Positions 1 through 64,000 of a DNA stretch of 64,000 nt are shown piece by piece. Position numbers and translations under genes: made by a program. The notes below the pieces were generated by a model. It was given only the letters and a program-made list of their open reading frames with translations, did not search any database and was not told the origin of the DNA. Every line of letters begins with the position of its first letter. Within the stretch, counting starts at the first letter, position 1. Source of the stretch: Erythrobacteraceae bacterium WH01K (GTDB lineage Bacteria; Pseudomonadota; Alphaproteobacteria; Sphingomonadales; Sphingomonadaceae); the NCBI GenBank assembly GCA_027941995.1, contig CP115966.1:2356001-2420000 (forward strand), given 5' to 3'.

Positions 1-86
1 ATGGCATAGGCCATCAGGACACCACTGACTGCGAGCGAGCCGAGGCCGGCGATTACCTGCGAGCTCCAGTTGGAAAAGAATTTCAT
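1..86 (-). CDS. small single-pass membrane protein, partial (continues past the left edge)
   Basis: Reading leftwards from an ATG at 86, the visible N-terminus is MKFFSNWSSQ followed by a hydrophobic helix (VIAGLGSLAVSGVLMAYA). A ribosome binding site (AAGGA) lies 8 bases before the start. The C-terminus is outside the window. Its pattern (aromatic N-terminus, then SLAVS and a terminal AI) resembles the protein encoded just upstream at 119-229, so the two are probably paralogues in one transcript. No function is recognised. Confidence 0.6.
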   Translation of the reverse strand, partial: MKFFSNWSSQVIAGLGSLAVSGVLMAYA

Positions 87-118
87 GGGGTCGTTCCTTG
101 TATTCGGGTTTGCGGGGA

Positions 119-229
119 TCAGGCGAAGACTGCGGGGCTGCCCGGGACGATCGCGCTGGCGAAGAACATGGCCGAGATGGCGAGCGAGAAGACGGCGGCT
201 GCGGCACGGTTCGGGTTGAAGATGGACAT
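119..229 (-). CDS. 36-residue hydrophobic membrane or exported peptide
   Basis: The 36-residue protein starts MSIFNPNRAA and continues with one hydrophobic helix (AVFSLAISAMFFASAIV) ending in PGSPAVFA. The start at 229 is chosen because AAAGGAAA precedes it at proper spacing; a longer in-frame extension has no such site. It is first behind the sigma-54-type promoter at 287-302 and is followed after 32 bases by a similar small protein. The weak resemblance (SLAIS/SLAVS, AI near the end) suggests duplication. Function unknown; roles in envelope stress or as a small stress peptide would be guesses. Confidence 0.6.
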   Translation of the reverse strand: MSIFNPNRAAAAVFSLAISAMFFASAIVPGSPAVFA

Positions 230-286
230 GGTATTTCCTTTCTCTTGGCTCCCGGAGAGACCGTCTCGCCGGGTTGCCCAAAGTGT

Positions 287-302
287 TGCATCAGGTGTGC
301 CA
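287..302 (-). promoter_or_regulatory. sigma-54 (RpoN) promoter, -24/-12 type
   Basis: The minus strand reads TGGCACACCTGATGCA. The known RpoN consensus is TGGCAC, five bases, then TTGCA-like; this site matches all of the -24 element and has GC at the exact -12 spacing, differing by one base (ATGC for TTGC). Transcription would start near 276 and read into the small genes starting at 229 and 86, giving a leader of about 47 bases. An inverted repeat about 109 bases upstream is placed as an activator site should be. Confidence 0.7.
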
Positions 303-375
303 GTTTTGAAAAACGGGAGATTTCCGGGGTTTTTCGGCTCGCAGCCATCTGAACAGCCGTTCATCAATCCGAAAG

Positions 376-394
376 GTTGGTAAATCTCACCAAC
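376..394. promoter_or_regulatory. inverted repeat, candidate enhancer site for a sigma-54 activator
   Basis: GTTGGT at 376-381 and ACCAAC at 389-394 are perfect complementary arms around 7 bases. The centre is about 109 bases upstream of the predicted sigma-54 start, a usual distance for bacterial enhancer-binding proteins. Which activator binds is unknown. The site is also about 85 bases before recF, so a recF role cannot be excluded. Confidence 0.4.
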
Positions 395-477
395 ATTTGA
401 CATAGCCGTTTCCGGCAGCGGGCGAAGCTGCTTTCAGTGGCCTTCCCCGCCCCCCGCAGGTAGGACCGCTGCCACCC

Positions 478-1563
478 ATGGCCATCGCCCGCATCGCCTT
501 TTCCGATTTCCGCAATCACGCCGCTTCCGCGCTGGAAGGAACCGCGCGGTTCAACCTGCTGGTGGGCGAGAACGGGGCGGGCAAGACCAATGTGCTGGAG
601 GCGCTGTCGCTGCTTGCGCCCGGCCGGGGGCTTCGGCGTGCCCCGCTTGGCGAGATTGCCCGGGCATCGGGCGCGGGCGGCTTTGCGCTTTCCGCCCTGC
701 TCTCGCCTGCGGATGGCGGCGAGGATGTCCATTTGCAGACCTCCACCGCACCGATGCGCCCCGGGCGGCGCCGGGTCCGGATCAACGGGGCGGAGGCAAG
801 CGCGATCGCGCTGGGCGAATGGCTGGCCGTGTCATGGCTGACCCCGGCGATGGACGGGCTGTTCACGGCCAGCGCCGGCGAGCGCCGCCGCTTCATGGAC
901 CGCCTGGCGACCGCTCTCGATCCTTCCCACGCGCGGGCCGCAAGCCGCTACGAGGCGGCCTTGCGCGAGCGCAACCGCCTGCTCTCGGACGAGCGCGAAC
1001 CCGAACCCGCATGGCTCGACGGCATAGAGGCGCAACTGGCGCAGCATGGCGCGCTGCTGGCGCAGGGCCGCGCCCGGCTGGTCGGCGCGCTGGGCGAAGC
1101 GCTGGAAATGCAGGCGGGCAGCCCGTTCGCGGTGCCCCTCCTCGCGCTGGAGGCCGGAGGGCCGTTTGCCGAGCACGAGCTGGCCGAGGCGCTGCGTTCC
1201 ACCCGCCAGCGCGATCGCAAGGCGGCGCGCACGCTGACCGGGCCGCATCGCGACGAATTGCTGGTTCACATGGCCGCGAAGGGCCGGCCTGCGGCCCTGT
1301 GCTCGACCGGAGAGCAGAAGGCGATGCTGATCGCCATCGTGCTCGCCCATGCAGAGCTTGCCGCGGCGGGACGCGCCGGGATCCTGCTGCTGGACGAGGT
1401 CGCGGCGCATCTCGATCCCCTGCGCCGCGATGCGCTGTTCGACCGGCTTCGCGCCGGTGGGTCGCAGGCGTGGCTGACCGGGACGGAGGCTGCCCCGTTC
1501 GGCAGCATCCGGGCAGAAGCTGCGATCTGGCGTGTCACGGACGGCGCACTGGTCCGGGAATAG
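478..1563 (+). CDS. recF: DNA replication/repair protein RecF
   Basis: RecF binds single-strand gaps and helps RecO and RecR load RecA in the cytoplasm. The 361-residue protein has a Walker A motif GENGAGKT at residues 30-37, the ABC-type signature STGEQKAML near residue 278, and a Walker B ILLLDEVAAHLD near 302. Length fits the family. The start at 478 gives the normal MAIARIAFSDFRN N-terminus; AGGTAGGA lies about 12 bases upstream. It is not next to dnaA or dnaN here, as is common in sphingomonads. It ends 17 bases before the convergent esterase gene. Confidence 0.95.
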   Translation: MAIARIAFSDFRNHAASALEGTARFNLLVGENGAGKTNVLEALSLLAPGRGLRRAPLGEIARASGAGGFALSALLSPADGGEDVHLQTSTAPMRPGRRRVRINGAEASAIALGEWLAVSWLTPAMDGLFTASAGERRRFMDRLATALDPSHARAASRYEAALRERNRLLSDEREPEPAWLDGIEAQLAQHGALLAQGRARLVGALGEALEMQAGSPFAVPLLALEAGGPFAEHELAEALRSTRQRDRKAARTLTGPHRDELLVHMAAKGRPAALCSTGEQKAMLIAIVLAHAELAAAGRAGILLLDEVAAHLDPLRRDALFDRLRAGGSQAWLTGTEAAPFGSIRAEAAIWRVTDGALVRE

Positions 1564-1580
1564 AACAGGGCGCCGATCCG

Positions 1581-2330
1581 TCAGGCGTCGGGAATGGCTG
1601 CCTCGACCGCTTCGCGCGTGCTTTCCACGAGCAGCTCGATCCCCTCCACCGTCGGGTGGATGCGGTCGGACTGGATCAGTTCCGGTTTCGACGCAACGTC
1701 CTCCACCCAGTTCGGGATAAGGGCCACGCCATATTCCTCTGCCAGCGAGGTATAGAGGCCGCTGAATTCGGCCTGGAATTCCGGCCCGACATTGGGCGGC
1801 GCCTGCATTCCCATCAGCAGCACGTCTATGCCGCGCGCCTGCGCCGTCTCGATCATCGCGGCGAGGTTCGCCCGGGTCTGCGCCGGATCGATGCTGCGCA
1901 GCAGGTCGTTGCCGCCCAGTTCCAGGATCAGGAGGTCGGGCGCCTCTTCCTGCGCGTCGAGCGTGAATTCGAACCGCTGGCGACCCGCTGCACTGGTATC
2001 GCCCGATACGCCCGCATTCACGACCCGCGCATTGACGCCCGCCGCGCGAAGGGCCGCCTCCAGCTTCGCCGGATAGCTGTCGTCCTTCGGCACGTTGTAG
2101 CCGGCAAACAGGCTGTCCCCGAAAGCGAGGATGTCGCGCTGTTCGCCCGCGACCGGCACCTCGGTCACGGTCTCGCTCGCACCTGTCTGTACAGGAGCCG
2201 GCTCCGTCACCGCGGCTTCTTCCCCGCAGGAGGCCAGCGCAAGCGATGCGAGGACAGCGAGCGGAGCGAGGATTTTCGATGAAGAGCGGATGGCGGCTGG
2301 CCGAGCGGCACTAGGGCTAGGTTGTTCCAT
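1581..2330 (-). CDS. SGNH/GDSL arylesterase, lipoprotein
   Basis: This is a TesA-like esterase/lysophospholipase of 249 residues. A signal segment ending in the lipobox LASC (Cys35) indicates a lipoprotein acting in the periplasm. Family blocks are visible: ILAFGDSL with catalytic Ser73, GGND (Asn near 136), and SDRIHPT near residue 220 holding the Asp-His pair. The start at 2330 (MEQPSPS) is the best Met; an upstream in-frame Met would run close to the divergent gene. It is divergent from the ABC genes at 2357-5631 with only 26 bases between, the same tesA-ybbA-ybbP arrangement known in enterobacteria. Confidence 0.88.
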   Translation of the reverse strand: MEQPSPSAARPAAIRSSSKILAPLAVLASLALASCGEEAAVTEPAPVQTGASETVTEVPVAGEQRDILAFGDSLFAGYNVPKDDSYPAKLEAALRAAGVNARVVNAGVSGDTSAAGRQRFEFTLDAQEEAPDLLILELGGNDLLRSIDPAQTRANLAAMIETAQARGIDVLLMGMQAPPNVGPEFQAEFSGLYTSLAEEYGVALIPNWVEDVASKPELIQSDRIHPTVEGIELLVESTREAVEAAIPDA

Positions 2331-2356
2331 GGCCGCCCTTATGCCACTGCACACGG

Positions 2357-3097
2357 GTGACCACTACCCCCGAAACAGACGCCGTGCGCGGCGCCGCCAT
2401 ATCCGCCCGCAACCTGACCCTGACGCTGGGACAAGACCGCCAGCCCGTCGAGATTCTGAAAGGCGTCGATCTCGATGTTGCGCCGGGCGAGGTGCTGGCC
2501 CTGCTCGGCCCGTCGGGTTCGGGCAAGAGCTCGCTGATGGCGGTGCTGTCGGGGCTGGAACGCGCCACGTCCGGCTCCCTCACCGTGGCAGGCGCGGATT
2601 TCGCCGCCATGGACGAGGACGGCCTGGCGCAGGCGCGCAGGGGCCGTATCGGCATAGTGCTTCAGGCGTTCCACCTGCTGCCGACCATGACCGCGACCGA
2701 GAACGTCGCCACCCCGATGGAACTGGCTTCGATGAACGGCGTGCGTGACCGTGCGCGGGACGAATTGACGGCTGTGGGCCTTGGCCACCGGCTCGACCAT
2801 TACCCGACCCAGCTTTCGGGAGGGGAACAGCAGCGCGTCGCCATCGCCCGCGCCATCGCGCCGCGCCCGGAACTGATCTTCGCCGACGAACCGACCGGCA
2901 ATCTCGACGCGGCGACAGGCGCGGAAATCGTCGACGTCCTGTTCGACCGCCGCGCGCAGACCGGCGCGACGCTGGTCATCATCACCCACGACCCGGCGCT
3001 GGCCGAACGCTGCGACCGGATCATCACGCTGGCCGATGGCCGCATCGCCACCGACACGGCAGCCACCGACACTGCAGCCACCGGGACCGCCGCATGA
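2357..3097 (+). CDS. ABC transporter ATP-binding protein, LolD/YbbA type
   Basis: This is the nucleotide-binding subunit paired with the FtsX-type permease that follows and overlaps it by 4 bases (ATGA). Walker A is GPSGSGKS, signature is LSGGEQQRVAIARA, Walker B is LIFADEPTGNLD, and a switch histidine follows in IITHD. Translation starts at GTG (2357). The last 15 residues are low-complexity, made by a threefold 15-base tandem repeat at 3047-3091. By family and by the neighbouring esterase it matches YbbA, a system proposed to act on envelope lipids or hydrophobic compounds; the substrate is not established. Confidence 0.92.
   Translation: MTTTPETDAVRGAAISARNLTLTLGQDRQPVEILKGVDLDVAPGEVLALLGPSGSGKSSLMAVLSGLERATSGSLTVAGADFAAMDEDGLAQARRGRIGIVLQAFHLLPTMTATENVATPMELASMNGVRDRARDELTAVGLGHRLDHYPTQLSGGEQQRVAIARAIAPRPELIFADEPTGNLDAATGAEIVDVLFDRRAQTGATLVIITHDPALAERCDRIITLADGRIATDTAATDTAATGTAA
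3047..3091 (+). repeat. 15-base tandem repeat, three copies, inside the ATPase gene
   Basis: Three consecutive 15-base units begin GCCACCGACAC(G/T)GCA at 3047 and 3062, with a more diverged third unit at 3077. They encode ATDTA, ATDTA and ATGTA at the extreme C-terminus. The number of units could vary between strains without breaking the frame. Confidence 0.8.
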
Positions 3098-5631
3098 GCG
3101 ACCACGCCGCGGCGGGCGGTTTGTCATGGGGCGCGGCCTGGACGCTGGCGCGGCGAGAGCTGAACCTGCGCTTCAAGGGCCTGCGCCTCCTGCTCGTCTG
3201 CCTGTTCCTGGGCACCGGGGCGCTCGCTGCCATCGGCACGCTGACAGGGGCCATCGACCGCGAGCTGGAAAACCGCGGGCAGGAACTGCTCGGCGGCGAC
3301 CTGGAAGTCGAGATCTGGCAGCGATCCCCCAATGCTGAGGAATTCGCGGCGCTCGCCCGCTATGGCGAATTGTCGACCGGCACCCGCCTGCAGGTGGTGG
3401 CCCGCAATGGCGAGAACACTGCCCCTGTCGGGCTGAAGGCGGTGGACGGCAAATATCCGCTCTACGGCGCGCTGACGCTGCAGGACGGGCGCACGGTCGG
3501 CGCGCCGCCCGCCGGAGAGGCGTGGCTCGGCCAGGGCGCGATGGACCGGCTGGACATCGCGGTGGGCGACACGTTCCGCGTCGGCACGGCGACTCTGCGT
3601 GCCGGCGGCGTCATCGATACCGAGCCCGACAAATTGAGCGAAGGGTTCCAGCTTGGCCCGACCATCATCGTGGCCGAGGGTGTGCCGCAGGATGCGGGCC
3701 TGCTGCAACCGGGCGCCATGTACCAGAGCAAGACGCGCATCGCCTTCACCGACCCCTCGCGCGATCCCGAGGCGGTGGAGGAGGAACTGACCGACGCGTT
3801 TCCGCTTGCCGGTTTCGACTTTCGCGACCGCGACCGCGCCAGTCCCGGCGCGGACCGCTTCGTCGACCGGATGGGTGAATTCCTGACGCTGGTGGGCCTC
3901 GCCGCGCTGGTCATTGCCGGGATCGGCATCGGCGGCGGCGTGTCCTCCTATCTCGAGGCGCGCCGTAACAGTATCGCCACGCTGAAAGTGCTGGGCGCGA
4001 CGAGCAGGGACATCACCCGCATTTACGGCCTCCAGATCGGGCTGGCCGCCGTGGTCGGCAGCCTTGCCGGACTGGCCGCCGGTCTCGCCATCACGCCCCT
4101 GCTGGGCATGGCATTGCAAGACCTCCTGCCGGTCGAGGGCGGCTTCGTTTTCGAACCCGGCGCGCTGCTGCTGGCGAGCGCATACGGCCTGCTGGTCGCG
4201 CTGGTCTTTGCCGCGACGCCGATCCTGCGCGCCCGCCGCTTCCCGGCGATGGCGCTGATGCGCGCCCGCACGTCCCCGCTGACACGCGACCGCACGGCGC
4301 TGAAATGGGTCGGCGGAGGGCTTTTCGCTATCGTCGTGCTGGCGCTGGTCACGTCGAACGACCCGCTGCTGGCAGGCGGTTTCCTGGCCGGGGCGGCGGC
4401 CATGCTGTTGCTGCTGGCAGGTCTGGGCATGGGCATACGCCACATCGCGCAGCGCGTGCCGCGTCCGGCGGACCCGCTGCTGCGCAATGCGCTGGCCAAT
4501 CTGCACCGCCCCGGCGCATCGACCGGCGCGCTGGTGACCGCGCTCGGCTTCGGCCTGTCCGCCTTCGTGCTGCTGGCCGCGATCCAGACCGCCATCGACG
4601 GCAATATCCAGAGCCGCGTCCCGGCCGAGGCGCCCGACTATTTCGTGCTCGACATCCCGCGTGACCAGGCAGAGGATTTCCGGTCCCTGGTCCGGGCGGA
4701 AGACGAGGACGCGGTTATCCGCACCGTCCCCGCCCTGCGCGGTTCCGTCACGGCTTACGGTCCGGAAGGCGACCTGACGCGGGTGGCGGACCTGGAGGAA
4801 ATTCCCGACGGCGCATGGGCCCTGCGCGGGGAGCGCGGCCTGACCTATGCCGAGAACGTGCCCCGCGGAAACACCATCGTCGAAGGCGAGTGGTGGGGCC
4901 CGATGTGGCAGGGCGAGCCGCAGGTCAGCGTCGACGAGGAATTTGCCGCCTCCATCGACCTGCAGGTGGGCGACACGATCACCGTCGCCCTTTTGGGCGT
5001 GGAGCGCAGCGCGCGCGTCGCCAATCTGCGCCGGATCGACTGGGAAAGCATGGGTTTCAACTACGTGCTCGTCTTCAGTCCCAATGCGCTGGAGGATGCA
5101 CCGCACAACCTAGCCGCGACCATAGAGCTGCCCAATTCGGGCGATACCGGGCCGCTGCTGCGCGGTCTGGTCCAGACCTTCCCCTCCAGTTCCGTGATCG
5201 AGGTCAGCCAGGTGTTGGTGCAGGCACGGGAGATACTGGGGCAGGTCGGCCTCGCCACGCTGGCCGCAGCCTCCGTCGCGGTGCTTGCCGGCCTTGCCGT
5301 ACTGCTGGGCGCGATTGCCGCCGCCCGGGCCGCGCGCACCTACGATACCGTGGTCATGCGCGTGCTGGGCGCGAGCCGCGGGCAAATCCTGTGGATGCAG
5401 TTCCTCGAATACGCCCTGCTGGCGTTGGTGCTGGCCGGGGTGGCGCTGGCCATCGGCAGCGCGCTGGCATGGCTGGTCGTCACTCAGCTGTTCGAATTCG
5501 ACTGGCTGCCCGACTGGGGCGTCGTCCTCGCCGTGCTGGGGGCAGGCCTCGCCCTAGTGGTCGGGTTCGCCATCCTCGGCTCCCTGCCACTTCTCAGGGC
5601 CAAGCCTGCCCAGGCGCTGCGCGCGCTTTAA
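3094..5631 (+). CDS. FtsX-type ABC transporter permease, YbbP family
   Basis: An 845-residue inner-membrane permease with a TM helix near residue 30, a large periplasmic domain, a triple TM block around residues 260-380, a TM pair near 410-445, a second periplasmic domain (about 490-690), and a final three-helix FtsX block (715-835). The repeated MacB/FtsX architecture and length of about 800-850 match YbbP. It overlaps the ATPase gene by 4 bases and its own stop overlaps the convergent DUF805 gene by 4 bases. Together with the ATPase it would drive a mechanotransmission-type or lipid-related process; the substrate is unknown. Confidence 0.9.
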   Translation: MSDHAAAGGLSWGAAWTLARRELNLRFKGLRLLLVCLFLGTGALAAIGTLTGAIDRELENRGQELLGGDLEVEIWQRSPNAEEFAALARYGELSTGTRLQVVARNGENTAPVGLKAVDGKYPLYGALTLQDGRTVGAPPAGEAWLGQGAMDRLDIAVGDTFRVGTATLRAGGVIDTEPDKLSEGFQLGPTIIVAEGVPQDAGLLQPGAMYQSKTRIAFTDPSRDPEAVEEELTDAFPLAGFDFRDRDRASPGADRFVDRMGEFLTLVGLAALVIAGIGIGGGVSSYLEARRNSIATLKVLGATSRDITRIYGLQIGLAAVVGSLAGLAAGLAITPLLGMALQDLLPVEGGFVFEPGALLLASAYGLLVALVFAATPILRARRFPAMALMRARTSPLTRDRTALKWVGGGLFAIVVLALVTSNDPLLAGGFLAGAAAMLLLLAGLGMGIRHIAQRVPRPADPLLRNALANLHRPGASTGALVTALGFGLSAFVLLAAIQTAIDGNIQSRVPAEAPDYFVLDIPRDQAEDFRSLVRAEDEDAVIRTVPALRGSVTAYGPEGDLTRVADLEEIPDGAWALRGERGLTYAENVPRGNTIVEGEWWGPMWQGEPQVSVDEEFAASIDLQVGDTITVALLGVERSARVANLRRIDWESMGFNYVLVFSPNALEDAPHNLAATIELPNSGDTGPLLRGLVQTFPSSSVIEVSQVLVQAREILGQVGLATLAAASVAVLAGLAVLLGAIAAARAARTYDTVVMRVLGASRGQILWMQFLEYALLALVLAGVALAIGSALAWLVVTQLFEFDWLPDWGVVLAVLGAGLALVVGFAILGSLPLLRAKPAQALRAL

Positions 5632-6005
5632 TCCGGCAGCGAGGCCTTCGGATCGGGTCCGTATTCATTGGGACCGTCGGTGCCGTCCAGGCACATGAAG
5701 ACCAGCACGATCAGCGTGCCAATGAACGGGACGAAGTTCAGCAGGACGAACCAGCCGCTGCGGCCCTGGTCGTGGAAACGGCGGACCTGCACCGCCAGCG
5801 ACGGGACGAAGATCGCGAGCAGGAACAGGAGCGAGATCGGTCCGTAGGCATCGCCGATGGTCGCGCTGAGACCGAGAATGGCCTCCACGATCCCGATGCC
5901 GACCGACACCGCGATGATGAAAAGCACGAACATCCAGTATTCCCGGCGCCGGGAGCGCCCGCTGAATTCGGCATAGCGTTTCAGCGGCAGTGTCATCCAG
6001 TCCAT
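5628..6005 (-). CDS. DUF805 family membrane protein
   Basis: The 125-residue protein begins MDWMTLPLKRYAEFSGRS and shows the family hallmark of an R-R-x-E-Y-W start to the first helix (RRREYWMF), then hydrophobic segments and the RFHDQGRSGW loop. The start at 6005 is supported by GAGGGGGAAAA just upstream; an earlier ATG would add 8 polar residues. Function of the family is unknown. It converges with the permease gene. Confidence 0.88.
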   Translation of the reverse strand: MDWMTLPLKRYAEFSGRSRRREYWMFVLFIIAVSVGIGIVEAILGLSATIGDAYGPISLLFLLAIFVPSLAVQVRRFHDQGRSGWFVLLNFVPFIGTLIVLVFMCLDGTDGPNEYGPDPKASLPD

Positions 6006-6156
6006 GTCATTTTCCCCCTCGGCATGCACAGCACCGCACCGCGCGGCGTGTCATGCGAAGGGCGAAGACTAGCTTCCTCTCGCAAAAGCGGAAGCGGGAA
6101 AATCGCGCTGGCCCGGCAGCGGTGCGCGTCCCGCAAGGACCTGCGATGAGGGCACG

Positions 6157-6180
6157 AAAAAGGGGAGCCGAAGCTCCCCT
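6157..6180 (-). terminator. rho-independent terminator of the TonB receptor gene
   Basis: On the minus strand AGGGGAGC, a TTCG loop and GCTCCCCT form a perfect 8-bp stem followed by five T residues. It lies about 30 bases after the receptor stop codon at 6211. The stem reads on both strands but only the minus orientation has the T run. Confidence 0.9.
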
Positions 6181-6210
6181 TCCCCGTCCAAGCCTTGAAA
6201 AAGCCTGTCT

Positions 6211-8916
6211 TTAGAAACGATAGCGTGCCGTGACGCCGTAGGTGCGCGGCGCGTTCGGATAGCCCGAGATCGTGCCCTGCTGTGCCACACCGTCGAAGAT
6301 CGTCGTCAGGTAACGCTCGTTCGTCAGGTTGCGGACATAGGCGCCCAGCTCGAAGCCGTTTTCCAGGGCCAGGGTCAGCGAAGCGTTCACCTGGTTGACC
6401 TCGCGGCGGTAATCGCGCGCGATGGCCCGTGCCGGTGCGCCCGGGTTGGCCAGCGAATTGTCGACGAAGGCCGGCAGGCCGTCGAGGATCTGCGTCGCGC
6501 TCTCGTGGTAATAGTCCACGCGCCCGATCAGCTGGTTGCCCGATGCGCCGAACTCGTGCGTGTAGGTCGCCGAGGTCGAGATCGTATATTCCGGCACACC
6601 GGCGACCGACAGGCCGGTGAGGTCGCCCACGGCAGAGCCGGGGAAGCTGTCATACTTGCTGTCGAGATAGGTCAGCGCGAAGGTCAGCACGAGCGGATCG
6701 ACCGGGTTGACGGTCGAATCGAACTCGAAACCCTTGACCGACTGCGAACCGGCATTCGCAAGCGCGAAGCCCGTGCCGGTGAAGGCGAAGGACTGGAAGC
6801 CCTCGATCGTCTGGTCGAACAGCGCGAGGTTGAAGCCGAGGCGGTCGAGCTGTGCCTTCACGCCGATTTCGTAGACTTCGGCGTTCTCCGGACCGGCGAA
6901 GCGCGAACCCGTCGACAGGTTCGGGACTGCGAGACCGGCGTCGAGGATCGGCGAGGACGGTGCCAGGATCGTGCTGCCGAACGGACCCGGCGTGAAGTCC
7001 ACGCCTGCCGGACGGCTGTCGCGCGACAGGTTGACCGAGCTTGCCTTGAAGCCCGTGGCGTAGGTCGCATAGACGTTGAACGCGTTGGAGATTTCGTAGG
7101 CTGCACGCAGGGTGTAGCTCCAGTCGTCGTCACGCGTCTGTCCGTCTTCGACTGCATTCGGCAGGTTAAGGAACGGCGGCAGGAACTGCAACGCCTGCAG
7201 CGGCAGCAGCTGGTTGCACGCCGGGGGCGGTGCGGCTGCCGAACACGGCGTCGTCGCGATACCGGCGATCTGCTGGAAACCGGCCGGCGATGCGGCTGCG
7301 AACTGCTGGATGACCGTCGGCGTGACCGCGCTGACGGGAATCTGCAGGGCCTGCGCGATGCCGCCCACGATCACAGCATCGACGAAGTTCACCTGGCCCA
7401 GCGGGTCGAGCGACTGCTGCGACAGGACGAAGTCCTTCTTGTCGTCGGTGTAGTTGAAGCCGCCGGTCAGCGTCAGGCGATCGGTGACTTCGATGTCGAC
7501 CGTACCGAAGATCGAGTACGATTCATTGTCCAGCGTGAAATTCTCGCGGGTGGTCGCACCCGGGGCGAAGGATGCGCCCACCGGCAGGCCCAGCGTCGTT
7601 TCCACGAAGCCCAGCGTGCCGGGCGTGCCGGCACCGGCGATCAGGTCGAAGAACGTGCGGCTGGCCTGGCCGTTGTCCAGACCGCTCAGCTGCGTGATGT
7701 CTTCGTTGAAGTAGAAACCGCCGAGCAGGAAGTTGAACGGACCGTCGAAATCGGAGGCGATACGCAGTTCCTGCGTGATCGTGTCGACCGACTGGTCGCG
7801 GAATTCGTTGACGATGTCCGCGCTGGAGAAGTCGACGTCCTGCTGGTTGAAGCTGCGCAGTTCGCGGTAGGCACTGATCGAGGTCAGCGTCAGCGCGCCC
7901 AGCTCGAGATCCGCCTGCAGCGAGCCGCCGTAGTTCTCGATGTTGTTTTCCGGCAGGACGTTCAGGAACGCCTGGTCGGAGAACACGTCTTCCACGCCGA
8001 CCGCGCCGCCGACTGCGAACAGCAGCGGGGTAGTGGCACCGGCGCGGACATTGCCGGCATAGCAGCACAGCTCGTCGATCTTGGAGTAGTCGCCGATGGC
8101 GCGCAGGCGGAGCGGGCCGCCATTGTCGAACAGCAGCTGGCCGCGAACGACATAGCGGTCACGCTCGTTGATGTCCTCGCCCAGGTTCACGACATCCACG
8201 TAGCCGTCGCGCTTGTTGTAGGTGCCGTCGAGCGAGAAGGCGACCGAGTCGGAGAGCGGGCCCGTCACGTCGGCCTTGGCCACGATCTGGTCGAAATTGC
8301 CGTAGGTCAGGCTGACCGAACCGCCGAAGTCGAACTGCGGCTCGCGCGTGACGACCGAGATAACGCCGGCACTGGCGTTCTTGCCGAACAGGGTGTTCTG
8401 CGGACCGCGCAGGACCTCGATCCGCGACACGTTGGCAAGGTCGTTGATCGACGAGGCCGAGCGCGAGCGGAAGACGCCGTCGATGAACACGCCGACCGAC
8501 GGCTCGATGCCGAAATTGTTGGCGCCGTTGCCGAAGCCGCGGATGATGAAGGTGGTGTTGGCCGCGCTCTGCAGCTGGCTGACGCGCAGCGACGGGGCGA
8601 CGGTCTGCAGGTCGCCGAGATCGCGGATTTCGGCGCGCTCCAGCGTTTCGCCGCTGGTGACGCTGACGGAGACCGGCGTTTCCTGCAGCGTGGTCGCACG
8701 CTTGGTTGCGGTCACGATGATGACGTCGTTTTCGTTGGCGGATTCTTCCATGCCGGTGAAGGCGTCGCCATCGTCGGGACCACCTGCCTCGATCGCGGCA
8801 TCGGCTTCAGCCTGGGGGGACTGGGCAAGCGCGGCTGCGGGGAAGGCGATGGAAGCAGCACCTGCCAGAAGGGCAAAGCGTGCGGTTCCGGCAAGGCCGG
8901 TAGTCATGAATTTCAT
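6211..8916 (-). CDS. TonB-dependent outer-membrane receptor
   Basis: A 901-residue receptor. Signal peptide residues 1-32 (ends PAAALAQ), TonB box DVIIVTATKR at about 64-73, plug domain with IIRGFGNG and VEVLRGPQ-like IEVLRGPQNTLFGKNA, then the beta-barrel ending in the aromatic ARYRF. The start at 8916 (MKFMTTG) is chosen because AGAGGAAC precedes it and it directly opens a signal peptide. The barrel class (IRGFG, NTLFGKNA, NLTNERY) is the broad FecA/CirA-like group widespread in sphingomonads. No enzyme or transporter gene accompanies it, so the ligand cannot be inferred. Confidence 0.93.
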   Translation of the reverse strand: MKFMTTGLAGTARFALLAGAASIAFPAAALAQSPQAEADAAIEAGGPDDGDAFTGMEESANENDVIIVTATKRATTLQETPVSVSVTSGETLERAEIRDLGDLQTVAPSLRVSQLQSAANTTFIIRGFGNGANNFGIEPSVGVFIDGVFRSRSASSINDLANVSRIEVLRGPQNTLFGKNASAGVISVVTREPQFDFGGSVSLTYGNFDQIVAKADVTGPLSDSVAFSLDGTYNKRDGYVDVVNLGEDINERDRYVVRGQLLFDNGGPLRLRAIGDYSKIDELCCYAGNVRAGATTPLLFAVGGAVGVEDVFSDQAFLNVLPENNIENYGGSLQADLELGALTLTSISAYRELRSFNQQDVDFSSADIVNEFRDQSVDTITQELRIASDFDGPFNFLLGGFYFNEDITQLSGLDNGQASRTFFDLIAGAGTPGTLGFVETTLGLPVGASFAPGATTRENFTLDNESYSIFGTVDIEVTDRLTLTGGFNYTDDKKDFVLSQQSLDPLGQVNFVDAVIVGGIAQALQIPVSAVTPTVIQQFAAASPAGFQQIAGIATTPCSAAAPPPACNQLLPLQALQFLPPFLNLPNAVEDGQTRDDDWSYTLRAAYEISNAFNVYATYATGFKASSVNLSRDSRPAGVDFTPGPFGSTILAPSSPILDAGLAVPNLSTGSRFAGPENAEVYEIGVKAQLDRLGFNLALFDQTIEGFQSFAFTGTGFALANAGSQSVKGFEFDSTVNPVDPLVLTFALTYLDSKYDSFPGSAVGDLTGLSVAGVPEYTISTSATYTHEFGASGNQLIGRVDYYHESATQILDGLPAFVDNSLANPGAPARAIARDYRREVNQVNASLTLALENGFELGAYVRNLTNERYLTTIFDGVAQQGTISGYPNAPRTYGVTARYRF

Positions 8917-9050
8917 CAATGGGTTCCTCTCCGAACGAAGCGCCGGACAGCGGACCGTTTCGTCCGCAAGACGCTGCATCTGTGGCCTCTAATGGGTGCA
9001 GCGGAACCGCTCAAGCAGTCTCAAAGCCGCAGAGTCACGGGATTTTTCAG

Positions 9051-9085
9051 GTGTGGCATTGCGGCCACACACACGCATTGCAGCC
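9051..9085. promoter_or_regulatory. inverted and direct repeats between receptor and typA
   Basis: GTGTGGC at 9051-9057 and GCCACAC at 9064-9070 are perfect inverted arms around six bases. GCATTGCGGCC at 9056-9066 recurs as GCATTGCAGCC at 9075-9085, 19 bases on. They sit in the 287-base divergent region between the receptor and typA, about 135 bases from the receptor start and 120 from typA. This may be a binding site for a regulator of either gene. Confidence 0.35.
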
Positions 9086-9203
9086 TTCGCAGGTGCAGCA
9101 CAGCTTGTCCTGCCCCGCCCTAGCTTGTAATGGGCCCCCGCACGGCGCGCTCCCTCCACCCGGTCGCGCGCATCCCCTGATCCGCTTCCCTACGAGAAAA
9201 CCC

Positions 9204-11024
9204 ATGTCCCAAGCGCTTCGCAACGTGGCGATCATCGCCCACGTCGATCACGGTAAAACCACCCTCGTCGACCAGCTTTTCCGCCAGTCCGGCACGTTCC
9301 GCGAGAACCAGCGGGTCGAGGAACGGGCCATGGATTCCGGCGACCTGGAAAAGGAACGCGGGATCACGATTCTCGCCAAATGCACCAGCGTCGAATGGAA
9401 CGGCACGCGCATCAACATCGTCGATACGCCCGGCCACGCCGATTTCGGCGCCGAGGTGGAGCGTATCCTGTCGATGGTCGACGGCGTCATCCTGCTGGTC
9501 GACAGCGCGGAAGGCGCGATGCCGCAGACCAAGTTCGTCACCGGCAAGGCGCTTGCCCTGGGCCTGAAGCCGATCGTTGTCGTCAACAAGATCGACCGCC
9601 CCGACGGCCGCCCGCAGGAAGTGCTGGACGAGGTGTTCGACCTCTTCGTCAGCCTCGATGCCAATGACGAACAGCTCGACTTCCCCACGCTCTACGCATC
9701 GGGCCGCGACGGCTATGCGGGCGAGACGGACGATGTGCGCGAAGGCAGCCTGGAACCGCTGTTCCAGCGCATCGTCGAACACGTGCCCGCCCCGGGCCTG
9801 GACGAAAGCGGACCGTTCAGCTTCCTCGCCACCCTGCTCGACCGCGACAATTTCATGGGCCGCGTGCTCACCGGCCGGGTCCAGTCGGGCACGGTCAATG
9901 TCAACGATCCGATCCACGCCATCGACCGCGACGGCAATGTGATCGAGACGGGCCGCGCGACCAAGCTGATGAGCTTCGACGGGCTCGACCGCGTGCCGGT
10001 CGAAAGCGCGAAGGCTGGCGACATCATCGCGCTGGCAGGCCTTGAAAAGGCGACCGTGTCGAACACCATCGCCGATCCGTCGGTGAAGGAAGCGATCGAG
10101 GCACAGCCGATCGACCCCCCCACCCTCGCCATGCGCTTTGCGGTGAACGATTCGCCGCTGGCGGGCCGCGAAGGCGACAAGGTCACCAGCCGCATGATCC
10201 GCGACCGCCTGAACCGCGAGGCGGAAACCAATGTCGCCATCCGCGTGACGGAGGCCGAGGACAAGGACAGCTTCGAAGTTGCGGGCCGCGGCGAATTGCA
10301 GCTGGGCGTCCTGATCGAGACGATGCGCCGCGAGGGCTTCGAACTCGGCATCAGCCGTCCGCGCGTCTTGTTCCGCGAGGAAAACGGTCAGCGCATGGAG
10401 CCGTATGAAACCGTCGTCATCGACGTGGACGACGAGCATTCGGGCACGGTCGTGGAAAAGATGCAGCGCCGCAAGGCAGAGCTGACCGAGATGCGTCCCA
10501 GCGGCATGGGCAAGACCCGCATCACCTTCAGCGCGCCCAGCCGCGGCCTGATCGGCTATCACGGCGAATTCCTGTCCGACACGCGCGGCACGGGCATCAT
10601 GAACCGCCTGTTCGAGAAATACGACGTCTACAAGGGGCCGATCGAAGGCCGCCAGAACGGCGTGCTGATCTCGATGGTGCCGGGTGAAGCCGTCCCCTAT
10701 GCGCTCAATGCGCTGGAGGACCGGGGCGAGTTGTTCATTGGCGGCGGGGCCAAGATCTACGAAGGCATGATCATCGGCGAGAACGCCAAGCCGGACGATC
10801 TGGAAGTCAACCCGATGAAGTCGAAGCAGCTGACCAACTTCCGCTCCACCGGCAAGGACGACGCCATCCGCCTGACGACACCGCGCGTCATGACGCTGGA
10901 ACAGTCCATCGCCTATATCGACGACGACGAAATGGTCGAAGTCACCCCGCAGAGCATTCGCCTGCGCAAGGCGATCCTCGACCCGCACGAGCGCAAGAAG
11001 GCAAAGCGCGCATCGGGCAACTGA
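9204..11024 (+). CDS. typA: ribosome-associated GTPase TypA/BipA
   Basis: A translational GTPase of the EF-G group that binds the 70S ribosome and helps growth under cold or stress. G1 is AHVDHGKT, G3 DTPGH, G4 NKID, followed by EF-G-like domain II, domain III, domain V and the BipA-specific C-terminus with the motif KSKQLTNFR. 606 residues is the normal length. The start at 9204 gives [17 protein letters not shown]; an earlier in-frame ATG would add about 95 residues with no similarity to the family. A loose promoter (TTGTCC, 17 bases, TAATGG at 9109-9137) is possible but weak. Confidence 0.96.
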
Positions 11025-11071
11025 TCGCGCGCAGACGGCACACTTTTTGGTAAGGTTTCGTCCCTAAATCA

Positions 11072-11087
11072 CCTGGTCATGACCAGG
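11072..11087. promoter_or_regulatory. perfect 16-base palindrome spanning a start codon
   Basis: CCTGGTCATGACCAGG is its own reverse complement and its centre contains the ATG of the TadG-type gene at 11079. No clear ribosome binding site precedes the ATG. In mRNA the palindrome could fold on itself and hide the start codon, or in DNA it could bind a dimeric repressor. Confidence 0.45.
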
Positions 11088-13124
11088 GACCGGACAGGGG
11101 CAGACGGGGCGAGAGCGTCGCGGCGTTCGAATGCGCTGTTGCGTTCGCTCGTTCGTGACAAGCGCGCGAATACGCTGGCTATCGGAGCGGCTGCCATCCT
11201 GCCGATCATCGGCGTGATCGGGGGCGGCGTGGACGCCAGCCGGATGTACCTGGCCCAGTCGCGTCTCCAGCAGGCATGCGATGCGGCGACGTTGGCAGCG
11301 CGCAAGAAGCTGGCCGGCGACAGTATTACCGACGGCGTGATCCCTACCGAGATCGAGGATCTTGCAGACAATTTCTTCGAGGTCAATTTCACGCAGGGAA
11401 TGTACGGAACGGGGACGACGACCTACGAACTGTCTCACGCCAGCGGTACCCGGTTTGACGGCACGGCACAGACGAGCGTCCCCGTGACGCTGATGAAGGT
11501 ATTCGGGTTCGACAACATTGAGCTGGACGTCGATTGCAGCGCCGACCTCAACCTGCCCAATATCGATATTTCGCTGGTTCTCGACATGTCGGGGTCGATG
11601 AACGATCTGAACGAAGGCGTAAGTCAGATCGACGCGCTCAAGTCCGCCGTATTCGCGTTCTATGACGAGATCATGGCTGTGGCCCCTGCCGATGCTCGCG
11701 TGCGCATCGCAATCGTTCCGTACAATTCCAACATGAATGTCGGGAATATCCTGAACGATCTCAACACAGATTATCTGGCCGACACGCACCAGTACCAGAC
11801 GCGTGAAGCCAATTTCGAAACCGTGATGACCGACCCCGGGTCGCCTGCCGTGCCGGGTGAGCCTGCGACTCCCGACAGGGAAGAACTCTATTCCGATCAG
11901 CGCGAACTGGTAACGCGCGACAAGGGGAAGCTCGGCAGTTCGACATTGTTCGATTACGCTTGGTCGAACGACCCCAATCATTCGACTTACGGGTCGGCGG
12001 CCTGCAACGCCTATGACGGAACCTATACGGTCAATGGCGAGAAGTGGGTCATCAGCGACGACGATTACTACCGGAACTATTTCCGCGACGGATCCGGGCG
12101 ATATTACGGAGCCTGCGAAGCGCGCGTGCGCAAGTACAGGATTGTCGAAGGTTCTCCTGCCAAACCCGGGAAGCCTGCTGTTCCCCCGACTTACGAGACC
12201 CGTTTCAAGGATTACACCTTCGCGGAAAAAACCCTCGACACGTCGTCTTTCAAGAAATTCGATACCGTAACGCAGGTTATGAAGGCGGACGGAACACCTT
12301 TCCGGTTCAGGAACCCATTCCCCGCCCAGACCTGGGACGGATGTATCGAAGAAGCGACGACCGTCGCGACGACGGACTTCGATCCGATCCCGGCGGGTGC
12401 CTATGACCTGGATATCGATCTCGTCCCGGATCCGGCCAATGTGAACACCCAGTGGCGGCCGCTGTGGAACGCGATGACAGAGGACCGGAACCAGAAAGAT
12501 CCGGTGACCACGACCAATTGGAAGGCGGTGCCGAGCGGTTGGCAGCGAAGGGACAATGTCTGTCCCCCGCGCGCGTACAAGCTTACGGAATACAAGTTGA
12601 GCGGCACCGATCGCAACGAGATTTTCGAAGACCGGATCAACGCGCTGACCGCGGGCGGCAGCACGATGCACGATCTCGGCGTCCTGTGGGGTGCGCGCCT
12701 GCTGTCTCCCGATGGCATATTCTCCAGCAGCAACAGAACTGCCCCCAACGGTGATCCGATCATCCGCCACATGATCTTCATGACAGACGGCGCGATGTCG
12801 CCCGGTCCGTACTGGCAGAACGCCTATGGCAACCCCGACATGGATGGTCATCTCGCCGGGTTCAAAGGCGGTACGGCAAAATGGCGTGACGATTGGGACG
12901 GTATCGCTGCGATCCACAATGCCCGGCTCGACGCGGTTTGCGAACAGGCCAAGAACAAGGGCATCACGATCTGGACCGTCTCGTTCAACAACCCCCTGAA
13001 CAACCACACCCGCGGCTGCGCGAGCGACGAGAGCCGCGCAATGACGGCCGACAACCAGACCACGCTGATCACACGTTTCCGCACGATCGCAACAAGCATC
13101 GCGGAGCTGAGGCTGGTCGAATGA
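11079..13124 (+). CDS. TadG-type pilus assembly protein with von Willebrand factor A domain
   Basis: A 681-residue protein. The N-terminus has a polar stretch then one TM helix (ANTLAIGAAAILPIIGVIGG, about 30-50) with the TadE/TadG-like segment DASRMYLAQSRLQQACDAAT. A VWA domain starts near residue 165 with the metal-site motif DMSGSMN, and later MTDGAMSPG. Two proline-rich motifs, GSPAVPGEPATP at about 254 and GSPAKPGKPAVP at about 358, flank a long insertion inside the VWA domain. It is first in a four-gene operon with overlapping TadE genes. It likely sits in the inner membrane with the VWA part in the periplasm, serving Flp/Tad pilus assembly or surface adhesion. No tad secretion ATPase is in the window. 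Confidence 0.85.
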   Translation: MTRDRTGADGARASRRSNALLRSLVRDKRANTLAIGAAAILPIIGVIGGGVDASRMYLAQSRLQQACDAATLAARKKLAGDSITDGVIPTEIEDLADNFFEVNFTQGMYGTGTTTYELSHASGTRFDGTAQTSVPVTLMKVFGFDNIELDVDCSADLNLPNIDISLVLDMSGSMNDLNEGVSQIDALKSAVFAFYDEIMAVAPADARVRIAIVPYNSNMNVGNILNDLNTDYLADTHQYQTREANFETVMTDPGSPAVPGEPATPDREELYSDQRELVTRDKGKLGSSTLFDYAWSNDPNHSTYGSAACNAYDGTYTVNGEKWVISDDDYYRNYFRDGSGRYYGACEARVRKYRIVEGSPAKPGKPAVPPTYETRFKDYTFAEKTLDTSSFKKFDTVTQVMKADGTPFRFRNPFPAQTWDGCIEEATTVATTDFDPIPAGAYDLDIDLVPDPANVNTQWRPLWNAMTEDRNQKDPVTTTNWKAVPSGWQRRDNVCPPRAYKLTEYKLSGTDRNEIFEDRINALTAGGSTMHDLGVLWGARLLSPDGIFSSSNRTAPNGDPIIRHMIFMTDGAMSPGPYWQNAYGNPDMDGHLAGFKGGTAKWRDDWDGIAAIHNARLDAVCEQAKNKGITIWTVSFNNPLNNHTRGCASDESRAMTADNQTTLITRFRTIATSIAELRLVE

Positions 13125-13738
13125 CGCGCAGGTTTGCTCACGCATACGGGTCCGGTCTGCGCAGGCTGGCGCGCGACGAGACCGGCGCAACGCTGACGGA
13201 ATTCGGCTTCGTCGCACCGATCCTTTGCCTGATGCTGGTCGGTCTGTTCGATTTCGGTTTCCAGATCTACGCCAAGACCGTGATGCAAGGCGCCCTGCAG
13301 CAATCGGCCCGCAGATCGACACTCGAGCCGACGATCACGACGACCGATGCTCTCGATGCTGCCGTCAGGCAGGACATCAAGCTCATCGTGCCGAACGCGA
13401 AAATCGATTTCGAGCGCAAGAATTACACGACATTTGCCGATGTCCAAAAGCCCGAGGATTACATCGATACCAACGGCAACGGCGTTTGCGACAACGGTGA
13501 GCAGTTCGACGATGTCAACGATAACGGGACCTGGGATGCCGATCGCGGCAAGAGCGGGCTTGGCGGTGCGCGGGATGCGGTGCTTTACACCGTAACCGCA
13601 AAATACGACCGGATGTTTCCGCTCGACACGTTCATCGACGTGCCCAGGGAAATCTCCGTGACCGCGTCGACTGTCCTGCGCAACCAACCCTATGACGGAC
13701 AGCAGGAACGCCCCGTCGTGCTGGGCAATTGCACATGA
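13121..13738 (+). CDS. TadE-family pilus assembly protein with calcium-loop-like insert
   Basis: A 205-residue protein overlapping the previous gene by 4 bases. Residues 18-45 form the TadE signature (DETGATLTEFGFVAPILCLM then an L/F-rich helix), where the conserved Glu27 is typical of pilin-like N-termini. Residues 116-142 are acidic with loops DTNGNGVCDNGE and DVNDNGTWD, resembling dockerin or EF-hand calcium loops. The remainder is a periplasmic beta-rich domain. Role: minor pilin-like component with the flanking TadG/TadE proteins; calcium binding is inference only. Confidence 0.85.
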   Translation: MTRRFAHAYGSGLRRLARDETGATLTEFGFVAPILCLMLVGLFDFGFQIYAKTVMQGALQQSARRSTLEPTITTTDALDAAVRQDIKLIVPNAKIDFERKNYTTFADVQKPEDYIDTNGNGVCDNGEQFDDVNDNGTWDADRGKSGLGGARDAVLYTVTAKYDRMFPLDTFIDVPREISVTASTVLRNQPYDGQQERPVVLGNCT

Positions 13739-14427
13739 GCTTGTCCGAACGCCTTTCCCTCATGGGCCGGAACATCCGGCTGGGCCTGCGCGATGCATCC
13801 GGCCTTGCCATGGTCGAATTCGCGATGCTCGCGCCAATCCTGGCGCTGGTAGGCGTGAGCGGGATCGAACTGTCCAATTATGCGATAACCAATTTGCGCG
13901 TCAGCCAGGCGGCCATGCATATTGCCGACAACGGTTCGCGCATCGGTGACCGGGACGCTCTCAACGCGCAGAAAATCTACGAAGCCGACATCAACGATAT
14001 CCTGCTGGGCGTGGATCTGCAGGCGGGCGCGGAGATCGAGCTTTTCGAAAACGCCCGCGTGATCGTCAGCAGCCTGGAACAGAACAGCGAGGGCGGCCAG
14101 TGGATCCACTGGCAGCGCTGCATGGGTGAGCTGGAGGTCGAATCCGCCTACGGACCGGAAGGCACCGGCTCGAGCGGTACAGGCTTTGCCGGCATGGGCA
14201 AGACAGGACAGGAAATCACCGCCTCGCCGAACCAGGCGGTGATTTTCGTGGAGATCATCTACGAATACGAACCTCTGATCGACCTGGAACTGGCGACCCG
14301 TTTCCTGTCGAAGGAATATATCCGCACCCATTCCGCGTTCAACGTACGCGGCTCACGTGACCTGTCTGGCGTCTATCCGTCCCCCGGACTGCCCGTGCGC
14401 ACATGCGACATCTATTCAGCATCCTGA
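13735..14427 (+). CDS. TadE/TadG-like pilus assembly protein
   Basis: A 230-residue protein starting at 13735 and overlapping the previous stop by 4 bases. It has the TadE N-terminal motif SGLAMVEFAMLAPILALVGV (about residues 21-40) with the conserved Glu, then a periplasmic domain. Two Cys residues (in QRCMG and RTCDIY) could form a disulfide. It is the third pilin-like gene in the operon. A longer start two codons upstream is possible but has no better binding site. Confidence 0.85.
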   Translation: MSLSERLSLMGRNIRLGLRDASGLAMVEFAMLAPILALVGVSGIELSNYAITNLRVSQAAMHIADNGSRIGDRDALNAQKIYEADINDILLGVDLQAGAEIELFENARVIVSSLEQNSEGGQWIHWQRCMGELEVESAYGPEGTGSSGTGFAGMGKTGQEITASPNQAVIFVEIIYEYEPLIDLELATRFLSKEYIRTHSAFNVRGSRDLSGVYPSPGLPVRTCDIYSAS

Positions 14428-14446
14428 TTAGGACGAGAGGGTTTCG

Positions 14447-14941
14447 ATGAATCCGAAATACTGGTTGTCCTTCGTCGCCATCATCGCTCTGGCCGCCATG
14501 CTGATTGCCGGCGAGGATTCGACCGTGTCGACCATAGCCGCGTCCGACGATGTGTCGTTCCCGTCTTCGAGAAAGGTGAGCGCCGATGCCTCTGCCCGGA
14601 CGCAAGATCCAGACTCCCGAACGGGGCGAATCAATTATCGTCAGCCCGATTCGAGCAATGCGCTGCTCGACGATTTTTACGGGCCGGACGAAGACGGCGG
14701 GTTTGCGGATGATCGTTTTCGCGACAGGGCAGACACCGCGCTGGAGGAATCCCGAAGCGACCAGATAACCGGGCGAAGGACCACCGCCCCATCTTCATCG
14801 CGATCCACGCCGACTTTCCGGCGTCAAACAAGCTCTGCGCGTACGCAATCCCTCCCTGCGCCCAGCGGTTTCCGTTCCAATGGTCCGCCAGCCGAGCCCA
14901 TCACCTTGCAATCGCCGCCGCCGGCTGTTCTGGATCTATAG
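14447..14941 (+). CDS. hypothetical exported or membrane-anchored protein, disordered
   Basis: The 164-residue protein begins MNPKYWLSFVAIIALAAMLIAGE, a signal-anchor helix, and the rest is rich in Ser, Arg, Asp and Pro with no recognisable fold, ending PPPAVLDL. GACGAGAGGG precedes the start. It follows the TadE genes by 19 bases and probably shares their transcript. I do not recognise a family. Confidence 0.65.
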   Translation: MNPKYWLSFVAIIALAAMLIAGEDSTVSTIAASDDVSFPSSRKVSADASARTQDPDSRTGRINYRQPDSSNALLDDFYGPDEDGGFADDRFRDRADTALEESRSDQITGRRTTAPSSSRSTPTFRRQTSSARTQSLPAPSGFRSNGPPAEPITLQSPPPAVLDL

Positions 14942-15006
14942 GCTACCGGAGGCCCGCTTGCTGTCTTTCAGCACGCGATCGGCAACACCCCCCGTCCCCA
15001 TTTCGC

Positions 15007-15780
15007 TCACTTGAATGCGAGGAAGTTGGGCTGGCCGTTGCTGGCGCTGACCCCGCCATCGACGGGCAGGTTCACGCCCGTCACCATGCGCGCATCGTCG
15101 CTGGCGAGGAACAGGATCGGCCCGGCAATATCGTCCGCTTCGGCTGGCGCGCCCAGCGGCATCCGGCGGTCGAACGCTTCCATCAGGTCTTCATTGTCGC
15201 CCATCCCGTCGGTCATCTCCGACCGGGTGAAGGACGGGCACACGGCGTTCACGCGGATTTTCTTGTTGCCCAGTTGCAGCGCCAGCGCCCTGGTCAGGGT
15301 CGAAACCGCGCCCTTCGACGCGTTGTAGATCGGCATCGACCAGTCGCCGCCCAGCCCCGACACGCTGGACGTGTTGACGATGGACCCCTGCGTCTTCGCC
15401 AGTTCGGGAATGGCCGCGCGGCACATATACATCGTGCCCTTCACATTGATGTCGATCACCTTGTCGATGTCGTCATTGCTGGCCTTGCGCATCATGCCCG
15501 CCGCGGCCACGCCGGCATTGTTCACCAGCACGTCGAGCTGGCCGAAATGCTCGATCGTGCGGGCGACGATGGCCTCTGCCATGTCGGGATCGGAAATGCT
15601 CCCCTCCACGATCAGGGTGCGGTCCTCGTCCAGGTCCTTCGCGACCTTTTCCAGGTCGTCGCGGCTGCGGGAATTGAGGACGACATTCGCGCCTTCCGCA
15701 GCGAAGCGGCGCGCAGTCGCCTCTCCGATGCCGGAGGACGAGCCTGTGACGATGACTGTCTTGCCGGTGAAACGGTTCAT
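15007..15780 (-). CDS. short-chain dehydrogenase/reductase
   Basis: A classical SDR of 257 residues: NAD(P)-binding TGSSSGIG at about 10-17, NNAG near 86, catalytic Ser in NTSSVSGLG and YNASKGA for the Tyr-Lys pair. The start at 15780 (MNRFTGKTVIVTG) has AAGGAGA upstream. A helix-ending Asn-Ser-Arg after beta-2 (VVLNSRSRDD) suggests NADP preference. Substrate cannot be told; it stands alone between the Tad operon and a minus-strand membrane protein. Confidence 0.9.
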   Translation of the reverse strand: MNRFTGKTVIVTGSSSGIGEATARRFAAEGANVVLNSRSRDDLEKVAKDLDEDRTLIVEGSISDPDMAEAIVARTIEHFGQLDVLVNNAGVAAAGMMRKASNDDIDKVIDINVKGTMYMCRAAIPELAKTQGSIVNTSSVSGLGGDWSMPIYNASKGAVSTLTRALALQLGNKKIRVNAVCPSFTRSEMTDGMGDNEDLMEAFDRRMPLGAPAEADDIAGPILFLASDDARMVTGVNLPVDGGVSASNGQPNFLAFK

Positions 15781-15874
15781 GCGGGAAATCTCCTTGGTGG
15801 GGTGTTCCCTGTCGCAACGGACCGGCGTTGGAATGGGTCCGGCGCGGGTCGGCACCGTTCACAAGGTGGCGTGC

Positions 15875-16633
15875 TCAGCGCAACAGGTAGACTTCCGACA
15901 GGACCAGCGCCGAATACAGGGCAGCGCCGCCCAGGAAAGGCAGGAAGCGGCTGGCCGCTTCCTCCGGCAGTTCTTCCTTCATCACCACCAGGATGATCGC
16001 CCCGCCGACAAAGGCGAACAGGCATCCGATGGCGAGTTCGGGCAGTTCGAGAAACAGGCCCGTCACCCAGCCGCCCATCGTGGCTGCCACCAGCACCCAG
16101 CGCCCTTGCCGGTCGTAAAGTTCGGGATGGTCGGCCCTCGCCCCGAAATCGGCGGTCACGAAATGCAGCAGCAGCGCGCCGAAGAACAGCGCCAGCCCGG
16201 CCAGTGTCGGGTCCTCCCGGTGGTTGAGGAGATAGGCGACGACGAAGATCAGCGTGCTGCTGGCCGCGATGTGCAGCCAGAATATGCCGTGTTTCGGCCT
16301 GTCGCGCCCCTCCTTTGAACGCCGCGCGTCCCGGCTGACGACTATCGCCCTTTCCAGCCCGTAGAACAGCACCAGCCCTGCCAGCGCCAGCGTGTAGACC
16401 ATGCTTTCCGCCAGCCCGGTGGAGATGCCCGTCGCCTGCGTGAAGGTCGCGCCGTGTGCTGCCAGTTCGGGCAGGATGTGCAGGAAGACATAGCCCACGG
16501 CTACGCCGCCGGCGAAGCTGAGCCAGGCGCTGCGCGGCTCCACATCGAGGAAGCGCAGCCGTCCGACGAAGAGGTGAACCAGCGAGAAGGCCACGGCCAT
16601 CGCGGCGGTCAGCAGGGTCGGGGAAAGGTCCAT
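15875..16633 (-). CDS. ZIP-like multi-pass membrane protein
   Basis: A 252-residue protein with about eight hydrophobic helices. HILPELAAHG near residue 55 and VVMKEELPEE near 225 resemble the metal-binding helices of ZIP transporters (family pattern HNxPE and HEIPEE), but key residues differ. It may be a divergent ZIP-family metal transporter. The start at 16633 (MDLSPTLLT) has GAAGGCGG before it; a longer Cys-rich extension looks non-genuine. Function unproven. Confidence 0.7.
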   Translation of the reverse strand: MDLSPTLLTAAMAVAFSLVHLFVGRLRFLDVEPRSAWLSFAGGVAVGYVFLHILPELAAHGATFTQATGISTGLAESMVYTLALAGLVLFYGLERAIVVSRDARRSKEGRDRPKHGIFWLHIAASSTLIFVVAYLLNHREDPTLAGLALFFGALLLHFVTADFGARADHPELYDRQGRWVLVAATMGGWVTGLFLELPELAIGCLFAFVGGAIILVVMKEELPEEAASRFLPFLGGAALYSALVLSEVYLLR

Positions 16634-16959
16634 GGCCGCCTTCGTAACGCAGCCGGGCGCCGGCGGACAAGGGACGCAGAGGTCCACGGGGGCGACGGAA
16701 CATTTTCCTACACCGGCTTTGCCTGCCATGTAGCGGTCATGGACAAAGCGCGCTTTCCTTTTCTCCCACGCGATGTGTCAACTTCGCCAGAAGGCGGTTT
16801 TCTCCGCCATGTCAGGCACTTGGCGCGCCACATCGCGAATTTGCAGTGTCGCCTTTGTCAACTTCGCACCGGCCGCCATGCGCTCGCAGAAGCGAACGTC
16901 GCCGCCCTCGGCCCCGCTCCGGTGGCCATAGCGCGGTCTTTTTGGTAGCGCGCGGCTCC
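16634..16959. other. 326-base divergent intergenic region with a 12-base direct repeat
   Basis: Lies between the ZIP-like gene and putP. No open frame with a binding site and family resemblance is seen. TGTCAACTTCGC occurs at 16776-16787 and again at 16856-16867, exactly 80 bases apart; on the minus strand each copy contains TTGACA, but neither has a convincing -10 box. The rest holds nothing I can name. Confidence 0.4.
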
Positions 16960-18429
16960 ATGCAGACCGGAACACTCATTTCCCTTGCCGCCTATTTCAT
17001 CCTCATGCTGGGCATCGGGCTCTATGCCTGGCGCAAATCGACGGAGGACAGCGAGGGCTACCTGCTGGGCGGACGCAACCTGCACCCTGCAGTCGCCGCG
17101 CTTAGCGCCGGGGCCAGCGACATGTCGGGCTGGCTGCTGCTGGGCCTGCCGGGTGCGCTCTACGCCGCGGGCCTCGTGGAGGCATGGATCGGCATCGGCC
17201 TGTTCGCCGGCGCGGTCGCCAACTGGATCATCGTCGCCCCGCGCCTGCGCCAGCAGACAGAGGAACTGGGCAATGCACTGACCATCCCGCAATTCCTCGC
17301 CAACCGCTTCCCGGACAAGGCCATCGCGCTGCGCGTGGTCTCGGCGATCATCATCGTGCTGTTCTTCACCGTCTATACCGCCGCTGGCCTCGTCGGCGGG
17401 GGCAAATTGTTCGAGACCGCCTTTGCCGGTTTGCTGCCCGATGCAGGCATGAGCGACTACATGCTGGGCATCTGGATCACGGCGGGCGTCGTCCTCGCCT
17501 ACACCATGATCGGCGGCTTTTTGGCCGTCAGCCTGACCGATTTCGTGCAGGGCTGCATCATGGTGGTCGCCCTCGTCATCATGCCGCTGGTCGTGCTGAC
17601 GGGCGGAACCGACCTCGCACTGGCGGCAGAGGCGGCGCGCGCGGCAGGCAATGCGAATTATCTGAACCTGTTCAGCGGTCTGACCCTGATCGGCTGGCTC
17701 AGCGCGGTGACATGGGGCCTCGGCTATTTCGGACAGCCGCATATCATCGTGCGCTTCATGGCAGTGCGCAGCGTCGCCGATGTGAAGGTGGCGCGCAATA
17801 TCGGCCTGTCGTGGATGCTGGTCGCCCTGATCGGGGCCATCGGCGTCGGCATTGCAGGCCGCGCCTATGCCGAGGCGAACGGTGTCGTGGTGGAGGACCC
17901 GGAGACGATCTTCATCGTCCTGGCGACCCTGCTGTTCCACCCGCTCGTCACCGGTTTCCTGCTGGCAGCGCTGCTGGCCGCGATCATGAGCACCATCAGC
18001 TCGCAATTGCTGGTCAGCTCCAGCTCGCTGACGGAAGATTTCTACCGCCTGTTCCTGCGCAAGGAAGCCAGCGAGCGCGAGGCGGTGAATGTCGGCCGCA
18101 TCGCCGTTCTGCTGGTGGCGCTGGCGGCCATCGCGATTGCCGCCGATTCGGAAAGCGAGGTCCTGGGGCTGGTGGCTAACGCATGGGCAGGCTTCGGCGC
18201 GGCGTTCGGGCCGCTGATCCTGTTCGCCCTCACTTGGAAACGGATGACCGGCGGAGGCGCGGTGGCCGGCCTCGTGACGGGCGCAGGCGTGGTGATGGCG
18301 TGGATTGCGCTCGGCTGGAACGGCGCGTTCCTCGGCGGGCCGGGCGTCTACGAAATCATACCGGGCTTCATCGCATCGAGCCTCGCCATCTGGCTGGTCT
18401 CGAACGCGACGCGGCGGGTAGGCGGTTGA
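16960..18429 (+). CDS. putP: sodium/proline symporter PutP
   Basis: A 489-residue sodium:solute symporter (SSS family) with 13 predicted helices. Characteristic stretches are YLLGGRNL in the first loop, LSAGASDMSGWLLLGLPGA in TM2 (the PutP sodium/proline site region), GYFGQPHIIVRFMA in the middle and AAIMSTISSQLLVSSSSLTEDFY in TM8-9. The start at 16960 (MQTGTLISLAAYF) is the normal PutP N-terminus; the 38 residues upstream in frame are Arg-rich and not family-like. Imports proline as nutrient or osmolyte across the inner membrane. No putA is adjacent. Confidence 0.92.
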   Translation: MQTGTLISLAAYFILMLGIGLYAWRKSTEDSEGYLLGGRNLHPAVAALSAGASDMSGWLLLGLPGALYAAGLVEAWIGIGLFAGAVANWIIVAPRLRQQTEELGNALTIPQFLANRFPDKAIALRVVSAIIIVLFFTVYTAAGLVGGGKLFETAFAGLLPDAGMSDYMLGIWITAGVVLAYTMIGGFLAVSLTDFVQGCIMVVALVIMPLVVLTGGTDLALAAEAARAAGNANYLNLFSGLTLIGWLSAVTWGLGYFGQPHIIVRFMAVRSVADVKVARNIGLSWMLVALIGAIGVGIAGRAYAEANGVVVEDPETIFIVLATLLFHPLVTGFLLAALLAAIMSTISSQLLVSSSSLTEDFYRLFLRKEASEREAVNVGRIAVLLVALAAIAIAADSESEVLGLVANAWAGFGAAFGPLILFALTWKRMTGGGAVAGLVTGAGVVMAWIALGWNGAFLGGPGVYEIIPGFIASSLAIWLVSNATRRVGG

Positions 18430-18485
18430 GCAGCGCTGGGAGGGGTTAGGCCGCCATTAAGGCCAGGGCCTTCATCTGGAGGGCG

Positions 18486-19187
18486 ATGCTCGGTCGGTTT
18501 CCCCTCGTAGCGCTTGCCGCGTTCTCCCTGGTCGCCTCGGGCTGCCAGGTCCTGCCGGAAAGGCAGGGGGACAGAAGCGAGCGGCGGCTTCCTCCGCCGA
18601 TCGACCGCTCCGGTTCGGGTCAGGGCGTAGTGCCCGCCACCTCGGACAGCGACCGGAAATGCCTCGGCAATCTCGCCGCCAGCGGGGCCCGCTTCACGCG
18701 CATCCCCAACCGCAGCGACGGTCCGGGCTGCTATTTCTCCGGCGGGCTGTCGCTGACCGAATTGCAGGGCGACCGGAGCCGGTTCACGGTGACCGATGTG
18801 CGAGCGGTCCAGTGTACGGCGGCGAATGCCCTGTCGGGCTGGGCGCGCTACGGCGTCGACCGGGCTGCGCGCGAATATCTCGGAAGCGGCCTTGCCAGGA
18901 TTGAAACCATGGGCAGCTACGCGTGCCGCAACGTCGCAGGCACGTCGCGCCGGTCCGGTCATTCGCGCGCAGAGGCGATCGACATCGCCGCCTTCGTGCT
19001 GGAGGATGGCAGGCGGGTGTCGGTTCTGGCGGACTGGGACGACGGATCGCGGGCGGAACGGCGATTCCTGCGGCGCATCCAGGAAAGCGCCTGCAAGCGC
19101 TTCGGTACCGTCCTCGGCCCGGACTACAACGCCGCGCACCGCGATCACTTCCACGTCGAGACGGGCGGCGGGGGGTTTTGCCGTTAA
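18486..19187 (+). CDS. extensin-like domain lipoprotein
   Basis: A 233-residue protein with a lipoprotein signal (LVASGC, Cys20). The C-terminal domain has SGHSRAEAIDIAAF at about 160 and HRDHFHVE near 218, the metal-ligand pattern of the extensin-like family (related in motif to D,D-carboxypeptidases). Five or more Cys residues suggest periplasmic disulfides. A role in peptidoglycan trimming is plausible from the motif. CTGGAGG precedes the start. Its stop overlaps the convergent regulator remnant by a few bases. Confidence 0.82.
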   Translation: MLGRFPLVALAAFSLVASGCQVLPERQGDRSERRLPPPIDRSGSGQGVVPATSDSDRKCLGNLAASGARFTRIPNRSDGPGCYFSGGLSLTELQGDRSRFTVTDVRAVQCTAANALSGWARYGVDRAAREYLGSGLARIETMGSYACRNVAGTSRRSGHSRAEAIDIAAFVLEDGRRVSVLADWDDGSRAERRFLRRIQESACKRFGTVLGPDYNAAHRDHFHVETGGGGFCR

Positions 19188-19805
19188 TAGGCGACGGGCG
19201 GCTCGATTTGGGCTTCCAGCCGCAACCGGACCGCTTCCGCTGCGTGGCGCGCACCCAGCTTGTGCATCATGTTCGCCCTGTGGATCTCGACCGTACGCGG
19301 GCTGATGCACAATTGCCGTGCGATGGCCTTGTTGCTGCTGCCCTCGCTGAGCCAGTCGAGCACTTCCCGCTCGCGATTGGAGAGCTGCGAAATGCGCCCC
19401 CCTCGCCTCGACCTTGCGTCTCCTGAGAGCGGATTCGCGCTGCACTTCCCCGCCCAGCCGGTCGAGCGTCGCACCAAGACGCTGCCGGTCGATCGGCAAG
19501 GGCAGGTAATCGAGCGCGCCGGCCTTCATGGCGGAGACGATCCGCCCCGTCGAAGGCGCATGATCCGTGGCGATAGCCGGCAACCAGACGCCGTTCATCA
19601 CCAGGGTCTCGGACGCGGCGATGAAACCACCGTCTCGCGGATTGTCCCGCACGACCAGCAGGCCTTCGCGCGGTGGCCGCTCGCAAAGTTCCGAGATGGA
19701 GCTGTAGACCTCCGCATGGTGGCCCAGGGCGAAACCGGTGCGGGCAAGTTCTGCCCGGACGCGGACGTCGGCATCGACGCAGTGAAGTATTAGCCGTTTT
19801 TCCAT
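19184..19805 (-). pseudogene. FixJ/LuxR-type response regulator, frameshifted
   Basis: The N-terminal receiver-like part (MEKRLILHCVDAD to about residue 136) and the C-terminal LuxR helix-turn-helix (LSNREREVLDWLSEG, then SPRTVEIHRANMMHKLG) lie in different frames. They join perfectly if one base of the run of six C at 19397-19402 (G on the coding strand) is removed: coding then runs VEARG-RISQLSNRE, giving 206 residues. As given, the first frame continues through unrelated sequence with no DNA-binding domain. The receiver is degenerate (LPLPID where the conserved Lys-Pro is expected). The cause could be a sequencing error, a recent mutation or a slippery contingency site. Start at 19805 is the best of several clustered Met codons. 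Confidence 0.8.
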
Positions 19806-19984
19806 AGCGGCCATCATCGCGGATCGGGCAGACTTGCCAATTCGTATTAGCACCATAGCCGAACTAGATGGCTGTGATTGCTCGACAAATCACGATATTC
19901 CGCGCGTTTCCCAGATCGGAAATGGTTCGAATTGACGAAGTATTTCTAGATAGTTGCGCGTAAGGGTGCGCCGCCTGAGGGGAA

Positions 19985-20728
19985 TTACTTATTGTAAAAA
20001 GTATAGTCCGGTAGCGAGTGAAAGGCTTCCCTCAGCGCATCGCCCCATCTCGATGAAATCGCTTCGAAATACGGGTCGTCCGCCGTAATACGCCGTTCGT
20101 GCGTGGGTTCGTATTTGTCACGCTCGATCACCATCAGGTCGAGGGGCAGGCCGACGGACAGGTTGGCCTTTAGTGTGGAATCGAAGGATACCATCAGGAG
20201 CTTCACCGCATCTTCGAAGCTCATCTCGCGGTCGTATCCGCGAAGGATGATCGGCCGGCCGTATTTCGTTTCGCCTATCTGGAAAAACGGCGTCTCGAGA
20301 CCCGCCTCGATGAAATTGCCTTCGGGATAGATGTGGAAAAGGCGCGGCTCCATTCCCGCAATCTGTCCGGCGAGGATGATCGAGGCGGTAAAGCGGCCCT
20401 TTCCGCGAACGCCGTTGGCATCCTGCCGTTCCTGCACGGTTGCGCGAAGCAGCTTGCCGATCTCGGTCGCGACCATGAACATGGTGGGAAGCTGGAGCAG
20501 CGAATTGGTTCGATCGTCAGGCGTTTTCGTTCGCTCTTCCAGCTGGCTGACCACCGCTTGCGTGGTTGCCAGATTGCCGGCGGTCATCACCGCCAGCATT
20601 CGCTCGCCCGGCACCTGCCAGTGAAACATCTTCCGGAAGACGGAAATGTTGTCGACCCCCGAATTGGTGCGGGTGTCGCCCATCAGGACGATCCCCTTGT
20701 CGATCATCATTCCGACACAATACGTCAT
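19985..20728 (-). CDS. proteasome-type Ntn-hydrolase peptidase (Anbu)
   Basis: A 247-residue HslV/20S-beta-like protein. The start at 20728 puts Thr directly after Met (MTYCVGM), so Met removal would expose the catalytic N-terminal Thr; GIVLMGDTRTNSG holds the conserved Asp17-like and the turn, and MLAVMTAGNLATTQ the conserved region around Lys33/Gly. Length and the downstream position in a cluster with transglutaminase, alpha-E and circularly permuted ATP-grasp genes identify it as Anbu, the 'ancestral beta subunit', which forms an open helical assembly without a dedicated AAA+ unfoldase. Substrates are unknown. It follows the transglutaminase by 55 bases in the same direction. Confidence 0.88.
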   Translation of the reverse strand: MTYCVGMMIDKGIVLMGDTRTNSGVDNISVFRKMFHWQVPGERMLAVMTAGNLATTQAVVSQLEERTKTPDDRTNSLLQLPTMFMVATEIGKLLRATVQERQDANGVRGKGRFTASIILAGQIAGMEPRLFHIYPEGNFIEAGLETPFFQIGETKYGRPIILRGYDREMSFEDAVKLLMVSFDSTLKANLSVGLPLDLMVIERDKYEPTHERRITADDPYFEAISSRWGDALREAFHSLPDYTFYNK

Positions 20729-20783
20729 ACAGCGCTTCGCCTCTTTTCGACCGGTGCGATGGCACCGATAATTCGGGGGATGG

Positions 20784-21599
20784 TTACTGTTCGACCTGCT
20801 GCTGTTCAACAGCAACGTCGACATGCAGCGAACTGGATAGGCCGCCGAAACTGATGCCTGTCACCGGGGCCGCATCGCGGTAATCGCGCCCCGTGGCGAC
20901 ACGGATATAACGGGGATCGGGGCTGATCCGGTTCGATATGTCGAACCCGACCCAGCCCAGCCCGTCGATATGCGCTTCCGCCCAGGCATGGGTCGCCTCC
21001 TGATCGATCCGGTCGTTCATCATCAGATATCCGCTGACATAGCGTGCGGGGATATCATGCGCACGGGCCGCACCGATGAAGATGTGGGCGTGATCCTGGC
21101 ACACGCCGCTTCCTTGCGCGGCCGATTCCTCTGCCGTGGTATGCACCTCGGTTTCGCCTATCCGGTATTCGACGCGGTCGGAAATCCGGCGGGACAATTC
21201 GTGCAGGAAGTCCAGACGACCGTCTTCGGTGCATTCCAGTCCATCCAGCAGCTTGTTCACCTTCTCGCCCGGCTGGGTAAGCCTGGTCTGGCCAAGGAAG
21301 CTCCATAGAGGCAGGTGGCCGGAATGGCGGCCGATCACGCCGAGATTGTCCTCGGTATCGACATTGCCTTCGCACCTGACAATAACTTCGCGCACCCCCT
21401 GGTCGACCGCGACAAGGCTGACGGTGTTGTGGTGCTGGTCCTCGTATTCGAGCTCGCATTTCGCGTTCTCGAACGACATGTCCCAGGACAGGATTTCCTG
21501 CCCCTGCGTCGTCTTTGGTGTCAGGCGAAGCCGTTGCAGGGCGTGCACGACCGGCTCTTCGAAATTGTACCGGGTGGTATGTCGTATCGCGAGGCGCAT
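20784..21599 (-). CDS. transglutaminase-like cysteine peptidase, Anbu cluster
   Basis: A 271-residue protein starting MRLAIRHTTRYNFEEP, an N-terminal bacterial transglutaminase-like beta domain followed by the catalytic domain: GSGVCQDHAHIFIG with the nucleophilic Cys near 163, EATHAWAEAH with the His near 203 and GFDISN with the Asp near 218. These proteins hydrolyse or transfer peptide/isopeptide bonds. Its ATG overlaps the stop of the alpha-E gene by one base (TGATG), so the two are translationally coupled. Co-occurrence with Anbu and ATP-grasp suggests a peptide-tagging and removal pathway (inference). Confidence 0.9.
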   Translation of the reverse strand: MRLAIRHTTRYNFEEPVVHALQRLRLTPKTTQGQEILSWDMSFENAKCELEYEDQHHNTVSLVAVDQGVREVIVRCEGNVDTEDNLGVIGRHSGHLPLWSFLGQTRLTQPGEKVNKLLDGLECTEDGRLDFLHELSRRISDRVEYRIGETEVHTTAEESAAQGSGVCQDHAHIFIGAARAHDIPARYVSGYLMMNDRIDQEATHAWAEAHIDGLGWVGFDISNRISPDPRYIRVATGRDYRDAAPVTGISFGGLSSSLHVDVAVEQQQVEQ

Positions 21600-22543
21600 C
21601 AGGCGTGGAACCTGTAATCTTCGGCGATTGCCTCGGCAATCGCGGCGTTGGTGTTCATCGTATCGACGAGGAACTGGTGCAGGCCGACGTCGAATACGTC
21701 GTCCACGGTCTTGTCGGTCAGCCGCATATCCGCCTGCCGCATCAGTTCGTTGCTGCGGCCCTCGTTCCGATGGAGCCGGGCGAGAGCGGCGAGTTCGTCG
21801 CGCAGGGCGGACTGGCAGAACGCGATGGAGCGCGGAAAGCGCGCATCGAGCGTCAGGAATTCGACGATTCCCTTGGCATCGATATTTCCGGCGTTCAGCC
21901 AGCGAAACGCGCGGTCGCCGGAAACCGAACGCAGGACGGTATCCCACTGTCCGGCATCGAGGCTGGAGCCGACATAGGAGAGGCTCGGCAAAAGAAGGTA
22001 ATATTTGATGTCGAGGATGCGGGCGGTGCTGTCGGTCCGCTCCACGAACATTCCGGCGCGGGCGAAATGGAAGCCGGCATCGCGCAGCATGGAATCGCCC
22101 AGTGCGCCGTGGACGAGTGTCCCTGCCCGCCTGACCATGCCGAGCACATCGCCAAGCTGGCCCTGCCCGACTGGTTTCTCGAGAGCGGATTCGATCTGCA
22201 TCCAGCTTTCATTGACGCTTTCCCACACCTCGCCGCTGATGGCGTTGCGCGCGACCCGCGCATTGGTGCGAACATTCTCCAGCATGGCCCGCACGGACAT
22301 CGGGTTTTTCGGGTCGCGCAGGATGAAATTCCACGCCTGAACGCCGGTATAGGTCTCGTTATAGGTCTCGTAGGCGGGGCGCTGTCCGGCGGTCTGGATG
22401 ACCGATCGCCATTCCTCCTCCGCCGTCACCAGGTCCCTGGTCAGCGACATGCGCAGGCCGGCGTCCAGCAGGCGGGCGGTATTCTCTGCCCGCTCGAGAT
22501 AGCGGAACATCCAGAACAGTCCGTTTGCGGTGCGCCCCAGCAT
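21599..22543 (-). CDS. alpha-E domain protein, Anbu cluster
   Basis: A 314-residue all-helical protein opening MLGRTANGLFWMFRYLERAENTAR, the classical alpha-E N-terminus, with later FVERTDSTARILD, an internal repeat of the same R-x-E-N/D-T-A-R motif that suggests duplicated helical units. The function is unknown; the family is nearly always found with circularly permuted ATP-grasp enzymes. Its start overlaps the ATP-grasp stop by one base (TAATG). Confidence 0.9.
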   Translation of the reverse strand: MLGRTANGLFWMFRYLERAENTARLLDAGLRMSLTRDLVTAEEEWRSVIQTAGQRPAYETYNETYTGVQAWNFILRDPKNPMSVRAMLENVRTNARVARNAISGEVWESVNESWMQIESALEKPVGQGQLGDVLGMVRRAGTLVHGALGDSMLRDAGFHFARAGMFVERTDSTARILDIKYYLLLPSLSYVGSSLDAGQWDTVLRSVSGDRAFRWLNAGNIDAKGIVEFLTLDARFPRSIAFCQSALRDELAALARLHRNEGRSNELMRQADMRLTDKTVDDVFDVGLHQFLVDTMNTNAAIAEAIAEDYRFHA

Positions 22544-23967
22544 TATTCTTTCAACACCCACGTATCCTTGGTCCCGCCGCCCTGGCTTGAATTGACCACG
22601 AGAGAGCCTTCTTCCAGCGCCACGCGGGTCAGGCCCCCGGGCGTGATGTCGATGCCGTCCGGCGACACCAGCACGTAGGGGCGAAGATCGACATGGCGCG
22701 GAGCTAGCCCGGCTTCGGTAAAGATGGGACAAGTCGACAGCGACAGCGTCGGCTGGGCGATATACCCTTGCGGATTGGCCTCGATTTTCTTGCGGAAGTC
22801 CTCGATCTCGGCCTTCGTCGATGTGGGGCCGATCAGCATTCCGTATCCGCCCGATCCGTGCACTTCCTTGACGACGAGCTCGCCCAGATTGTCGAGCACG
22901 TATTTCAGGCTGTCTTCCTCCGCGCAGCGCCATGTCTCGACATTGGGCAGCAGCGGTTTCTCGCCGGTATAGAATTCGACGATATCCGGCATGAAGGAAT
23001 AGATCGCCTTGTCGTCGCAGACGCCGGTTCCGGGCGCGTTGGCGATCGTGATCCCGCCGGAACGGTAAACATCCATGATCCCCGGGACACCCAGCATGGA
23101 ATCCGGATTGAACGTAAGAGGATCGAGAAATTCGTCGTCGACGCGCCGATAGAGGACGTCGACCGGTTCGTAACCGCGGGTCGTGCGCATCGTTACGCGG
23201 CCATCGACGACACGCAGGTCGCTGCCCTCGACCAGCTCCGCGCCCATCTGGTCTGCCAGAAAGGCATGTTCGTAATAGGCGCTGTTGTAGATGCCCGGGG
23301 TCAGCACGGCGACGAGCGGCTTGCCCTCGCATTTCGGCGGGGCGCAGGCGGCTAGGCTTTTTGCGAGGCGGCGAGGATAATTTGAGACGGTTTCGACCGG
23401 CACCTGCATGAACAGGTCCGGGAACATCGCCATCATGGTTTCGCGGTTTTCCAGCATGTAGGATACGCCGCTGGGTGTGCGGGCATTGTCTTCCAGCACA
23501 AAGAACCCGTCCGCCGTGCGCACGAGATCGATCCCCACGATATGCGTGTATACACTGCCCGGCGGCGTGAAGCCGACCATGTTCGACAGCCAGGCGTCGT
23601 TCTGGCGGAACAGGCGTTCGGGGATGCGGCCCGCGCGGATGATCTCCTGCCGGTGATAGAGATCGTACATGAAGGCGTTGAGCGCGCTGACCCGCTGCTC
23701 GATGCCGCGCGTCAGTTTCCGCCAGTCGGCCGCGTCGATGACACGCGGGACCATGTCGAACGGGATCAGCCGCTCCTCCGCCTCGTCGTCGCCATAAACG
23801 TTGAAGGTGATGCCCGTGCGGCGGAACTGGTCCTCCGCATCGCGGTGCTTGCGCTTGAGCAGATCGTTATCCTGCTGCTCGAACCAGTCGCAGTAAGACC
23901 GATAGGCAGGCTTTACCCCGCCATCGCCATTACGCATCTCGTCGAAAGGCTTCGCGCCTTCGGCCAT
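22543..23967 (-). CDS. circularly permuted type 2 ATP-grasp protein, Anbu cluster
   Basis: A 474-residue putative carboxylate-amine ligase. Visible family motifs include GIDLVRTADGFFVLEDNARTP split over about residues 155-175, ITIANAPGTGVCDDKAIYSFM near 310, VKEVHGSGGYGMLIG near 375 (nucleotide loop) and the DLRPYVL ligand segment near 430. Such enzymes are predicted to form peptide-like bonds on a small molecule or peptide. The start at 23967 (MAEGAKPF) has a GGGGG site just upstream. It heads the four-gene set ATP-grasp, alpha-E, transglutaminase, Anbu. Confidence 0.9.
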   Translation of the reverse strand: MAEGAKPFDEMRNGDGGVKPAYRSYCDWFEQQDNDLLKRKHRDAEDQFRRTGITFNVYGDDEAEERLIPFDMVPRVIDAADWRKLTRGIEQRVSALNAFMYDLYHRQEIIRAGRIPERLFRQNDAWLSNMVGFTPPGSVYTHIVGIDLVRTADGFFVLEDNARTPSGVSYMLENRETMMAMFPDLFMQVPVETVSNYPRRLAKSLAACAPPKCEGKPLVAVLTPGIYNSAYYEHAFLADQMGAELVEGSDLRVVDGRVTMRTTRGYEPVDVLYRRVDDEFLDPLTFNPDSMLGVPGIMDVYRSGGITIANAPGTGVCDDKAIYSFMPDIVEFYTGEKPLLPNVETWRCAEEDSLKYVLDNLGELVVKEVHGSGGYGMLIGPTSTKAEIEDFRKKIEANPQGYIAQPTLSLSTCPIFTEAGLAPRHVDLRPYVLVSPDGIDITPGGLTRVALEEGSLVVNSSQGGGTKDTWVLKE

Positions 23968-24028
23968 CAAACCCCCGGGACCTTGAACCAGAAACGCAGG
24001 ACCGCGCTTCGCCTGCAATACTGACGGT

Positions 24029-24814
24029 TCAGTCCGCCTCTAGTTCCCGCGCAACCGCAGCGATGGATTCAGGGGCATAGGAAAAGCCGATATGCGTGCA
24101 GCGCAAGGCGATCGCGCGGTCCCGCTCGCCCGGCCGTCCGGCGGCGGCGCGGTGATGGACGATCCCGTCGCGCGGGCTCCACAGTGCGATTGTCGGGACA
24201 GGGGGTTTGGCCGGTACGTCCGCCTCGATCGGGGGGCTGTCCACCGAATGACCCGCCACCAGCTGGTAGGCCCGCCATGCGTTGTTGTCGCGCGGACTGC
24301 CAGAGAACGGCGTGCCCATGGTAATGACCTTGGCAACGGCATCGGGATTTCTCTTCGCCAGCTCCCGCGCGAACAGCCCGCCAAGGCTCCAGCCGACAAG
24401 GACGACAGGTTCGCCCGTTCGCTGGCACACGTCGAGCAATCTCAGCTCCGCGGCCTCGAACCGCTCGCTGGAGACGCCCCAATTGAAACCCTGCCCCCAG
24501 CGTTTGACGGTGTGTCCGGCACCTTCCAGCACGCGGGCGAAATATCGCATGCGAACGGGATGGGTGGCGAAACCGGGCAACAGGATTACCGTGCGGCGTG
24601 TCCGGGTCGGGGGCAATGCTATTCGCGTCGAGGGAGCCTTGACCACGCGCTTTACCGGCTCCGCCAGCGCGCTGAGTTCGCCGACCAGGAGCTTCCAGTC
24701 CGGCGTCCGCGAGTCTTCGGGCCAGGGTTCGCGCGCCAGTCCGACGCGGCGCGCAATCTCGCCGCCGACGCCGCTCGCTGCGCCCCGGAAGGGAATGGAT
24801 GGCCTTGGCATCAT
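24029..24814 (-). CDS. alpha/beta hydrolase
   Basis: A protein of about 261 residues. The nucleophile elbow is GWSLGG, preceded by TVILLPGFATHP (oxyanion region); Asp is in LWSPRDGIV and His in CTHIGF. It resembles lipase/esterase-like hydrolases without a signal peptide. Start is uncertain among three Met codons at 24832, 24814 and 24811; 24814 is given. It lies 61 bases before the ATP-grasp gene on the same strand, so it may be cotranscribed with the Anbu cluster, though it is not a standard member. Confidence 0.82.
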   Translation of the reverse strand: MMPRPSIPFRGAASGVGGEIARRVGLAREPWPEDSRTPDWKLLVGELSALAEPVKRVVKAPSTRIALPPTRTRRTVILLPGFATHPVRMRYFARVLEGAGHTVKRWGQGFNWGVSSERFEAAELRLLDVCQRTGEPVVLVGWSLGGLFARELAKRNPDAVAKVITMGTPFSGSPRDNNAWRAYQLVAGHSVDSPPIEADVPAKPPVPTIALWSPRDGIVHHRAAAGRPGERDRAIALRCTHIGFSYAPESIAAVARELEAD

Positions 24815-24875
24815 CTTCCGACAAATCGACATCGCGGTGCCGGATTGCAAGGCTACCCTGCGAAAGACGGTCTTG

Positions 24876-25412
24876 TCACTGCGCTGCGGGACATTCGCCC
24901 ACGCGCTCGGACGATACGTCGAATACCAGTTGCATCGACTGCCCGGGGACGAGCGGCGTGCTAGCGTCCATCGCCATTTCCAGGTCTAGTCCGTCCGCAT
25001 CGGCAGTGCCGTCGAAACCGATGCGCGCTTCCATGCCGCTGCCCTGACACGCCAGGACCGCTTCCAGCGCCGGGGGATCGGTGGCGAAATCCTCGAACGC
25101 GCAGGTCAGGCCGTTCACGTCCTCGCCAATGGTACGCAGCAAATCCTCGAAGCCTCGCTCCGCCTCCTCGGGCGTCAGGCATTGCTGCTGGGGCTGCGCT
25201 GCCAGACCGGCCATCCGGTTGCGGAAGCGATCGGCGTCGGCAGGGGCAATCCCGGGCATCTCGAAAGATAGGAGCTTCGCCTCGGTCCGGTAGAGGCCCG
25301 GCGCCGGCCGTTCCAGCGCATCGACCTGTCCCAGCACCTCCTCGGGCGACATCGGCTCGGAACCGCAGCCTGCGAGGACCAGCGAGCCCGCAATGGTTAT
25401 CAGGCGGCGCAT
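24876..25412 (-). CDS. DUF3617-type lipoprotein
   Basis: A 178-residue protein with lipobox LAGC (Cys16). The body shows the DUF3617 pattern: GLYRTEAKLLSFEMPG, CLTPEEAERGFEDLL, three spaced cysteines and a closing VFDVSSERVGECP. It is paralogous to the gene immediately upstream, whose 3' end it overlaps by 13 bases. Function of the family is unknown; probably periplasmic. Confidence 0.82.
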   Translation of the reverse strand: MRRLITIAGSLVLAGCGSEPMSPEEVLGQVDALERPAPGLYRTEAKLLSFEMPGIAPADADRFRNRMAGLAAQPQQQCLTPEEAERGFEDLLRTIGEDVNGLTCAFEDFATDPPALEAVLACQGSGMEARIGFDGTADADGLDLEMAMDASTPLVPGQSMQLVFDVSSERVGECPAAQ

Positions 25413-25960
25413 TCACCGATCCGCGTCGATTTCATGCGAAGCTTCATCTGCATCTCGCCGCCCGGCATTTCGGGCGATTTGCCGGACATGGCCATGGTGA
25501 TGTCCTGGCTGGTTTCGGCAAGATCGCCCGTCATGTCGACCTGTGCCACGGTGCCGTCGTCCTGCGTGCAGGTCATGGAGGCCGTCAGCGTATTGCCCGC
25601 CGTCTCGAATTTCGAATATTCGCAATCCTGGTCGGTCTGCTGCATTCCCTCGACCGCGTCCTGCCAGCCCTTCTCCGCCTGTTCCGCCGTCAGGCAATAG
25701 GTCGTCGTCTGCGAGAAACCGCCTTCCATGATGCCGCGCATCATCTCTGCCTGCTCGTCGGGGATGCCGGGCAGCTGGAACTCGATCAGTTCCGAGGCGA
25801 CTTCGTATTCGCCGGGCTGCGGTTTCACCAGGCTGTCAGCAAGCGCGGCCACCTGCTCCGCATCGGCGGGGTCGGCCACTTCGGCGCTGTCTCCGCATGC
25901 GGTCAGGGCGAGCGCCGTCATGGCACAAAGCAATCCGGTCGTTCTGGCAGTTTGCGGCAT
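25400..25960 (-). CDS. DUF3617-type lipoprotein
   Basis: A 186-residue lipoprotein (LTAC, Cys22). It matches its downstream paralogue in order: GEYEVASELIEFQLPG, YCLTAEQAEKGWQDAV, CEYSKFETAG, and RMKSTRIGECA at the end. AGGAG lies upstream of the start at 25960. It is divergent from uvrB with 99 bases between. Tandem duplication is the likely origin of the pair. Confidence 0.85.
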   Translation of the reverse strand: MPQTARTTGLLCAMTALALTACGDSAEVADPADAEQVAALADSLVKPQPGEYEVASELIEFQLPGIPDEQAEMMRGIMEGGFSQTTTYCLTAEQAEKGWQDAVEGMQQTDQDCEYSKFETAGNTLTASMTCTQDDGTVAQVDMTGDLAETSQDITMAMSGKSPEMPGGEMQMKLRMKSTRIGECAA

Positions 25961-26059
25961 TGAAACGGGCTCCTCTTGCTACACCGGATGTGCCGCATCG
26001 GCTCCGGTCTGGCAACCGCCCGCTTGAGGACCGGGTCTGCTTGCCCCATATCCCCTCTC

Positions 26060-28252
26060 ATGGCAGAACTGGTAATCCGTCGCGGTCTCGAAGAACCCGA
26101 CACGAGCGACAACTTTACGCCCCACAAACCGGCGCGTCCGGAAAAATCCATGCCCGGCAAGAAGTTCGAGCTGGTGAGCGACTACACCCCGAGCGGCGAC
26201 CAGCCCACCGCGATCGAGGAACTGGTGCGCGAGGCCGAGGGTGGCGAGCAGACGCAGGTTCTGCTCGGCGTCACCGGTTCGGGCAAGACTTTCACCATGG
26301 CCAAGGTGATCGAGGAATTGCAGCGCCCCGCCCTGATCCTGGCCCCGAACAAAATCCTGGCCGCCCAGCTTTACGGCGAGTTCAAGAGCTTCTTCCCGAA
26401 CAATGCGGTCGAGTATTTCGTCAGCTACTACGACTATTACCAGCCCGAGGCCTACGTCCCCCGATCCGACACCTATATCGAGAAGGAAAGCTCGGTAAAC
26501 GAGGCGATCGACCGGATGCGCCACTCGGCCACGCGCGCCCTGCTGGAACGCGACGACGTGATTATCGTGGCGTCCGTTTCGTGCCTCTACGGCATCGGCT
26601 CGGTCGAGACCTATTCGGCCATGATCTTCGATATCAAGAAGGACGAAAGCGTCGACCAGCGCGAGATCATCCGCAAGCTGGTCGCCTTGCAATACAAGCG
26701 CAACGACGCCGCCTTCCAGCGCGGCACGTTCCGGGTGCGCGGCGACAATCTGGAAATTTTCCCCTCGCATTACGAGGACATGGCGTGGCGCGTCAGCTTC
26801 TTCGGCGACGAGATTGAGAGCATCCACGAATTCGATCCGCTGACCGGCCAGAAGGGCCGCGAGCTGGAAACCGTCCGCATCTACGCCAACAGCCACTACG
26901 TGACTCCGGGCCCGACGATGAAACAGGCATCGGAAGCGATCCGCTTCGAACTCACCGAGCGGCTGAAGGAATTGCAGGAAGAAGGCCGCCTGCTCGAAGC
27001 GCAGCGCCTGGAGCAGCGCACGAATTTCGATCTCGAGATGATTGCCGCAACCGGCAGCTGCAACGGCATCGAGAATTACAGCCGCTTCCTGACCGGCCGC
27101 CTGCCGGGCGAGCCGCCGCCAACCCTGTTCGAATACCTGCCGGAAAACGCGCTGCTGTTCGTCGATGAAAGCCACCAGACCGTGCCCCAGATCGGCGCGA
27201 TGTCGAAGGGCGACCATCGGCGCAAGATCACGCTGGCGGAACACGGATTCCGCCTGCCAAGCTGTATCGACAACCGGCCCCTTCGCTTCAACGAATGGGA
27301 CGCGATGCGCCCCCAGACCTTCTGCGTATCGGCCACGCCTGGCGGGTGGGAAATGGACCAGTCGGGCGGCGTTTTTGCCGAACAGGTCATCCGCCCGACC
27401 GGCCTGATCGACCCGCCGGTCGAGATCCGCCCGGTCGAGGACCAGGTGCAGGACTGCATCCAGGAATGCCTCGCCACGGCGAAGCAGGGCTACCGGACGC
27501 TCGTCACCACGCTGACCAAACGCATGGCCGAAGACCTGACGGAGTTCATGCACGAGGCGGGCGTGCGTGTCCGCTACATGCATTCCGACGTTGAAACGCT
27601 GGAGCGTATCGAACTCATCCGCGACCTGCGACTGGGGGTCTACGATGTCCTGATCGGCATCAACCTGCTGCGCGAAGGTCTCGACATCCCGGAATGCGGG
27701 CTGGTCTGCATCCTCGACGCCGACAAGGAAGGCTTCCTGCGGTCCGAGACGTCCCTGATCCAGACCATCGGCCGCGCCGCGCGCAACGTCGATGGCCGCG
27801 TCATCCTCTATGCCGACCGCATTACCGGGAGCATGGAACGCGCCATGGCGGAAACCGAACGCCGCCGCGAGAAACAGCGCGCCTATAACGAGGAACACGG
27901 CATCACGCCGCGCACGATCAAGCGCGACATTGCCGATATCGTGGCCCATTCGGCAGCCCAGGACGGCGTCACCGTCGATACCGGCGACGAGGAGCGCAAC
28001 AACCTCGTCGGGCACAATTTGCGCGCCTATATCGAGGACCTGGAAAAACGCATGCGCGATGCTGCAGCCAATCTCGAATTCGAGGAAGCAGGCCGATTGC
28101 GCGACGAGATACGACGGCTCGAGAACGACGAGCTGGGCCTGCCCGATACCGAGAAGAAGGCGCCCGTCGTGGGCCGGTCCAACGAAGGCAAGCCGGGCAC
28201 GCGCAAGCTGCGATACGGCCGCGAGACGAAGAAGCGGATGGGCCCGCGATGA
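26060..28252 (+). CDS. uvrB: excinuclease ABC subunit UvrB
   Basis: UvrB verifies lesions and recruits UvrC in nucleotide excision repair. Of 730 residues, Walker A is GVTGSGKT near 73, the beta-hairpin [12 protein letters not shown] near 125, DESHQTVPQ for motif II near 370, helicase motifs [12 protein letters not shown] and QTIGRAARN, and a C-terminal UVR motif [19 protein letters not shown] near 675. The start at 26060 ([14 protein letters not shown]) is the usual alphaproteobacterial N-terminus. No LexA box was recognised in the 99-base upstream gap. Confidence 0.97.
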
Positions 28253-28824
28253 GGTTCGCCGCCATCGTGCTGCTGGCCCTGACGGCCTGCCAGCAGGAAG
28301 ACACCGATCCGTATGTCGAGCGGGTTCCTCTGGAAGAAGCCCAGCAATTCGCAGGCGAACCGCTGCCTTCTCCCAGCGTCGAAGGCGCCGTCTGGGCTGA
28401 GGTTGAGGAAGGCACCCGCCTCCTTTACGGGATCCCCGGCAGCACGCCGATGCTGGCACTGGCCTGCGAGCCTCTGCCGGGAGACGGTCCGAACCGGCTG
28501 GTCTTTACCCGGCTGGTCAAGGCCGATGCCAAATCGAAGGCCCTGATGGCCCTGGTCGGCAATTTCCATGTCGCGCGTATTCCGGTCGATGCGACCTTCA
28601 ACGGCCGCGCATGGGTCTGGCAAGGCAGCGTCGATCCGGCGAATGGCAATCTCGAGGCGCTGACCGGCCCGCGGGACGTCGAGCTGACCATTCCGGGCGC
28701 GGGCTCGCTGGTACTCAATGCCAGTCCGGTCCCCGGCGATTTCGTGGAAGACTGCCGGTCGCCAAGCGAGACGGAAGCAGCAGCGGAAGCAGACGTCCCG
28801 CCCGCTATCGAACGGGGGTCGTGA
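28249..28824 (+). CDS. hypothetical lipoprotein
   Basis: The 191-residue protein has a lipobox LTAC (Cys14) and overlaps the uvrB stop by 4 bases (ATGA), so it is translated from the uvrB message. The body ([18 protein letters not shown], then RAWVWQGSV) reads as a beta-rich periplasmic domain with two Cys residues. No family recognised. Its 3' end overlaps the convergent dsbD gene by 20 bases. Confidence 0.75.
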
Positions 28825-30886
28825 CGGACCGGGCGAGGTCCGGCAGCGTGCCGGGTGTGAGAACCTGCGGCAACCTGCGCGGCTCCGCCGTGCTGCCTGC
28901 CGGATACCACAGGTAGAGCGGCACGCCCGCCGCCCCCTGCCGGGTCAGGAATTCGGCGATCTCGTCATCGCGGCGCGTCCAGTCGCCGCGCAGCGAAATG
29001 ACGCCGGCCCGCTCGAACGCCTGCCGGGTCTCTTCTCGCTCGATCCCCACGCGCTCGTTCAGCTTGCAGGTCACGCACCAGTCTGCGGTGAACCACACGA
29101 AGACGGGCCTGCCCGTGGCGCGCGCATCGGCCAGGGCTTCTTCGGAGAATGGCTGCGGATCCAGCAGCGATGCCGACTGCGCGGCATCGTGTGCGTCAGC
29201 AACCGACCCCGCACGGGCAGCACCGACGGCAAAGACCAGTCCCAAGCCAGCGGCCCATGCCGCGACCGGCAACCGGCGCCGGTGCAGGAAGAAAGCAAGC
29301 GAGATCGCCGCCAGCGCCGCCAGCCCGCCCAGCAGCAGCAGGGATACTCCCCCCAGCTGCGTCAACAGCCAGCCCAGAGCCAGAACGGTCAGGCCCATGG
29401 GGATGGCCAGTATCTTGCGGAACGTGTCCATCCACTTCCCCGGCTTCGGCAGGCGATTGCGCAAGGCCGGCACGAAGCCGAGCAGCAGGAACGGCAGGGC
29501 AAGTCCAAGTCCTAGGCTGGCAAAGATGGCAAGCGCCAACCAGGTCGGCAGCAGCAGGGCAGCGCCGATGGCCGCAGCCATGAACGGGCCCGTACAGGGC
29601 GTTGCGACGACCGCTGCAAGCAGTCCGGTAGCAAAGGCCCCTGCAGGCTTGCCCCCGCTCGCAATCGGCCTCGAAGGCAATTCGAACAGGCCGGCGAAAT
29701 TCGCGGTAATCAGCGTCGCCAGGACCAGCAGCGCGACGACAACGCCGGGCTCCTGCAACTGGAAGGCCCAGCCCACCTGCTCGCCCGCAGCGCGCAGGGC
29801 CAGCATCACGCCGCCCAGCGCGGTGGTCGCCAGCATGACGCCAGCCGTATAGGCCAGCCCGTCGCGCCGCGCAGTCGGCTGGTCGATACCGGCGCGGGCC
29901 AGGCTCATCGCCTTCAAACTCAGCACCGGGAAAACGCAGGGCATGACATTCAGCAGCAGTCCCCCGGCGAATGCGCCCAGCAGGACCAGCCAGGCAGAGG
30001 GCAGCGCAGGCTCCCGGCCAACCAGAACCCGGCCGCCGGAGGGCACATCGCCGCGTACCGCTTCGAACCGCAGGCCGCGCTCTTCATCGGTGCCCGCCGC
30101 CAGCTTGAGAATGCCGCTGAGCGTTCGGGGCTCCTCTCCCGATCCGGCGAGCGGTATCTCGGCAATCAATTGATCGCCGCCCTGCGAGAAACCTTGCCGC
30201 GCCGCGTATTGCACCACGTCCTTCTGCTCCAGGAACAGGTGCGGTTGCCCTGCATCCACACCAGACGGCAGCGGGATCGCAATACGCAGAAGACCGCGCG
30301 ACTGTTCGAACCGGGCCTTTTTATCGAGCAAGGGCGGAATGGCGGCGCGGTACTCGGCAAAGCGCGGGTCGCGCACACCGCCATCGGCAATGGTCACGGC
30401 GGCCTCGATCCGCGCTTCTTCCGGCACGCAGATCTGGTCCGTACAAGCGAGATAGAATGCCTTGCCCGAAATGCGGAACGGCCCGCGTACGGCGGCATTC
30501 TCCGCCAGCCTCAGCGGGGCGAGGACCGCGTATTCGCCCTTGTAGACGTGGTTCATCAGCCCATCGATGGTCAGGCGGCTGGGGACGGGATATTCGAACG
30601 CGCCGACCGAGACGCCGTCGGGCAGGTCCCACTCGACCTGCATCCCCAGCCCCGCATCGCCGGGATTGGACCAGTAGCCGTGCCATTCCTCCGACACGGG
30701 CACGAACCTTATGGCCAGCATCGTCTGGCCGCCGGGTGTGACAGGCCCCTCGACCTCCAGGGTGGCGCGGATATTCGGCGTTCCGCCCGAACCGGCGAAG
30801 CCCTGCGCATGGGCTGACTCCATCGCCGTGCCGAAGGACAGTACGAGGGCCATCATGGCCAGCAGGAATGACCTTGCAAGGGACAT
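28805..30886 (-). CDS. dsbD: protein-disulfide reductase DsbD family
   Basis: A 693-residue protein passing electrons from cytoplasmic thioredoxin to the periplasm. After a signal peptide (MSLARSFLLAMMALVLSF, cleaved near AHA), the N-terminal DsbD-alpha domain has the redox pair in LACTDQIC near 170. The eight-helix CcdA-like core has VMPCVFPVLSLKAM and VVATPCTGPFMAA, one Cys each. The C-terminal thioredoxin domain has WFTADWCVTCKLNE near 610. The start at 30886 is chosen for the signal peptide. It is divergent from a flavin hydroxylase. Confidence 0.93.
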   Translation of the reverse strand: MSLARSFLLAMMALVLSFGTAMESAHAQGFAGSGGTPNIRATLEVEGPVTPGGQTMLAIRFVPVSEEWHGYWSNPGDAGLGMQVEWDLPDGVSVGAFEYPVPSRLTIDGLMNHVYKGEYAVLAPLRLAENAAVRGPFRISGKAFYLACTDQICVPEEARIEAAVTIADGGVRDPRFAEYRAAIPPLLDKKARFEQSRGLLRIAIPLPSGVDAGQPHLFLEQKDVVQYAARQGFSQGGDQLIAEIPLAGSGEEPRTLSGILKLAAGTDEERGLRFEAVRGDVPSGGRVLVGREPALPSAWLVLLGAFAGGLLLNVMPCVFPVLSLKAMSLARAGIDQPTARRDGLAYTAGVMLATTALGGVMLALRAAGEQVGWAFQLQEPGVVVALLVLATLITANFAGLFELPSRPIASGGKPAGAFATGLLAAVVATPCTGPFMAAAIGAALLLPTWLALAIFASLGLGLALPFLLLGFVPALRNRLPKPGKWMDTFRKILAIPMGLTVLALGWLLTQLGGVSLLLLGGLAALAAISLAFFLHRRRLPVAAWAAGLGLVFAVGAARAGSVADAHDAAQSASLLDPQPFSEEALADARATGRPVFVWFTADWCVTCKLNERVGIEREETRQAFERAGVISLRGDWTRRDDEIAEFLTRQGAAGVPLYLWYPAGSTAEPRRLPQVLTPGTLPDLARSVTTPVR

Positions 30887-30959
30887 GCGCGGACCCCTAG
30901 TGCCTATCGGGTGTTGGGACAATGAACGCTGCAGGGCAGCACCTGATGGGACACGGAAC

Positions 30960-32186
30960 ATGAATGCATCCGATGGCGAAACCCGCGACCTGCTGATCCT
31001 CGGCGGCGGACTGGTCGGCATGACTCTGGCCCTCGCCGCCGCGAGCCGCGGTTTCAGCAGCCACGTGATCGACCGTGCGCAGCCCGAGGACCTGACCGCA
31101 GAAGGGTTCGACGGGCGCGCAACGGCCATCTCCACAGCCAGCTGGAACCTGTTCTCGAAGATCGGCCTGGCCGATACTTTGGAGCCGCTTGGCAGCCCGA
31201 TCGACAGTATTGCCGTATCGGACCAGATGAAGCCCGGACGCATCGATTTCCAGCCCGAAGCGCATGAAAGCTCTCTTGGCCGCATGTTTGCCAACCGGAC
31301 GCTGCGCCTGACATTGTTCGACGCCGCGCGGAAGGAACCGCTGATAACGTGGCACAGCGGCGCCGAAGTCGCAGAGCGCACGCGCGGGGAATTCGGATGC
31401 TCGGCCAGGTTGGCAAGCGGAGAAATCTTGAAGGGCAGCCTGATGATCGCAGCAGAAGGCCGCGGCTCCCCCACCCGTGACGAGGCCGGCATTTCCGTGG
31501 CCAAGTGGCAATACGATCACCGCGCCATCATCGCAGGCCTGATCCACGAGAAGCCGCACGGCAACGTCGCCTGGGAAATCTTCTACCCCGACGGCCCGTT
31601 TGCTCTGCTCCCGCTGCTGGATGACGAGCGGGGACGCCATCGCAGCGCGCTCGTCTGGACCGTGGACGAGGCGGATGCGGCCGGGATGCTGGCACTCGGC
31701 GATCGCGCATTCCTGACAGAGGCTGCCCGAAAGATGGGCGGCATTTTCGGCACGATCAGTGAAGTCGGGACGCGCAGTTCCTACCCGCTCGGCTTCCATC
31801 ACACGGCCCGCATCACGGATCACCGGCTGGCCCTGATCGGCGACAGCGCCCATGGCATCCACCCGATTGCCGGACAGGGCCTGAACCTCGGCCTGCGCGA
31901 TGTCGGCGCGCTGGTCGAAGTGTTGGAGGAAGGCCGGCGTCTCGGACTGGAGCCCGGCGATGCCCAGATGCTGGAGCGCTATGAAAACTGGCGCGGGCTT
32001 GATGCCTTCACCGTGGCGCTGGCGACCGACGGGCTGACGCGACTGTTCGGGGTACCGGGCAAGGCGGCCTCCGCCGTACGGCGCCTCGGCATGGCGGGCG
32101 TCCAGCGGGTTCCGGCACTCAAGAGCTGGTTCATGGACGAGGCGCGCGGGATCACCGGCGACCGCCCGAGCTTGCTCAAAGCCTGA
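30960..32186 (+). CDS. UbiH/UbiF/COQ6-type FAD-dependent hydroxylase
   Basis: A 408-residue flavoprotein monooxygenase of the ubiquinone biosynthesis group. The FAD-binding motif is LILGGGLVGMTLALAAASRG near 14-33, the second motif GRATAIS, and the GDSAHGIHPIAGQGLNLGLRD segment near 290 binds FAD ribityl. It would hydroxylate the ring of a demethoxy- or polyprenyl-phenol at the inner membrane. The specific position (UbiH, UbiF or UbiL) cannot be told. Confidence 0.9.
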   Translation: MNASDGETRDLLILGGGLVGMTLALAAASRGFSSHVIDRAQPEDLTAEGFDGRATAISTASWNLFSKIGLADTLEPLGSPIDSIAVSDQMKPGRIDFQPEAHESSLGRMFANRTLRLTLFDAARKEPLITWHSGAEVAERTRGEFGCSARLASGEILKGSLMIAAEGRGSPTRDEAGISVAKWQYDHRAIIAGLIHEKPHGNVAWEIFYPDGPFALLPLLDDERGRHRSALVWTVDEADAAGMLALGDRAFLTEAARKMGGIFGTISEVGTRSSYPLGFHHTARITDHRLALIGDSAHGIHPIAGQGLNLGLRDVGALVEVLEEGRRLGLEPGDAQMLERYENWRGLDAFTVALATDGLTRLFGVPGKAASAVRRLGMAGVQRVPALKSWFMDEARGITGDRPSLLKA

Positions 32187-32204
32187 GCGAAATCGCTGCC
32201 GTCC

Positions 32205-33122
32205 TCAGGGATTGGCCGGTTCGAGAGAGCCGCCGATGCGGTTTCCGGTGCCATCGCGCAGCAATTGCGGCTCAAGAATAGCGGACGTCTCGATCAGATC
32301 AAGCGCGCGCTGGACCGCGGCATAGCGGCGCACGTCGGCGATCCAGCCTTCCGCATTGTCGGCGCCCGGCATGTTCTGCACCTCCTCGATAGCGGATTCA
32401 TACCGGCCACTTTCAAGGAACAGCCGCGCACGTTCCATCCGGCGCAGGGGCTGCGGCGATGGTGCGCTTTCCCTGCGGATAACGAACAGGCTGCCAAGCT
32501 CGCGGCGGATCGTATCGAGGCTGGGCGCTTCGCTGCTTTGCTGCAGGTCAGGTCCCAGACCCTCAAGCCGGGCAATCAGGCGGTCGAGCGTCACCGGGTC
32601 GCGCGATACGGAGGTGATGGTCCGCACGGCGTTCGGCTTCGCATCGCCGAACCTCAGGCGCAGCTGGTCCGCAAGGAAGCCGAGTTCCGCCCCCTTCTCC
32701 ACCGTCCGGCGGGTCGCCAGAGCGATTAGCAGGCCTTCCGCCCGCGCCGCATTGCCGGCTGCCGCCTGCGCCTGGACATCGAGGCGCGCGAGACGCTGCT
32801 CCGCCGCGGCAAGCCGCTGGTCTATGCCGCCCTGCTGCTCCGTAACCCGGGCCACTGCCTGCGTGGCGCGCTCCACCGTCTCCACCGCAGCGGCGGTCTG
32901 TGCCGGCGCAGGCGACTCTTCCGGGGGCACCTCGCCTTCTATGCGGGCGAGGACATCGTTCGCCTCGTCAATGGTGGCATCGACGGGCGAGGTATCGGCG
33001 AATGCCTCTCGCCATGCGAGATAGCCGAAAACGGCCGCCGCAATCAGCGCGACCATGAGCACCGCTGCCAGAACGGAGCGTGCCGCGCCGCGTGAGCGGC
33101 GTCTGGATGAAAAGTCGTTCAT
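32205..33122 (-). CDS. membrane-anchored coiled-coil protein, HemX/mitofilin-like
   Basis: A 305-residue protein with a short basic N-terminus, one TM helix (SVLAAVLMVALIAAAVFGYLA, residues 16-36) and a long alanine/glutamate coiled coil (about 55-130), then a helical C-terminal domain. It follows hemC-hemD on the same strand after 56 bases. This matches the alphaproteobacterial mitofilin-like proteins found after hemD; E. coli HemX holds the same place. Role: inner-membrane organisation, probably linked to haem synthesis (inference). Confidence 0.8.
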   Translation of the reverse strand: MNDFSSRRRSRGAARSVLAAVLMVALIAAAVFGYLAWREAFADTSPVDATIDEANDVLARIEGEVPPEESPAPAQTAAAVETVERATQAVARVTEQQGGIDQRLAAAEQRLARLDVQAQAAAGNAARAEGLLIALATRRTVEKGAELGFLADQLRLRFGDAKPNAVRTITSVSRDPVTLDRLIARLEGLGPDLQQSSEAPSLDTIRRELGSLFVIRRESAPSPQPLRRMERARLFLESGRYESAIEEVQNMPGADNAEGWIADVRRYAAVQRALDLIETSAILEPQLLRDGTGNRIGGSLEPANP

Positions 33123-33178
33123 ACGTTCCAGTCAGACGCGGCGGCCGAAACCGGCCGCGCCACCAATGCGATCCCTGT

Positions 33179-33862
33179 TTACGGCTTGTCGCACAATTCC
33201 CGCGCGGCTGCCAAGAGGGACGCGTCGTCCGGATGCTGCGCCACGGTCATGGACCGCCAGCCCGCCCCGGCCCGCTCAGCGATGCGAGGCGCCATCGCAA
33301 TGCAATCGAACGCAGCGCGGTCCAGCGCCGCTGCGTCGCACTGGCGGGCGAAATGTTCGGCCATTTCCCCCGAATGGAGCAGCACCGTGGCCCCATCGCG
33401 CAGCAGTGAAACCTGCCGGTCGGAAAGGGAATGATAGTGTGTGCGATAGGTGATGCAGGTGTCCACCGTGACCGAGGCGGGCACCTTCAACGCCAGATGG
33501 GTTTCCCCGGCGAGCCGCAGCAAATGGCGCGTTTCGCCGTCGATCTGGTCGAGAACCGATTGCAGGCCGCCCGAACCCGTGCGCTCCACGTTCATGCCGG
33601 CATCACGGGCCAGCCGCGCGGTCGCCTCCCCGACGCAAAGGACCGGCAGGTGCGTGATCTTTTCCAGTTCCGCGCCGGCATGGCGGATGGCATTCGCGCT
33701 GCCGAGCAGAATGCCGTCGAACTGCTCGGCAGGCACCTTCCACGCGGCTGCCGACACGGTGCAAAGCGGCATTCCGGTTGCCTTGAGCCCGAGGCCGAAC
33801 GCGGCGACGAGCGTCGATGTCAGCCCGGGCTCGGGCCGCAGGACGACCAGCGGCCTGCTCAC
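33179..33862 (-). CDS. hemD: uroporphyrinogen-III synthase HemD
   Basis: It closes hydroxymethylbilane into uroporphyrinogen III. The 227-residue protein starts at GTG (33862) with SRPLVVLRPEPG, and shows the two-lobed family pattern with LPVLCVGEATARLARDAG in the middle and FDCIAMAPRIAERAG, then AQHPDDASLLAA at the end. Similarity between HemD proteins is low, but the 4-base GTGA overlap with hemC makes the call firm. Confidence 0.9.
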   Translation of the reverse strand: MSRPLVVLRPEPGLTSTLVAAFGLGLKATGMPLCTVSAAAWKVPAEQFDGILLGSANAIRHAGAELEKITHLPVLCVGEATARLARDAGMNVERTGSGGLQSVLDQIDGETRHLLRLAGETHLALKVPASVTVDTCITYRTHYHSLSDRQVSLLRDGATVLLHSGEMAEHFARQCDAAALDRAAFDCIAMAPRIAERAGAGWRSMTVAQHPDDASLLAAARELCDKP

Positions 33863-34797
33863 CGGGCCGCCTCGAAGACGGACCGGATGGAGGCGGGCGC
33901 CCGCGAAAGCAGGTCCGCCGCGAGAGCTTTCGCGCCTGTCAGGTCGCCCACGGACATCGTGGCCTCGCCCTCGACCCGGTCCCGGCCATCCGGACTGTAA
34001 AGGGCGCAGCGCAGGTCGATCATCGTGCCGCGGCAGGTAGAGAGCATGGCGATCGGGCTTTGACACGTACCGCCGAGCCCCTCCAGCACCGCGCGCTCCG
34101 CCAGCACCTCGGCATGGCTTGGCTTGTCGTCGATGGCGGCAAGCACCTGCCGGGTTCGGGAATCGTCCGTCCGGCATTCCAGCCCAATCGCCCCTTGCGC
34201 AGGTGCGGGCAGCCAGGCGTCCACCGCAAGGGTAATGCCTGCGTCCTCGCCCAAGCGGTCCAGCCCTGCCTTGGCGAGGAACGTCGCATCCGCCTCTCCC
34301 GCTTCCAGCTTGCCCAGCCGTGTCGCGACATTGCCGCGGAACATCACGACTTCGATATCCGGTCTTGCATGAAGCGCCTGTGCCGCGCGTCTCGGGGCGG
34401 ACGTGCCGACCTTCGCACCGGGCGCAAGGTCGGCAAGCGACGCGGCGCCCACCAGCACGTCGCGCTTGTCCGCGCGGGGAAGGATGGCAGCGATGGTCAG
34501 GCTGTCCGGGCGCAGCGTCTCGACATCCTTCATGGAATGCACCGCGACATCGATCCGGCCTTCCGCAAGCCATGCATCGAGTTCCCGCGTCCACAGCGCC
34601 TTGCCGCCAATCTCGGCCAGAGGACGGTCCTGTATCCTATCGCCACTGGCAACGACCGGCACCAGTTCGACGGCCGATTGCGGCCATCCATGCGCTGCAC
34701 AAAGGCGATCGCGCGTCTCTTCCGCCTGCGCCATGGCAAGCGGGGAACGGCGAGTGCCGAGACGAAGTTCGGGTGTGTTCTGGGAAGCGACTGTCAT
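33859..34797 (-). CDS. hemC: hydroxymethylbilane synthase HemC
   Basis: It polymerises four porphobilinogens. The 312-residue protein has LRLGTRRSPLAMAQAEE at the start, the substrate-binding RADKRDVLVG and ALDLK-like VGTSAPRRAAQ stretches, and GLGGTCQSPIAM near 235 with the Cys that holds the dipyrromethane cofactor. Divergent from tsaD with 47 bases between. First gene of hemC-hemD-mitofilin-like. Confidence 0.96.
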   Translation of the reverse strand: MTVASQNTPELRLGTRRSPLAMAQAEETRDRLCAAHGWPQSAVELVPVVASGDRIQDRPLAEIGGKALWTRELDAWLAEGRIDVAVHSMKDVETLRPDSLTIAAILPRADKRDVLVGAASLADLAPGAKVGTSAPRRAAQALHARPDIEVVMFRGNVATRLGKLEAGEADATFLAKAGLDRLGEDAGITLAVDAWLPAPAQGAIGLECRTDDSRTRQVLAAIDDKPSHAEVLAERAVLEGLGGTCQSPIAMLSTCRGTMIDLRCALYSPDGRDRVEGEATMSVGDLTGAKALAADLLSRAPASIRSVFEAAR

Positions 34798-34844
34798 GGT
34801 GCGCGGCTTGCCCTAGCGTCGGCATCGGCTAAGGGGAAGCCAAG

Positions 34845-35879
34845 ATGGGCGTGGTACTGGGTCTTGAATCGAGCTGCGATGAAACGGCAGCGGCGCTGGT
34901 GGACAGCGACCGGCGCATCCTTGCCCAGCGCATAGCGTCGCAGGACGAAGAACACGCGCCTTATGGCGGCGTGGTCCCCGAAATCGCGGCCCGCGCCCAT
35001 GCAGACCGGCTCGCGCCGATGATCGCTGCAGTCCTGGACGATGCAGGCATGACGCTGGACGATTGCGACGCGATTGCCGCGACAGCGGGCCCGGGGCTGA
35101 TCGGCGGGGTCATGGTCGGCCTCGTCAGCGGGAAAGCGCTGGCCATGGCTTCCGGCAAGCCGCTGATGGCAATCAACCATCTCGAGGGCCACGCGCTCAG
35201 CCCCCGATTGGCCGATGAGAACCTCCAATTTCCGTATGCGCTGCTTCTGGTTTCGGGCGGACACTGCCAGATATTGCGGGTCGACGGGGTCGGTGAATAT
35301 CGCAGGCTGGCGACGACCATCGACGATGCGCTGGGCGAGGCTTTCGACAAGTCGGCCAAGATCATGGGTCTTGGCTATCCCGGCGGCCCGGCGGTGGAGC
35401 GGCTGGCGCTGCAGGGGGATGCATCGGCCGTTCCCCTCCCCCGGCCCTTGCTCGGCTCTGCCGAACCCCATTTCAGTTTCGCCGGCCTGAAAAGCGCTGT
35501 CCTGCGCGCACATGAGAGCGGACAATATGCCGATGCCGATATCGCGGCCTCTTTCCAGCAGGCGGCGGTCGATTGCGTGATCGACCGGCTGGAAACAGCC
35601 TTGTCGGGGCACGGCGATCTCCCCTCGCTGGTCGTTGCGGGCGGGGTCGCTGCCAACATGACGATGCGCGCAGCGCTGGAGGATTTCGCTGCCGGGCGCG
35701 ACATGGCCTTTACAGCGCCGCCGATGGCCCTGTGCACCGATAATGCCGCGATGATCGCCTGGGCGGGCTGCGAGCGGCTGCCCCTGCAGCAATCCGACCC
35801 GCTCGACTTCAGGGCCCGGCCGCGCTGGCCGCTCGATCCGAAGGCGGAGCCGGTGCGCGGAGCAGGAGTGAAGGCATGA
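34845..35879 (+). CDS. tsaD: tRNA N6-threonylcarbamoyladenosine transferase TsaD
   Basis: TsaD transfers the threonylcarbamoyl group to A37 of ANN-decoding tRNAs, with TsaB and TsaE. The 344-residue protein has [11 protein letters not shown] at the start, the iron-binding [10 protein letters not shown] near 110, LVSGGH near 140 and [12 protein letters not shown] near 300. AAGGGGAAG precedes the start. It overlaps gpsA by 4 bases. Confidence 0.97.
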
Positions 35880-36886
35880 GCGAACCGGCAAGGGCAGGCG
35901 TCATCGGAGCAGGTGCCTGGGGCACGGCCATCGCGCAGATGCTGGCGAGCGACGGGCGCAGCGTCCTGCTCTGGGCGCGCGAACCGGAAGTGGTCGAAGG
36001 CATCAATGCCGAACACCGGAACGATGTCTTCCTGCCCTCGGCAAAGCTGGCCCCATCCATCCGTGCGACCGGCGACCTTGCCGAACTGGCGTCCCTCGAT
36101 GCAGTTTTCGTGGTCACGCCGGCGCAGCATCTGGGCTCCACTCTGGGCGAGCTTGCGGCAAGCCCGCGCGACCTCGTCCTTTGCAGCAAGGGGATCGAGC
36201 GGGGTACGGGGCGGCTGATGAACGATGTCGCGGCGGCGGCATGTCCCGCCAGCGCGATTGCCATCATGAGCGGCCCTACCTTCGCGCACGAGGTTGCCGC
36301 CGGCCTGCCCACCGCCGTGACCCTGGCCTGCGCCGACGGGCGGGAGCAATGGGACCGCCTTGCGCCAGTCATCGCACGGCCATCTTTCCGGCCCTATTTC
36401 TCCGACGATGTCGCAGGCGCTGAAATCGGTGGTTCGGTGAAGAACGTGCTCGCAATCGCTTGCGGCGTGGTCGACGGGCTGGAGCTGGGCCAGAACGCCC
36501 GCGCAGCGCTTATCGCACGCGGCTATGCCGAGATGCTGCGGTTCGGGGAGGCGCTGGGCGCGCGGGCGGAAACGCTGGCGGGCCTGTGCGGTCTGGGCGA
36601 TCTTGTCCTCACCTGCTCCTCGACCTCCAGCCGCAATTTCTCTCTCGGCAAGGCGCTTGGCGAGGGCCAGTCGGCGGCCGATCTGATGAACGACCGGCGC
36701 ACCGTCGCCGAAGGGGCGCACACCGCCCCGGTCCTGGCGGAACTGGCAAACAAGCGCGGCATCGCCATGCCGATCGTCGATGCCGTAGTCCGCTTGCTGG
36801 AAGGTGATCCGGCGCGGCAAGTCGTCGGCGACCTCCTTGCCCGCCCGCTGCGCTCCGAACAGGACGGCGCGAAAGCGGCCGGGTGA
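35876..36886 (+). CDS. gpsA: NAD(P)H-dependent glycerol-3-phosphate dehydrogenase GpsA
   Basis: It reduces dihydroxyacetone phosphate to glycerol-3-phosphate for phospholipid synthesis. The 336-residue protein has the nucleotide motif GAGAWGTA near 12, [11 protein letters not shown] near 132, [18 protein letters not shown] near 185 with the catalytic Lys, and [10 protein letters not shown] near 245. Overlaps both neighbours by 4 bases. Confidence 0.96.
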
Positions 36887-38403
36887 GCACCAAGGCAGAC
36901 CATGACGGCGGCGCAGGCGACATGCAGGCGCTTGCGAAGGGTGGGCGTACCAATGTCCTGGGGTTCCTGCTGCGCCTTGCGGCGCGCATTCCCTTCCTCT
37001 TCATCGCCGGGCGCCTTTACGGTGTCGATGCACTTGGCCGGTTTGCCAGCGCCCTGGTCGTGATCGAACTTCTCGCCCTGGTCTGTTCCATGGGCGAGAA
37101 GCGCGGCCTGGCGCAGCGGCTTTCCGATGGCGAGACAGGGCAGGAGACCCACCTAGTATTCGACGGACTGGCGCTGGCGCTGGTCTTCTCGCTGCTGGCG
37201 GCGACCTTCCTGTGGTTCGTGCCTGCGCCCATGTTTCCCAACGGCATGAACAGCCCGCTCGACCCCCTGCTGGTCGTTGCCATCCCGGCTTACGCGCTGA
37301 CCGAGGTCCTGCTGGCGGCCCAGGCCTATCGCTACGACATCAAGGCGACGGTCAATGCGCGGGCCATCGTGGAGCCCTGGACGATCTCCATCGCGGCAGG
37401 CGCGTTCTATTTCTGGAAGCCCGATGCGGGACTGGCTCTGGCCTATATCGCCTCGATCTATGCCGGGCTTTTTGCAGCACTCTGGCCCTTCATGCGCGAT
37501 TACGGCCTGCCGATGGACTGGCGCCCCAACCCGCGCCGCATCTTCGGCATTACCGGCCGCGCCCTGCCATTGGCGACCGCCGACGCGATCGAATGGGGCA
37601 CGCGCCGGGTGGACATTTTCATCTTGGGTTTCTTCGCCGCGCCCGCAGCGGTGGGCATCTACTATGCAGCGCAGCAGGTCGCGAGCCTGCCGCAAAAGCT
37701 GAAGACGAGTTTCGAGCCCATCCTGGGCCCCGTCATCACCCGCAATCTGAAGACCCGGAAATATGGCGCCATAGCCCGGCAGGTTCGGCAGGTCGGTTTC
37801 TGGATCATTGCGGCACAGGCCGGAATCGCGCTGGCGCTGGGCATACCGGGCGAAGCCGTGATGGGTCTGCTGGGGCCGAATTTCGTCGGCGGTACGGGGG
37901 CGCTGGGCCTCCTCCTGCTGGCCGAGGTCGTCGCCTCTGCCGCCGTGGTTTCGGAGGCTGCGCTGGTGTACATCGCCCGGGTCCGCAATCTCTGGATTTC
38001 CATCGGCACGATTGCCGTGCAGGCCGCGCTGACGGTGGTGGTCCTGACCTTTATCGAGCGATCCGCCCTGCCAAACGGTTTCATGGCTGCAGGCGCAGCC
38101 GGAGCACTGATGGTGTCCCTGGCCCTGGCATCGCTGGTTAAGGCCCTGCTTCTCTCGAAGCTGCTGGGTGCGCCCGTCGTAAACTGGCGCTGGGCGCTGG
38201 TCTGGGCGACGACGCCTGCCGTGCTGGTCGGCTATGGCGCGACCTTCCTGCCGGAATGGCTCGAACTGCTGGTCGGCATTCCTGCCATCCTAGGCGTGTA
38301 TGGCTTCGTCATCTGGCACCGCGGCTTCGGACCGGACGACCGGGTGCTTTTCAGCAGGAGCAGGGACACGGAACCGGCAGGAGACGCGACCGCTTCGTCG
38401 TAG
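36883..38403 (+). CDS. polysaccharide/oligosaccharide flippase-like membrane protein
   Basis: A 506-residue protein starting at GTG (36883), overlapping the gpsA stop. It has about 12-14 hydrophobic helices with the MATE/MOP pattern of Wzx-like flippases (an early IPFLFIAGRLYGVDALGRFA and a central RVDIFILGFF). It would move lipid-linked sugars across the inner membrane. No glycosyltransferases adjoin it, so the substrate is unknown. Confidence 0.82.
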   Translation: MSTKADHDGGAGDMQALAKGGRTNVLGFLLRLAARIPFLFIAGRLYGVDALGRFASALVVIELLALVCSMGEKRGLAQRLSDGETGQETHLVFDGLALALVFSLLAATFLWFVPAPMFPNGMNSPLDPLLVVAIPAYALTEVLLAAQAYRYDIKATVNARAIVEPWTISIAAGAFYFWKPDAGLALAYIASIYAGLFAALWPFMRDYGLPMDWRPNPRRIFGITGRALPLATADAIEWGTRRVDIFILGFFAAPAAVGIYYAAQQVASLPQKLKTSFEPILGPVITRNLKTRKYGAIARQVRQVGFWIIAAQAGIALALGIPGEAVMGLLGPNFVGGTGALGLLLLAEVVASAAVVSEAALVYIARVRNLWISIGTIAVQAALTVVVLTFIERSALPNGFMAAGAAGALMVSLALASLVKALLLSKLLGAPVVNWRWALVWATTPAVLVGYGATFLPEWLELLVGIPAILGVYGFVIWHRGFGPDDRVLFSRSRDTEPAGDATASS

Positions 38404-38494
38404 CTACGGGGCATTCAGTCGCCATTCACGGCTTTTTGCCGAGCCTTGCGGTGATGGGCGCCACCGCGCGCCCGACATCCGGGGAGATAATCAT

Positions 38495-40225
38495 ATGCGG
38501 ACCGTCCGTTTCGTTACCGCCACCGCCTTGGCAGGAACGCTAGCCGCCTGCGCCACGACGCAGGACAATGTCGGCGATGAGCAGATCGTCGTCACCGGGT
38601 CGCGTGTTTCGAACGACGCGGCTGTTCGAACCGCGCCTCCGCCGCCCCCTCCCCCGCCGCCGCCTCCCCCGCCACCGTTAACACCGCCGCCCGTCAGTAT
38701 GGCCGTTGCGTCCTCCCCGGTATCGGGCGCTATCGCGTCGGAGGCCGTAGGCAGCGGACCGCAGACGTCCACTGTCGCCGGATCGCAGAAATACCGTTAC
38801 GTGCCGCCCGTCGTCGTGCCTGCCGATCCGGGGCGCGAGCAATATGAGGGCGAGGAAGTCTCGCCGGTCAAAATCGCCCGCAGCGAACCTGTCAGCACCT
38901 TCTCCGTCGATGTCGATACCGCCAGCTACGCCAATACGCGGCGCTTCCTGACCGATGGGCAGACGCCGCCCAAGGCCGCCGTGCGGACCGAGGAACTGAT
39001 CAACTATTTCCGCTACGATTACGACACCCCGGACCGGGTGGACCAGCCCTTCAGCGTGAACCTCGATGTGGCGCAAAGCCCGTGGAACTCGCAGACGCGC
39101 ATCGTGCGCATCGGGCTTGCCGGATATGAAATGCCGAAGCAGGACCGCCCGCCGGCCAATCTTGTCTTCCTACTCGATGTCTCGGGGTCAATGGGCAGCC
39201 CGGACAAGCTGCCGCTGGTGAAGACCGCAATGCGCCAGCTGGCAAACCAGTTGCAGGAGCAGGACCGCGTATCGATCGTGGTCTATGCAGGCGCCGCGGG
39301 GCTGGTGCTGGAACCGACCAACGATCCCGTCGCGATCCGTAGCGCGATGGACGATCTCCAGGCCGGCGGCTCTACCGCTGGCGGTGCAGGGATCGAACTC
39401 GCCTATCGCATTGCCGAGGCGAACCGGATCGAAGGCGGCGTCAACCGCGTTATCCTGGCGACGGATGGGGACTTCAATGTCGGCCTGTCGAGCCGCGAAG
39501 CGCTGGTCGAGATGATCGAGCGCAAGCGCGAAAGCGGAACCACGCTCAGCGTCCTCGGCTTCGGGCGCGGCAACATCAACGACGCGATGATGGAGCAGGT
39601 CGCCGATAACGGGAACGGCAATTACAGCTACATCGACAGCGCGCTGGAAGCGAAGAAGGTCCTGGGCGAAGAGATGGGCGCGACCATCTTCACCATCGCC
39701 AAGGACGTGAAAGTGCAGGTCGAGTTCAATCCGGCCGTCATCAGCCAGTACCGGCTGATCGGCTACGAGAACCGCATCCTGCGCGAGGAAGACTTCGACA
39801 ACGATGCCGTCGATGCCGGCGATATCGGCGCGGGGCACCAGGTCACCGCACTGTACGAAGTGGTTCCGGCAGGGTCCGATGGATGGGTTCCGGCCCGCCG
39901 CTACGACGATCCGCTTCCGGCGGCAGCCACCGGCGCAGCCAACGAAGCGGCGTATGTGAAGCTTCGTTACAAGCAGCCGGACGGCGACACATCGACCCTG
40001 ATAGAGCAGGTCCTGCCGGCCAGCGCGCTTGCCACCTCGTCCATGCCCACGGGCGATTTCGCCTTCGCCACCGCGGTGGGCGCGTTCGGCCAGAAATTGC
40101 GGGGCGATCCGATGCTGGCCGATTACAGCTGGCGCAATGTCGAACGGCTGGCCGGACGGCAGGACGATTTCTACCGGCAGGAATTCATCAAGCTGGTCGG
40201 CCTCGCCGGGGCATCGCAGGAATAG
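38495..40225 (+). CDS. VWA-domain lipoprotein with TonB-box-like segment (YfbK family)
   Basis: A 576-residue protein. The lipobox is LAAC (Cys19). Residues 29-37 read EQIVVTGSR, the sequence seen in TonB boxes of receptors. A run of 14 prolines follows at 48-61. From about 130 comes the YfbK/DUF3520 type architecture: SVDVDTASYANTRRFL, the VWA domain with DVSGSMGS near 228 and ATDGDFNVG near 325, then a C-terminal domain. GGGGAGA precedes the start. Likely anchored in the outer or inner membrane with the VWA domain in the periplasm. Followed by a terminator. Confidence 0.88.
   Translation: MRTVRFVTATALAGTLAACATTQDNVGDEQIVVTGSRVSNDAAVRTAPPPPPPPPPPPPPPLTPPPVSMAVASSPVSGAIASEAVGSGPQTSTVAGSQKYRYVPPVVVPADPGREQYEGEEVSPVKIARSEPVSTFSVDVDTASYANTRRFLTDGQTPPKAAVRTEELINYFRYDYDTPDRVDQPFSVNLDVAQSPWNSQTRIVRIGLAGYEMPKQDRPPANLVFLLDVSGSMGSPDKLPLVKTAMRQLANQLQEQDRVSIVVYAGAAGLVLEPTNDPVAIRSAMDDLQAGGSTAGGAGIELAYRIAEANRIEGGVNRVILATDGDFNVGLSSREALVEMIERKRESGTTLSVLGFGRGNINDAMMEQVADNGNGNYSYIDSALEAKKVLGEEMGATIFTIAKDVKVQVEFNPAVISQYRLIGYENRILREEDFDNDAVDAGDIGAGHQVTALYEVVPAGSDGWVPARRYDDPLPAAATGAANEAAYVKLRYKQPDGDTSTLIEQVLPASALATSSMPTGDFAFATAVGAFGQKLRGDPMLADYSWRNVERLAGRQDDFYRQEFIKLVGLAGASQE
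38636..38677 (+). repeat. 42-base proline-codon run (14 prolines)
   Basis: Fourteen successive CCN codons (CCT, CCG, CCC, CCA mixed) encode an uninterrupted proline stretch between the lipoprotein N-terminus and the VWA domain. The run may stall ribosomes and need EF-P; mixed codons make slippage less likely than a pure repeat would. Confidence 0.85.
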
Positions 40226-40244
40226 GCAGCAAATTCGGGAATAG

Positions 40245-40274
40245 GGGGCTGGTTCACTTGGACCGGCCCCTTTT
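40245..40274 (+). terminator. rho-independent terminator after the VWA lipoprotein gene
   Basis: GGGGCTGG at 40245-40252 pairs with CCGGCCCC at 40263-40270 (one G-U pair), loop of 10 bases, followed by TTTT. It lies 20 bases past the stop at 40225 and 33 bases before the next gene. Confidence 0.75.
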
Positions 40275-40307
40275 CACCATCGCCGCGCCGCCTTAAGGGG
40301 GCGGGAT

Positions 40308-41048
40308 ATGCCCGCGCGTTCCTCCCTCCTGATCTTTGCCGGAGCCATCATCGTGGCTGCGCTCGCCATTCTGTGGAGCACGCGCACGGCAGGCGAACTG
40401 GCGGACGAGCTTGCACGACAGGCACAGGACGTCGTCGCCCGGTCCGGCGCGCGCGAGGCGCAGGTCAGCTTCGCGACCGCCGATGGCTGGCCCAGTCGCC
40501 ATGCCCTCCTGACGCCGACCGCCGAACTGGACGAGGGAACGCGCGCCGATCTGGCCGGTGCCATTGCCGCCATCCCCGGCGTCGGCGGCGTCCACTGGAG
40601 CGATGGCACCATGCTGGCGGAAAGCGGCGAGGCTACCTTCACTTCGATGCATTGCCAGGACGATGTCGCAGCGCTGCTGAATGCCCGCACGCTCAGGTTC
40701 GAGGAATCCAGCGCGGACATGGATTTCGGCAATGACGAACTGCTCGACGAAGTGGCTGCAGCGCTTCGCCCGTGCCTTGGCAGCATCATCGCCATTACGG
40801 GCCATACCGACAGCTCGGGCGATGAAGCGGCCAATCTCGCCCTGTCGCGGGACCGTGCCGATACGGTCCGGCGCGAACTCGTCGCGCGCGGCATCCCGCA
40901 AGACGGGTTGAGGGCGCGCGGCGTCGGCGCAAGCGTGCCGGTCGAAGGACTGGACCCGGCCGACCCGGCAAACAGGCGGATCGAATTTTCCGTTATCGCG
41001 AAAGTTCCCCTCATCCCCACCCCCGTCGACACACCAAGCGCGAGGTAG
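40308..41048 (+). CDS. OmpA-family C-terminal domain protein
   Basis: A 246-residue protein with an N-terminal TM helix (SLLIFAGAIIVAALAILW, residues 5-22), a BON-like middle segment, and an OmpA peptidoglycan-binding domain: ITGHTDSSGDEAANLALSRD near 163 and GVGASVPV and NRRIEFSV near the end. GGGGGCGGG precedes the start. It anchors the inner membrane to peptidoglycan. It begins a transcript with a tiny membrane protein and a helix-hairpin-helix protein. Confidence 0.88.
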   Translation: MPARSSLLIFAGAIIVAALAILWSTRTAGELADELARQAQDVVARSGAREAQVSFATADGWPSRHALLTPTAELDEGTRADLAGAIAAIPGVGGVHWSDGTMLAESGEATFTSMHCQDDVAALLNARTLRFEESSADMDFGNDELLDEVAAALRPCLGSIIAITGHTDSSGDEAANLALSRDRADTVRRELVARGIPQDGLRARGVGASVPVEGLDPADPANRRIEFSVIAKVPLIPTPVDTPSAR

Positions 41049-41058
41049 GAGGAACGCC

Positions 41059-41208
41059 GTGCCCATCTGGTTCGAACTCGTCGCCCTGTCGCTCGCGGCC
41101 TATGTCATCGGTCTCGGCATCGGCTGGATGTTATGGGGACGCTCGGCATCCCTTTCGCCGGACGCTGACGAAACCGAACAAACTTCTGCAGAAGGACCCG
41201 TGTCATGA
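41059..41208 (+). CDS. 49-residue single-pass membrane protein, GTG start
   Basis: The reading frame GTG CCC ATC TGG TTC runs to TGA at 41206-41208. A perfect AGGAGG lies 6 bases before the GTG. The protein has one hydrophobic helix (LVALSLAAYVIGLGIGWMLWG) and an acidic tail (SPDADETEQTSAEG). Its TGA overlaps the ATG of the next gene (ATGATGA layout), so it is coupled to it. No family recognised; it resembles small anchor subunits of envelope complexes. Confidence 0.78.
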   Translation: MPIWFELVALSLAAYVIGLGIGWMLWGRSASLSPDADETEQTSAEGPVS

Positions 41209-41819
41209 TGCAACTTGCCCAGGCCAACTGGCCCATTCTCCTCGCCGCGCTGTTGATCGGACTGATCGTCGCCTGGCTGCTATTCCGCAGCAACCGCAAG
41301 ACGACCATCGCGCGCGGTACCGATACCCCGGAAGACGGAGCACCTGCCCGGCGCAACCAGGCATTGATTGATGCACCGCCGGTTGCCGCAGGAGCCGTCG
41401 GCGGGGCTACCGTGGCCGCGAAGGGCGCAGCAGTTTCTGCCGAGCCGGAAGCTCCTGCCGTGCAGGAGGAAACCCTTGCCAGCGACGAGCCTTCCGACCC
41501 CGCCGTAGATTCCGATCCGGCCCCGGCAATCGCACCCGCGTCCGCACCGGCGGAAACGACCGGACCCGCCCCCTCCGGGACCGCCGACGATCTGAAACGG
41601 ATCAAGGGCGTGGGGCCGAAGCTCGCCGCGCTCCTCAACGAGCTGGGCGTCACCAGCTTCGCGCAGATCGCCGCGTGGGACGATACCGAGGTCGATCGGA
41701 TCGACGCCGAACTCGGGCGCTTCCAGGGCCGCATCCGCCGGGACGACTGGCGCACCCAGGCGCGCTTCCTCGCTACCGGGGACACATCCGGATATGAGAG
41801 CGAATTCGGCAAGTTATAA
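41205..41819 (+). CDS. membrane protein with C-terminal helix-hairpin-helix domain
   Basis: A 204-residue protein with one TM helix near the N-terminus (WPILLAALLIGLIVAWLLF), a low-complexity Ala/Pro/Glu linker (about 40-120), and a C-terminal domain LKRIKGVGPKLAALLNELGV, the helix-hairpin-helix type found with 50S L21-like and H3 domains in sphingomonads. It may bind nucleic acid or protein near the membrane; function unproven. Overlaps the small protein gene by 4 bases. Confidence 0.85.
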   Translation: MMQLAQANWPILLAALLIGLIVAWLLFRSNRKTTIARGTDTPEDGAPARRNQALIDAPPVAAGAVGGATVAAKGAAVSAEPEAPAVQEETLASDEPSDPAVDSDPAPAIAPASAPAETTGPAPSGTADDLKRIKGVGPKLAALLNELGVTSFAQIAAWDDTEVDRIDAELGRFQGRIRRDDWRTQARFLATGDTSGYESEFGKL

Positions 41820-41837
41820 AATAACGGGAACCGAAGC

Positions 41838-41870
41838 TCTCCCACCCCGTTGATTGCGTCAGGTGGGAGA
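41838..41870 (+). promoter_or_regulatory. mRNA hairpin covering the ribosome binding site of the response regulator
   Basis: TCTCCCACC at 41838-41846 pairs exactly with GGTGGGAGA at 41862-41870, loop of 15 bases. The right arm is the ribosome binding site of the gene starting at 41877. Folding would hide it, so translation could depend on a protein, an RNA or temperature. It could also be the end hairpin of the upstream transcript, but no T run follows. Confidence 0.5.
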
Positions 41871-41876
41871 ATAACT

Positions 41877-42233
41877 ATGGAAAAGCCGACGATACTGGTC
41901 GCCGAGGATGAACGCATCATCGGTTTCGACCTGTGCGAAACCGTGGCCGAAGCCGGTTACGACGTGGACGGTCCGTTCGAGGCGGTATCGTCCGCCATGC
42001 TGGCCTACCAGAAGAACAAGCCCGACCTTGCGATACTGGATGTGCAACTGGGCGACGGCGTGGTCTTCCCGCTGGCCGAGAAAATGATGGCCGAAGACGT
42101 CCCTGTGATCTTCCATTCGGGTCACTATTCCGGTGACGACGTAAGCCGTAGATTCCCCAGGTCGCGAACCCTGTCGAAGCCGACTGCACCGGCGCAAATC
42201 CTGTCGGAAGTGAAGCAGGCTCTTTCGCGCTGA
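41877..42233 (+). CDS. single-domain response regulator (receiver)
   Basis: A 118-residue CheY-like protein. The acidic pair is in VAEDERIIG, the phospho-acceptor Asp in AILDVQLGDG near 52, Thr/Ser in IFHSGH, and Lys in TLSKPTAP near 102. No output domain, so it likely competes with or relays from another regulator. The start at 41877 is chosen for its GGTGGGAGA site, which sits in a hairpin. No kinase adjoins. Confidence 0.9.
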   Translation: MEKPTILVAEDERIIGFDLCETVAEAGYDVDGPFEAVSSAMLAYQKNKPDLAILDVQLGDGVVFPLAEKMMAEDVPVIFHSGHYSGDDVSRRFPRSRTLSKPTAPAQILSEVKQALSR

Positions 42234-42242
42234 GCCCAATAT

Positions 42243-42262
42243 CCGGCGCAGTTTGGCGCCGG
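42243..42262 (+). terminator. terminator-like hairpin without T run
   Basis: CCGGCGC at 42243-42249 and GCGCCGG at 42256-42262 pair perfectly over a 6-base loop, 10 bases after the response regulator stop. No T run follows, so it may stabilise the 3' end or act with Rho. Confidence 0.4.
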
Positions 42263-42298
42263 GAAAACCGGCCCTTGCCGATGCAGACCTAGACACGT

Positions 42299-42319
42299 CT
42301 TGCGAAGACGGTTCGCAAG
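42299..42319. promoter_or_regulatory. inverted repeat, TetR-type operator candidate
   Basis: CTTGCGAA at 42299-42306 and TTCGCAAG at 42312-42319 are perfect 8-base arms around 5 bases, ending 34 bases before the acyl-CoA dehydrogenase start. Arm length and spacing match TetR-family operators, which often control acyl-CoA and aromatic-acid genes. No TetR gene lies in the window. Confidence 0.55.
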
Positions 42320-42352
42320 GGGCAATGACCGGTGCCTAGCGAAGGAGAGACA

Positions 42353-43549
42353 ATGGCAGGCGCAAATTCCGGAATGGCCCCTTTCACGTGGGACGACCCC
42401 TTCCGCCTCGACGATCAGCTGACGGAAGACGAGCGCATGATCCGCGAGGCGGCTCACGGCTTTGCGCAGGATACGCTGCAACCGCGTGTGACCGATGCCT
42501 ACCGCGACGAGATCGACGCGCCCGAACTTTTCCCCCTGTTCGGGCAGGCGGGCCTGCTGGGCGCGACCGTGCCGGAAGAGTATGGTGGCGCGGGTGCGAG
42601 TTACGTGTCGTACGGCCTGATCGCGCGCGAGATCGAGCGGGTCGACAGCGGCTATCGCTCCATGGCCAGTGTCCAGTCCAGCCTCGTCATGTTCCCGATC
42701 CACGCCTTCGGATCGGAAGAACAGCGCCGCAAGTACCTGCCCGGCCTGGCGTCGGGCGAACTGATCGGCTGTTTCGGCCTGACGGAACCCGATGCAGGGT
42801 CCGATCCGGGCGGCATGCGGACCTATGCCAAGAAGGACGGGGACGGATATGTCCTGTCGGGCGCAAAGACGTGGATTTCCAACTCCCCCTTCGCCGACGT
42901 CTTCGTCGTCTGGGCCAAGAGTGAGGCGCATGGCGACGGCATTCGCGGCTTCATCCTCGAAAAGGGAATGGAAGGGCTTTCCGCGCCCAAGATCGAGGGC
43001 AAGCTCAGCCTGCGTGCCAGCACCACCGGCATGATCGTGATGGACGAGGTGAAACTGCCCGCCGATGCGCTGCTGCCCGAGGTTCAGGGTCTGAAAGGTC
43101 CGTTCAGCTGCCTCAACCGCGCCCGCTACGGCATCAGTTGGGGCGCAATGGGCGCTGCGGAGTTCTGTTATCACGCGGCGCGCCAGTACGGCCTCGATCG
43201 CAAGCAATTCGGCGTGCCGCTGGCATCCAAGCAGCTTTACCAACTCAAGCTGGCCGACATGATGACCTACATTTCCATGGGCCTGCAGGCCAGCCTGCGT
43301 GTCGGGCGCCTGATGGACGAGGGGCAGTTCGCGCCCGAGATGATCTCGATCGTCAAGCGCAACAATGTCGGCAAGGCTCTGGATATCGCCCGCAAGTCGC
43401 GCGACATGCATGGCGGCAACGGGATTTCCGAGGAATACCAGGTCATCCGCCACATGGTGAACCTCGAAACGGTCAACACCTACGAGGGCACGCATGATGT
43501 CCATGCGCTGATCCTGGGCCGGGCCATCACGGGGCTGGCCGCGTTCTGA
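42353..43549 (+). CDS. gcdH: acyl-CoA dehydrogenase, glutaryl-CoA dehydrogenase group
   Basis: A 398-residue FAD enzyme. FAD-binding [15 protein letters not shown] near 140, [16 protein letters not shown] near 250 and [17 protein letters not shown] near 345 are seen, and the catalytic Glu is in [16 protein letters not shown] near the end. These and the RxxxA loop are characteristic of glutaryl-CoA dehydrogenase (lysine/tryptophan and dicarboxylate breakdown), though some relatives act on other substrates. GAAGGAGAG precedes the start. Confidence 0.85.
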
Positions 43550-43604
43550 CATACGTCTGGAACGCGCAGCCTGCCCGTTCGTCGATGCTACGGAGGACGG
43601 GCAC

Positions 43605-44249
43605 ATGAAGCTCTACGGTTATTACAGAAGTTCGACCAGCTACCGCCTGCGCTGCGCGCTGGAGCTGAAAGGGATCGCGTATGAAAATTGCGCGGTGAAT
43701 CTGCTGAAAGCGGAGCAGAAGGACGCGGCCTTCACCAGTCGCAATCCGTTCGGCAGCGTGCCGATGCTGGAGACGGCGGACGGCGACAAGGTGCAGTCTA
43801 TGGCCATCATCGAATGGCTCGACGATGCTTATCCCGGTGCGCCCCTCATGCCCGCCGATCCGGAGCAAAGGTATCTCGCACGAGAGCTAGCCTATGCGAT
43901 CGCGACCGAACTGCACGCGCCGCTGAACCTGCCTGTACTGAAATACCTGAAGGACGAACTGGACCAGTCCCCGCAGCAGGTGGGTGACTGGTATCGCCAC
44001 TGGCTCGCCCGCACGCTGGAGCCGCTGGAGCAGCGGCTGGCGCAGCTGGGAACGGGCGATTTCCTGTTCGACAGGCCCGGCTTTTTCGAAGTCGTCCTGA
44101 TGCCGCAGATCTACAATGCCCGCCGTTTCGACTTCGATTTCGGCGACAAGCCCCACACCACCCGGATCGAGGCTGCGTGCCTTGCTTTGCCGGCGTTCCA
44201 GCGCGCGCATCCCGATGCGCAGCCGGACGCCCCGAAAAACACAGACTAG
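43605..44249 (+). CDS. maiA: maleylacetoacetate isomerase (zeta-class GST)
   Basis: A 214-residue glutathione-dependent isomerase. SSTSYRLRCAL near 9-19 is the zeta-class active-site motif, and QSMAIIEWLDDAYP near 65 the glutathione-binding edge. It converts maleylacetoacetate to fumarylacetoacetate; the next gene hydrolyses that product, so the pair fits the homogentisate or gentisate path. No homogentisate dioxygenase gene is in view. Confidence 0.9.
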   Translation: MKLYGYYRSSTSYRLRCALELKGIAYENCAVNLLKAEQKDAAFTSRNPFGSVPMLETADGDKVQSMAIIEWLDDAYPGAPLMPADPEQRYLARELAYAIATELHAPLNLPVLKYLKDELDQSPQQVGDWYRHWLARTLEPLEQRLAQLGTGDFLFDRPGFFEVVLMPQIYNARRFDFDFGDKPHTTRIEAACLALPAFQRAHPDAQPDAPKNTD

Positions 44250-44268
44250 AACCTAAGGACGAGAATCT

Positions 44269-45279
44269 ATGAAACTCGCAACGCTCAACGATGGAACCCG
44301 CGACGGCAAGCTGGTCGTTGTCTCGAAAGACATCACCCGCTATTGCGCCGCCGACAATATCGCGCCGACGCTGCAGGCCGCGCTCGACAATTGGGAAGAA
44401 TGCGCGCCGAAGCTGGAAGCGCTCTACCGCGATGTCGAACACCAGGCTGTCCCGTGCGAGCGGTTCCACGAGCGCGAGGCGCATTCCCCCCTGCCCCGCG
44501 CCTATCAATGGGCCGATGGCAGCGCGTATATCAATCACGTCGAACTGGTGCGCAAGGCGCGCGGTGCGGAGGTTCCGGAAAGCTTCTACCACGATCCGCT
44601 GATGTACCAGGGTGGCAGCGACGACTTCCTTCCGCCGCGTGCCGACATTCCCCTGAGCGATGTCAAATGGGGCTGCGACATGGAAGGCGAAGTGGCCGTC
44701 ATTACCGACGACGTTCCCATGGGCGTGTCGAGCGAGGAAGCCGCTGGCCACATCAAGTTGGTCATGCTGGTAAACGACGTCTCGCTTCGTGGCCTTATCC
44801 CCGGCGAACTGGCAAAGGGGTTCGGCTTCTTCCAGTCGAAGCCTGCGACCGCATTCAGCCCGGTATGCGTGACCCCCGACGAACTGGGCGATGCGTGGAA
44901 GGACAACGTCATCCACCTGCCGCTGATGGTGAATTACAATGGCGAGCCCTTCGGCAGGGCACAGGCGGGCGAGGATGCAACCTTCAGCCTGGCAGATCTT
45001 GTCGCCCACGCGGCCAAGACGCGCAATCTGGGCGCGGGTGCGATCATCGGGTCGGGCACGGTCAGCAACAAGGGGCCGGAAGGCGATCCGGGCAAGCCTG
45101 TCAGCGAAGGCGGGCTGGGCTATAGTTGTATTGCCGAAATCCGCATGATCGAGACGATTGCCGAAGGCGAGGCGAAGACCCGCTTCATGCATCCGGGCGA
45201 CACGGTCAAAATCTGGATGGACGATGCGGAGGGGCATTCGATCTTCGGCGCCATCCGGCAGGAAGTGGTTCAGGCCTGA
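44269..45279 (+). CDS. fumarylacetoacetate hydrolase family protein
   Basis: A 336-residue FAH-fold enzyme. The metal site is visible as DMEGEVAVITDD near 138 (Glu ligands), VMLVNDVSLRGL near 165 (Asp ligand) and IIGSGTVSNKGP near 262. It starts 19 bases after maiA, whose product it should cleave to fumarate and acetoacetate. It is shorter than eukaryotic fumarylacetoacetase and like the bacterial group found next to maiA. Confidence 0.88.
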   Translation: MKLATLNDGTRDGKLVVVSKDITRYCAADNIAPTLQAALDNWEECAPKLEALYRDVEHQAVPCERFHEREAHSPLPRAYQWADGSAYINHVELVRKARGAEVPESFYHDPLMYQGGSDDFLPPRADIPLSDVKWGCDMEGEVAVITDDVPMGVSSEEAAGHIKLVMLVNDVSLRGLIPGELAKGFGFFQSKPATAFSPVCVTPDELGDAWKDNVIHLPLMVNYNGEPFGRAQAGEDATFSLADLVAHAAKTRNLGAGAIIGSGTVSNKGPEGDPGKPVSEGGLGYSCIAEIRMIETIAEGEAKTRFMHPGDTVKIWMDDAEGHSIFGAIRQEVVQA

Positions 45280-45797
45280 TGTTTTTCGAGGCGACCTGGC
45301 CCGACGTGATCGCGCGCGCCGTAATCCTGTCGACGGTGGGCCTGTTCTGGGTTGTCCTGCTGGTCCGGATCGTAGGCCTGCGCTCCTTTTCCAAGATGAC
45401 GAATTTCGACTTTGTCATGACGGTCGCGACGGGTTCGCTCCTGGCCGGCGCGGCGCAGGCGACCGGATGGGAAGGCTTCGCGCAGGCGATGCTGGCGATG
45501 GCCACACTGTTCTTCGTGCAATTGACCATGTCCCGTATCCGCAAGAACTCCGACCCGTTCGAGCAGGCGATCCAGAACGATGCCGTCCTGCTGATGAAGG
45601 ACGGGGAGTTCTGCGAAAAAGCGCTGCATGACGAGCGCGTCGCCAAGTCCGACGTCATGGCCAAGCTGCGCGAAGCCAATGTGCTGGAAATGGGCAAGGT
45701 CCGGGCCGTAGTCCTGGAGACGACAGGTGACGTGTCCGTTCTCCATGGCGATACGCTGGAGAAAACGCTGATCGCGAATGTCCGGGACCTGACCTGA
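45279..45797 (+). CDS. YetF/DUF421 family membrane protein
   Basis: A 172-residue protein with two or three N-terminal helices (LSTVGLFWVVLLVRIVGLRSF, then MTVATGSLLAG) and a C-terminal cytoplasmic YetF domain (LLMKDGEFCEKALHDERV, then LETTGDVSVLHGD). The ATG at 45279 overlaps the preceding TGA by one base. Function of the family is unknown. Confidence 0.85.
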   Translation: MFFEATWPDVIARAVILSTVGLFWVVLLVRIVGLRSFSKMTNFDFVMTVATGSLLAGAAQATGWEGFAQAMLAMATLFFVQLTMSRIRKNSDPFEQAIQNDAVLLMKDGEFCEKALHDERVAKSDVMAKLREANVLEMGKVRAVVLETTGDVSVLHGDTLEKTLIANVRDLT

Positions 45798-45812
45798 CGG
45801 GGCAGGTCCCGG
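45782..45812. terminator. bidirectional terminator-like hairpin between convergent genes
   Basis: CCGGGACCTG at 45782-45791 pairs perfectly with CAGGTCCCGG at 45803-45812, loop of 11 bases. It spans the stop codon of the YetF-type gene and lies 12 bases before the stop of the convergent MFS gene. No T run on either side, so strength is uncertain. Confidence 0.55.
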
Positions 45813-45824
45813 CTTGTCCGTGGC

Positions 45825-47117
45825 TCAGGCCATGGCAGCCTTGCGCTCCGCCTCCAGCCGCAGGGCGCGCGAGGCCATGTAGTAGAACCAGATTGCCAGC
45901 GGCGTCAGCAAGCCGACCGTCAGCAGCGCGTATCGCAGGGATTCGTCGCCGAAGCGCGGGATGTAGAGGTCCGAAATGACCCCGATCAGGGTCGGCCCAA
46001 GACCGAGGCCGATCAGGTTGATGACCAGCAGGGTAATCGCGGCCCACACGGCCCGCATCTTCATCGGAGCCAGTGTCTGAAGCATGGCGAATGTGGGCCC
46101 CAGGTAACAGCTCTGGAACAGGACCGCGATGAAATAGGCACCCACCGCCCAGAAAGCGTCCTGCATCAGGTAGAACATGATGAGGAATGGCAGGGCGAGC
46201 AGCTTCAATCCCGCGATCATCAGAGGCTGGGCCTGCATTCCGTATCGCTGCGCCAGCCGGTTGGCGAACCATCCGCTTCCCAGTCCGCTGGCAACGCCTG
46301 CAACGGCGAGCAGGGGCGCGACGATATTGCCGATCTGCAGGGTGTTCAGGCCAAAGCTGCGAATGAGATAAGGCGGCGTCCAGCCGGTCAGCGCGTAACC
46401 GATCAACGACGTCAGCGTCACGCCCGCCACCAGCCAGCGCGCCGCTTCGTTCGAGAAAATGGAGGCGAAGCCTTCGCGGATGGTCGGTTGCCCTTCCAGC
46501 GCCGCGTGGCCCGGTTCTGCAATACGTGGCGGCTCGCTGGCGAATACGCGCACCAGGATTGCCAGCACGAGCCCCGGCAGGCCAACCGCGATGAACGCCG
46601 TCCGCCAGTCGAAGAAATAGGTGATGTTACCGCCGAATATCTGGCCCGCAGCGGCCCCCAAGGTCACGCCCAGCGAGTAGATCGACAAGGCGAGCGCGCG
46701 TTTTTCCGCCGGATACATATCGGCGATCATCGAATGGCTCGGCGGGCTTGACCCGGCCTCCCCGACGCCCACCCCGATACGGGCGAGCAGCAGGTGCGTG
46801 AAGTTCTGGGCGAGGCCGCAAAGCGCGGTCATCCCGCTCCACAGAGCCAGAGCTACGGCGATGATGTTTCGCCGGTTCGACCGATCGGCAAGGGCCGCAA
46901 CCGGGACGCCGAGCGTGGCGTAAAACAGGGCGAAGGCCAGCCCCGACAGCAGGCCTAGCTGCGTATCGGACAGCAGGAGGTCCGCCTTGATGTCCTCCAG
47001 CAGGATCGCGAGGATCTGCCGGTCCATGTAACTGAAGAAATAGGTCGTCGTCAGCAGCCCCAGCGTGACGCGGGTCGCACGGGGGCTCAGCGTCTGCTGG
47101 GTCTGGTCTGTGTTCAT
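45825..47117 (-). CDS. MFS transporter, Spinster/anion-symporter-like
   Basis: A 430-residue 12-helix permease. The loop 2-3 motif is ALADRSNRRNIIAVAL, with LLTTTYFFSYMDRQILAILL in helix 1, GVGEAGSSPPSHSMIADMYP in helix 4-5 and a partner half. The MDRQILAILLEDIK start is typical of the Spinster-type group common in sphingomonads. It lies 52 bases downstream of the TonB receptor at 47170-50127, so the two may carry the same compound across outer and inner membranes. Confidence 0.88.
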   Translation of the reverse strand: MNTDQTQQTLSPRATRVTLGLLTTTYFFSYMDRQILAILLEDIKADLLLSDTQLGLLSGLAFALFYATLGVPVAALADRSNRRNIIAVALALWSGMTALCGLAQNFTHLLLARIGVGVGEAGSSPPSHSMIADMYPAEKRALALSIYSLGVTLGAAAGQIFGGNITYFFDWRTAFIAVGLPGLVLAILVRVFASEPPRIAEPGHAALEGQPTIREGFASIFSNEAARWLVAGVTLTSLIGYALTGWTPPYLIRSFGLNTLQIGNIVAPLLAVAGVASGLGSGWFANRLAQRYGMQAQPLMIAGLKLLALPFLIMFYLMQDAFWAVGAYFIAVLFQSCYLGPTFAMLQTLAPMKMRAVWAAITLLVINLIGLGLGPTLIGVISDLYIPRFGDESLRYALLTVGLLTPLAIWFYYMASRALRLEAERKAAMA

Positions 47118-47126
47118 ATATGTCGT

Positions 47127-47161
47127 GATGCCGGAATCACGGGGTCCGCGATCCCGGCATC
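47127..47161. repeat. REP-like imperfect palindrome between receptor and transporter genes
   Basis: GATGCCGG at 47127-47134 pairs with CCGGCATC at 47154-47161; inside them ATCaCGG and CCGcGAT extend the stem, giving one 35-base hairpin. Short intergenic palindromes of this type (…TGCCGGAATC…) occur repeatedly in proteobacterial genomes. Here it could lower the expression of the MFS gene relative to the receptor gene. Only one copy is in the window. Confidence 0.6.
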
Positions 47162-47169
47162 CATTCCTC

Positions 47170-50127
47170 CTAGAAGTTCGTCTTCAGGCCGAGACGGTAA
47201 GTCCGCCCCAGCGCCGATCCGATGAACGGGTTGTAGCCGAGCGGAAGCTGGGCCTCGGCCGGTGCTGCGTCGGTGAAATTCTCCACGCCCGCCTGCAATT
47301 GCGCTTCCACGCCGCGGAACTGCAATTCGTAGGTCAGGAAGAAATCATGCTTCGTGAAGCTACCGCTCTCGATCCCGTAATCGGTCGGACCGGCAGAAGT
47401 CTGGAAGCATGGATCGCGCCCAATGCAGCGATCGTCCGTCACGCCGTCGATATGCGTCAGGACGTAACGGGCGTTGAACCCGCCGGCGTTGAAGTTGGCA
47501 TAGGCATTGGCGCGCCATTCCGGGACCGTGTTCGGGTCGCGGAAATAATTGCCGAAACCGACCGCGTCGTAGCTGTCGATCACCTGCACGCCCTGCACTT
47601 CGAACGGATCGAATTCGTAGCCCAGATTGTAGGACCCGTTGCCGCCGATCGAGAACATCCCGAAATCTAACGGGAAGTCGTAATTGATCGCGACATCGAG
47701 TCCGGTGATCTTCACATCCGGACCGTTGACGAAATCGGTACGCACGCGGGCGATGTCGAGACCGGTCGTCGTGCCCTGCACGCACTGGTTGCCGCTGAAG
47801 GTAATCAGGTTGGCCAGCGGGCTGGCGCAATTGACCGGCTCGTTACCCGTGGTCTGGCCATTGGCGACGAAGCTGGCGATGGCATCGCCCGGCGTGGTCG
47901 TGATCCGGTCTTCCAGGTCGATCGACCAGTAATCCACGCTGAAGGTCAGATTGCCCGGCGTCAGGATGAAACCGAGATTGTAGGTCAGCGCGGTTTCCGG
48001 TCCCAGGTCGTTCGGGTTGCCGAAGATGTCGAGCGACTTGTAGTTGCCGCCGGCCGCGGTGAACCCCTGCAGCGCCGTGGTACCATTGGGCGATACGTTG
48101 GATGCCAGCGGACCACGGAAGGTGGTGCCGACCGAACCGCGCAGGGTCAGCCAGTCCGTCGCTTCGAACCGGGCCGAAGCCTTCGGATTGACGGTCGACC
48201 CGATGGGCGAACCGTAATCCTCGTAACGGATTGCGCCGTCGAGCTCGAGCCGGTCGGTCACCGGGACCGAGACTTCCGCGAAGACGGCATACACGTCCTG
48301 CGACAGGCGCGCGGGCCGCGAACCACCGAGGAAGATGAAGGAGCCCACGCCTTCCGTCGCCGTGCCCACGCAGCTCTGGTCGCCCAGAATGAAGCACGGG
48401 TTCACGTCGAGATTCGACAGCTGGTTCAGCGGGTCGGTCGTGAACTTGTTCTTGCGGTACTGGACGCCGGCAGCGAACGCCACTTCCCCTCCGGGAAGCT
48501 CGAACCCGGTACCACCGGACAGGACGGCATCGAACACGACCTGCGTTTCCTCTTCCTCGGTTCCATTGGGAACCTGCAGCCAGGCTACCAGCTCTTCGCT
48601 GTTTTCCGCACCCGGTACGTAGAACTGGTTGTCGATGTTCAGCGCCGGGTTACGCGGCCCGGCATTGGTGAACGGGTTGAAGAACAAGCAGCCGTTCTCT
48701 CCCGGGGTCGTTCCCCGGCAGTTCGGTCCGCCGAACCCGTTCAGGGCGGCCTGCAGGCGGGAGCCGATGATGCCCGGCGCGAAGAAGGTCCGGTCCGATT
48801 CCCAGAAGGTCCCGTCGATGTCGAGGAACAGGTTGTCCGACAGTTCGAAATCGAACCCGCCGCTGATGCGATAGGCGTGGTTTTCCGCGAAACCGCGCGC
48901 TGCACCGCTATCCTGGTCGCGCGGGTTGCCGAGGAAGCCGAACGGGCGGAACAGTACGTTGGTAACCGCGACGATCGGATTGGTCGGGCTGCTCTGCGGC
49001 AATCCGACCTGGTCCAGGAACGCCGGCAGGCCGGGGTTCGCTGGCGACGTCGTGAAAGCGCTGGTGAAGCCCGAGCCGCGCGGCCCCTGGGTCGGCGGGA
49101 AGGACGGCGAATAGTTGAGGTTGTCGAGCCTGCTCGTCGCGAACAGGGCCTCGACGAAGAAATCGATCCGGTCCGAAATCGGGGCCGATACCTGCCCGTA
49201 GATCTGGTAGCGATCCTCGTCCTCGACGATGTTGTCGTAGGGAACGTAGGTAAAGCGGCACAGCGCCCCGTCCTGGAAACCGCCCAGAGATTCACAGCCG
49301 ACGTCGGGCCGGACCTGCGTGTTCACGGTTCCCGTACCGGTATCGAAATAGCTCACGGCGAGCAGGCCGGGAGTGGAGAGAGCGGAATAGGCCGACGGGT
49401 TCACCGTATATTCGGTCTGCGTGTAATCGCGTTCCGTGGTGCGCAGTTCGGAGCGGTGTTGATACCCAGCGCCGAGCAGGACGTTTGCCTCTCCAAGCTC
49501 GAGACCGACCAGCCCGCTCAACGTATAATTGCCGTCAGACCCGTCGATGAAGGTGTAATTGCCCTGCAATTCGGCGCCGACGAAATTGCGCCGCGTGACA
49601 AAGTTGGCCACGCCCGCAATGGCATCGGAACCATAGGTTGCTGCCGCGCCGTCCTTTAGCAGCTCGACCCGGTCGAGTGCGAACAGCGGCATCAAATTGG
49701 TATCGGCAAAGCCTGCGCCCGGCGCCTGGATGGTGCGTTTGCCGTTGAGAAGCACGAGGGTACGGGTCGGATCGAGACCGCGAAGGTTGATGGAGCCGAC
49801 GCCCTGGAAACCCTGCGCCACGGTCGAGAACTGGTTGGTATCGCCAAGGACCGCGCCGACCGAGGGCAGTTCCTTGATGAAGTCTAGCGGGGAATCGATG
49901 CCGTTCGCAGCCAGGTCTTCGGCGGTGAAGACATCGACCGGAAGCGATGCATCTTCCGGCGTGCCGCGAATAAGCGAGCCGGTAACGACGATCGTATTGT
50001 CGTTTTCGGAAGTATCCGACCCCGCGGTAATGGGATCGACCTGGGCCAGTGCAGGACTGGCCCCTATCAGGACTGCGCTGGCAAGTACGCCGCGCGCAAC
50101 GGTGCTGAGGTAATCTGTACGCATCAT
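47170..50127 (-). CDS. TonB-dependent receptor
   Basis: A 985-residue receptor. Signal peptide 1-28 (IGASPALAQ), TonB box NTIVVTGSLIRG at about 44-55, plug with SINLRGLDPTRTLVLLNGKR near 115, DRVELLKDGAAATYGSDAIAGV near 150 and the barrel ending GLKTNF. The group with the sequence RTLVLLNGKRT differs from the other two receptors here. AGGAGAG precedes the start. Inferred partner: the MFS transporter downstream. Ligand unknown. Confidence 0.93.
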   Translation of the reverse strand: MMRTDYLSTVARGVLASAVLIGASPALAQVDPITAGSDTSENDNTIVVTGSLIRGTPEDASLPVDVFTAEDLAANGIDSPLDFIKELPSVGAVLGDTNQFSTVAQGFQGVGSINLRGLDPTRTLVLLNGKRTIQAPGAGFADTNLMPLFALDRVELLKDGAAATYGSDAIAGVANFVTRRNFVGAELQGNYTFIDGSDGNYTLSGLVGLELGEANVLLGAGYQHRSELRTTERDYTQTEYTVNPSAYSALSTPGLLAVSYFDTGTGTVNTQVRPDVGCESLGGFQDGALCRFTYVPYDNIVEDEDRYQIYGQVSAPISDRIDFFVEALFATSRLDNLNYSPSFPPTQGPRGSGFTSAFTTSPANPGLPAFLDQVGLPQSSPTNPIVAVTNVLFRPFGFLGNPRDQDSGAARGFAENHAYRISGGFDFELSDNLFLDIDGTFWESDRTFFAPGIIGSRLQAALNGFGGPNCRGTTPGENGCLFFNPFTNAGPRNPALNIDNQFYVPGAENSEELVAWLQVPNGTEEEETQVVFDAVLSGGTGFELPGGEVAFAAGVQYRKNKFTTDPLNQLSNLDVNPCFILGDQSCVGTATEGVGSFIFLGGSRPARLSQDVYAVFAEVSVPVTDRLELDGAIRYEDYGSPIGSTVNPKASARFEATDWLTLRGSVGTTFRGPLASNVSPNGTTALQGFTAAGGNYKSLDIFGNPNDLGPETALTYNLGFILTPGNLTFSVDYWSIDLEDRITTTPGDAIASFVANGQTTGNEPVNCASPLANLITFSGNQCVQGTTTGLDIARVRTDFVNGPDVKITGLDVAINYDFPLDFGMFSIGGNGSYNLGYEFDPFEVQGVQVIDSYDAVGFGNYFRDPNTVPEWRANAYANFNAGGFNARYVLTHIDGVTDDRCIGRDPCFQTSAGPTDYGIESGSFTKHDFFLTYELQFRGVEAQLQAGVENFTDAAPAEAQLPLGYNPFIGSALGRTYRLGLKTNF

Positions 50128-50274
50128 CTTGGCTCTCCTCCAAGGGTTTGCACCTCGGGGAGAACATCAGACGCACTGCGGCCCTTGTTTACGGACCGTT
50201 CAAATGCATGCCCCTCTCCCAAGACAGGGGAGCATCATGCACACACGATCAGGGCGCGGCAATAGGATATGACA

Positions 50275-50304
50275 ATTTTGTTGCCGGTTGTGTAACTTTA
50301 CAAC
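50275..50304 (-). promoter_or_regulatory. possible promoter and inverted repeat upstream of the TonB receptor
   Basis: On the minus strand TTGTAA (50303-50298), a 17-base spacer and CAAAAT (50280-50275) resemble a sigma-70 promoter, four of six bases at -10. GTTGT at 50287-50291 and ACAAC at 50300-50304 are inverted arms overlapping the -35. The leader would be near 140 bases. Confidence 0.3.
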
Positions 50305-50315
50305 ACCCATCGTTG

Positions 50316-51818
50316 CTAAAGCACGGATTTCACACGGATCATGGCTGCTGCGGCCACCACCCAGCAGGACGCCGCGAACAACATTGTCCACACCGGTTCG
50401 CCTGGGAAGAAGGCATTCATCACGCTGCCCATGACCGTTGCGACCAGCAATTGCGGCACGACGATGAAGACATTGAACAGGCCCATATAGATGCCGAGCT
50501 TCTGCTGGGGCAGGTTGGAGGCGAGGATGGCGTAGGGCATGGCAAGGATGCTGGCCCAGGCGATGCCGATACCGATCTCCGCCAGCAGAAGGGCCTGCGC
50601 ATCGCGCACGGCGAAGAACATCAGGAAGCCTGCCGCGCCCAGCATCAGGCAGGCGGCATGGGTCCAGACCTGCCCGATCCTGCGGCTCATGACCGGAAGC
50701 AGCGCAAGGGCTGCAATCGCGGCCACCCCGTTATAGACGGTGAACAGGACATTCACCCAGTTCGCCCCTTCGTTATAGGCGGCACTGGCCGTATCGGTGC
50801 TGCCGTAAACATATTGCGTGACGACCGGCGTCGTGTTGATCCACATGATGAACAGCGCCGACCAGCTGAAGAACTGGACCAAGGCGAGCCGTTTCATGAC
50901 CGGCGGCATCCCTGAAAAATCGCCGATGATGCTGGAAAGGATGTTCGCATCCTGTCCGCGCCGCGCCATCGTGATCGCTGCAATGCTGAGCACGCCATAC
51001 GCTGCCAGCAATGCGCCGAGGAGATAGACTTCCTTCTCCAGCGAGAATGCCTCGACCGCAAGGACGACCGCTGTGCCAAGGGCTATCCATAAACCGCCGG
51101 CAAGGAAAGATTTCGAGGCAAGGACACGCGCCGGTTGCGACAGGTCCTGCGCGCTATCACCTCCGAATTCCGCCATCTGTTCGGGGCTGTATTCCTTCAC
51201 CGTTAGAACGGTCCACATGACTGCCGCGAACAGGATTGCTGCGCCGGACCAGAAACTCCAGCGGACGGTATCGGGCAGTTGCCCCGGCGGCGCGACATTC
51301 GCCACGCCCAGCCATTCCAGCAGGGCGGGGAAGATCGATCCGACCACCGCGCCCGCGCCGATGAAAGCGGTTTGCACGGCATAGCCTGCGCTATGCTGGT
51401 CGGTTCCCAGCATGTCGCCGACAAAGGCGCGGAACGGCTCCATCGAGATGTTGAGCGATGCGTCCAGCACCCACAGCATGGCCGCCGCGAACAGCAGCGG
51501 CGCGCCGAATGCCGGGCTGAGCGGCATCAGGAACAGCGCAAGGGACGCCAGGATCGCGCCGGTCAGGAAATAGGGTTTGCGCCGTCCGAAGCGGTTCCAG
51601 GTTTTGTCCGAAAGATACCCGATGATCGGCTGCACGATGAGACCGGTCAGCGGGGCTGCGACCCACAATGCCGGCAGGTCGTCCATGCTGGCGCCCAGCG
51701 TCTGGAACAGGCGCGACATGTTCGCATTCTGCAGCGCGAAGCCGATCTGAATGCCGAAGAAGCCGAAGCTGATATTGAACAATGCCCCCGGGCCCAGCCG
51801 GGGCTTGCCTGCACTCAC
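50316..51818 (-). CDS. MFS sugar transporter (SLC45/maltose-type), starch locus
   Basis: A 500-residue permease with 12 helices. [22 protein letters not shown] near 55-75 is the motif of sucrose/maltose proton symporters of the GPH/SLC45 kind (R-x-G-R-R-K/R-P). The GTG at 51818 is chosen because GGGAGAG lies 5 bases upstream; an ATG 29 codons earlier has no such site. It is next to a LacI regulator and operator, and probably imports maltose or maltodextrins into the cytoplasm. Confidence 0.87.
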
Positions 51819-51899
51819 GCGAACTCTCCCTGTCCGCGGGGCCGTCGTCACAATGCGCACCCCGTCACCATGCGGGCTCGCACGGACAACGGGGATCGA

Positions 51900-51919
51900 C
51901 AACATGTATACGAATGTTG
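51900..51919. promoter_or_regulatory. LacI-family operator, site 1
   Basis: CAACAT at 51900-51905 and ATGTTG at 51914-51919 form inverted arms around GTATACGA. The 14-mer at 51905-51918 (TGTATACGAATGTT) matches 12 of 14 bases with the minus-strand 14-mer at 53075-53088. It lies about 85 bases upstream of the MFS start, between that gene and the LacI stop. Confidence 0.65.
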
Positions 51920-51936
51920 CCGGTGATCGTCGGTTC

Positions 51937-52971
51937 TCAGCCGCCCGTGCTGCCCCGCACGATCAGCCGCGTCGGCATTCGCGGATCGGGCATCGGAGTC
52001 CCTTCGATCTGGGCCAGCAGCGTGTCGACCAGTTTCTGACCAGCCCCCTGCACATCCTGCATCACGGTGGTGAGCGGCGGTGTCGTCAGGCTGGCGGCAG
52101 CGATATTGTCGAACCCGATGACCGCCACGTCGCCCGGCACGGCGATGCCGCGCTCTGCAAGGACCTGCAGCGCGCCGATCGCAATCAGGTCGCTGGCTGC
52201 GAAGACCGCGTCGAACGGCCGGCCGGTGGCGATGACCTCCTCCATCGCGGCGCGTCCCGCCTCTTCGCTGGTGATGGCATCATGCTGCAACGGAGGCTGG
52301 ACAGCAAAGCCCGCATCCGCAAGCGCGCTGGCCATTCCGCGGTAACGCTGCGCGAATTCGGGCGCATTGTCGTCGATCCGGCCGAGGAACGCGATATTGC
52401 GCCGTCCCCCGTCGATCAGGTGCCGACCGGCGATCCGCCCGGCTTCGAAATTGTCGGACCCGATGGTCTTGCCACCGCTATCCTGGCTGACGGAACCCCA
52501 ACGGGCATAGGACGTGCCCTGCTCCTGCAATTGCTGCAATCGGCGCTCGTATTGCTGCCAGTCGCCATAGCCCAGCAGGATCAGCCCGTCTGCCCGGTGG
52601 CTGTCATGGTATCGCTGGTGCCAGTCGTCTTCCATGCGCTGGAACGATACCAGCAGGTCGAGACCGCGACGGGCGCAGGCGCGGGTAATCGACCCCAGCA
52701 TGGCGACGAAGAAGGGATTGATCATGCTTTCGTCGGGTGTGGGATCTTCGAAGATGAGCAGGGCTATCGTGTCGGACCGCTGGGTCCGCAGCGAGGAAGC
52801 ATTGCGATCGACCGCGTAGTTCAGCTCCCTTGCAATACGCTCGATCCGCTCGCGCGTCTGCACACTGACCGAAGTATCGCCGCGCAGCGCCCGGCTGACG
52901 GTGGGCTGCGAAACCCCCGCCTTGTAGGCAATGTCGATGCTGGTTGGCCTGCCGGTCTTGCGCCGCCCCAT
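51937..52971 (-). CDS. LacI-family transcriptional regulator of the starch/maltodextrin locus
   Basis: A 344-residue repressor. The N-terminal helix-turn-helix is SIDIAYKAGVSQPTVSRALRG with the hinge helix NYAVDRNASSLRT near 60; the periplasmic-binding-protein-like domain contains VIGFDNIAAASLTTPPLTTV near 290. The start at 52971 has GAGGAGC before it. It is placed between the sugar MFS gene and the MalA-type receptor, and two like 14-base sites flank it. It probably represses both units until a maltodextrin product binds. Confidence 0.93.
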   Translation of the reverse strand: MGRRKTGRPTSIDIAYKAGVSQPTVSRALRGDTSVSVQTRERIERIARELNYAVDRNASSLRTQRSDTIALLIFEDPTPDESMINPFFVAMLGSITRACARRGLDLLVSFQRMEDDWHQRYHDSHRADGLILLGYGDWQQYERRLQQLQEQGTSYARWGSVSQDSGGKTIGSDNFEAGRIAGRHLIDGGRRNIAFLGRIDDNAPEFAQRYRGMASALADAGFAVQPPLQHDAITSEEAGRAAMEEVIATGRPFDAVFAASDLIAIGALQVLAERGIAVPGDVAVIGFDNIAAASLTTPPLTTVMQDVQGAGQKLVDTLLAQIEGTPMPDPRMPTRLIVRGSTGG

Positions 52972-53074
52972 AGCGTGCTCCTCGGCCCGCATAATGACGC
53001 GTTGCAGACCCTTCGGCAAGCGGGCACGGCGCGGTGTGGCAATTTGGCGACATGGGCTGATGCTGCGCTGCACA

Positions 53075-53088
53075 AACATACGTATACC
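53075..53088. promoter_or_regulatory. LacI-family operator, site 2
   Basis: AACATACGTATACC with a central CG and ATACGTAT palindromic core, matching site 1 at 12 of 14 bases when read on the minus strand. It lies between the lacI start (104 bases away) and the receptor start (124 bases away), suitable to control both. TATACC at 53083-53088 could also be a -10 element of the receptor promoter. Confidence 0.65.
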
Positions 53089-53211
53089 GTCTTCCCCGCA
53101 CCAAAATGGCGTTCCATCAAGCTAGCCAACGGGCCTGTCCGAAGGGGGGCGGCGCCCATCTTCAGCATGACGAAACAATGCCGGCGAACGGCGATTTTGG
53201 GAGAGTACGAA

Positions 53212-55962
53212 GTGATCAACCGGAAGACATTCTCGGCAGGTATCAGCGGATCGGCGCTGGCCCTTTCGCTCGCCCTGGCCGCTGCACCGCAGGCTGCGAT
53301 GGCACAGGACGCGGAATCGCCGGAAGCGGCCCCGCAAGGAGACGAGGACGGCGACGAAGTCATCGTGGTCCGCGGCTTTCGCGCCTCGCTGGAAAGCGCG
53401 GTCAACGAGAAGCGCCGCAGCGACCTGATCCTGGAATCGGTCACTGCCGAGGACATCGGCAAGCTGCCGGACGACTCCATCGGCGAATCCATTGCCCGTC
53501 TGCCCGGCGTCACGTCGCAGCGCCTGAACGGCCGCGCCAACGTGATCGCCATTCGTGGTTTCGGCCCCGATTTCTCGCAGACGCTGCTGAACGGACGCGA
53601 GCAGACGTCGACCGGCGACAACCGCGCGATCGAATTCGACCAGTATCCTTCCGAAGTCGTCAACCAGGTGGTCGTGTACAAGACGCCGAGCGCCTCTCTT
53701 GTCGGCCAGGGCCTGGTCGGGACGATCGATGTCCGTACGATCCGCCCGCTCGACCAGCGAGAGCGCATCCTGGCGATCGGCGCTAAGGGATCCTATGCCG
53801 ATCTCGGCGCGCTCAACGCCGGGTCGAAGGAATTCGGCTTCCGCGTGAACGGCACCTATGTCGACCAGTTCGCGGACGACACGGTCGGCATCGCGCTGTC
53901 CGCCGCCTATACCGACGAGCCGTACCAGCTGCAGGAATTCAACGCCTGGGGCTATGCCGGCAGCGGCGAGCCGGGCTCGCCCTTCGTCATCGGCGGTTCG
54001 AAAAGCTTCGTGACTTCCACGCAGCTGCAGCGCATCGGCGTGTCCGGTACGCTGGAGATCGACTTCACGGACAGCCTGACGCTGACCACCGATGCATTCT
54101 ATTCCAATTTCGACGATGACCAGTCGAAACGCGGCATCGAGCTTCCCCTGGGCTTCGGAGCCTTCGGCACCACCTTCGATTCCTCGACCGCCACCACCGT
54201 GGACACCGAATTCGGCGAGTTCGCGTCGTCCGGCACGTTCGAGAATGTCGAAGGCGTCATCCGCAACGACATCTTCCAGCGCCAGGCCGACCTCTATTCC
54301 GGCGGGCTGAACCTGGAATACGACAATGGCGACGGATGGAACGCCTTCGTCGATTTCGGCTATTCCCGCACCGACCGCAACGAACTGAGCATCGAGAGCT
54401 ATTCGGGCACCGGATACAATGCAGGCGTCGGGGCGACCGATACGATCGGTTTCCAGTCCGACCGCAACGGCACCAGCTTCCAGCCTTCGCTCGACTACAG
54501 CGATCCCACGCAGATCGTCCTGACCGACCCGCTCGGCTGGGGTGGCAGCCGCGTGCAGGCGGGCTATTACAACAACCGCATCATCGAGGACGAGCTGAAG
54601 CAGTACCGCGTGGGAATCTCGCGCGAACTGGACGGCTTCGTCAGCAAGGTGCTGTTCGGCCTGTCCTATACCAATCGCGACAAGAGCCTGACGCCGGACG
54701 AATTCTTCGTGCAGCCGCGCGCCGGCCTGACCGAAATCGCCATTCCGGACCAGTTCCTGCTGCGCAATACCGATCTCGATTACCTGGGCCTGGGGCCCAT
54801 CGTCAGCTACGATGCACGCGACATCATCGCCTCGGGCGAACTGGTGCTCGACCGCAACCTGTCGAACGACATCCCGGCCAAGGCCTTCCGCATCAGCGAA
54901 GACCTGATGACAATCTACGGCCAGCTGGATATCGACCAGCAGCTGGGCGCCGGCATCCTGACCGGTAATATCGGGGTCCAGGCGATCCAGACCGACCAGA
55001 CATCCTCCGGCCTTGCCTTCGCAGGTGGCCAGCAGGTCAACGTCTCGCTGGGTGACAGTTACTGGGACGTCCTGCCGTCGGCCAACCTGTCGCTTCGGCT
55101 CGACAGCGACTGGGTGTTCCGCATTGCCGCCAGCCGCCAAATCCAGCGCCCGCGCCTGGACGACCTGCGCGTTGCCATCGGCTACGGCATCAATATCAAT
55201 CCCTCGGAAAGCCCGACCGGCGTCGCGCCCTTCATCAGCGGCGGCGGCGGCAACCCGCTGCTGCGTCCGTACCGCGCCAACGCCGTCGACTTCAATATCG
55301 AGAAATATTTCGGCGGCGGGGGCCAGGGCGTGGTCGCGCTCCAGTTCTTCTACAAGGACATCAAGAGCTATATCGACCGCGCGCGCTTCGTGTTCGATTA
55401 CTCGGCCTTCCCGGACCCGGCGGGCCAGCCTGTGGCGACGCAGATCGGCCTGCTGGATGCACCTACCAATACGGGCGGCGGCGATTTCTACGGGGCAGAG
55501 GCGTCCATCGTCTTCCCGCTGGACATCATCACGCCTGCATTGGACGGGTTCGGCGTGACCGGCGGCCTCGGCTGGACGGACTCCAAGGTGGAGAACGCGA
55601 ATGGCGACGAAGCGGTCATCCCGGGTTACTCGAAATGGGTCGCAAACGGCACTGCCTATTACGAGAAGAACGGCTTCAACGCCCGCGGCAGCGTGCGTCA
55701 CCGCTCCTCCTTCTTGGCCGACTTCACCGGCTTCGGCGGATCGCCCACGCGGCGCCGTGCGCGGGCCGAGACCATCATCGACGCCCAGATCGGCTATGAC
55801 TTCGAAGGCGGCGCGCTCGATGGCCTGTCGATCTACCTGCAGGGCCAGAACCTGACCAACCAGCCCTTCGTGTCGCAATTCGACGTGCCGGTTCCCGAAG
55901 CGGTCATCGACTACCAGGAATATGGTCGCCGGTTCCTCGCAGGCTTCACCTACAAGTTCTGA
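53212..55962 (+). CDS. TonB-dependent receptor, MalA-like maltodextrin type
   Basis: A 916-residue receptor starting at GTG (53212), with GGGAGAG 6 bases upstream; a signal peptide (SALALSLALAAAPQAAMAQ) and TonB box EVIVVRGF at about 49-56. The plug shows DIGKLPDDSIGESIARLPGV and VIAIRGFGPDFSQTLLNGRE, characteristic of the Xanthomonas/Caulobacter class to which the Caulobacter MalA maltodextrin receptor belongs. It ends LAGFTYKF. It heads a polycistron of two halogenase homologues and three glucan hydrolases, so its ligand is probably maltodextrin. Confidence 0.93.
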   Translation: MINRKTFSAGISGSALALSLALAAAPQAAMAQDAESPEAAPQGDEDGDEVIVVRGFRASLESAVNEKRRSDLILESVTAEDIGKLPDDSIGESIARLPGVTSQRLNGRANVIAIRGFGPDFSQTLLNGREQTSTGDNRAIEFDQYPSEVVNQVVVYKTPSASLVGQGLVGTIDVRTIRPLDQRERILAIGAKGSYADLGALNAGSKEFGFRVNGTYVDQFADDTVGIALSAAYTDEPYQLQEFNAWGYAGSGEPGSPFVIGGSKSFVTSTQLQRIGVSGTLEIDFTDSLTLTTDAFYSNFDDDQSKRGIELPLGFGAFGTTFDSSTATTVDTEFGEFASSGTFENVEGVIRNDIFQRQADLYSGGLNLEYDNGDGWNAFVDFGYSRTDRNELSIESYSGTGYNAGVGATDTIGFQSDRNGTSFQPSLDYSDPTQIVLTDPLGWGGSRVQAGYYNNRIIEDELKQYRVGISRELDGFVSKVLFGLSYTNRDKSLTPDEFFVQPRAGLTEIAIPDQFLLRNTDLDYLGLGPIVSYDARDIIASGELVLDRNLSNDIPAKAFRISEDLMTIYGQLDIDQQLGAGILTGNIGVQAIQTDQTSSGLAFAGGQQVNVSLGDSYWDVLPSANLSLRLDSDWVFRIAASRQIQRPRLDDLRVAIGYGININPSESPTGVAPFISGGGGNPLLRPYRANAVDFNIEKYFGGGGQGVVALQFFYKDIKSYIDRARFVFDYSAFPDPAGQPVATQIGLLDAPTNTGGGDFYGAEASIVFPLDIITPALDGFGVTGGLGWTDSKVENANGDEAVIPGYSKWVANGTAYYEKNGFNARGSVRHRSSFLADFTGFGGSPTRRRARAETIIDAQIGYDFEGGALDGLSIYLQGQNLTNQPFVSQFDVPVPEAVIDYQEYGRRFLAGFTYKF

Positions 55963-55970
55963 AGCCTGCC

Positions 55971-56012
55971 GGATGGAGGGGCCTCTCGCGGGTCGCGGGG
56001 GCCTCTCCATCC
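55971..56012 (+). promoter_or_regulatory. large hairpin after the MalA-type receptor gene
   Basis: GGATGGAGGGGCC at 55971-55983 pairs with GGCCTCTCCATCC at 56000-56012 with one mismatch, loop of 16 bases rich in G and C. No T run follows, so it is more likely a 3'-end stabiliser or partial terminator than a strong terminator. Confidence 0.6.
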
Positions 56013-56029
56013 GCCGTTCGCCCTGCCAT

Positions 56030-56051
56030 GCCGGCAAAGCTGTTTGCCGGC
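56030..56051 (+). promoter_or_regulatory. second hairpin in the receptor-halogenase gap
   Basis: GCCGGCAAA at 56030-56038 and TTTGCCGGC at 56043-56051 are perfect 9-base arms around GCTG. No T run. Confidence 0.6.
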
Positions 56052-56060
56052 CTGGCGGTT

Positions 56061-56082
56061 GCCCCGCTGATGATGACGGGGC
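56061..56082 (+). promoter_or_regulatory. third hairpin, just before the halogenase ribosome binding site
   Basis: GCCCCG at 56061-56066 and CGGGGC at 56077-56082, loop of 10. AAGGGAG (56086-56092) for the next gene begins 4 bases after it, so folding may affect translation start. Confidence 0.45.
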
Positions 56083-56100
56083 GATAAGGGAGATGTGAGC

Positions 56101-57612
56101 GTGCCCAATCCTGCCCTACCCCCGATAGTGATTGCCGGCGGCGGCAGCGCCGGGTGGATGGCGGCTGCCACGCTTGCGCGCTTCTCGGGGCGCGAAATCG
56201 TCCTCGTCGAAAGCGATGCCATCGGTACGGTCGGCGTTGGCGAGGCGACCATTCCGCAGATCCGCCTTTTCAACGCGGCTCTCGGCATCGACGAAGGCAC
56301 CTTCCTGCGCGAGACGAAGGGCACCTTCAAGCTCGCCATCGAGTTCGACGGATGGTCGGGCGAAGGGGCAAGCTACCTCCACGCTTTCGGGTCCGTGGGC
56401 CATCCTTCCGGCGTCCTTCCGTTCCACCATTACTGGCTGCGCGCTCGCGCGGAAGGACAAGCAGGGCCGCTTGCCGACTATTGCCTCACCGATATCGCGG
56501 CGCGCGGCGGCAGGATGCAGTTCTTCCGGGCAGAGCCGGGCCAGCCTGCGCCCGATCTGCCCTGGGCCTATCACTTCGATGCCGGGCTCTATGCCGCGAT
56601 GCTGCGCCGCTATTCCGAAGAGCGCGGGGTGCGGCGGGTCGAAGGCGCGATCGTCTCTGTCGAACGCGATGGCGACACCGGCGATATTGCAGCGTTGGTG
56701 CTGGAAGATGGCACGCGGGTGGAAGGCGGGATCTTCCTCGACTGCACGGGTTTCCGCTCGCTCCTGCTGGGCGAAACGCTCGGCACCGGGTTCGAGGACT
56801 GGTCGCATTGGCTCCCTTGCGACCGTGCCGTCGCGGTGCCCTGCGCCTCTGCAGGTGATCTGACGCCCTATACCCGGGCGATCGCGCGCAAGGCGGGCTG
56901 GCAGTGGCGCATCCCGCTGCAGCACCGGATCGGCAACGGCCATGTCTTCAGCAGCGAGTTCATGAGCGAGGACGAGGCCACTGCGATTCTTCTGGGCGCT
57001 ATCGATGGCGAGCCATTGGGCCAGCCCCGCACCCTGCGCTTCAGGACCGGCATGCGAACGCGACAGTGGGAACGCAACTGCCTCGCTCTCGGCCTGGCCG
57101 CCGGCTTCATGGAGCCGCTTGAATCGACATCCATCCACCTGATCCAGTCGTCCATCGCACGCCTTCTCCAGATGCTTCCCGGAAAGGCATGCGAAAAGGC
57201 TGTCAGGGACGAATTCAACCGGCAGGCCCGGTTCGAGTGGGAGCGTATCCGCGACTTCCTGATCCTGCATTATGTCGCAAATGGCAGGACCACAGAACCG
57301 TTCTGGGATCGCTGCCGGGCCGTGCAAATCCCCGACACGCTTGCGGCGAAAATTGCTCTCTACAGGGCCAGCGGCACGATCCACCGTGAACACGAGGAAT
57401 TGTTCACCGAACCGGGCTGGCTGCAGGTCCTGACGGGACAGGGCATTGTCCCCGGCAGCTACAATCCGATCGCGGACCAGATGCCTGCCGCTCAGCTTTC
57501 CGCGATGCTGGAGCGGATCGCATCCCGCAATCGGCAGACCGTCCAATCCATGGCAGACCACGCAGATTTCCTGCGCGCCGTCATCGACCATTCGCAGAGG
57601 AAATCCGCATGA
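56101..57612 (+). CDS. flavin-dependent halogenase homologue 1, starch locus
   Basis: A 503-residue member of the tryptophan halogenase family. The FAD motif is GGGSAGW at 13-19, VGVGEAT near 45-51, the conserved Lys is K77 in GTFKLAIEF (the equivalent of the halogenating Lys79 of PrnA/RebH) and the family signature GWQWRIP at 266-272. The key residues appear kept, so halogenating activity is possible. Start at GTG 56101 is preferred over GTG 56095 because AAGGGAG then has 8-base spacing. The substrate is unknown; it sits between a maltodextrin receptor and an alpha-amylase, overlapping the latter by 4 bases. Free halogenase needs a flavin reductase partner, not seen here. Confidence 0.88.
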   Translation: MPNPALPPIVIAGGGSAGWMAAATLARFSGREIVLVESDAIGTVGVGEATIPQIRLFNAALGIDEGTFLRETKGTFKLAIEFDGWSGEGASYLHAFGSVGHPSGVLPFHHYWLRARAEGQAGPLADYCLTDIAARGGRMQFFRAEPGQPAPDLPWAYHFDAGLYAAMLRRYSEERGVRRVEGAIVSVERDGDTGDIAALVLEDGTRVEGGIFLDCTGFRSLLLGETLGTGFEDWSHWLPCDRAVAVPCASAGDLTPYTRAIARKAGWQWRIPLQHRIGNGHVFSSEFMSEDEATAILLGAIDGEPLGQPRTLRFRTGMRTRQWERNCLALGLAAGFMEPLESTSIHLIQSSIARLLQMLPGKACEKAVRDEFNRQARFEWERIRDFLILHYVANGRTTEPFWDRCRAVQIPDTLAAKIALYRASGTIHREHEELFTEPGWLQVLTGQGIVPGSYNPIADQMPAAQLSAMLERIASRNRQTVQSMADHADFLRAVIDHSQRKSA

Positions 57613-59474
57613 TCCGCAAAGCCGCCCTCCTGCTGGCCGCCAGTGCCGGGCTTGCGCTCCCCGCCTGCGCCGGCACGCCGCCCGCACAAATTGCAGCGCA
57701 AGGCCCGGCATCAGGTACAGAGCAGGATTTCCGCGCCCGCCCGGTCACGGACGAGGTTATCTATTTCGTCCTGCCCGACCGCTTCGCCAATGGCGATACC
57801 ACCAATGACGACGGCGGCTATGGGCCGGACAGGCTCGCTAGCGGCTACGATCCGACCCACAAGGGCTGGTATCACGGCGGCGATTTGAAGGGGCTGACCG
57901 AAAAGCTCGATTACATCCAGGGATTGGGCGTCACGGCGATCTGGTTCGCGCCGATTTTCAAGAACAAGCCCGTCCAGGGCGATCCCGGCAATCCGGGCTC
58001 GCTCAGCGCGGGCTATCACGGATACTGGGTGACCGATTTCACCCGGGTCGATCCGCATTTCGGCACCAATGCCGAATTCAAGGCCTTCGTCGACGCGGCG
58101 CATGCGCGCGGGATGAAAGTCTACATGGACATCATCACCAACCACACCGCCGATGTGATCCGCTATGCGGAGGACGAATACGCCTATCGCAGCAAGGGCG
58201 AATATCCCTATTCCACGCGCGGCGGGGTAGATGGCGCGCCGATCAATACCGGCTTTGTCGGCGACGATGATCCGGCCGCGGCGAACTGGGCGGCGCTTAC
58301 CGACCCGGCCTATGCCTACACGCCCGTCGTCCCGAAGGCTGAGAAGGATATCAAGGTTCCGGCCTGGCTGAACGATCCGATCTACTATCACAACCGCGGC
58401 GACAGCGCGTGGGTCGGCGAAAGCAGCGTCTATGGCGATTTCGTCGGGCTGGACGACCTGTTCACGGAGCATCCGCGCGTGGTCCAGGGCATGATCGACA
58501 TCTTCGGCGGCTGGATCGACGAATTCGGTATCGACGGTTTCCGCATCGACACCGCGAAGCATGTGAACCCCGGATTCTGGCAGCAATTCGTGCCCGCCAT
58601 CCGGGCCCGCGCCGCAGCCGCAGGCATTCCCAATTTCCACGTCTTCGGCGAAGTGTACTGGAGCAATCCGGTCCAGCCGCTGGGCGCGGAAATCATGGCG
58701 AAGTCGGGCCTGCCCTACACGCTGGACTTCGGCTTCGCAGCCGCTGCACAAGAAGTCGCCGGCGGAAAAAGCGCGCCGTCCATGATGGCCGATCTGATGG
58801 AACAGGACGCGGTCTATCCCGGAGGGGCCGACACGGCGCCGGGCCTGCCGACATTCCTCGGCAATCACGACATGGGGCGGTTCTCCATGTTCGTGCGAGA
58901 CCATGCGGAAGGGGCGGGCGAAGACGAGATCCTCGCCCGCGTCATGCTGGGCCATGCCATGATGTTCACCCTGCGCGGCGTGCCGACCATCTATTACGGC
59001 GACGAACAGGGCTTCGTCAGCGACGGCAACGACCAGCTGGCGCGCGAGGATATGTTCCCCAGCCGCACCGACGTCTACAACGACAACGACCTGCTGGGCA
59101 CCGATGCGATTACCGCGCAGGACAATTTCGACACGCGTCATCCGCTGTACGAACTGATCGCGGCCCTTGCCGAGGTCCGCCTTTCCAGCCCTGCCCTGAT
59201 GCGCGGTACGACCGCAGTGCGCGCCTTCGATCACGAAGGTCCCGGCCTGCTGGCCGTGGAACGGCACGATCCTGCGTCGGGTGAGCGGGTGCTCGTCGCT
59301 TTCAACACCTCGAACGCGCCCATTACCCGTCATGTCGAAGTCGATTACGGTGCCACCGGCGTATCCGCGCTGATGGGACAGTGCCCGCTCTCGCTGGCAG
59401 CGCGCGGCAGCATGCGGATCGACCTGCCGGCCCTCGGCTATACCGCCTGCACGCTGACGAGCGGGGCAGACTGA
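57609..59474 (+). CDS. alpha-amylase family GH13 lipoprotein
   Basis: A 621-residue enzyme. The lipobox is LPAC (Cys20), so it is a surface or periplasmic lipoprotein. GH13 landmarks are YWVTDFTRVDPHFG near 140, nucleophile D314 in GFRIDTAKH, acid E348 in VFGEVYW and stabiliser D421 in LGNHDMGR. NWAALTDP and DDDP loops suggest calcium sites. It cuts internal alpha-1,4 links in starch or maltodextrin. ATGA overlap with the halogenase gene. Confidence 0.93.
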   Translation: MIRKAALLLAASAGLALPACAGTPPAQIAAQGPASGTEQDFRARPVTDEVIYFVLPDRFANGDTTNDDGGYGPDRLASGYDPTHKGWYHGGDLKGLTEKLDYIQGLGVTAIWFAPIFKNKPVQGDPGNPGSLSAGYHGYWVTDFTRVDPHFGTNAEFKAFVDAAHARGMKVYMDIITNHTADVIRYAEDEYAYRSKGEYPYSTRGGVDGAPINTGFVGDDDPAAANWAALTDPAYAYTPVVPKAEKDIKVPAWLNDPIYYHNRGDSAWVGESSVYGDFVGLDDLFTEHPRVVQGMIDIFGGWIDEFGIDGFRIDTAKHVNPGFWQQFVPAIRARAAAAGIPNFHVFGEVYWSNPVQPLGAEIMAKSGLPYTLDFGFAAAAQEVAGGKSAPSMMADLMEQDAVYPGGADTAPGLPTFLGNHDMGRFSMFVRDHAEGAGEDEILARVMLGHAMMFTLRGVPTIYYGDEQGFVSDGNDQLAREDMFPSRTDVYNDNDLLGTDAITAQDNFDTRHPLYELIAALAEVRLSSPALMRGTTAVRAFDHEGPGLLAVERHDPASGERVLVAFNTSNAPITRHVEVDYGATGVSALMGQCPLSLAARGSMRIDLPALGYTACTLTSGAD

Positions 59475-59477
59475 TCG

Positions 59478-61100
59478 ATGGCCAGTGTCAGCATGCAAGA
59501 CCCGGCATCCGCGACGCAGGAAGACCTGCCGTGGTGGCAGGGCGCGGCAATCTACCAGATCTATCCCCGCAGTTTCATGGATTCCGATGGCGACGGCGTG
59601 GGCGATTTGCCGGGCATTACCAGCCGGCTGGACCATGTCGCCTCGCTGGGTGTCGATGCCATCTGGGTGTCGCCTTTCTTCACGTCACCCATGCGGGATT
59701 TCGGATATGACGTGGCCGATTACTGCGACGTCGATCCTCTGTTCGGGACCCTGGCCGATTTCGACGCGATGGTTGCGCGCGCACACGAACTGGGCCTGAA
59801 AGTCCTGATCGACCAGGTATATTCGCACACTTCGGACGAACATCCGTGGTTCCGCGAAAGCCGCGCCAGCCGCGACAATCCAAAGGCCGACTGGTATGTC
59901 TGGGCCGATGCCAGGCCGGACGGAACGCCGCCCAGCAACTGGCAATCGGTCTTCGGCGGGCCGGCATGGACCTGGGATGCACGGCGCGGCCAGTATTACA
60001 TGCACAATTTCCTCAGCAGCCAGCCGCAGGTGAACGGACACCATCCCGATGTGCAGGACGCCCTGCTGTCGGCCATGCAGTTCTGGCTGGACAGGGGCGT
60101 CGACGGCTTTCGCGTGGATGCGCTGAACTTCCTGATGCACGACCCGCATTTGCGCGATAATCCCCCTGCCCCGCCCAGCGACAAGCCGCGCACGAGGCCG
60201 TTCGATTTCCAGCGGCGCGTCTACAACCAATCCCACCCCGGTATTCCGGGCTTCATCGCCCGCATGCGCCGGCTGACGGACCGCTACGATGCCATCTTCA
60301 CCGTCGCTGAAGTCGGCGGCGACGATGCGGAGGAAGAGATGAAGGCGTTCACGAAGGGCGATACGCATCTCAATTCCGCGTACGGTTTCAATTTCCTCTA
60401 TGCCGACCGGCTGACCCCCGGCTTGGTCTGCGGCGCGCTGGCGCAGTGGTCCGGCGAGGAAGGGGCTGGCTGGCCCAGCTGGGCGTTCGAGAACCATGAC
60501 GCACCGCGGGCACTGTCCCGCTGGTGCGCTCCGGAACACCGCGACGCCTTCGCCCGGCTGAAGATCGCTCTCCTCGCGTCCCTGCGCGGCAATATCATCC
60601 TGTGGCAGGGCGAAGAGCTGGGGCTGACGCAGGTCGACATCCCTTTCGACCAGCTGCACGATCCCGAAGCCATCGCCAACTGGCCGCTGACCCTCTCGCG
60701 CGACGGTGCGCGCACCCCGATGCCGTGGGAAGCGGGCGCGCCTTCTGCCGGGTTCGGAGCGGACCAGCCATGGCTGCCGCATGGCGAGGAAAACGTCGCG
60801 AGGGCCGTCGATGTCCAGAACGCGGACGACGGCTCCCTCCTCTCTTTCACGCGCGAGGTGCTGGCGCTGCGCAACGCTGCCCCGGCCCTCCATCACGGAG
60901 ACGTGCGGTCGTGCGAGGCAGCAGGCTCGGTGCTGGACCTCGTCCGGGAATATCGGGGTACGCAGGTCCGCTGCCTGTTCAACCTTTCGCCCGATCCGAT
61001 CGCGATCGATGCTGCGGGCCGCATCCTGCTGGCCGTCAACGGCGCAGCGCCCGGCACACTGCCGGGCCATGCCGCCCTGTTCCTGGAGACCGAGCTATGA
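59478..61100 (+). CDS. GH13 alpha-glucosidase
   Basis: A 540-residue enzyme without a signal peptide. It opens WWQGAAIYQIYPRSFMD, then nucleophile D214 in GFRVDAL, acid E278 in FTVAEVGG and stabiliser D341 in ENHDAPR; the loop DVADYCDVDPLFG is like oligo-1,6-glucosidase/alpha-glucosidase. It should free glucose from maltose or maltodextrins, most likely in the cytoplasm. It begins 3 bases after the amylase stop and overlaps the GH97 gene by 4. Confidence 0.92.
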   Translation: MASVSMQDPASATQEDLPWWQGAAIYQIYPRSFMDSDGDGVGDLPGITSRLDHVASLGVDAIWVSPFFTSPMRDFGYDVADYCDVDPLFGTLADFDAMVARAHELGLKVLIDQVYSHTSDEHPWFRESRASRDNPKADWYVWADARPDGTPPSNWQSVFGGPAWTWDARRGQYYMHNFLSSQPQVNGHHPDVQDALLSAMQFWLDRGVDGFRVDALNFLMHDPHLRDNPPAPPSDKPRTRPFDFQRRVYNQSHPGIPGFIARMRRLTDRYDAIFTVAEVGGDDAEEEMKAFTKGDTHLNSAYGFNFLYADRLTPGLVCGALAQWSGEEGAGWPSWAFENHDAPRALSRWCAPEHRDAFARLKIALLASLRGNIILWQGEELGLTQVDIPFDQLHDPEAIANWPLTLSRDGARTPMPWEAGAPSAGFGADQPWLPHGEENVARAVDVQNADDGSLLSFTREVLALRNAAPALHHGDVRSCEAAGSVLDLVREYRGTQVRCLFNLSPDPIAIDAAGRILLAVNGAAPGTLPGHAALFLETEL

Positions 61101-63139
61101 CACGCCTTCTTGCCACCATCGCCCTTGGCGCATTGGCCGCCCCCTTGGCCGCTGCCGAAGTCGCTTCGCCCGATGGCCGCATCGTGGCAGAAATGGACGT
61201 CGATGGCGACGGCGTGCCGTTTTACCGCGTCACACGCGATGGCAAGGAAATCATCGCCGAAAGCGACCTGGGCTTTACCTTCAGCGATGCCGAGATGATG
61301 CGCCGCAACTTCGTGGTCGAGAGTGAGGCGCGCGACAGTCATGACGGCACCTGGGAGCAGCCATGGGGCGAACGCCGCTTCGTACGCGACCATCACAACG
61401 AGCTGGCTGTCACGTTTCGCGAGACGCGCAATACTGCCGACCGCGCGCTGACCGTCCGCATGCGGGTATTCGATGACGGCGTGGGCTTTCGCTATGAATT
61501 CCCGGATGATCCCGACCAACCGGTATGGAACATCACGAACGAACTGACGGAGTTCAATATCGCATCGCCGGGCACCGCGTGGTGGATCCCGGGCGGCGAC
61601 TGGAACCGATACGAGATGGTGTACCAGGAAACGCCGGTCGACGCGGTGTCGATTGCCCACACGCCCATGACCATGCGGCTGGACGACGGGACGCATCTGT
61701 CGTTCCACGAAGCGGCGCTGGTGGATTATTCCGGCATGTGGCTGCGCCGGATGGATGGGCAGCGCTTTCGCGCCATGCTGGCCCCGTCCAGCCGCGGTGC
61801 GAAGGTCGTGCGCGAGGGCGCTTTCACGACGCCCTGGCGCACCATTCGCATCGGCGACGAGGCTGCCCACCTGGTCGAGAACGATCTGGAACTGAACCTC
61901 AACGAGCCGAATAGGCTGGGCGACGTCGCATGGGTGGAGCCGGCGAAATATATCGGTATCTGGTGGGGAATGATCTCCAATCGCTGGACTTGGGGCACCA
62001 GCGAACGTCACGGTGCGACGACCGAGCGCGCGAAGGAGTATATCGATTTCGCCGCCGAGCATGGCTTTCGCGGCGTCCTGATCGAAGGCTGGAACATCGG
62101 CTGGGATGGCGACTGGTTCAACAATGGCCGCGAATTCAGCTTCACGCAGGATTATCCCGATTTCGACCTCGAAGACGTAGCCGCGTATGCGCGCTCGAAG
62201 GGGGTGCGGATCATCGGGCACCATGAAACCAGCGGGAACATCGCCAACTACGAAAAACAGCTGGGCGACGCGCTCGACCTTTACGAGAGCCTCGGCATCG
62301 ACTGGATCAAGACCGGCTATGTTGCGGATGCCGGCGGGATCGTGTCCTGCAATGCGGACATCGACGATCCGTGCGACGAGAATACCGAACTGTTCGAATG
62401 GCACGACGGACAGCGGCAGGTGCAGCACCACCAAATGGTGGTGGAAGAGGCAGCAAGGCGCCGGATCGCCATCAACCCGCATGAGCCGGTAAAGGATACA
62501 GGCATCAGGCGCACCTATCCCAACTGGGTCGCCCGGGAAGGCGCGCGGGGGCAGGAATACAATGCGTGGGGGCCGTTCAACAACGGACCGGAACATGACC
62601 CCACGCTGGTCTATACCCGCATGCTGTCGGGCCCGATGGACTACACGCCGGGCGTGCTTTCGCTGAAGGGCGACCAGGACGTGCCTATCGCATCGACGCT
62701 GGCGAAACAGCTCGGTCTTTATCTCGCCATTTATTCGCCGATCCAGATGGCCGCCGACTTCATCGAAAGCCTGGAAGCCCATCCGCGGGAACTGGATTTC
62801 ATCAAGCAGGTCCCCGCCGATTGGGCCGAAAGCCATCTGGTCGCGGGCGAAGTGGGCGATTACGCGATCTTCGCGCGCAAGGACCGGGCGAGCGAAGACT
62901 GGTATCTTGGCGGCGTAAACGATGCGACGCAGCGGACGGTGGATCTGCCTCTAGATGTGCTGGACGATGGCGTCGTATACGAAGCGCAGGTGTGGAAGGA
63001 CGGGCCGGGTGCGACCTATCTGACAGAGGACCGGCACGATATCGCCTACGATACCGTCATGCTGACATCGGACGATACCTATACCGTGCGCCTCGCCCCT
63101 GGAGGCGGCTTTGCCATGCGGCTGGTCCCCCAGGAGTGA
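61097..63139 (+). CDS. GH97 alpha-glucosidase, SusB-like
   Basis: A 680-residue glycoside hydrolase with an N-terminal signal (MTRLLATIALGALAAPLAAA, cleaved near 20). The beta-sandwich domain is followed by a TIM barrel and a C-terminal sheet. Candidate catalytic Glu residues are E377 in GHHETSGN, E463 in NPHEPVK and E487 in GQEYNAW, matching the inverting SusB layout; there is no Asp nucleophile in the position used by the retaining branch. It trims alpha-glucans in the periplasm. GTGA overlap with the next gene. Confidence 0.9.
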   Translation: MTRLLATIALGALAAPLAAAEVASPDGRIVAEMDVDGDGVPFYRVTRDGKEIIAESDLGFTFSDAEMMRRNFVVESEARDSHDGTWEQPWGERRFVRDHHNELAVTFRETRNTADRALTVRMRVFDDGVGFRYEFPDDPDQPVWNITNELTEFNIASPGTAWWIPGGDWNRYEMVYQETPVDAVSIAHTPMTMRLDDGTHLSFHEAALVDYSGMWLRRMDGQRFRAMLAPSSRGAKVVREGAFTTPWRTIRIGDEAAHLVENDLELNLNEPNRLGDVAWVEPAKYIGIWWGMISNRWTWGTSERHGATTERAKEYIDFAAEHGFRGVLIEGWNIGWDGDWFNNGREFSFTQDYPDFDLEDVAAYARSKGVRIIGHHETSGNIANYEKQLGDALDLYESLGIDWIKTGYVADAGGIVSCNADIDDPCDENTELFEWHDGQRQVQHHQMVVEEAARRRIAINPHEPVKDTGIRRTYPNWVAREGARGQEYNAWGPFNNGPEHDPTLVYTRMLSGPMDYTPGVLSLKGDQDVPIASTLAKQLGLYLAIYSPIQMAADFIESLEAHPRELDFIKQVPADWAESHLVAGEVGDYAIFARKDRASEDWYLGGVNDATQRTVDLPLDVLDDGVVYEAQVWKDGPGATYLTEDRHDIAYDTVMLTSDDTYTVRLAPGGGFAMRLVPQE

Positions 63140-64000
63140 GCAGTGACGGTCCTGGCCCGCGCGCAGCGTCCGGCAAGCCGCCCCGCGTGGTGGTCCTTGG
63201 CGGGGGCAGCGCGGGCTGGATCACCGCCTGCCTTCTCCACCACGCCTGGGGGCAGCGCGGAGGCCATGTAACCGTCGTCGAAAGTCCGCAGATCGGGATC
63301 ATCGGCGTTGGCGAGGGTTCGACGCCGCAGCTGAAAGCATTCTTCGACCATCTCGGCATTGCCGAGGACGAATGGATGGGGCCGTGCGAGGCGACCTACA
63401 AGCTGGGCATCCGGTTTTCCGGCTGGAGCGAGCGCCCCGGTTACGAAAGCTATTTCCACCCCTTCCCCGGCCCCGTCGACCTGCATAGCGAACCGGGCTT
63501 CGTCGCCAATTGCGCCGCCGCACGACGCGGGTTCGACGCGCCTGCGCACCCGGACGACTGGTTCCTTGCCACCGTCCTCGCCTCGCGCGGGAAATCAGCG
63601 CAAGCGAACGCCAGTTTTCCCTTCGCGCCCAGCTACGGCTACCACTTCAATTCGCATCGCCTGGGCCAATTTCTGCGCGAATGGGGTACCGCGCGCGGCA
63701 TCGTCCATCGTCCGCTGACCGTCAGCGAGATCGAGATGGGGCCGGAAGGCGACGTCGCAGCATTGCTGTGCGATGGAGGAGAGAGGATCGAGGGCGACCT
63801 GTTCGTCGACTGCTCCGGTTTTCGCAGTGTGATCGCACAGGGGCGAATGGGTACGCCATTCCGCGCATTCTCCGGCAATTTGTTTAACGACCGCGCCGTG
63901 GTCATGCCGACGCCGCATCAGGGCGGATACAAACCACAGACGGACGCTATCGCGATGAAGAACGGCTGGCGTTGGTCCATCCCTCTCACCAGCCGCGTAG
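63136..64000 (+). CDS. flavin-dependent halogenase homologue 2, partial
   Basis: Starting at GTG 63136, overlapping the GH97 stop by 4 bases, the frame stays open to the window end (288 codons). The FAD motif is GGGSAGW at 22-28, then GVGEGSTPQL near 58, K89 in ATYKLGIRF and GWRWSIP at 277-283. It is a paralogue, not a duplicate, of the halogenase homologue at 56101 (the sequence differs throughout). The C-terminal half is outside. No Shine-Dalgarno is spaced properly, so it may rely on termination-reinitiation from the GH97 gene. Confidence 0.85.
   Translation, partial: MSSDGPGPRAASGKPPRVVVLGGGSAGWITACLLHHAWGQRGGHVTVVESPQIGIIGVGEGSTPQLKAFFDHLGIAEDEWMGPCEATYKLGIRFSGWSERPGYESYFHPFPGPVDLHSEPGFVANCAAARRGFDAPAHPDDWFLATVLASRGKSAQANASFPFAPSYGYHFNSHRLGQFLREWGTARGIVHRPLTVSEIEMGPEGDVAALLCDGGERIEGDLFVDCSGFRSVIAQGRMGTPFRAFSGNLFNDRAVVMPTPHQGGYKPQTDAIAMKNGWRWSIPLTSRV

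Follow-up and report, generated by a model that had tools for sequence, protein, structure and literature searches.

The last part of the window, as we call the whole stretch of 64,000 nucleotides analysed here, carries on its plus strand a TonB-dependent receptor, a first flavin-dependent halogenase homologue (HalA), an alpha-amylase, an alpha-glucosidase, a GH97 glycoside hydrolase, and a second halogenase homologue (HalB), which runs past the end of the window (Table 1). The coordinates confirm this order, strand, and the overlaps of the operon as given in an earlier, preliminary description of the same DNA. Overlaps of 4 nt between stop and start codons occur three times in total, i.e., the amylase ATG with the HalA stop (57609-57612), the GH97 ATG with the glucosidase stop (61097-61100), and the HalB GTG with the GH97 stop (63136-63139), while 3 nt lie between the end of the amylase and the start of the alpha-glucosidase. 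Because of these overlaps, co-transcription of HalA and HalB with the starch genes, as the preliminary description had held, is very likely.

Table 1. Genes of the operon and its upstream neighbours, with positions in the window.
Feature	Position	Strand	Details
Sugar symporter, major facilitator/GPH kind	50316..51905	-	MFS_1 60 bits, MFS_2 43 bits
Divergent LacI-family regulator	51937..53079	-	PF00356, PF13377
TonB-dependent receptor, TIGR01782 type, maltodextrin-receptor clade	53212..55962	+	916 aa, GTG start
HalA, class I (BrvH-type) flavin-dependent halogenase homologue	56095..57612	+	PF04820 610 bits
GH13 alpha-amylase	57609..59474	+	PF00128 217 bits
GH13 alpha-glucosidase	59478..61100	+	PF00128 380 bits, DUF3459
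GH97 glycoside hydrolase	61097..63139	+	PF10566, PF14508, PF14509
HalB, class II flavin-dependent halogenase homologue	63136..64000, on to 64659 (L005:1137-2660)	+	PF04820 413 bits

The receptor scores 533 bits against TIGR01782 (cut-off 310), matches the Plug and TonB_dep_Rec domains, and groups in the receptor tree with receptors from GH13/GH97 loci. By inspection, its N terminus is signal-peptide-like and that of the amylase looks secreted. The LacI-family regulator, judged by its position, likely controls the operon, and the symporter (88 bits against TIGR01301, under the cut-off of 511), relatives of which recur near related loci, is likely the inner-membrane partner. Receptor, degradative enzymes, inner-membrane transporter, and regulator are the components that define a carbohydrate utilisation locus (CUT), and all are present here. 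No inverted repeat of at least 7 was found around the operon start, and scans for promoters and terminators gave signals not above those of shuffles. The preliminary description had proposed a search for SapC and cupin genes beyond position 64000; instead, zwf (L005:2738), edd (L005:4212), and glk (L005:6056) follow there on the same strand, and no match to SapC, Cupin_8, or DUF6445 was recorded with home-made profiles in the 18 kb stretch L005.

Catalytic residues of HalA and HalB

Homologues of the two enzymes were sorted by our own bit-score cuts on a home-made profile into class I (221 sequences), class II (83), and class III (18), with one duplicate from overlapping loci in each of the first two. 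In HalA the GxGxxG motif for FAD is formed by G15, G17, and G20, with no space for a signal peptide ahead of it. Each of these glycines occurs in 220/221 class I sequences (one gap), and in class II G15 is found in 83/83 and G17 and G20 in 80/83 each. Lys79, Glu343, Trp269, and Trp271 are identical in 221/221 class I members, HalA included; class II keeps the catalytic lysine and glutamate positions in 79/83 each, and class III has mostly lost both residues. The WxWxIP motif reads GWQWRIP in HalA and GWRWSIP in HalB, with P274 kept in 219/221 of class I, while class II retains the first tryptophan in 83/83, the second in 78/83, and the proline in 52/83. The glycines, the lysine, and both motif tryptophans are kept in both enzymes, as previously stated, along with the glutamate of EPLE(S/A)T; the lysine number given earlier for HalB (K89) is right when counted on the translation, while that for HalA must be changed from K77 to K79 on the basis of the alignment.

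Since the active-site residues are conserved, the sequences support catalytic competence for both enzymes; the case is stronger for HalA, as HalB belongs to the second, less conserved class. The closest solved chains to HalA are 9luq (534 bits), 6y1w (520 bits), and 6frl (473 bits), the last being BrvH according to the part of PMC8269204 consulted. One alternative is that HalA acts on the receptor or a partner in a halide-independent way, as a flavin monooxygenase or oxidoreductase. Its halide dependence is a prediction from sequence, and the partner families found in its relatives are oxygenase-like; nevertheless, the strict retention of both motif tryptophans, Lys79, and the glutamate throughout class I, together with the suggestion in the text of PMC5945002 available to us that WxWxIP blocks monooxygenase action, makes this unlikely.

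Genomic partners of the halogenase genes

The preliminary description placed the halogenases in the context of maltodextrin uptake. Using the receptor to search 99 genomes of the same order, Sphingomonadales, gave 32 matches, that of the window's own genome included, and in 31/32 a class I halogenase lies directly downstream on the same strand at 84-240 nt. Within 12 kb of the receptor, an alpha-glucosidase was found in 26/32, GH97 in 20/32, and HalB in 8/32, counts obtained with E cut-offs that differ by query (receptor 1e-100, HalA 1e-40, HalB 1e-90, glucosidase 1e-120, GH97 1e-100), so that the HalB count takes in close relatives only. Because the adjacency is repeated in 31 of the 32 genomes found with the receptor query, it is beyond chance, which excludes the objection, anticipated earlier, of a fortuitous linkage in few genomes. 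The constant partner of the halogenase is the outer-membrane receptor, which surpasses the sugar hydrolases in this respect, and a link through maltodextrin uptake is not supported.

The same picture emerges from the halogenase side. Of the 80 halogenase loci that come from named genomes, a receptor of the window's family lies at most 1 kb away in 69; in two (L091 and L103) the nearby receptor is of another type, and in five (L050, L057, L065, L074, and L089, a short contig) none is near. The 101 receptor-halogenase pairs comprise 80 on the same strand with the receptor first, 17 divergent, 2 convergent, and 2 with the halogenase first. In a further 60 loci, drawn from three additional families of the phylum, a receptor is present in 51/61 halogenase clusters and absent from 10/61. 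Pairs with other receptors are seen in Alpha-, Beta-, and Gammaproteobacteria, and the adjoining receptors span several sequence families, including non-TIGR01782 ones. On the receptor tree the linked state switches 5 times, where shuffles give 25.6 switches (minimum 21), a descriptive count given that the linked rows were chosen by halogenase; the halogenase tree tracks the type of locus (GH13 or GH16/GH3), with 2 changes against 13.8.

The hydrolases beside these pairs vary, namely GH13/GH97 (starch), GH16/GH3, GH31, or GH43. The labels GH16, GH3, GH31, GH43, glk, and GPH were assigned by eye. A Pfam check of one member per label upheld the first five and identified the GPH member as a major-facilitator sugar transporter. 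This diversity bears on the proposal, made in the preliminary description and suggested by the glucan hydrolases of the operon, that the enzyme acts, once uptake has taken place, on an aromatic group that the polysaccharide ligand bears or brings with it: with the identical pairing seen in loci for other ligands and with receptors outside TIGR01782, this is highly improbable. Flavin halogenases require electron-rich aromatic rings, and oxidation of the receptor's ligand, another earlier option, is weakened because the ligands are sugars.

A different possibility is that HalA halogenates a small diffusible aromatic, such as an indole, a phenolic, or a signal, that accompanies polysaccharide feeding, and is merely co-regulated with the receptor. 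In the parts of these papers at hand, free indole is brominated by BrvH in vitro (PMC5945002) and metagenomic enzymes lacking the Trp4 motif halogenate indole (PMC8269204). Genomes, however, hold up to 20 members of the halogenase family each, a number that argues against one shared small product, and with many of them beside their own receptors, which belong to different families, a common product is hard to fit; we regard this explanation as unlikely.

The association has exceptions on both sides. Among the matches listed, 24 of 49 TIGR01782 receptors in 12 genomes have no halogenase within 1 kb, a count from which fragments scoring about 32 bits or below were dropped and in which two pieces of one class III gene were taken as one. 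Fifteen receptors lacking any called neighbour were put to one side, gene calls there being unreliable. One genome (G001) keeps receptor, glucosidase, and GH97 with no HalA match at E ≤ 1e-40, and shows, among the matches listed, only one fragment match to PF04820 (E 4e-4). That some receptors manage without a halogenase would suit a modification of the receptor that guards against phages or colicin-like toxins rather than aiding uptake. TonB receptors commonly serve as phage receptors, and we consider this protective role improbable. The window's genome also has a further class I gene between pgk and fba (L006), and the 20 kb stretch of that locus contains no called receptor. A congener (L118) has a class I gene in the same pgk/fba gene order.

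The near-obligate adjacency, together with catalytically degraded class III members that sit beside class I genes, could also point to HalA as a dedicated chaperone or assembly factor of the receptor, its chemistry being incidental, a quite unlikely role given that the catalytic residues of class I are strictly conserved.

The receptor as a candidate substrate

Among the readings of the halogenase-receptor pairing, a modification directed at the receptor fits best, and HalA most likely places a halogen on an aromatic residue of the receptor precursor ahead of its export. To the full statement, that HalA is a working two-component flavin halogenase with the receptor as its genetic partner, and that it modifies the receptor polypeptide before export, we assign a probability of roughly 0.4. 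In this scheme, an unlinked reductase would supply FADH2 to HalA, which with O2 and halide would form hypohalous acid relayed to Lys79, and by this route halogen would be added to an aromatic side chain exposed on the receptor polypeptide, most likely that of a tryptophan. Modification would take place in the cytoplasm, ahead of Sec export and folding of the barrel, the modified receptor might function or survive better at the cell surface, and HalB may act in the same way as an optional addition. We infer the activity, substrate, residue, timing, and benefit; the coupling of the genes and the conservation of the catalytic residues are observed.

As for the residue, W443 occurs in 67/67 and W246 in 94% of the starch-receptor clade (67 of 69 receptors used, those below 800 aa being dropped), and the beta-glucan clade has two tryptophans in 24/24 and a third in 96%. 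The same positions hold tryptophan in at most 21% each, and at most 7% for the first four, of 28 unlinked receptors, taken from 60 loci after removal of 12 below the cut-off, 18 linked, and 2 ambiguous. These clade-specific tryptophans may be sugar-binding residues. W246, W443, and the first beta-glucan tryptophan stand mostly in W-G contexts, and the remaining ones do not. A motif of this kind was considered as a universal target signature across the receptors of the 203 loci that had matches, each sequence family having one vote and the families that first showed the motif being among the voters. It was rejected, as the family mean for WG is 0.80 for receptors linked to class I (18 families) against 0.77 for unlinked ones (24), with 0.70 for those linked to class II only (10), and the form N.?WG likewise did not separate linked from unlinked receptor families in the 203 loci. 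In one receptor family a tryptophan is kept in 5/5 linked against 1/5 unlinked members, a sample too small to build on.

Co-divergence was also considered. Across 41 starch loci, distances between halogenases correlate with those between receptors at r 0.52 and with those between alpha-glucosidases at r 0.61 (bootstrap range for receptor minus glucosidase -0.30 to 0.06), so that coevolution with the receptor rather than the hydrolase is not supported in these loci. Within genomes, the correlation of class I with the receptors is weak (pooled r 0.29, p 0.06; three genomes, one near zero) and that of class II is mixed (pooled r 0.48, p 0.04; two genomes, one negative).

Halogenase-receptor loci of some relatives also carry SapC, Cupin_8, which we take to be JmjC-like, and DUF6445. 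In DUF6445, H113, D115, H205, and R223 are invariant in 24 sequences, and its AlphaFold model (pLDDT 96) has Foldseek matches to 2OG/Fe(II) oxygenases, prolyl hydroxylases among them (best E 1.6e-5, TM 0.53); with its HxD...H triad and matching fold, it is predicted to be a 2-oxoglutarate/Fe(II) oxygenase. The SapC model (pLDDT 95) gave no PDB match at E ≤ 0.001. A broader and more doubtful proposal is that dedicated enzymes paired with individual receptors halogenate, and with the JmjC-like cupin and DUF6445 hydroxylate, receptor residues before export, i.e., a receptor-specific system for oxidative protein modification.

BrvH-type halogenases have been studied as biocatalysts, and the parts of PMC5945002 and PMC8269204 consulted name no natural substrate; in the open-access library searched, at the level of titles and abstract openings, no function was found assigned to receptor-linked halogenases. 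The receptor as constant partner narrows an open-ended hunt for the substrate to a halogen on the receptor. If the reading is correct, it would reveal a dedicated bacterial system for protein halogenation and would explain why some proteobacteria have up to 20 members of this family.

Comparison with known systems

The closest parallels to the locus as a whole are the Xanthomonas CUT loci and the Caulobacter mal locus, which, as described in the main text of PMC1790865, combine receptor, glucosidases, transporter, and regulator for maltodextrin, as here, the Xanthomonas receptor gene being maltose-induced; the word "halogenase", however, does not occur in that main text. A heme-receptor cassette of Caulobacter, considered as a further parallel, was dropped, as "halogenase", "SapC", and "cupin" do not appear in the main text of PMC3751524.

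Regarding the enzymes, PrnA, RebH, and Thal have the family and the catalytic residues in common with HalA, but the Trp4 substrate motifs of groups A and B that mark halogenases of free tryptophan are by inspection missing from the HalA and HalB translations, which thus resemble group C, as far as the part of PMC8269204 consulted defines these groups. The two best solved matches of HalA, 6y1w and 9luq, are named "putative tryptophan halogenase" and "tryptophan halogenase", respectively, both depositors' labels. MibH serves a peptide antibiotic, whereas the surroundings of HalA are those of sugar use. BrvH is a close sequence relative with the FAD, lysine, and WxWxIP features in common, and its gene too was adjoined by a second halogenase gene; PMC5945002 presents it as an indole brominase in vitro, and the word "receptor" is absent from the main text of that paper. 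In that text, BrvH is active, does not halogenate free tryptophan, and has an open, solvent-exposed site, which its authors liken to that of MibH, an enzyme acting on tryptophan within a peptide. We count this open site and the likeness to MibH in favour of the receptor as the substrate of HalA.

Starch operon and its surroundings

The plus-strand operon proposed in the preliminary description is real: a TonB-dependent receptor is followed by HalA, an alpha-amylase, an alpha-glucosidase, a GH97 enzyme, and HalB, in that order, with 4-nt overlaps at three junctions (HalA/amylase, glucosidase/GH97, and GH97/HalB). HalA and HalB are flavin-dependent halogenase homologues, the first of the BrvH type and the second of another class. 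Upstream, in divergent orientation, are genes for a LacI regulator and a sugar symporter; just past the symporter, on the minus strand, 45825-50127 encodes another TonB-dependent receptor (985 aa), unrelated to that of the operon, and a major-facilitator transporter. Downstream of HalB, zwf, edd, and glk continue on the same strand, the first only 77 nt away, and because of this close spacing starch use and Entner-Doudoroff entry may share a transcript; the unit may then extend from uptake and hydrolysis to Entner-Doudoroff entry. SapC and cupin genes, which the same description proposed to seek past position 64000, were not found in the 18 kb stretch L005, which starts in the GH97 gene.

Features of the operon and example partner genes in relatives (bare coordinates are window positions; L numbers are fetched loci)
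Feature	Position	Strand	Remarks
TonB-dependent receptor	53212-55962	+	TIGR01782
HalA	56095-57612	+	PF04820, 610 bits
GH13 alpha-amylase	after HalA	+	start overlaps HalA by 4 nt
GH13 alpha-glucosidase	after amylase	+	overlaps GH97 by 4 nt
GH97 enzyme	after glucosidase	+	overlaps HalB by 4 nt
HalB	63136 to 64659, beyond window end	+	PF04820, 413 bits
zwf-edd-glk	64737 onward (L005:2738-7033)	+	gaps short or genes overlapping
DUF6445 example genes	L135:4684-5382; L161:9632-10309
SapC (PF07277) example gene	L175:9118-9834		beside receptors

Receptor and halogenase across genomes

The halogenase and the receptor are genetically coupled. When 99 genomes of the window's order, probably Sphingomonadales judging by the nearest named relatives, were searched with the window receptor, 32 gave a match at E≤1e-100, own genome counted, and in 31 of these a HalA-type gene lies immediately downstream on the same strand (gaps 84-240 nt). 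Searches of the same genomes with the other genes, at cut-offs that vary by query, placed the glucosidase within 12 kb of the receptor in 26/32, GH97 in 20/32, and HalB in 8/32; the HalA-type halogenase is therefore the steadiest of the four receptor partners tested. Only genome G001 lacks the HalA-type gene at that place; its receptor match ranks second from the bottom by score (366 bits), and glucosidase and GH97 are near.

The pairing was also examined in 80 loci taken from named genomes of Alpha-, Beta-, and Gammaproteobacteria, 69 of which have a receptor of the window's family at most 1 kb away from a HalA-type or HalB-type gene. The other 11 comprise two with another receptor type (L091, confirmed by Pfam, and L103, assigned via the same cluster), two with a receptor at 1.6-2.2 kb, two at a contig end, and five with none near. 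Paired genes mostly share a strand with the receptor first (80 pairs, against 17 divergent, two convergent, and two with the halogenase first). PF04820 itself occurs in 43/59 genomes of the window's family (40 above the cut-off) and in 19/20 and 16/21 genomes of two families beyond its class, where a single genome can give as many as 18 and 20 matches, respectively, and in a phylum-wide draw in only 16 of 200 genomes at E≤1e-60. Conversely, of the 49 TIGR01782 receptors among the matches listed for 12 genomes, 25 lie 1 kb or less from a halogenase and 24 do not; a halogenase is thus no general requirement of these receptors.

The receptor tree needs 5 changes of linked state (a halogenase gene beside the receptor) against 25.6 in shuffles, a descriptive figure as linked rows were picked via the halogenase, and the halogenase tree separates GH13 loci from GH16/GH3 loci lacking GH13 (2 changes, against 13.8 in shuffles), with a correlation of distances as well (Mantel r 0.65). 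Over 41 starch loci, the halogenase tracks the glucosidase (0.61) no less well than the receptor (0.52), and within genomes class I correlates weakly with the receptor (r 0.29, p 0.06) and class II gives a mixed picture (r 0.48, p 0.04; negative in one of two genomes); these results count against a receptor-specific reading.

Elsewhere in the window's genome, L006:10998-13978 (C1:1666019-1668879) carries another class I halogenase gene, overlapped by a class III relative whose catalytic residues are lost, between pgk plus a thioesterase gene and fba, with no receptor call across 20 kb; a congener locus (L118) has identical gene order. HalA relatives also appear in 66 phage records (e.g., H5, MT835646.1; H8, DQ149023.2). 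Among the matches listed, those of cyanophages are distant (about 27%), and two records labelled human faecal phage, about 50% identical to HalA, may be bacterial contigs.

Active sites and partners in relatives

The solved relatives closest to HalA are 9luq, 6y1w, and 6frl, the last being BrvH (PMC8269204, in excerpt). The FAD motif is reached at about residue 10, leaving no space for a signal peptide, so HalA should, judging from its sequence and established knowledge, be cytoplasmic. Over 322 family members from the fetched loci, with class borders set by our own score cuts, class I (HalA type) keeps Lys79, Glu343, Trp269, and Trp271 in 221/221, and in class II (HalB type) Lys and Glu persist in 79/83 each, with Ala in place of the Ser after Glu in 76/83. 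In class III (n=18) the catalytic residues are mostly lost; such degenerate genes stand beside or between class I genes that adjoin receptors (L077, L087, L133, L140, L146, L148, L162, L237, and L280), as if pseudoenzyme partners.

SapC, Cupin_8, and DUF6445 inform function via relatives only, as the window operon has none of the three. A further 60 loci, drawn from three other families in the phylum, contain 61 halogenase clusters, of which 51 include a receptor; the commonest order is receptor-HalI (11/61), and receptor-HalII-SapC-Cupin_8-HalI (3/61) and the same followed by DUF6445 (2/61) recur. Across all loci, mostly chosen by halogenase, SapC (31/33), Cupin_8 (31/33), and DUF6445 (26/34) cluster with a halogenase. 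The invariant HxD...H...R pattern of DUF6445 (PF20043) and its model (pLDDT 96), which matches 2-oxoglutarate/Fe(II) oxygenases, including a prolyl hydroxylase complexed with EF-Tu, suggest that it is itself such an oxygenase. The confident SapC model had no PDB fold match at E≤0.001.

Proposed substrate and comparison with known halogenases

A BrvH-type enzyme is described as active while leaving free tryptophan unhalogenated, and its open site is likened to that of MibH, which halogenates Trp within a peptide (PMC5945002, in excerpt). Because of these traits, the many receptor-paired copies, the differing ligands, and the oxygenase co-partners in relatives, we infer that the receptor polypeptide is the simplest common substrate; residue and benefit are likewise our inference. 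The receptor would be modified in the cytoplasm, ahead of export. A search for target residues found Trp invariant within receptor clades but no Trp motif that holds universally. In Sphingomonas, a transposon insertion in a gene annotated as tryptophan halogenase is listed among colony-morphology genes (PMC11340318, in excerpt), possibly an envelope phenotype.

The halogenase family is already known, and a BrvH gene adjoining another halogenase gene was reported (PMC5945002, in excerpt). Among the titles and abstract starts found by searching an open-access library, none dealt with a receptor link of halogenases or its function. For Caulobacter and Xanthomonas, where the pairing was earlier said to be known, no printed account of it was found, although it does occur in Caulobacter-titled L099 and L102 and in the Xanthomonas metagenome bin L088. 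These are, then, familiar enzymes in an unexplained yet strikingly constant partnership, for which a direct test is now at hand.
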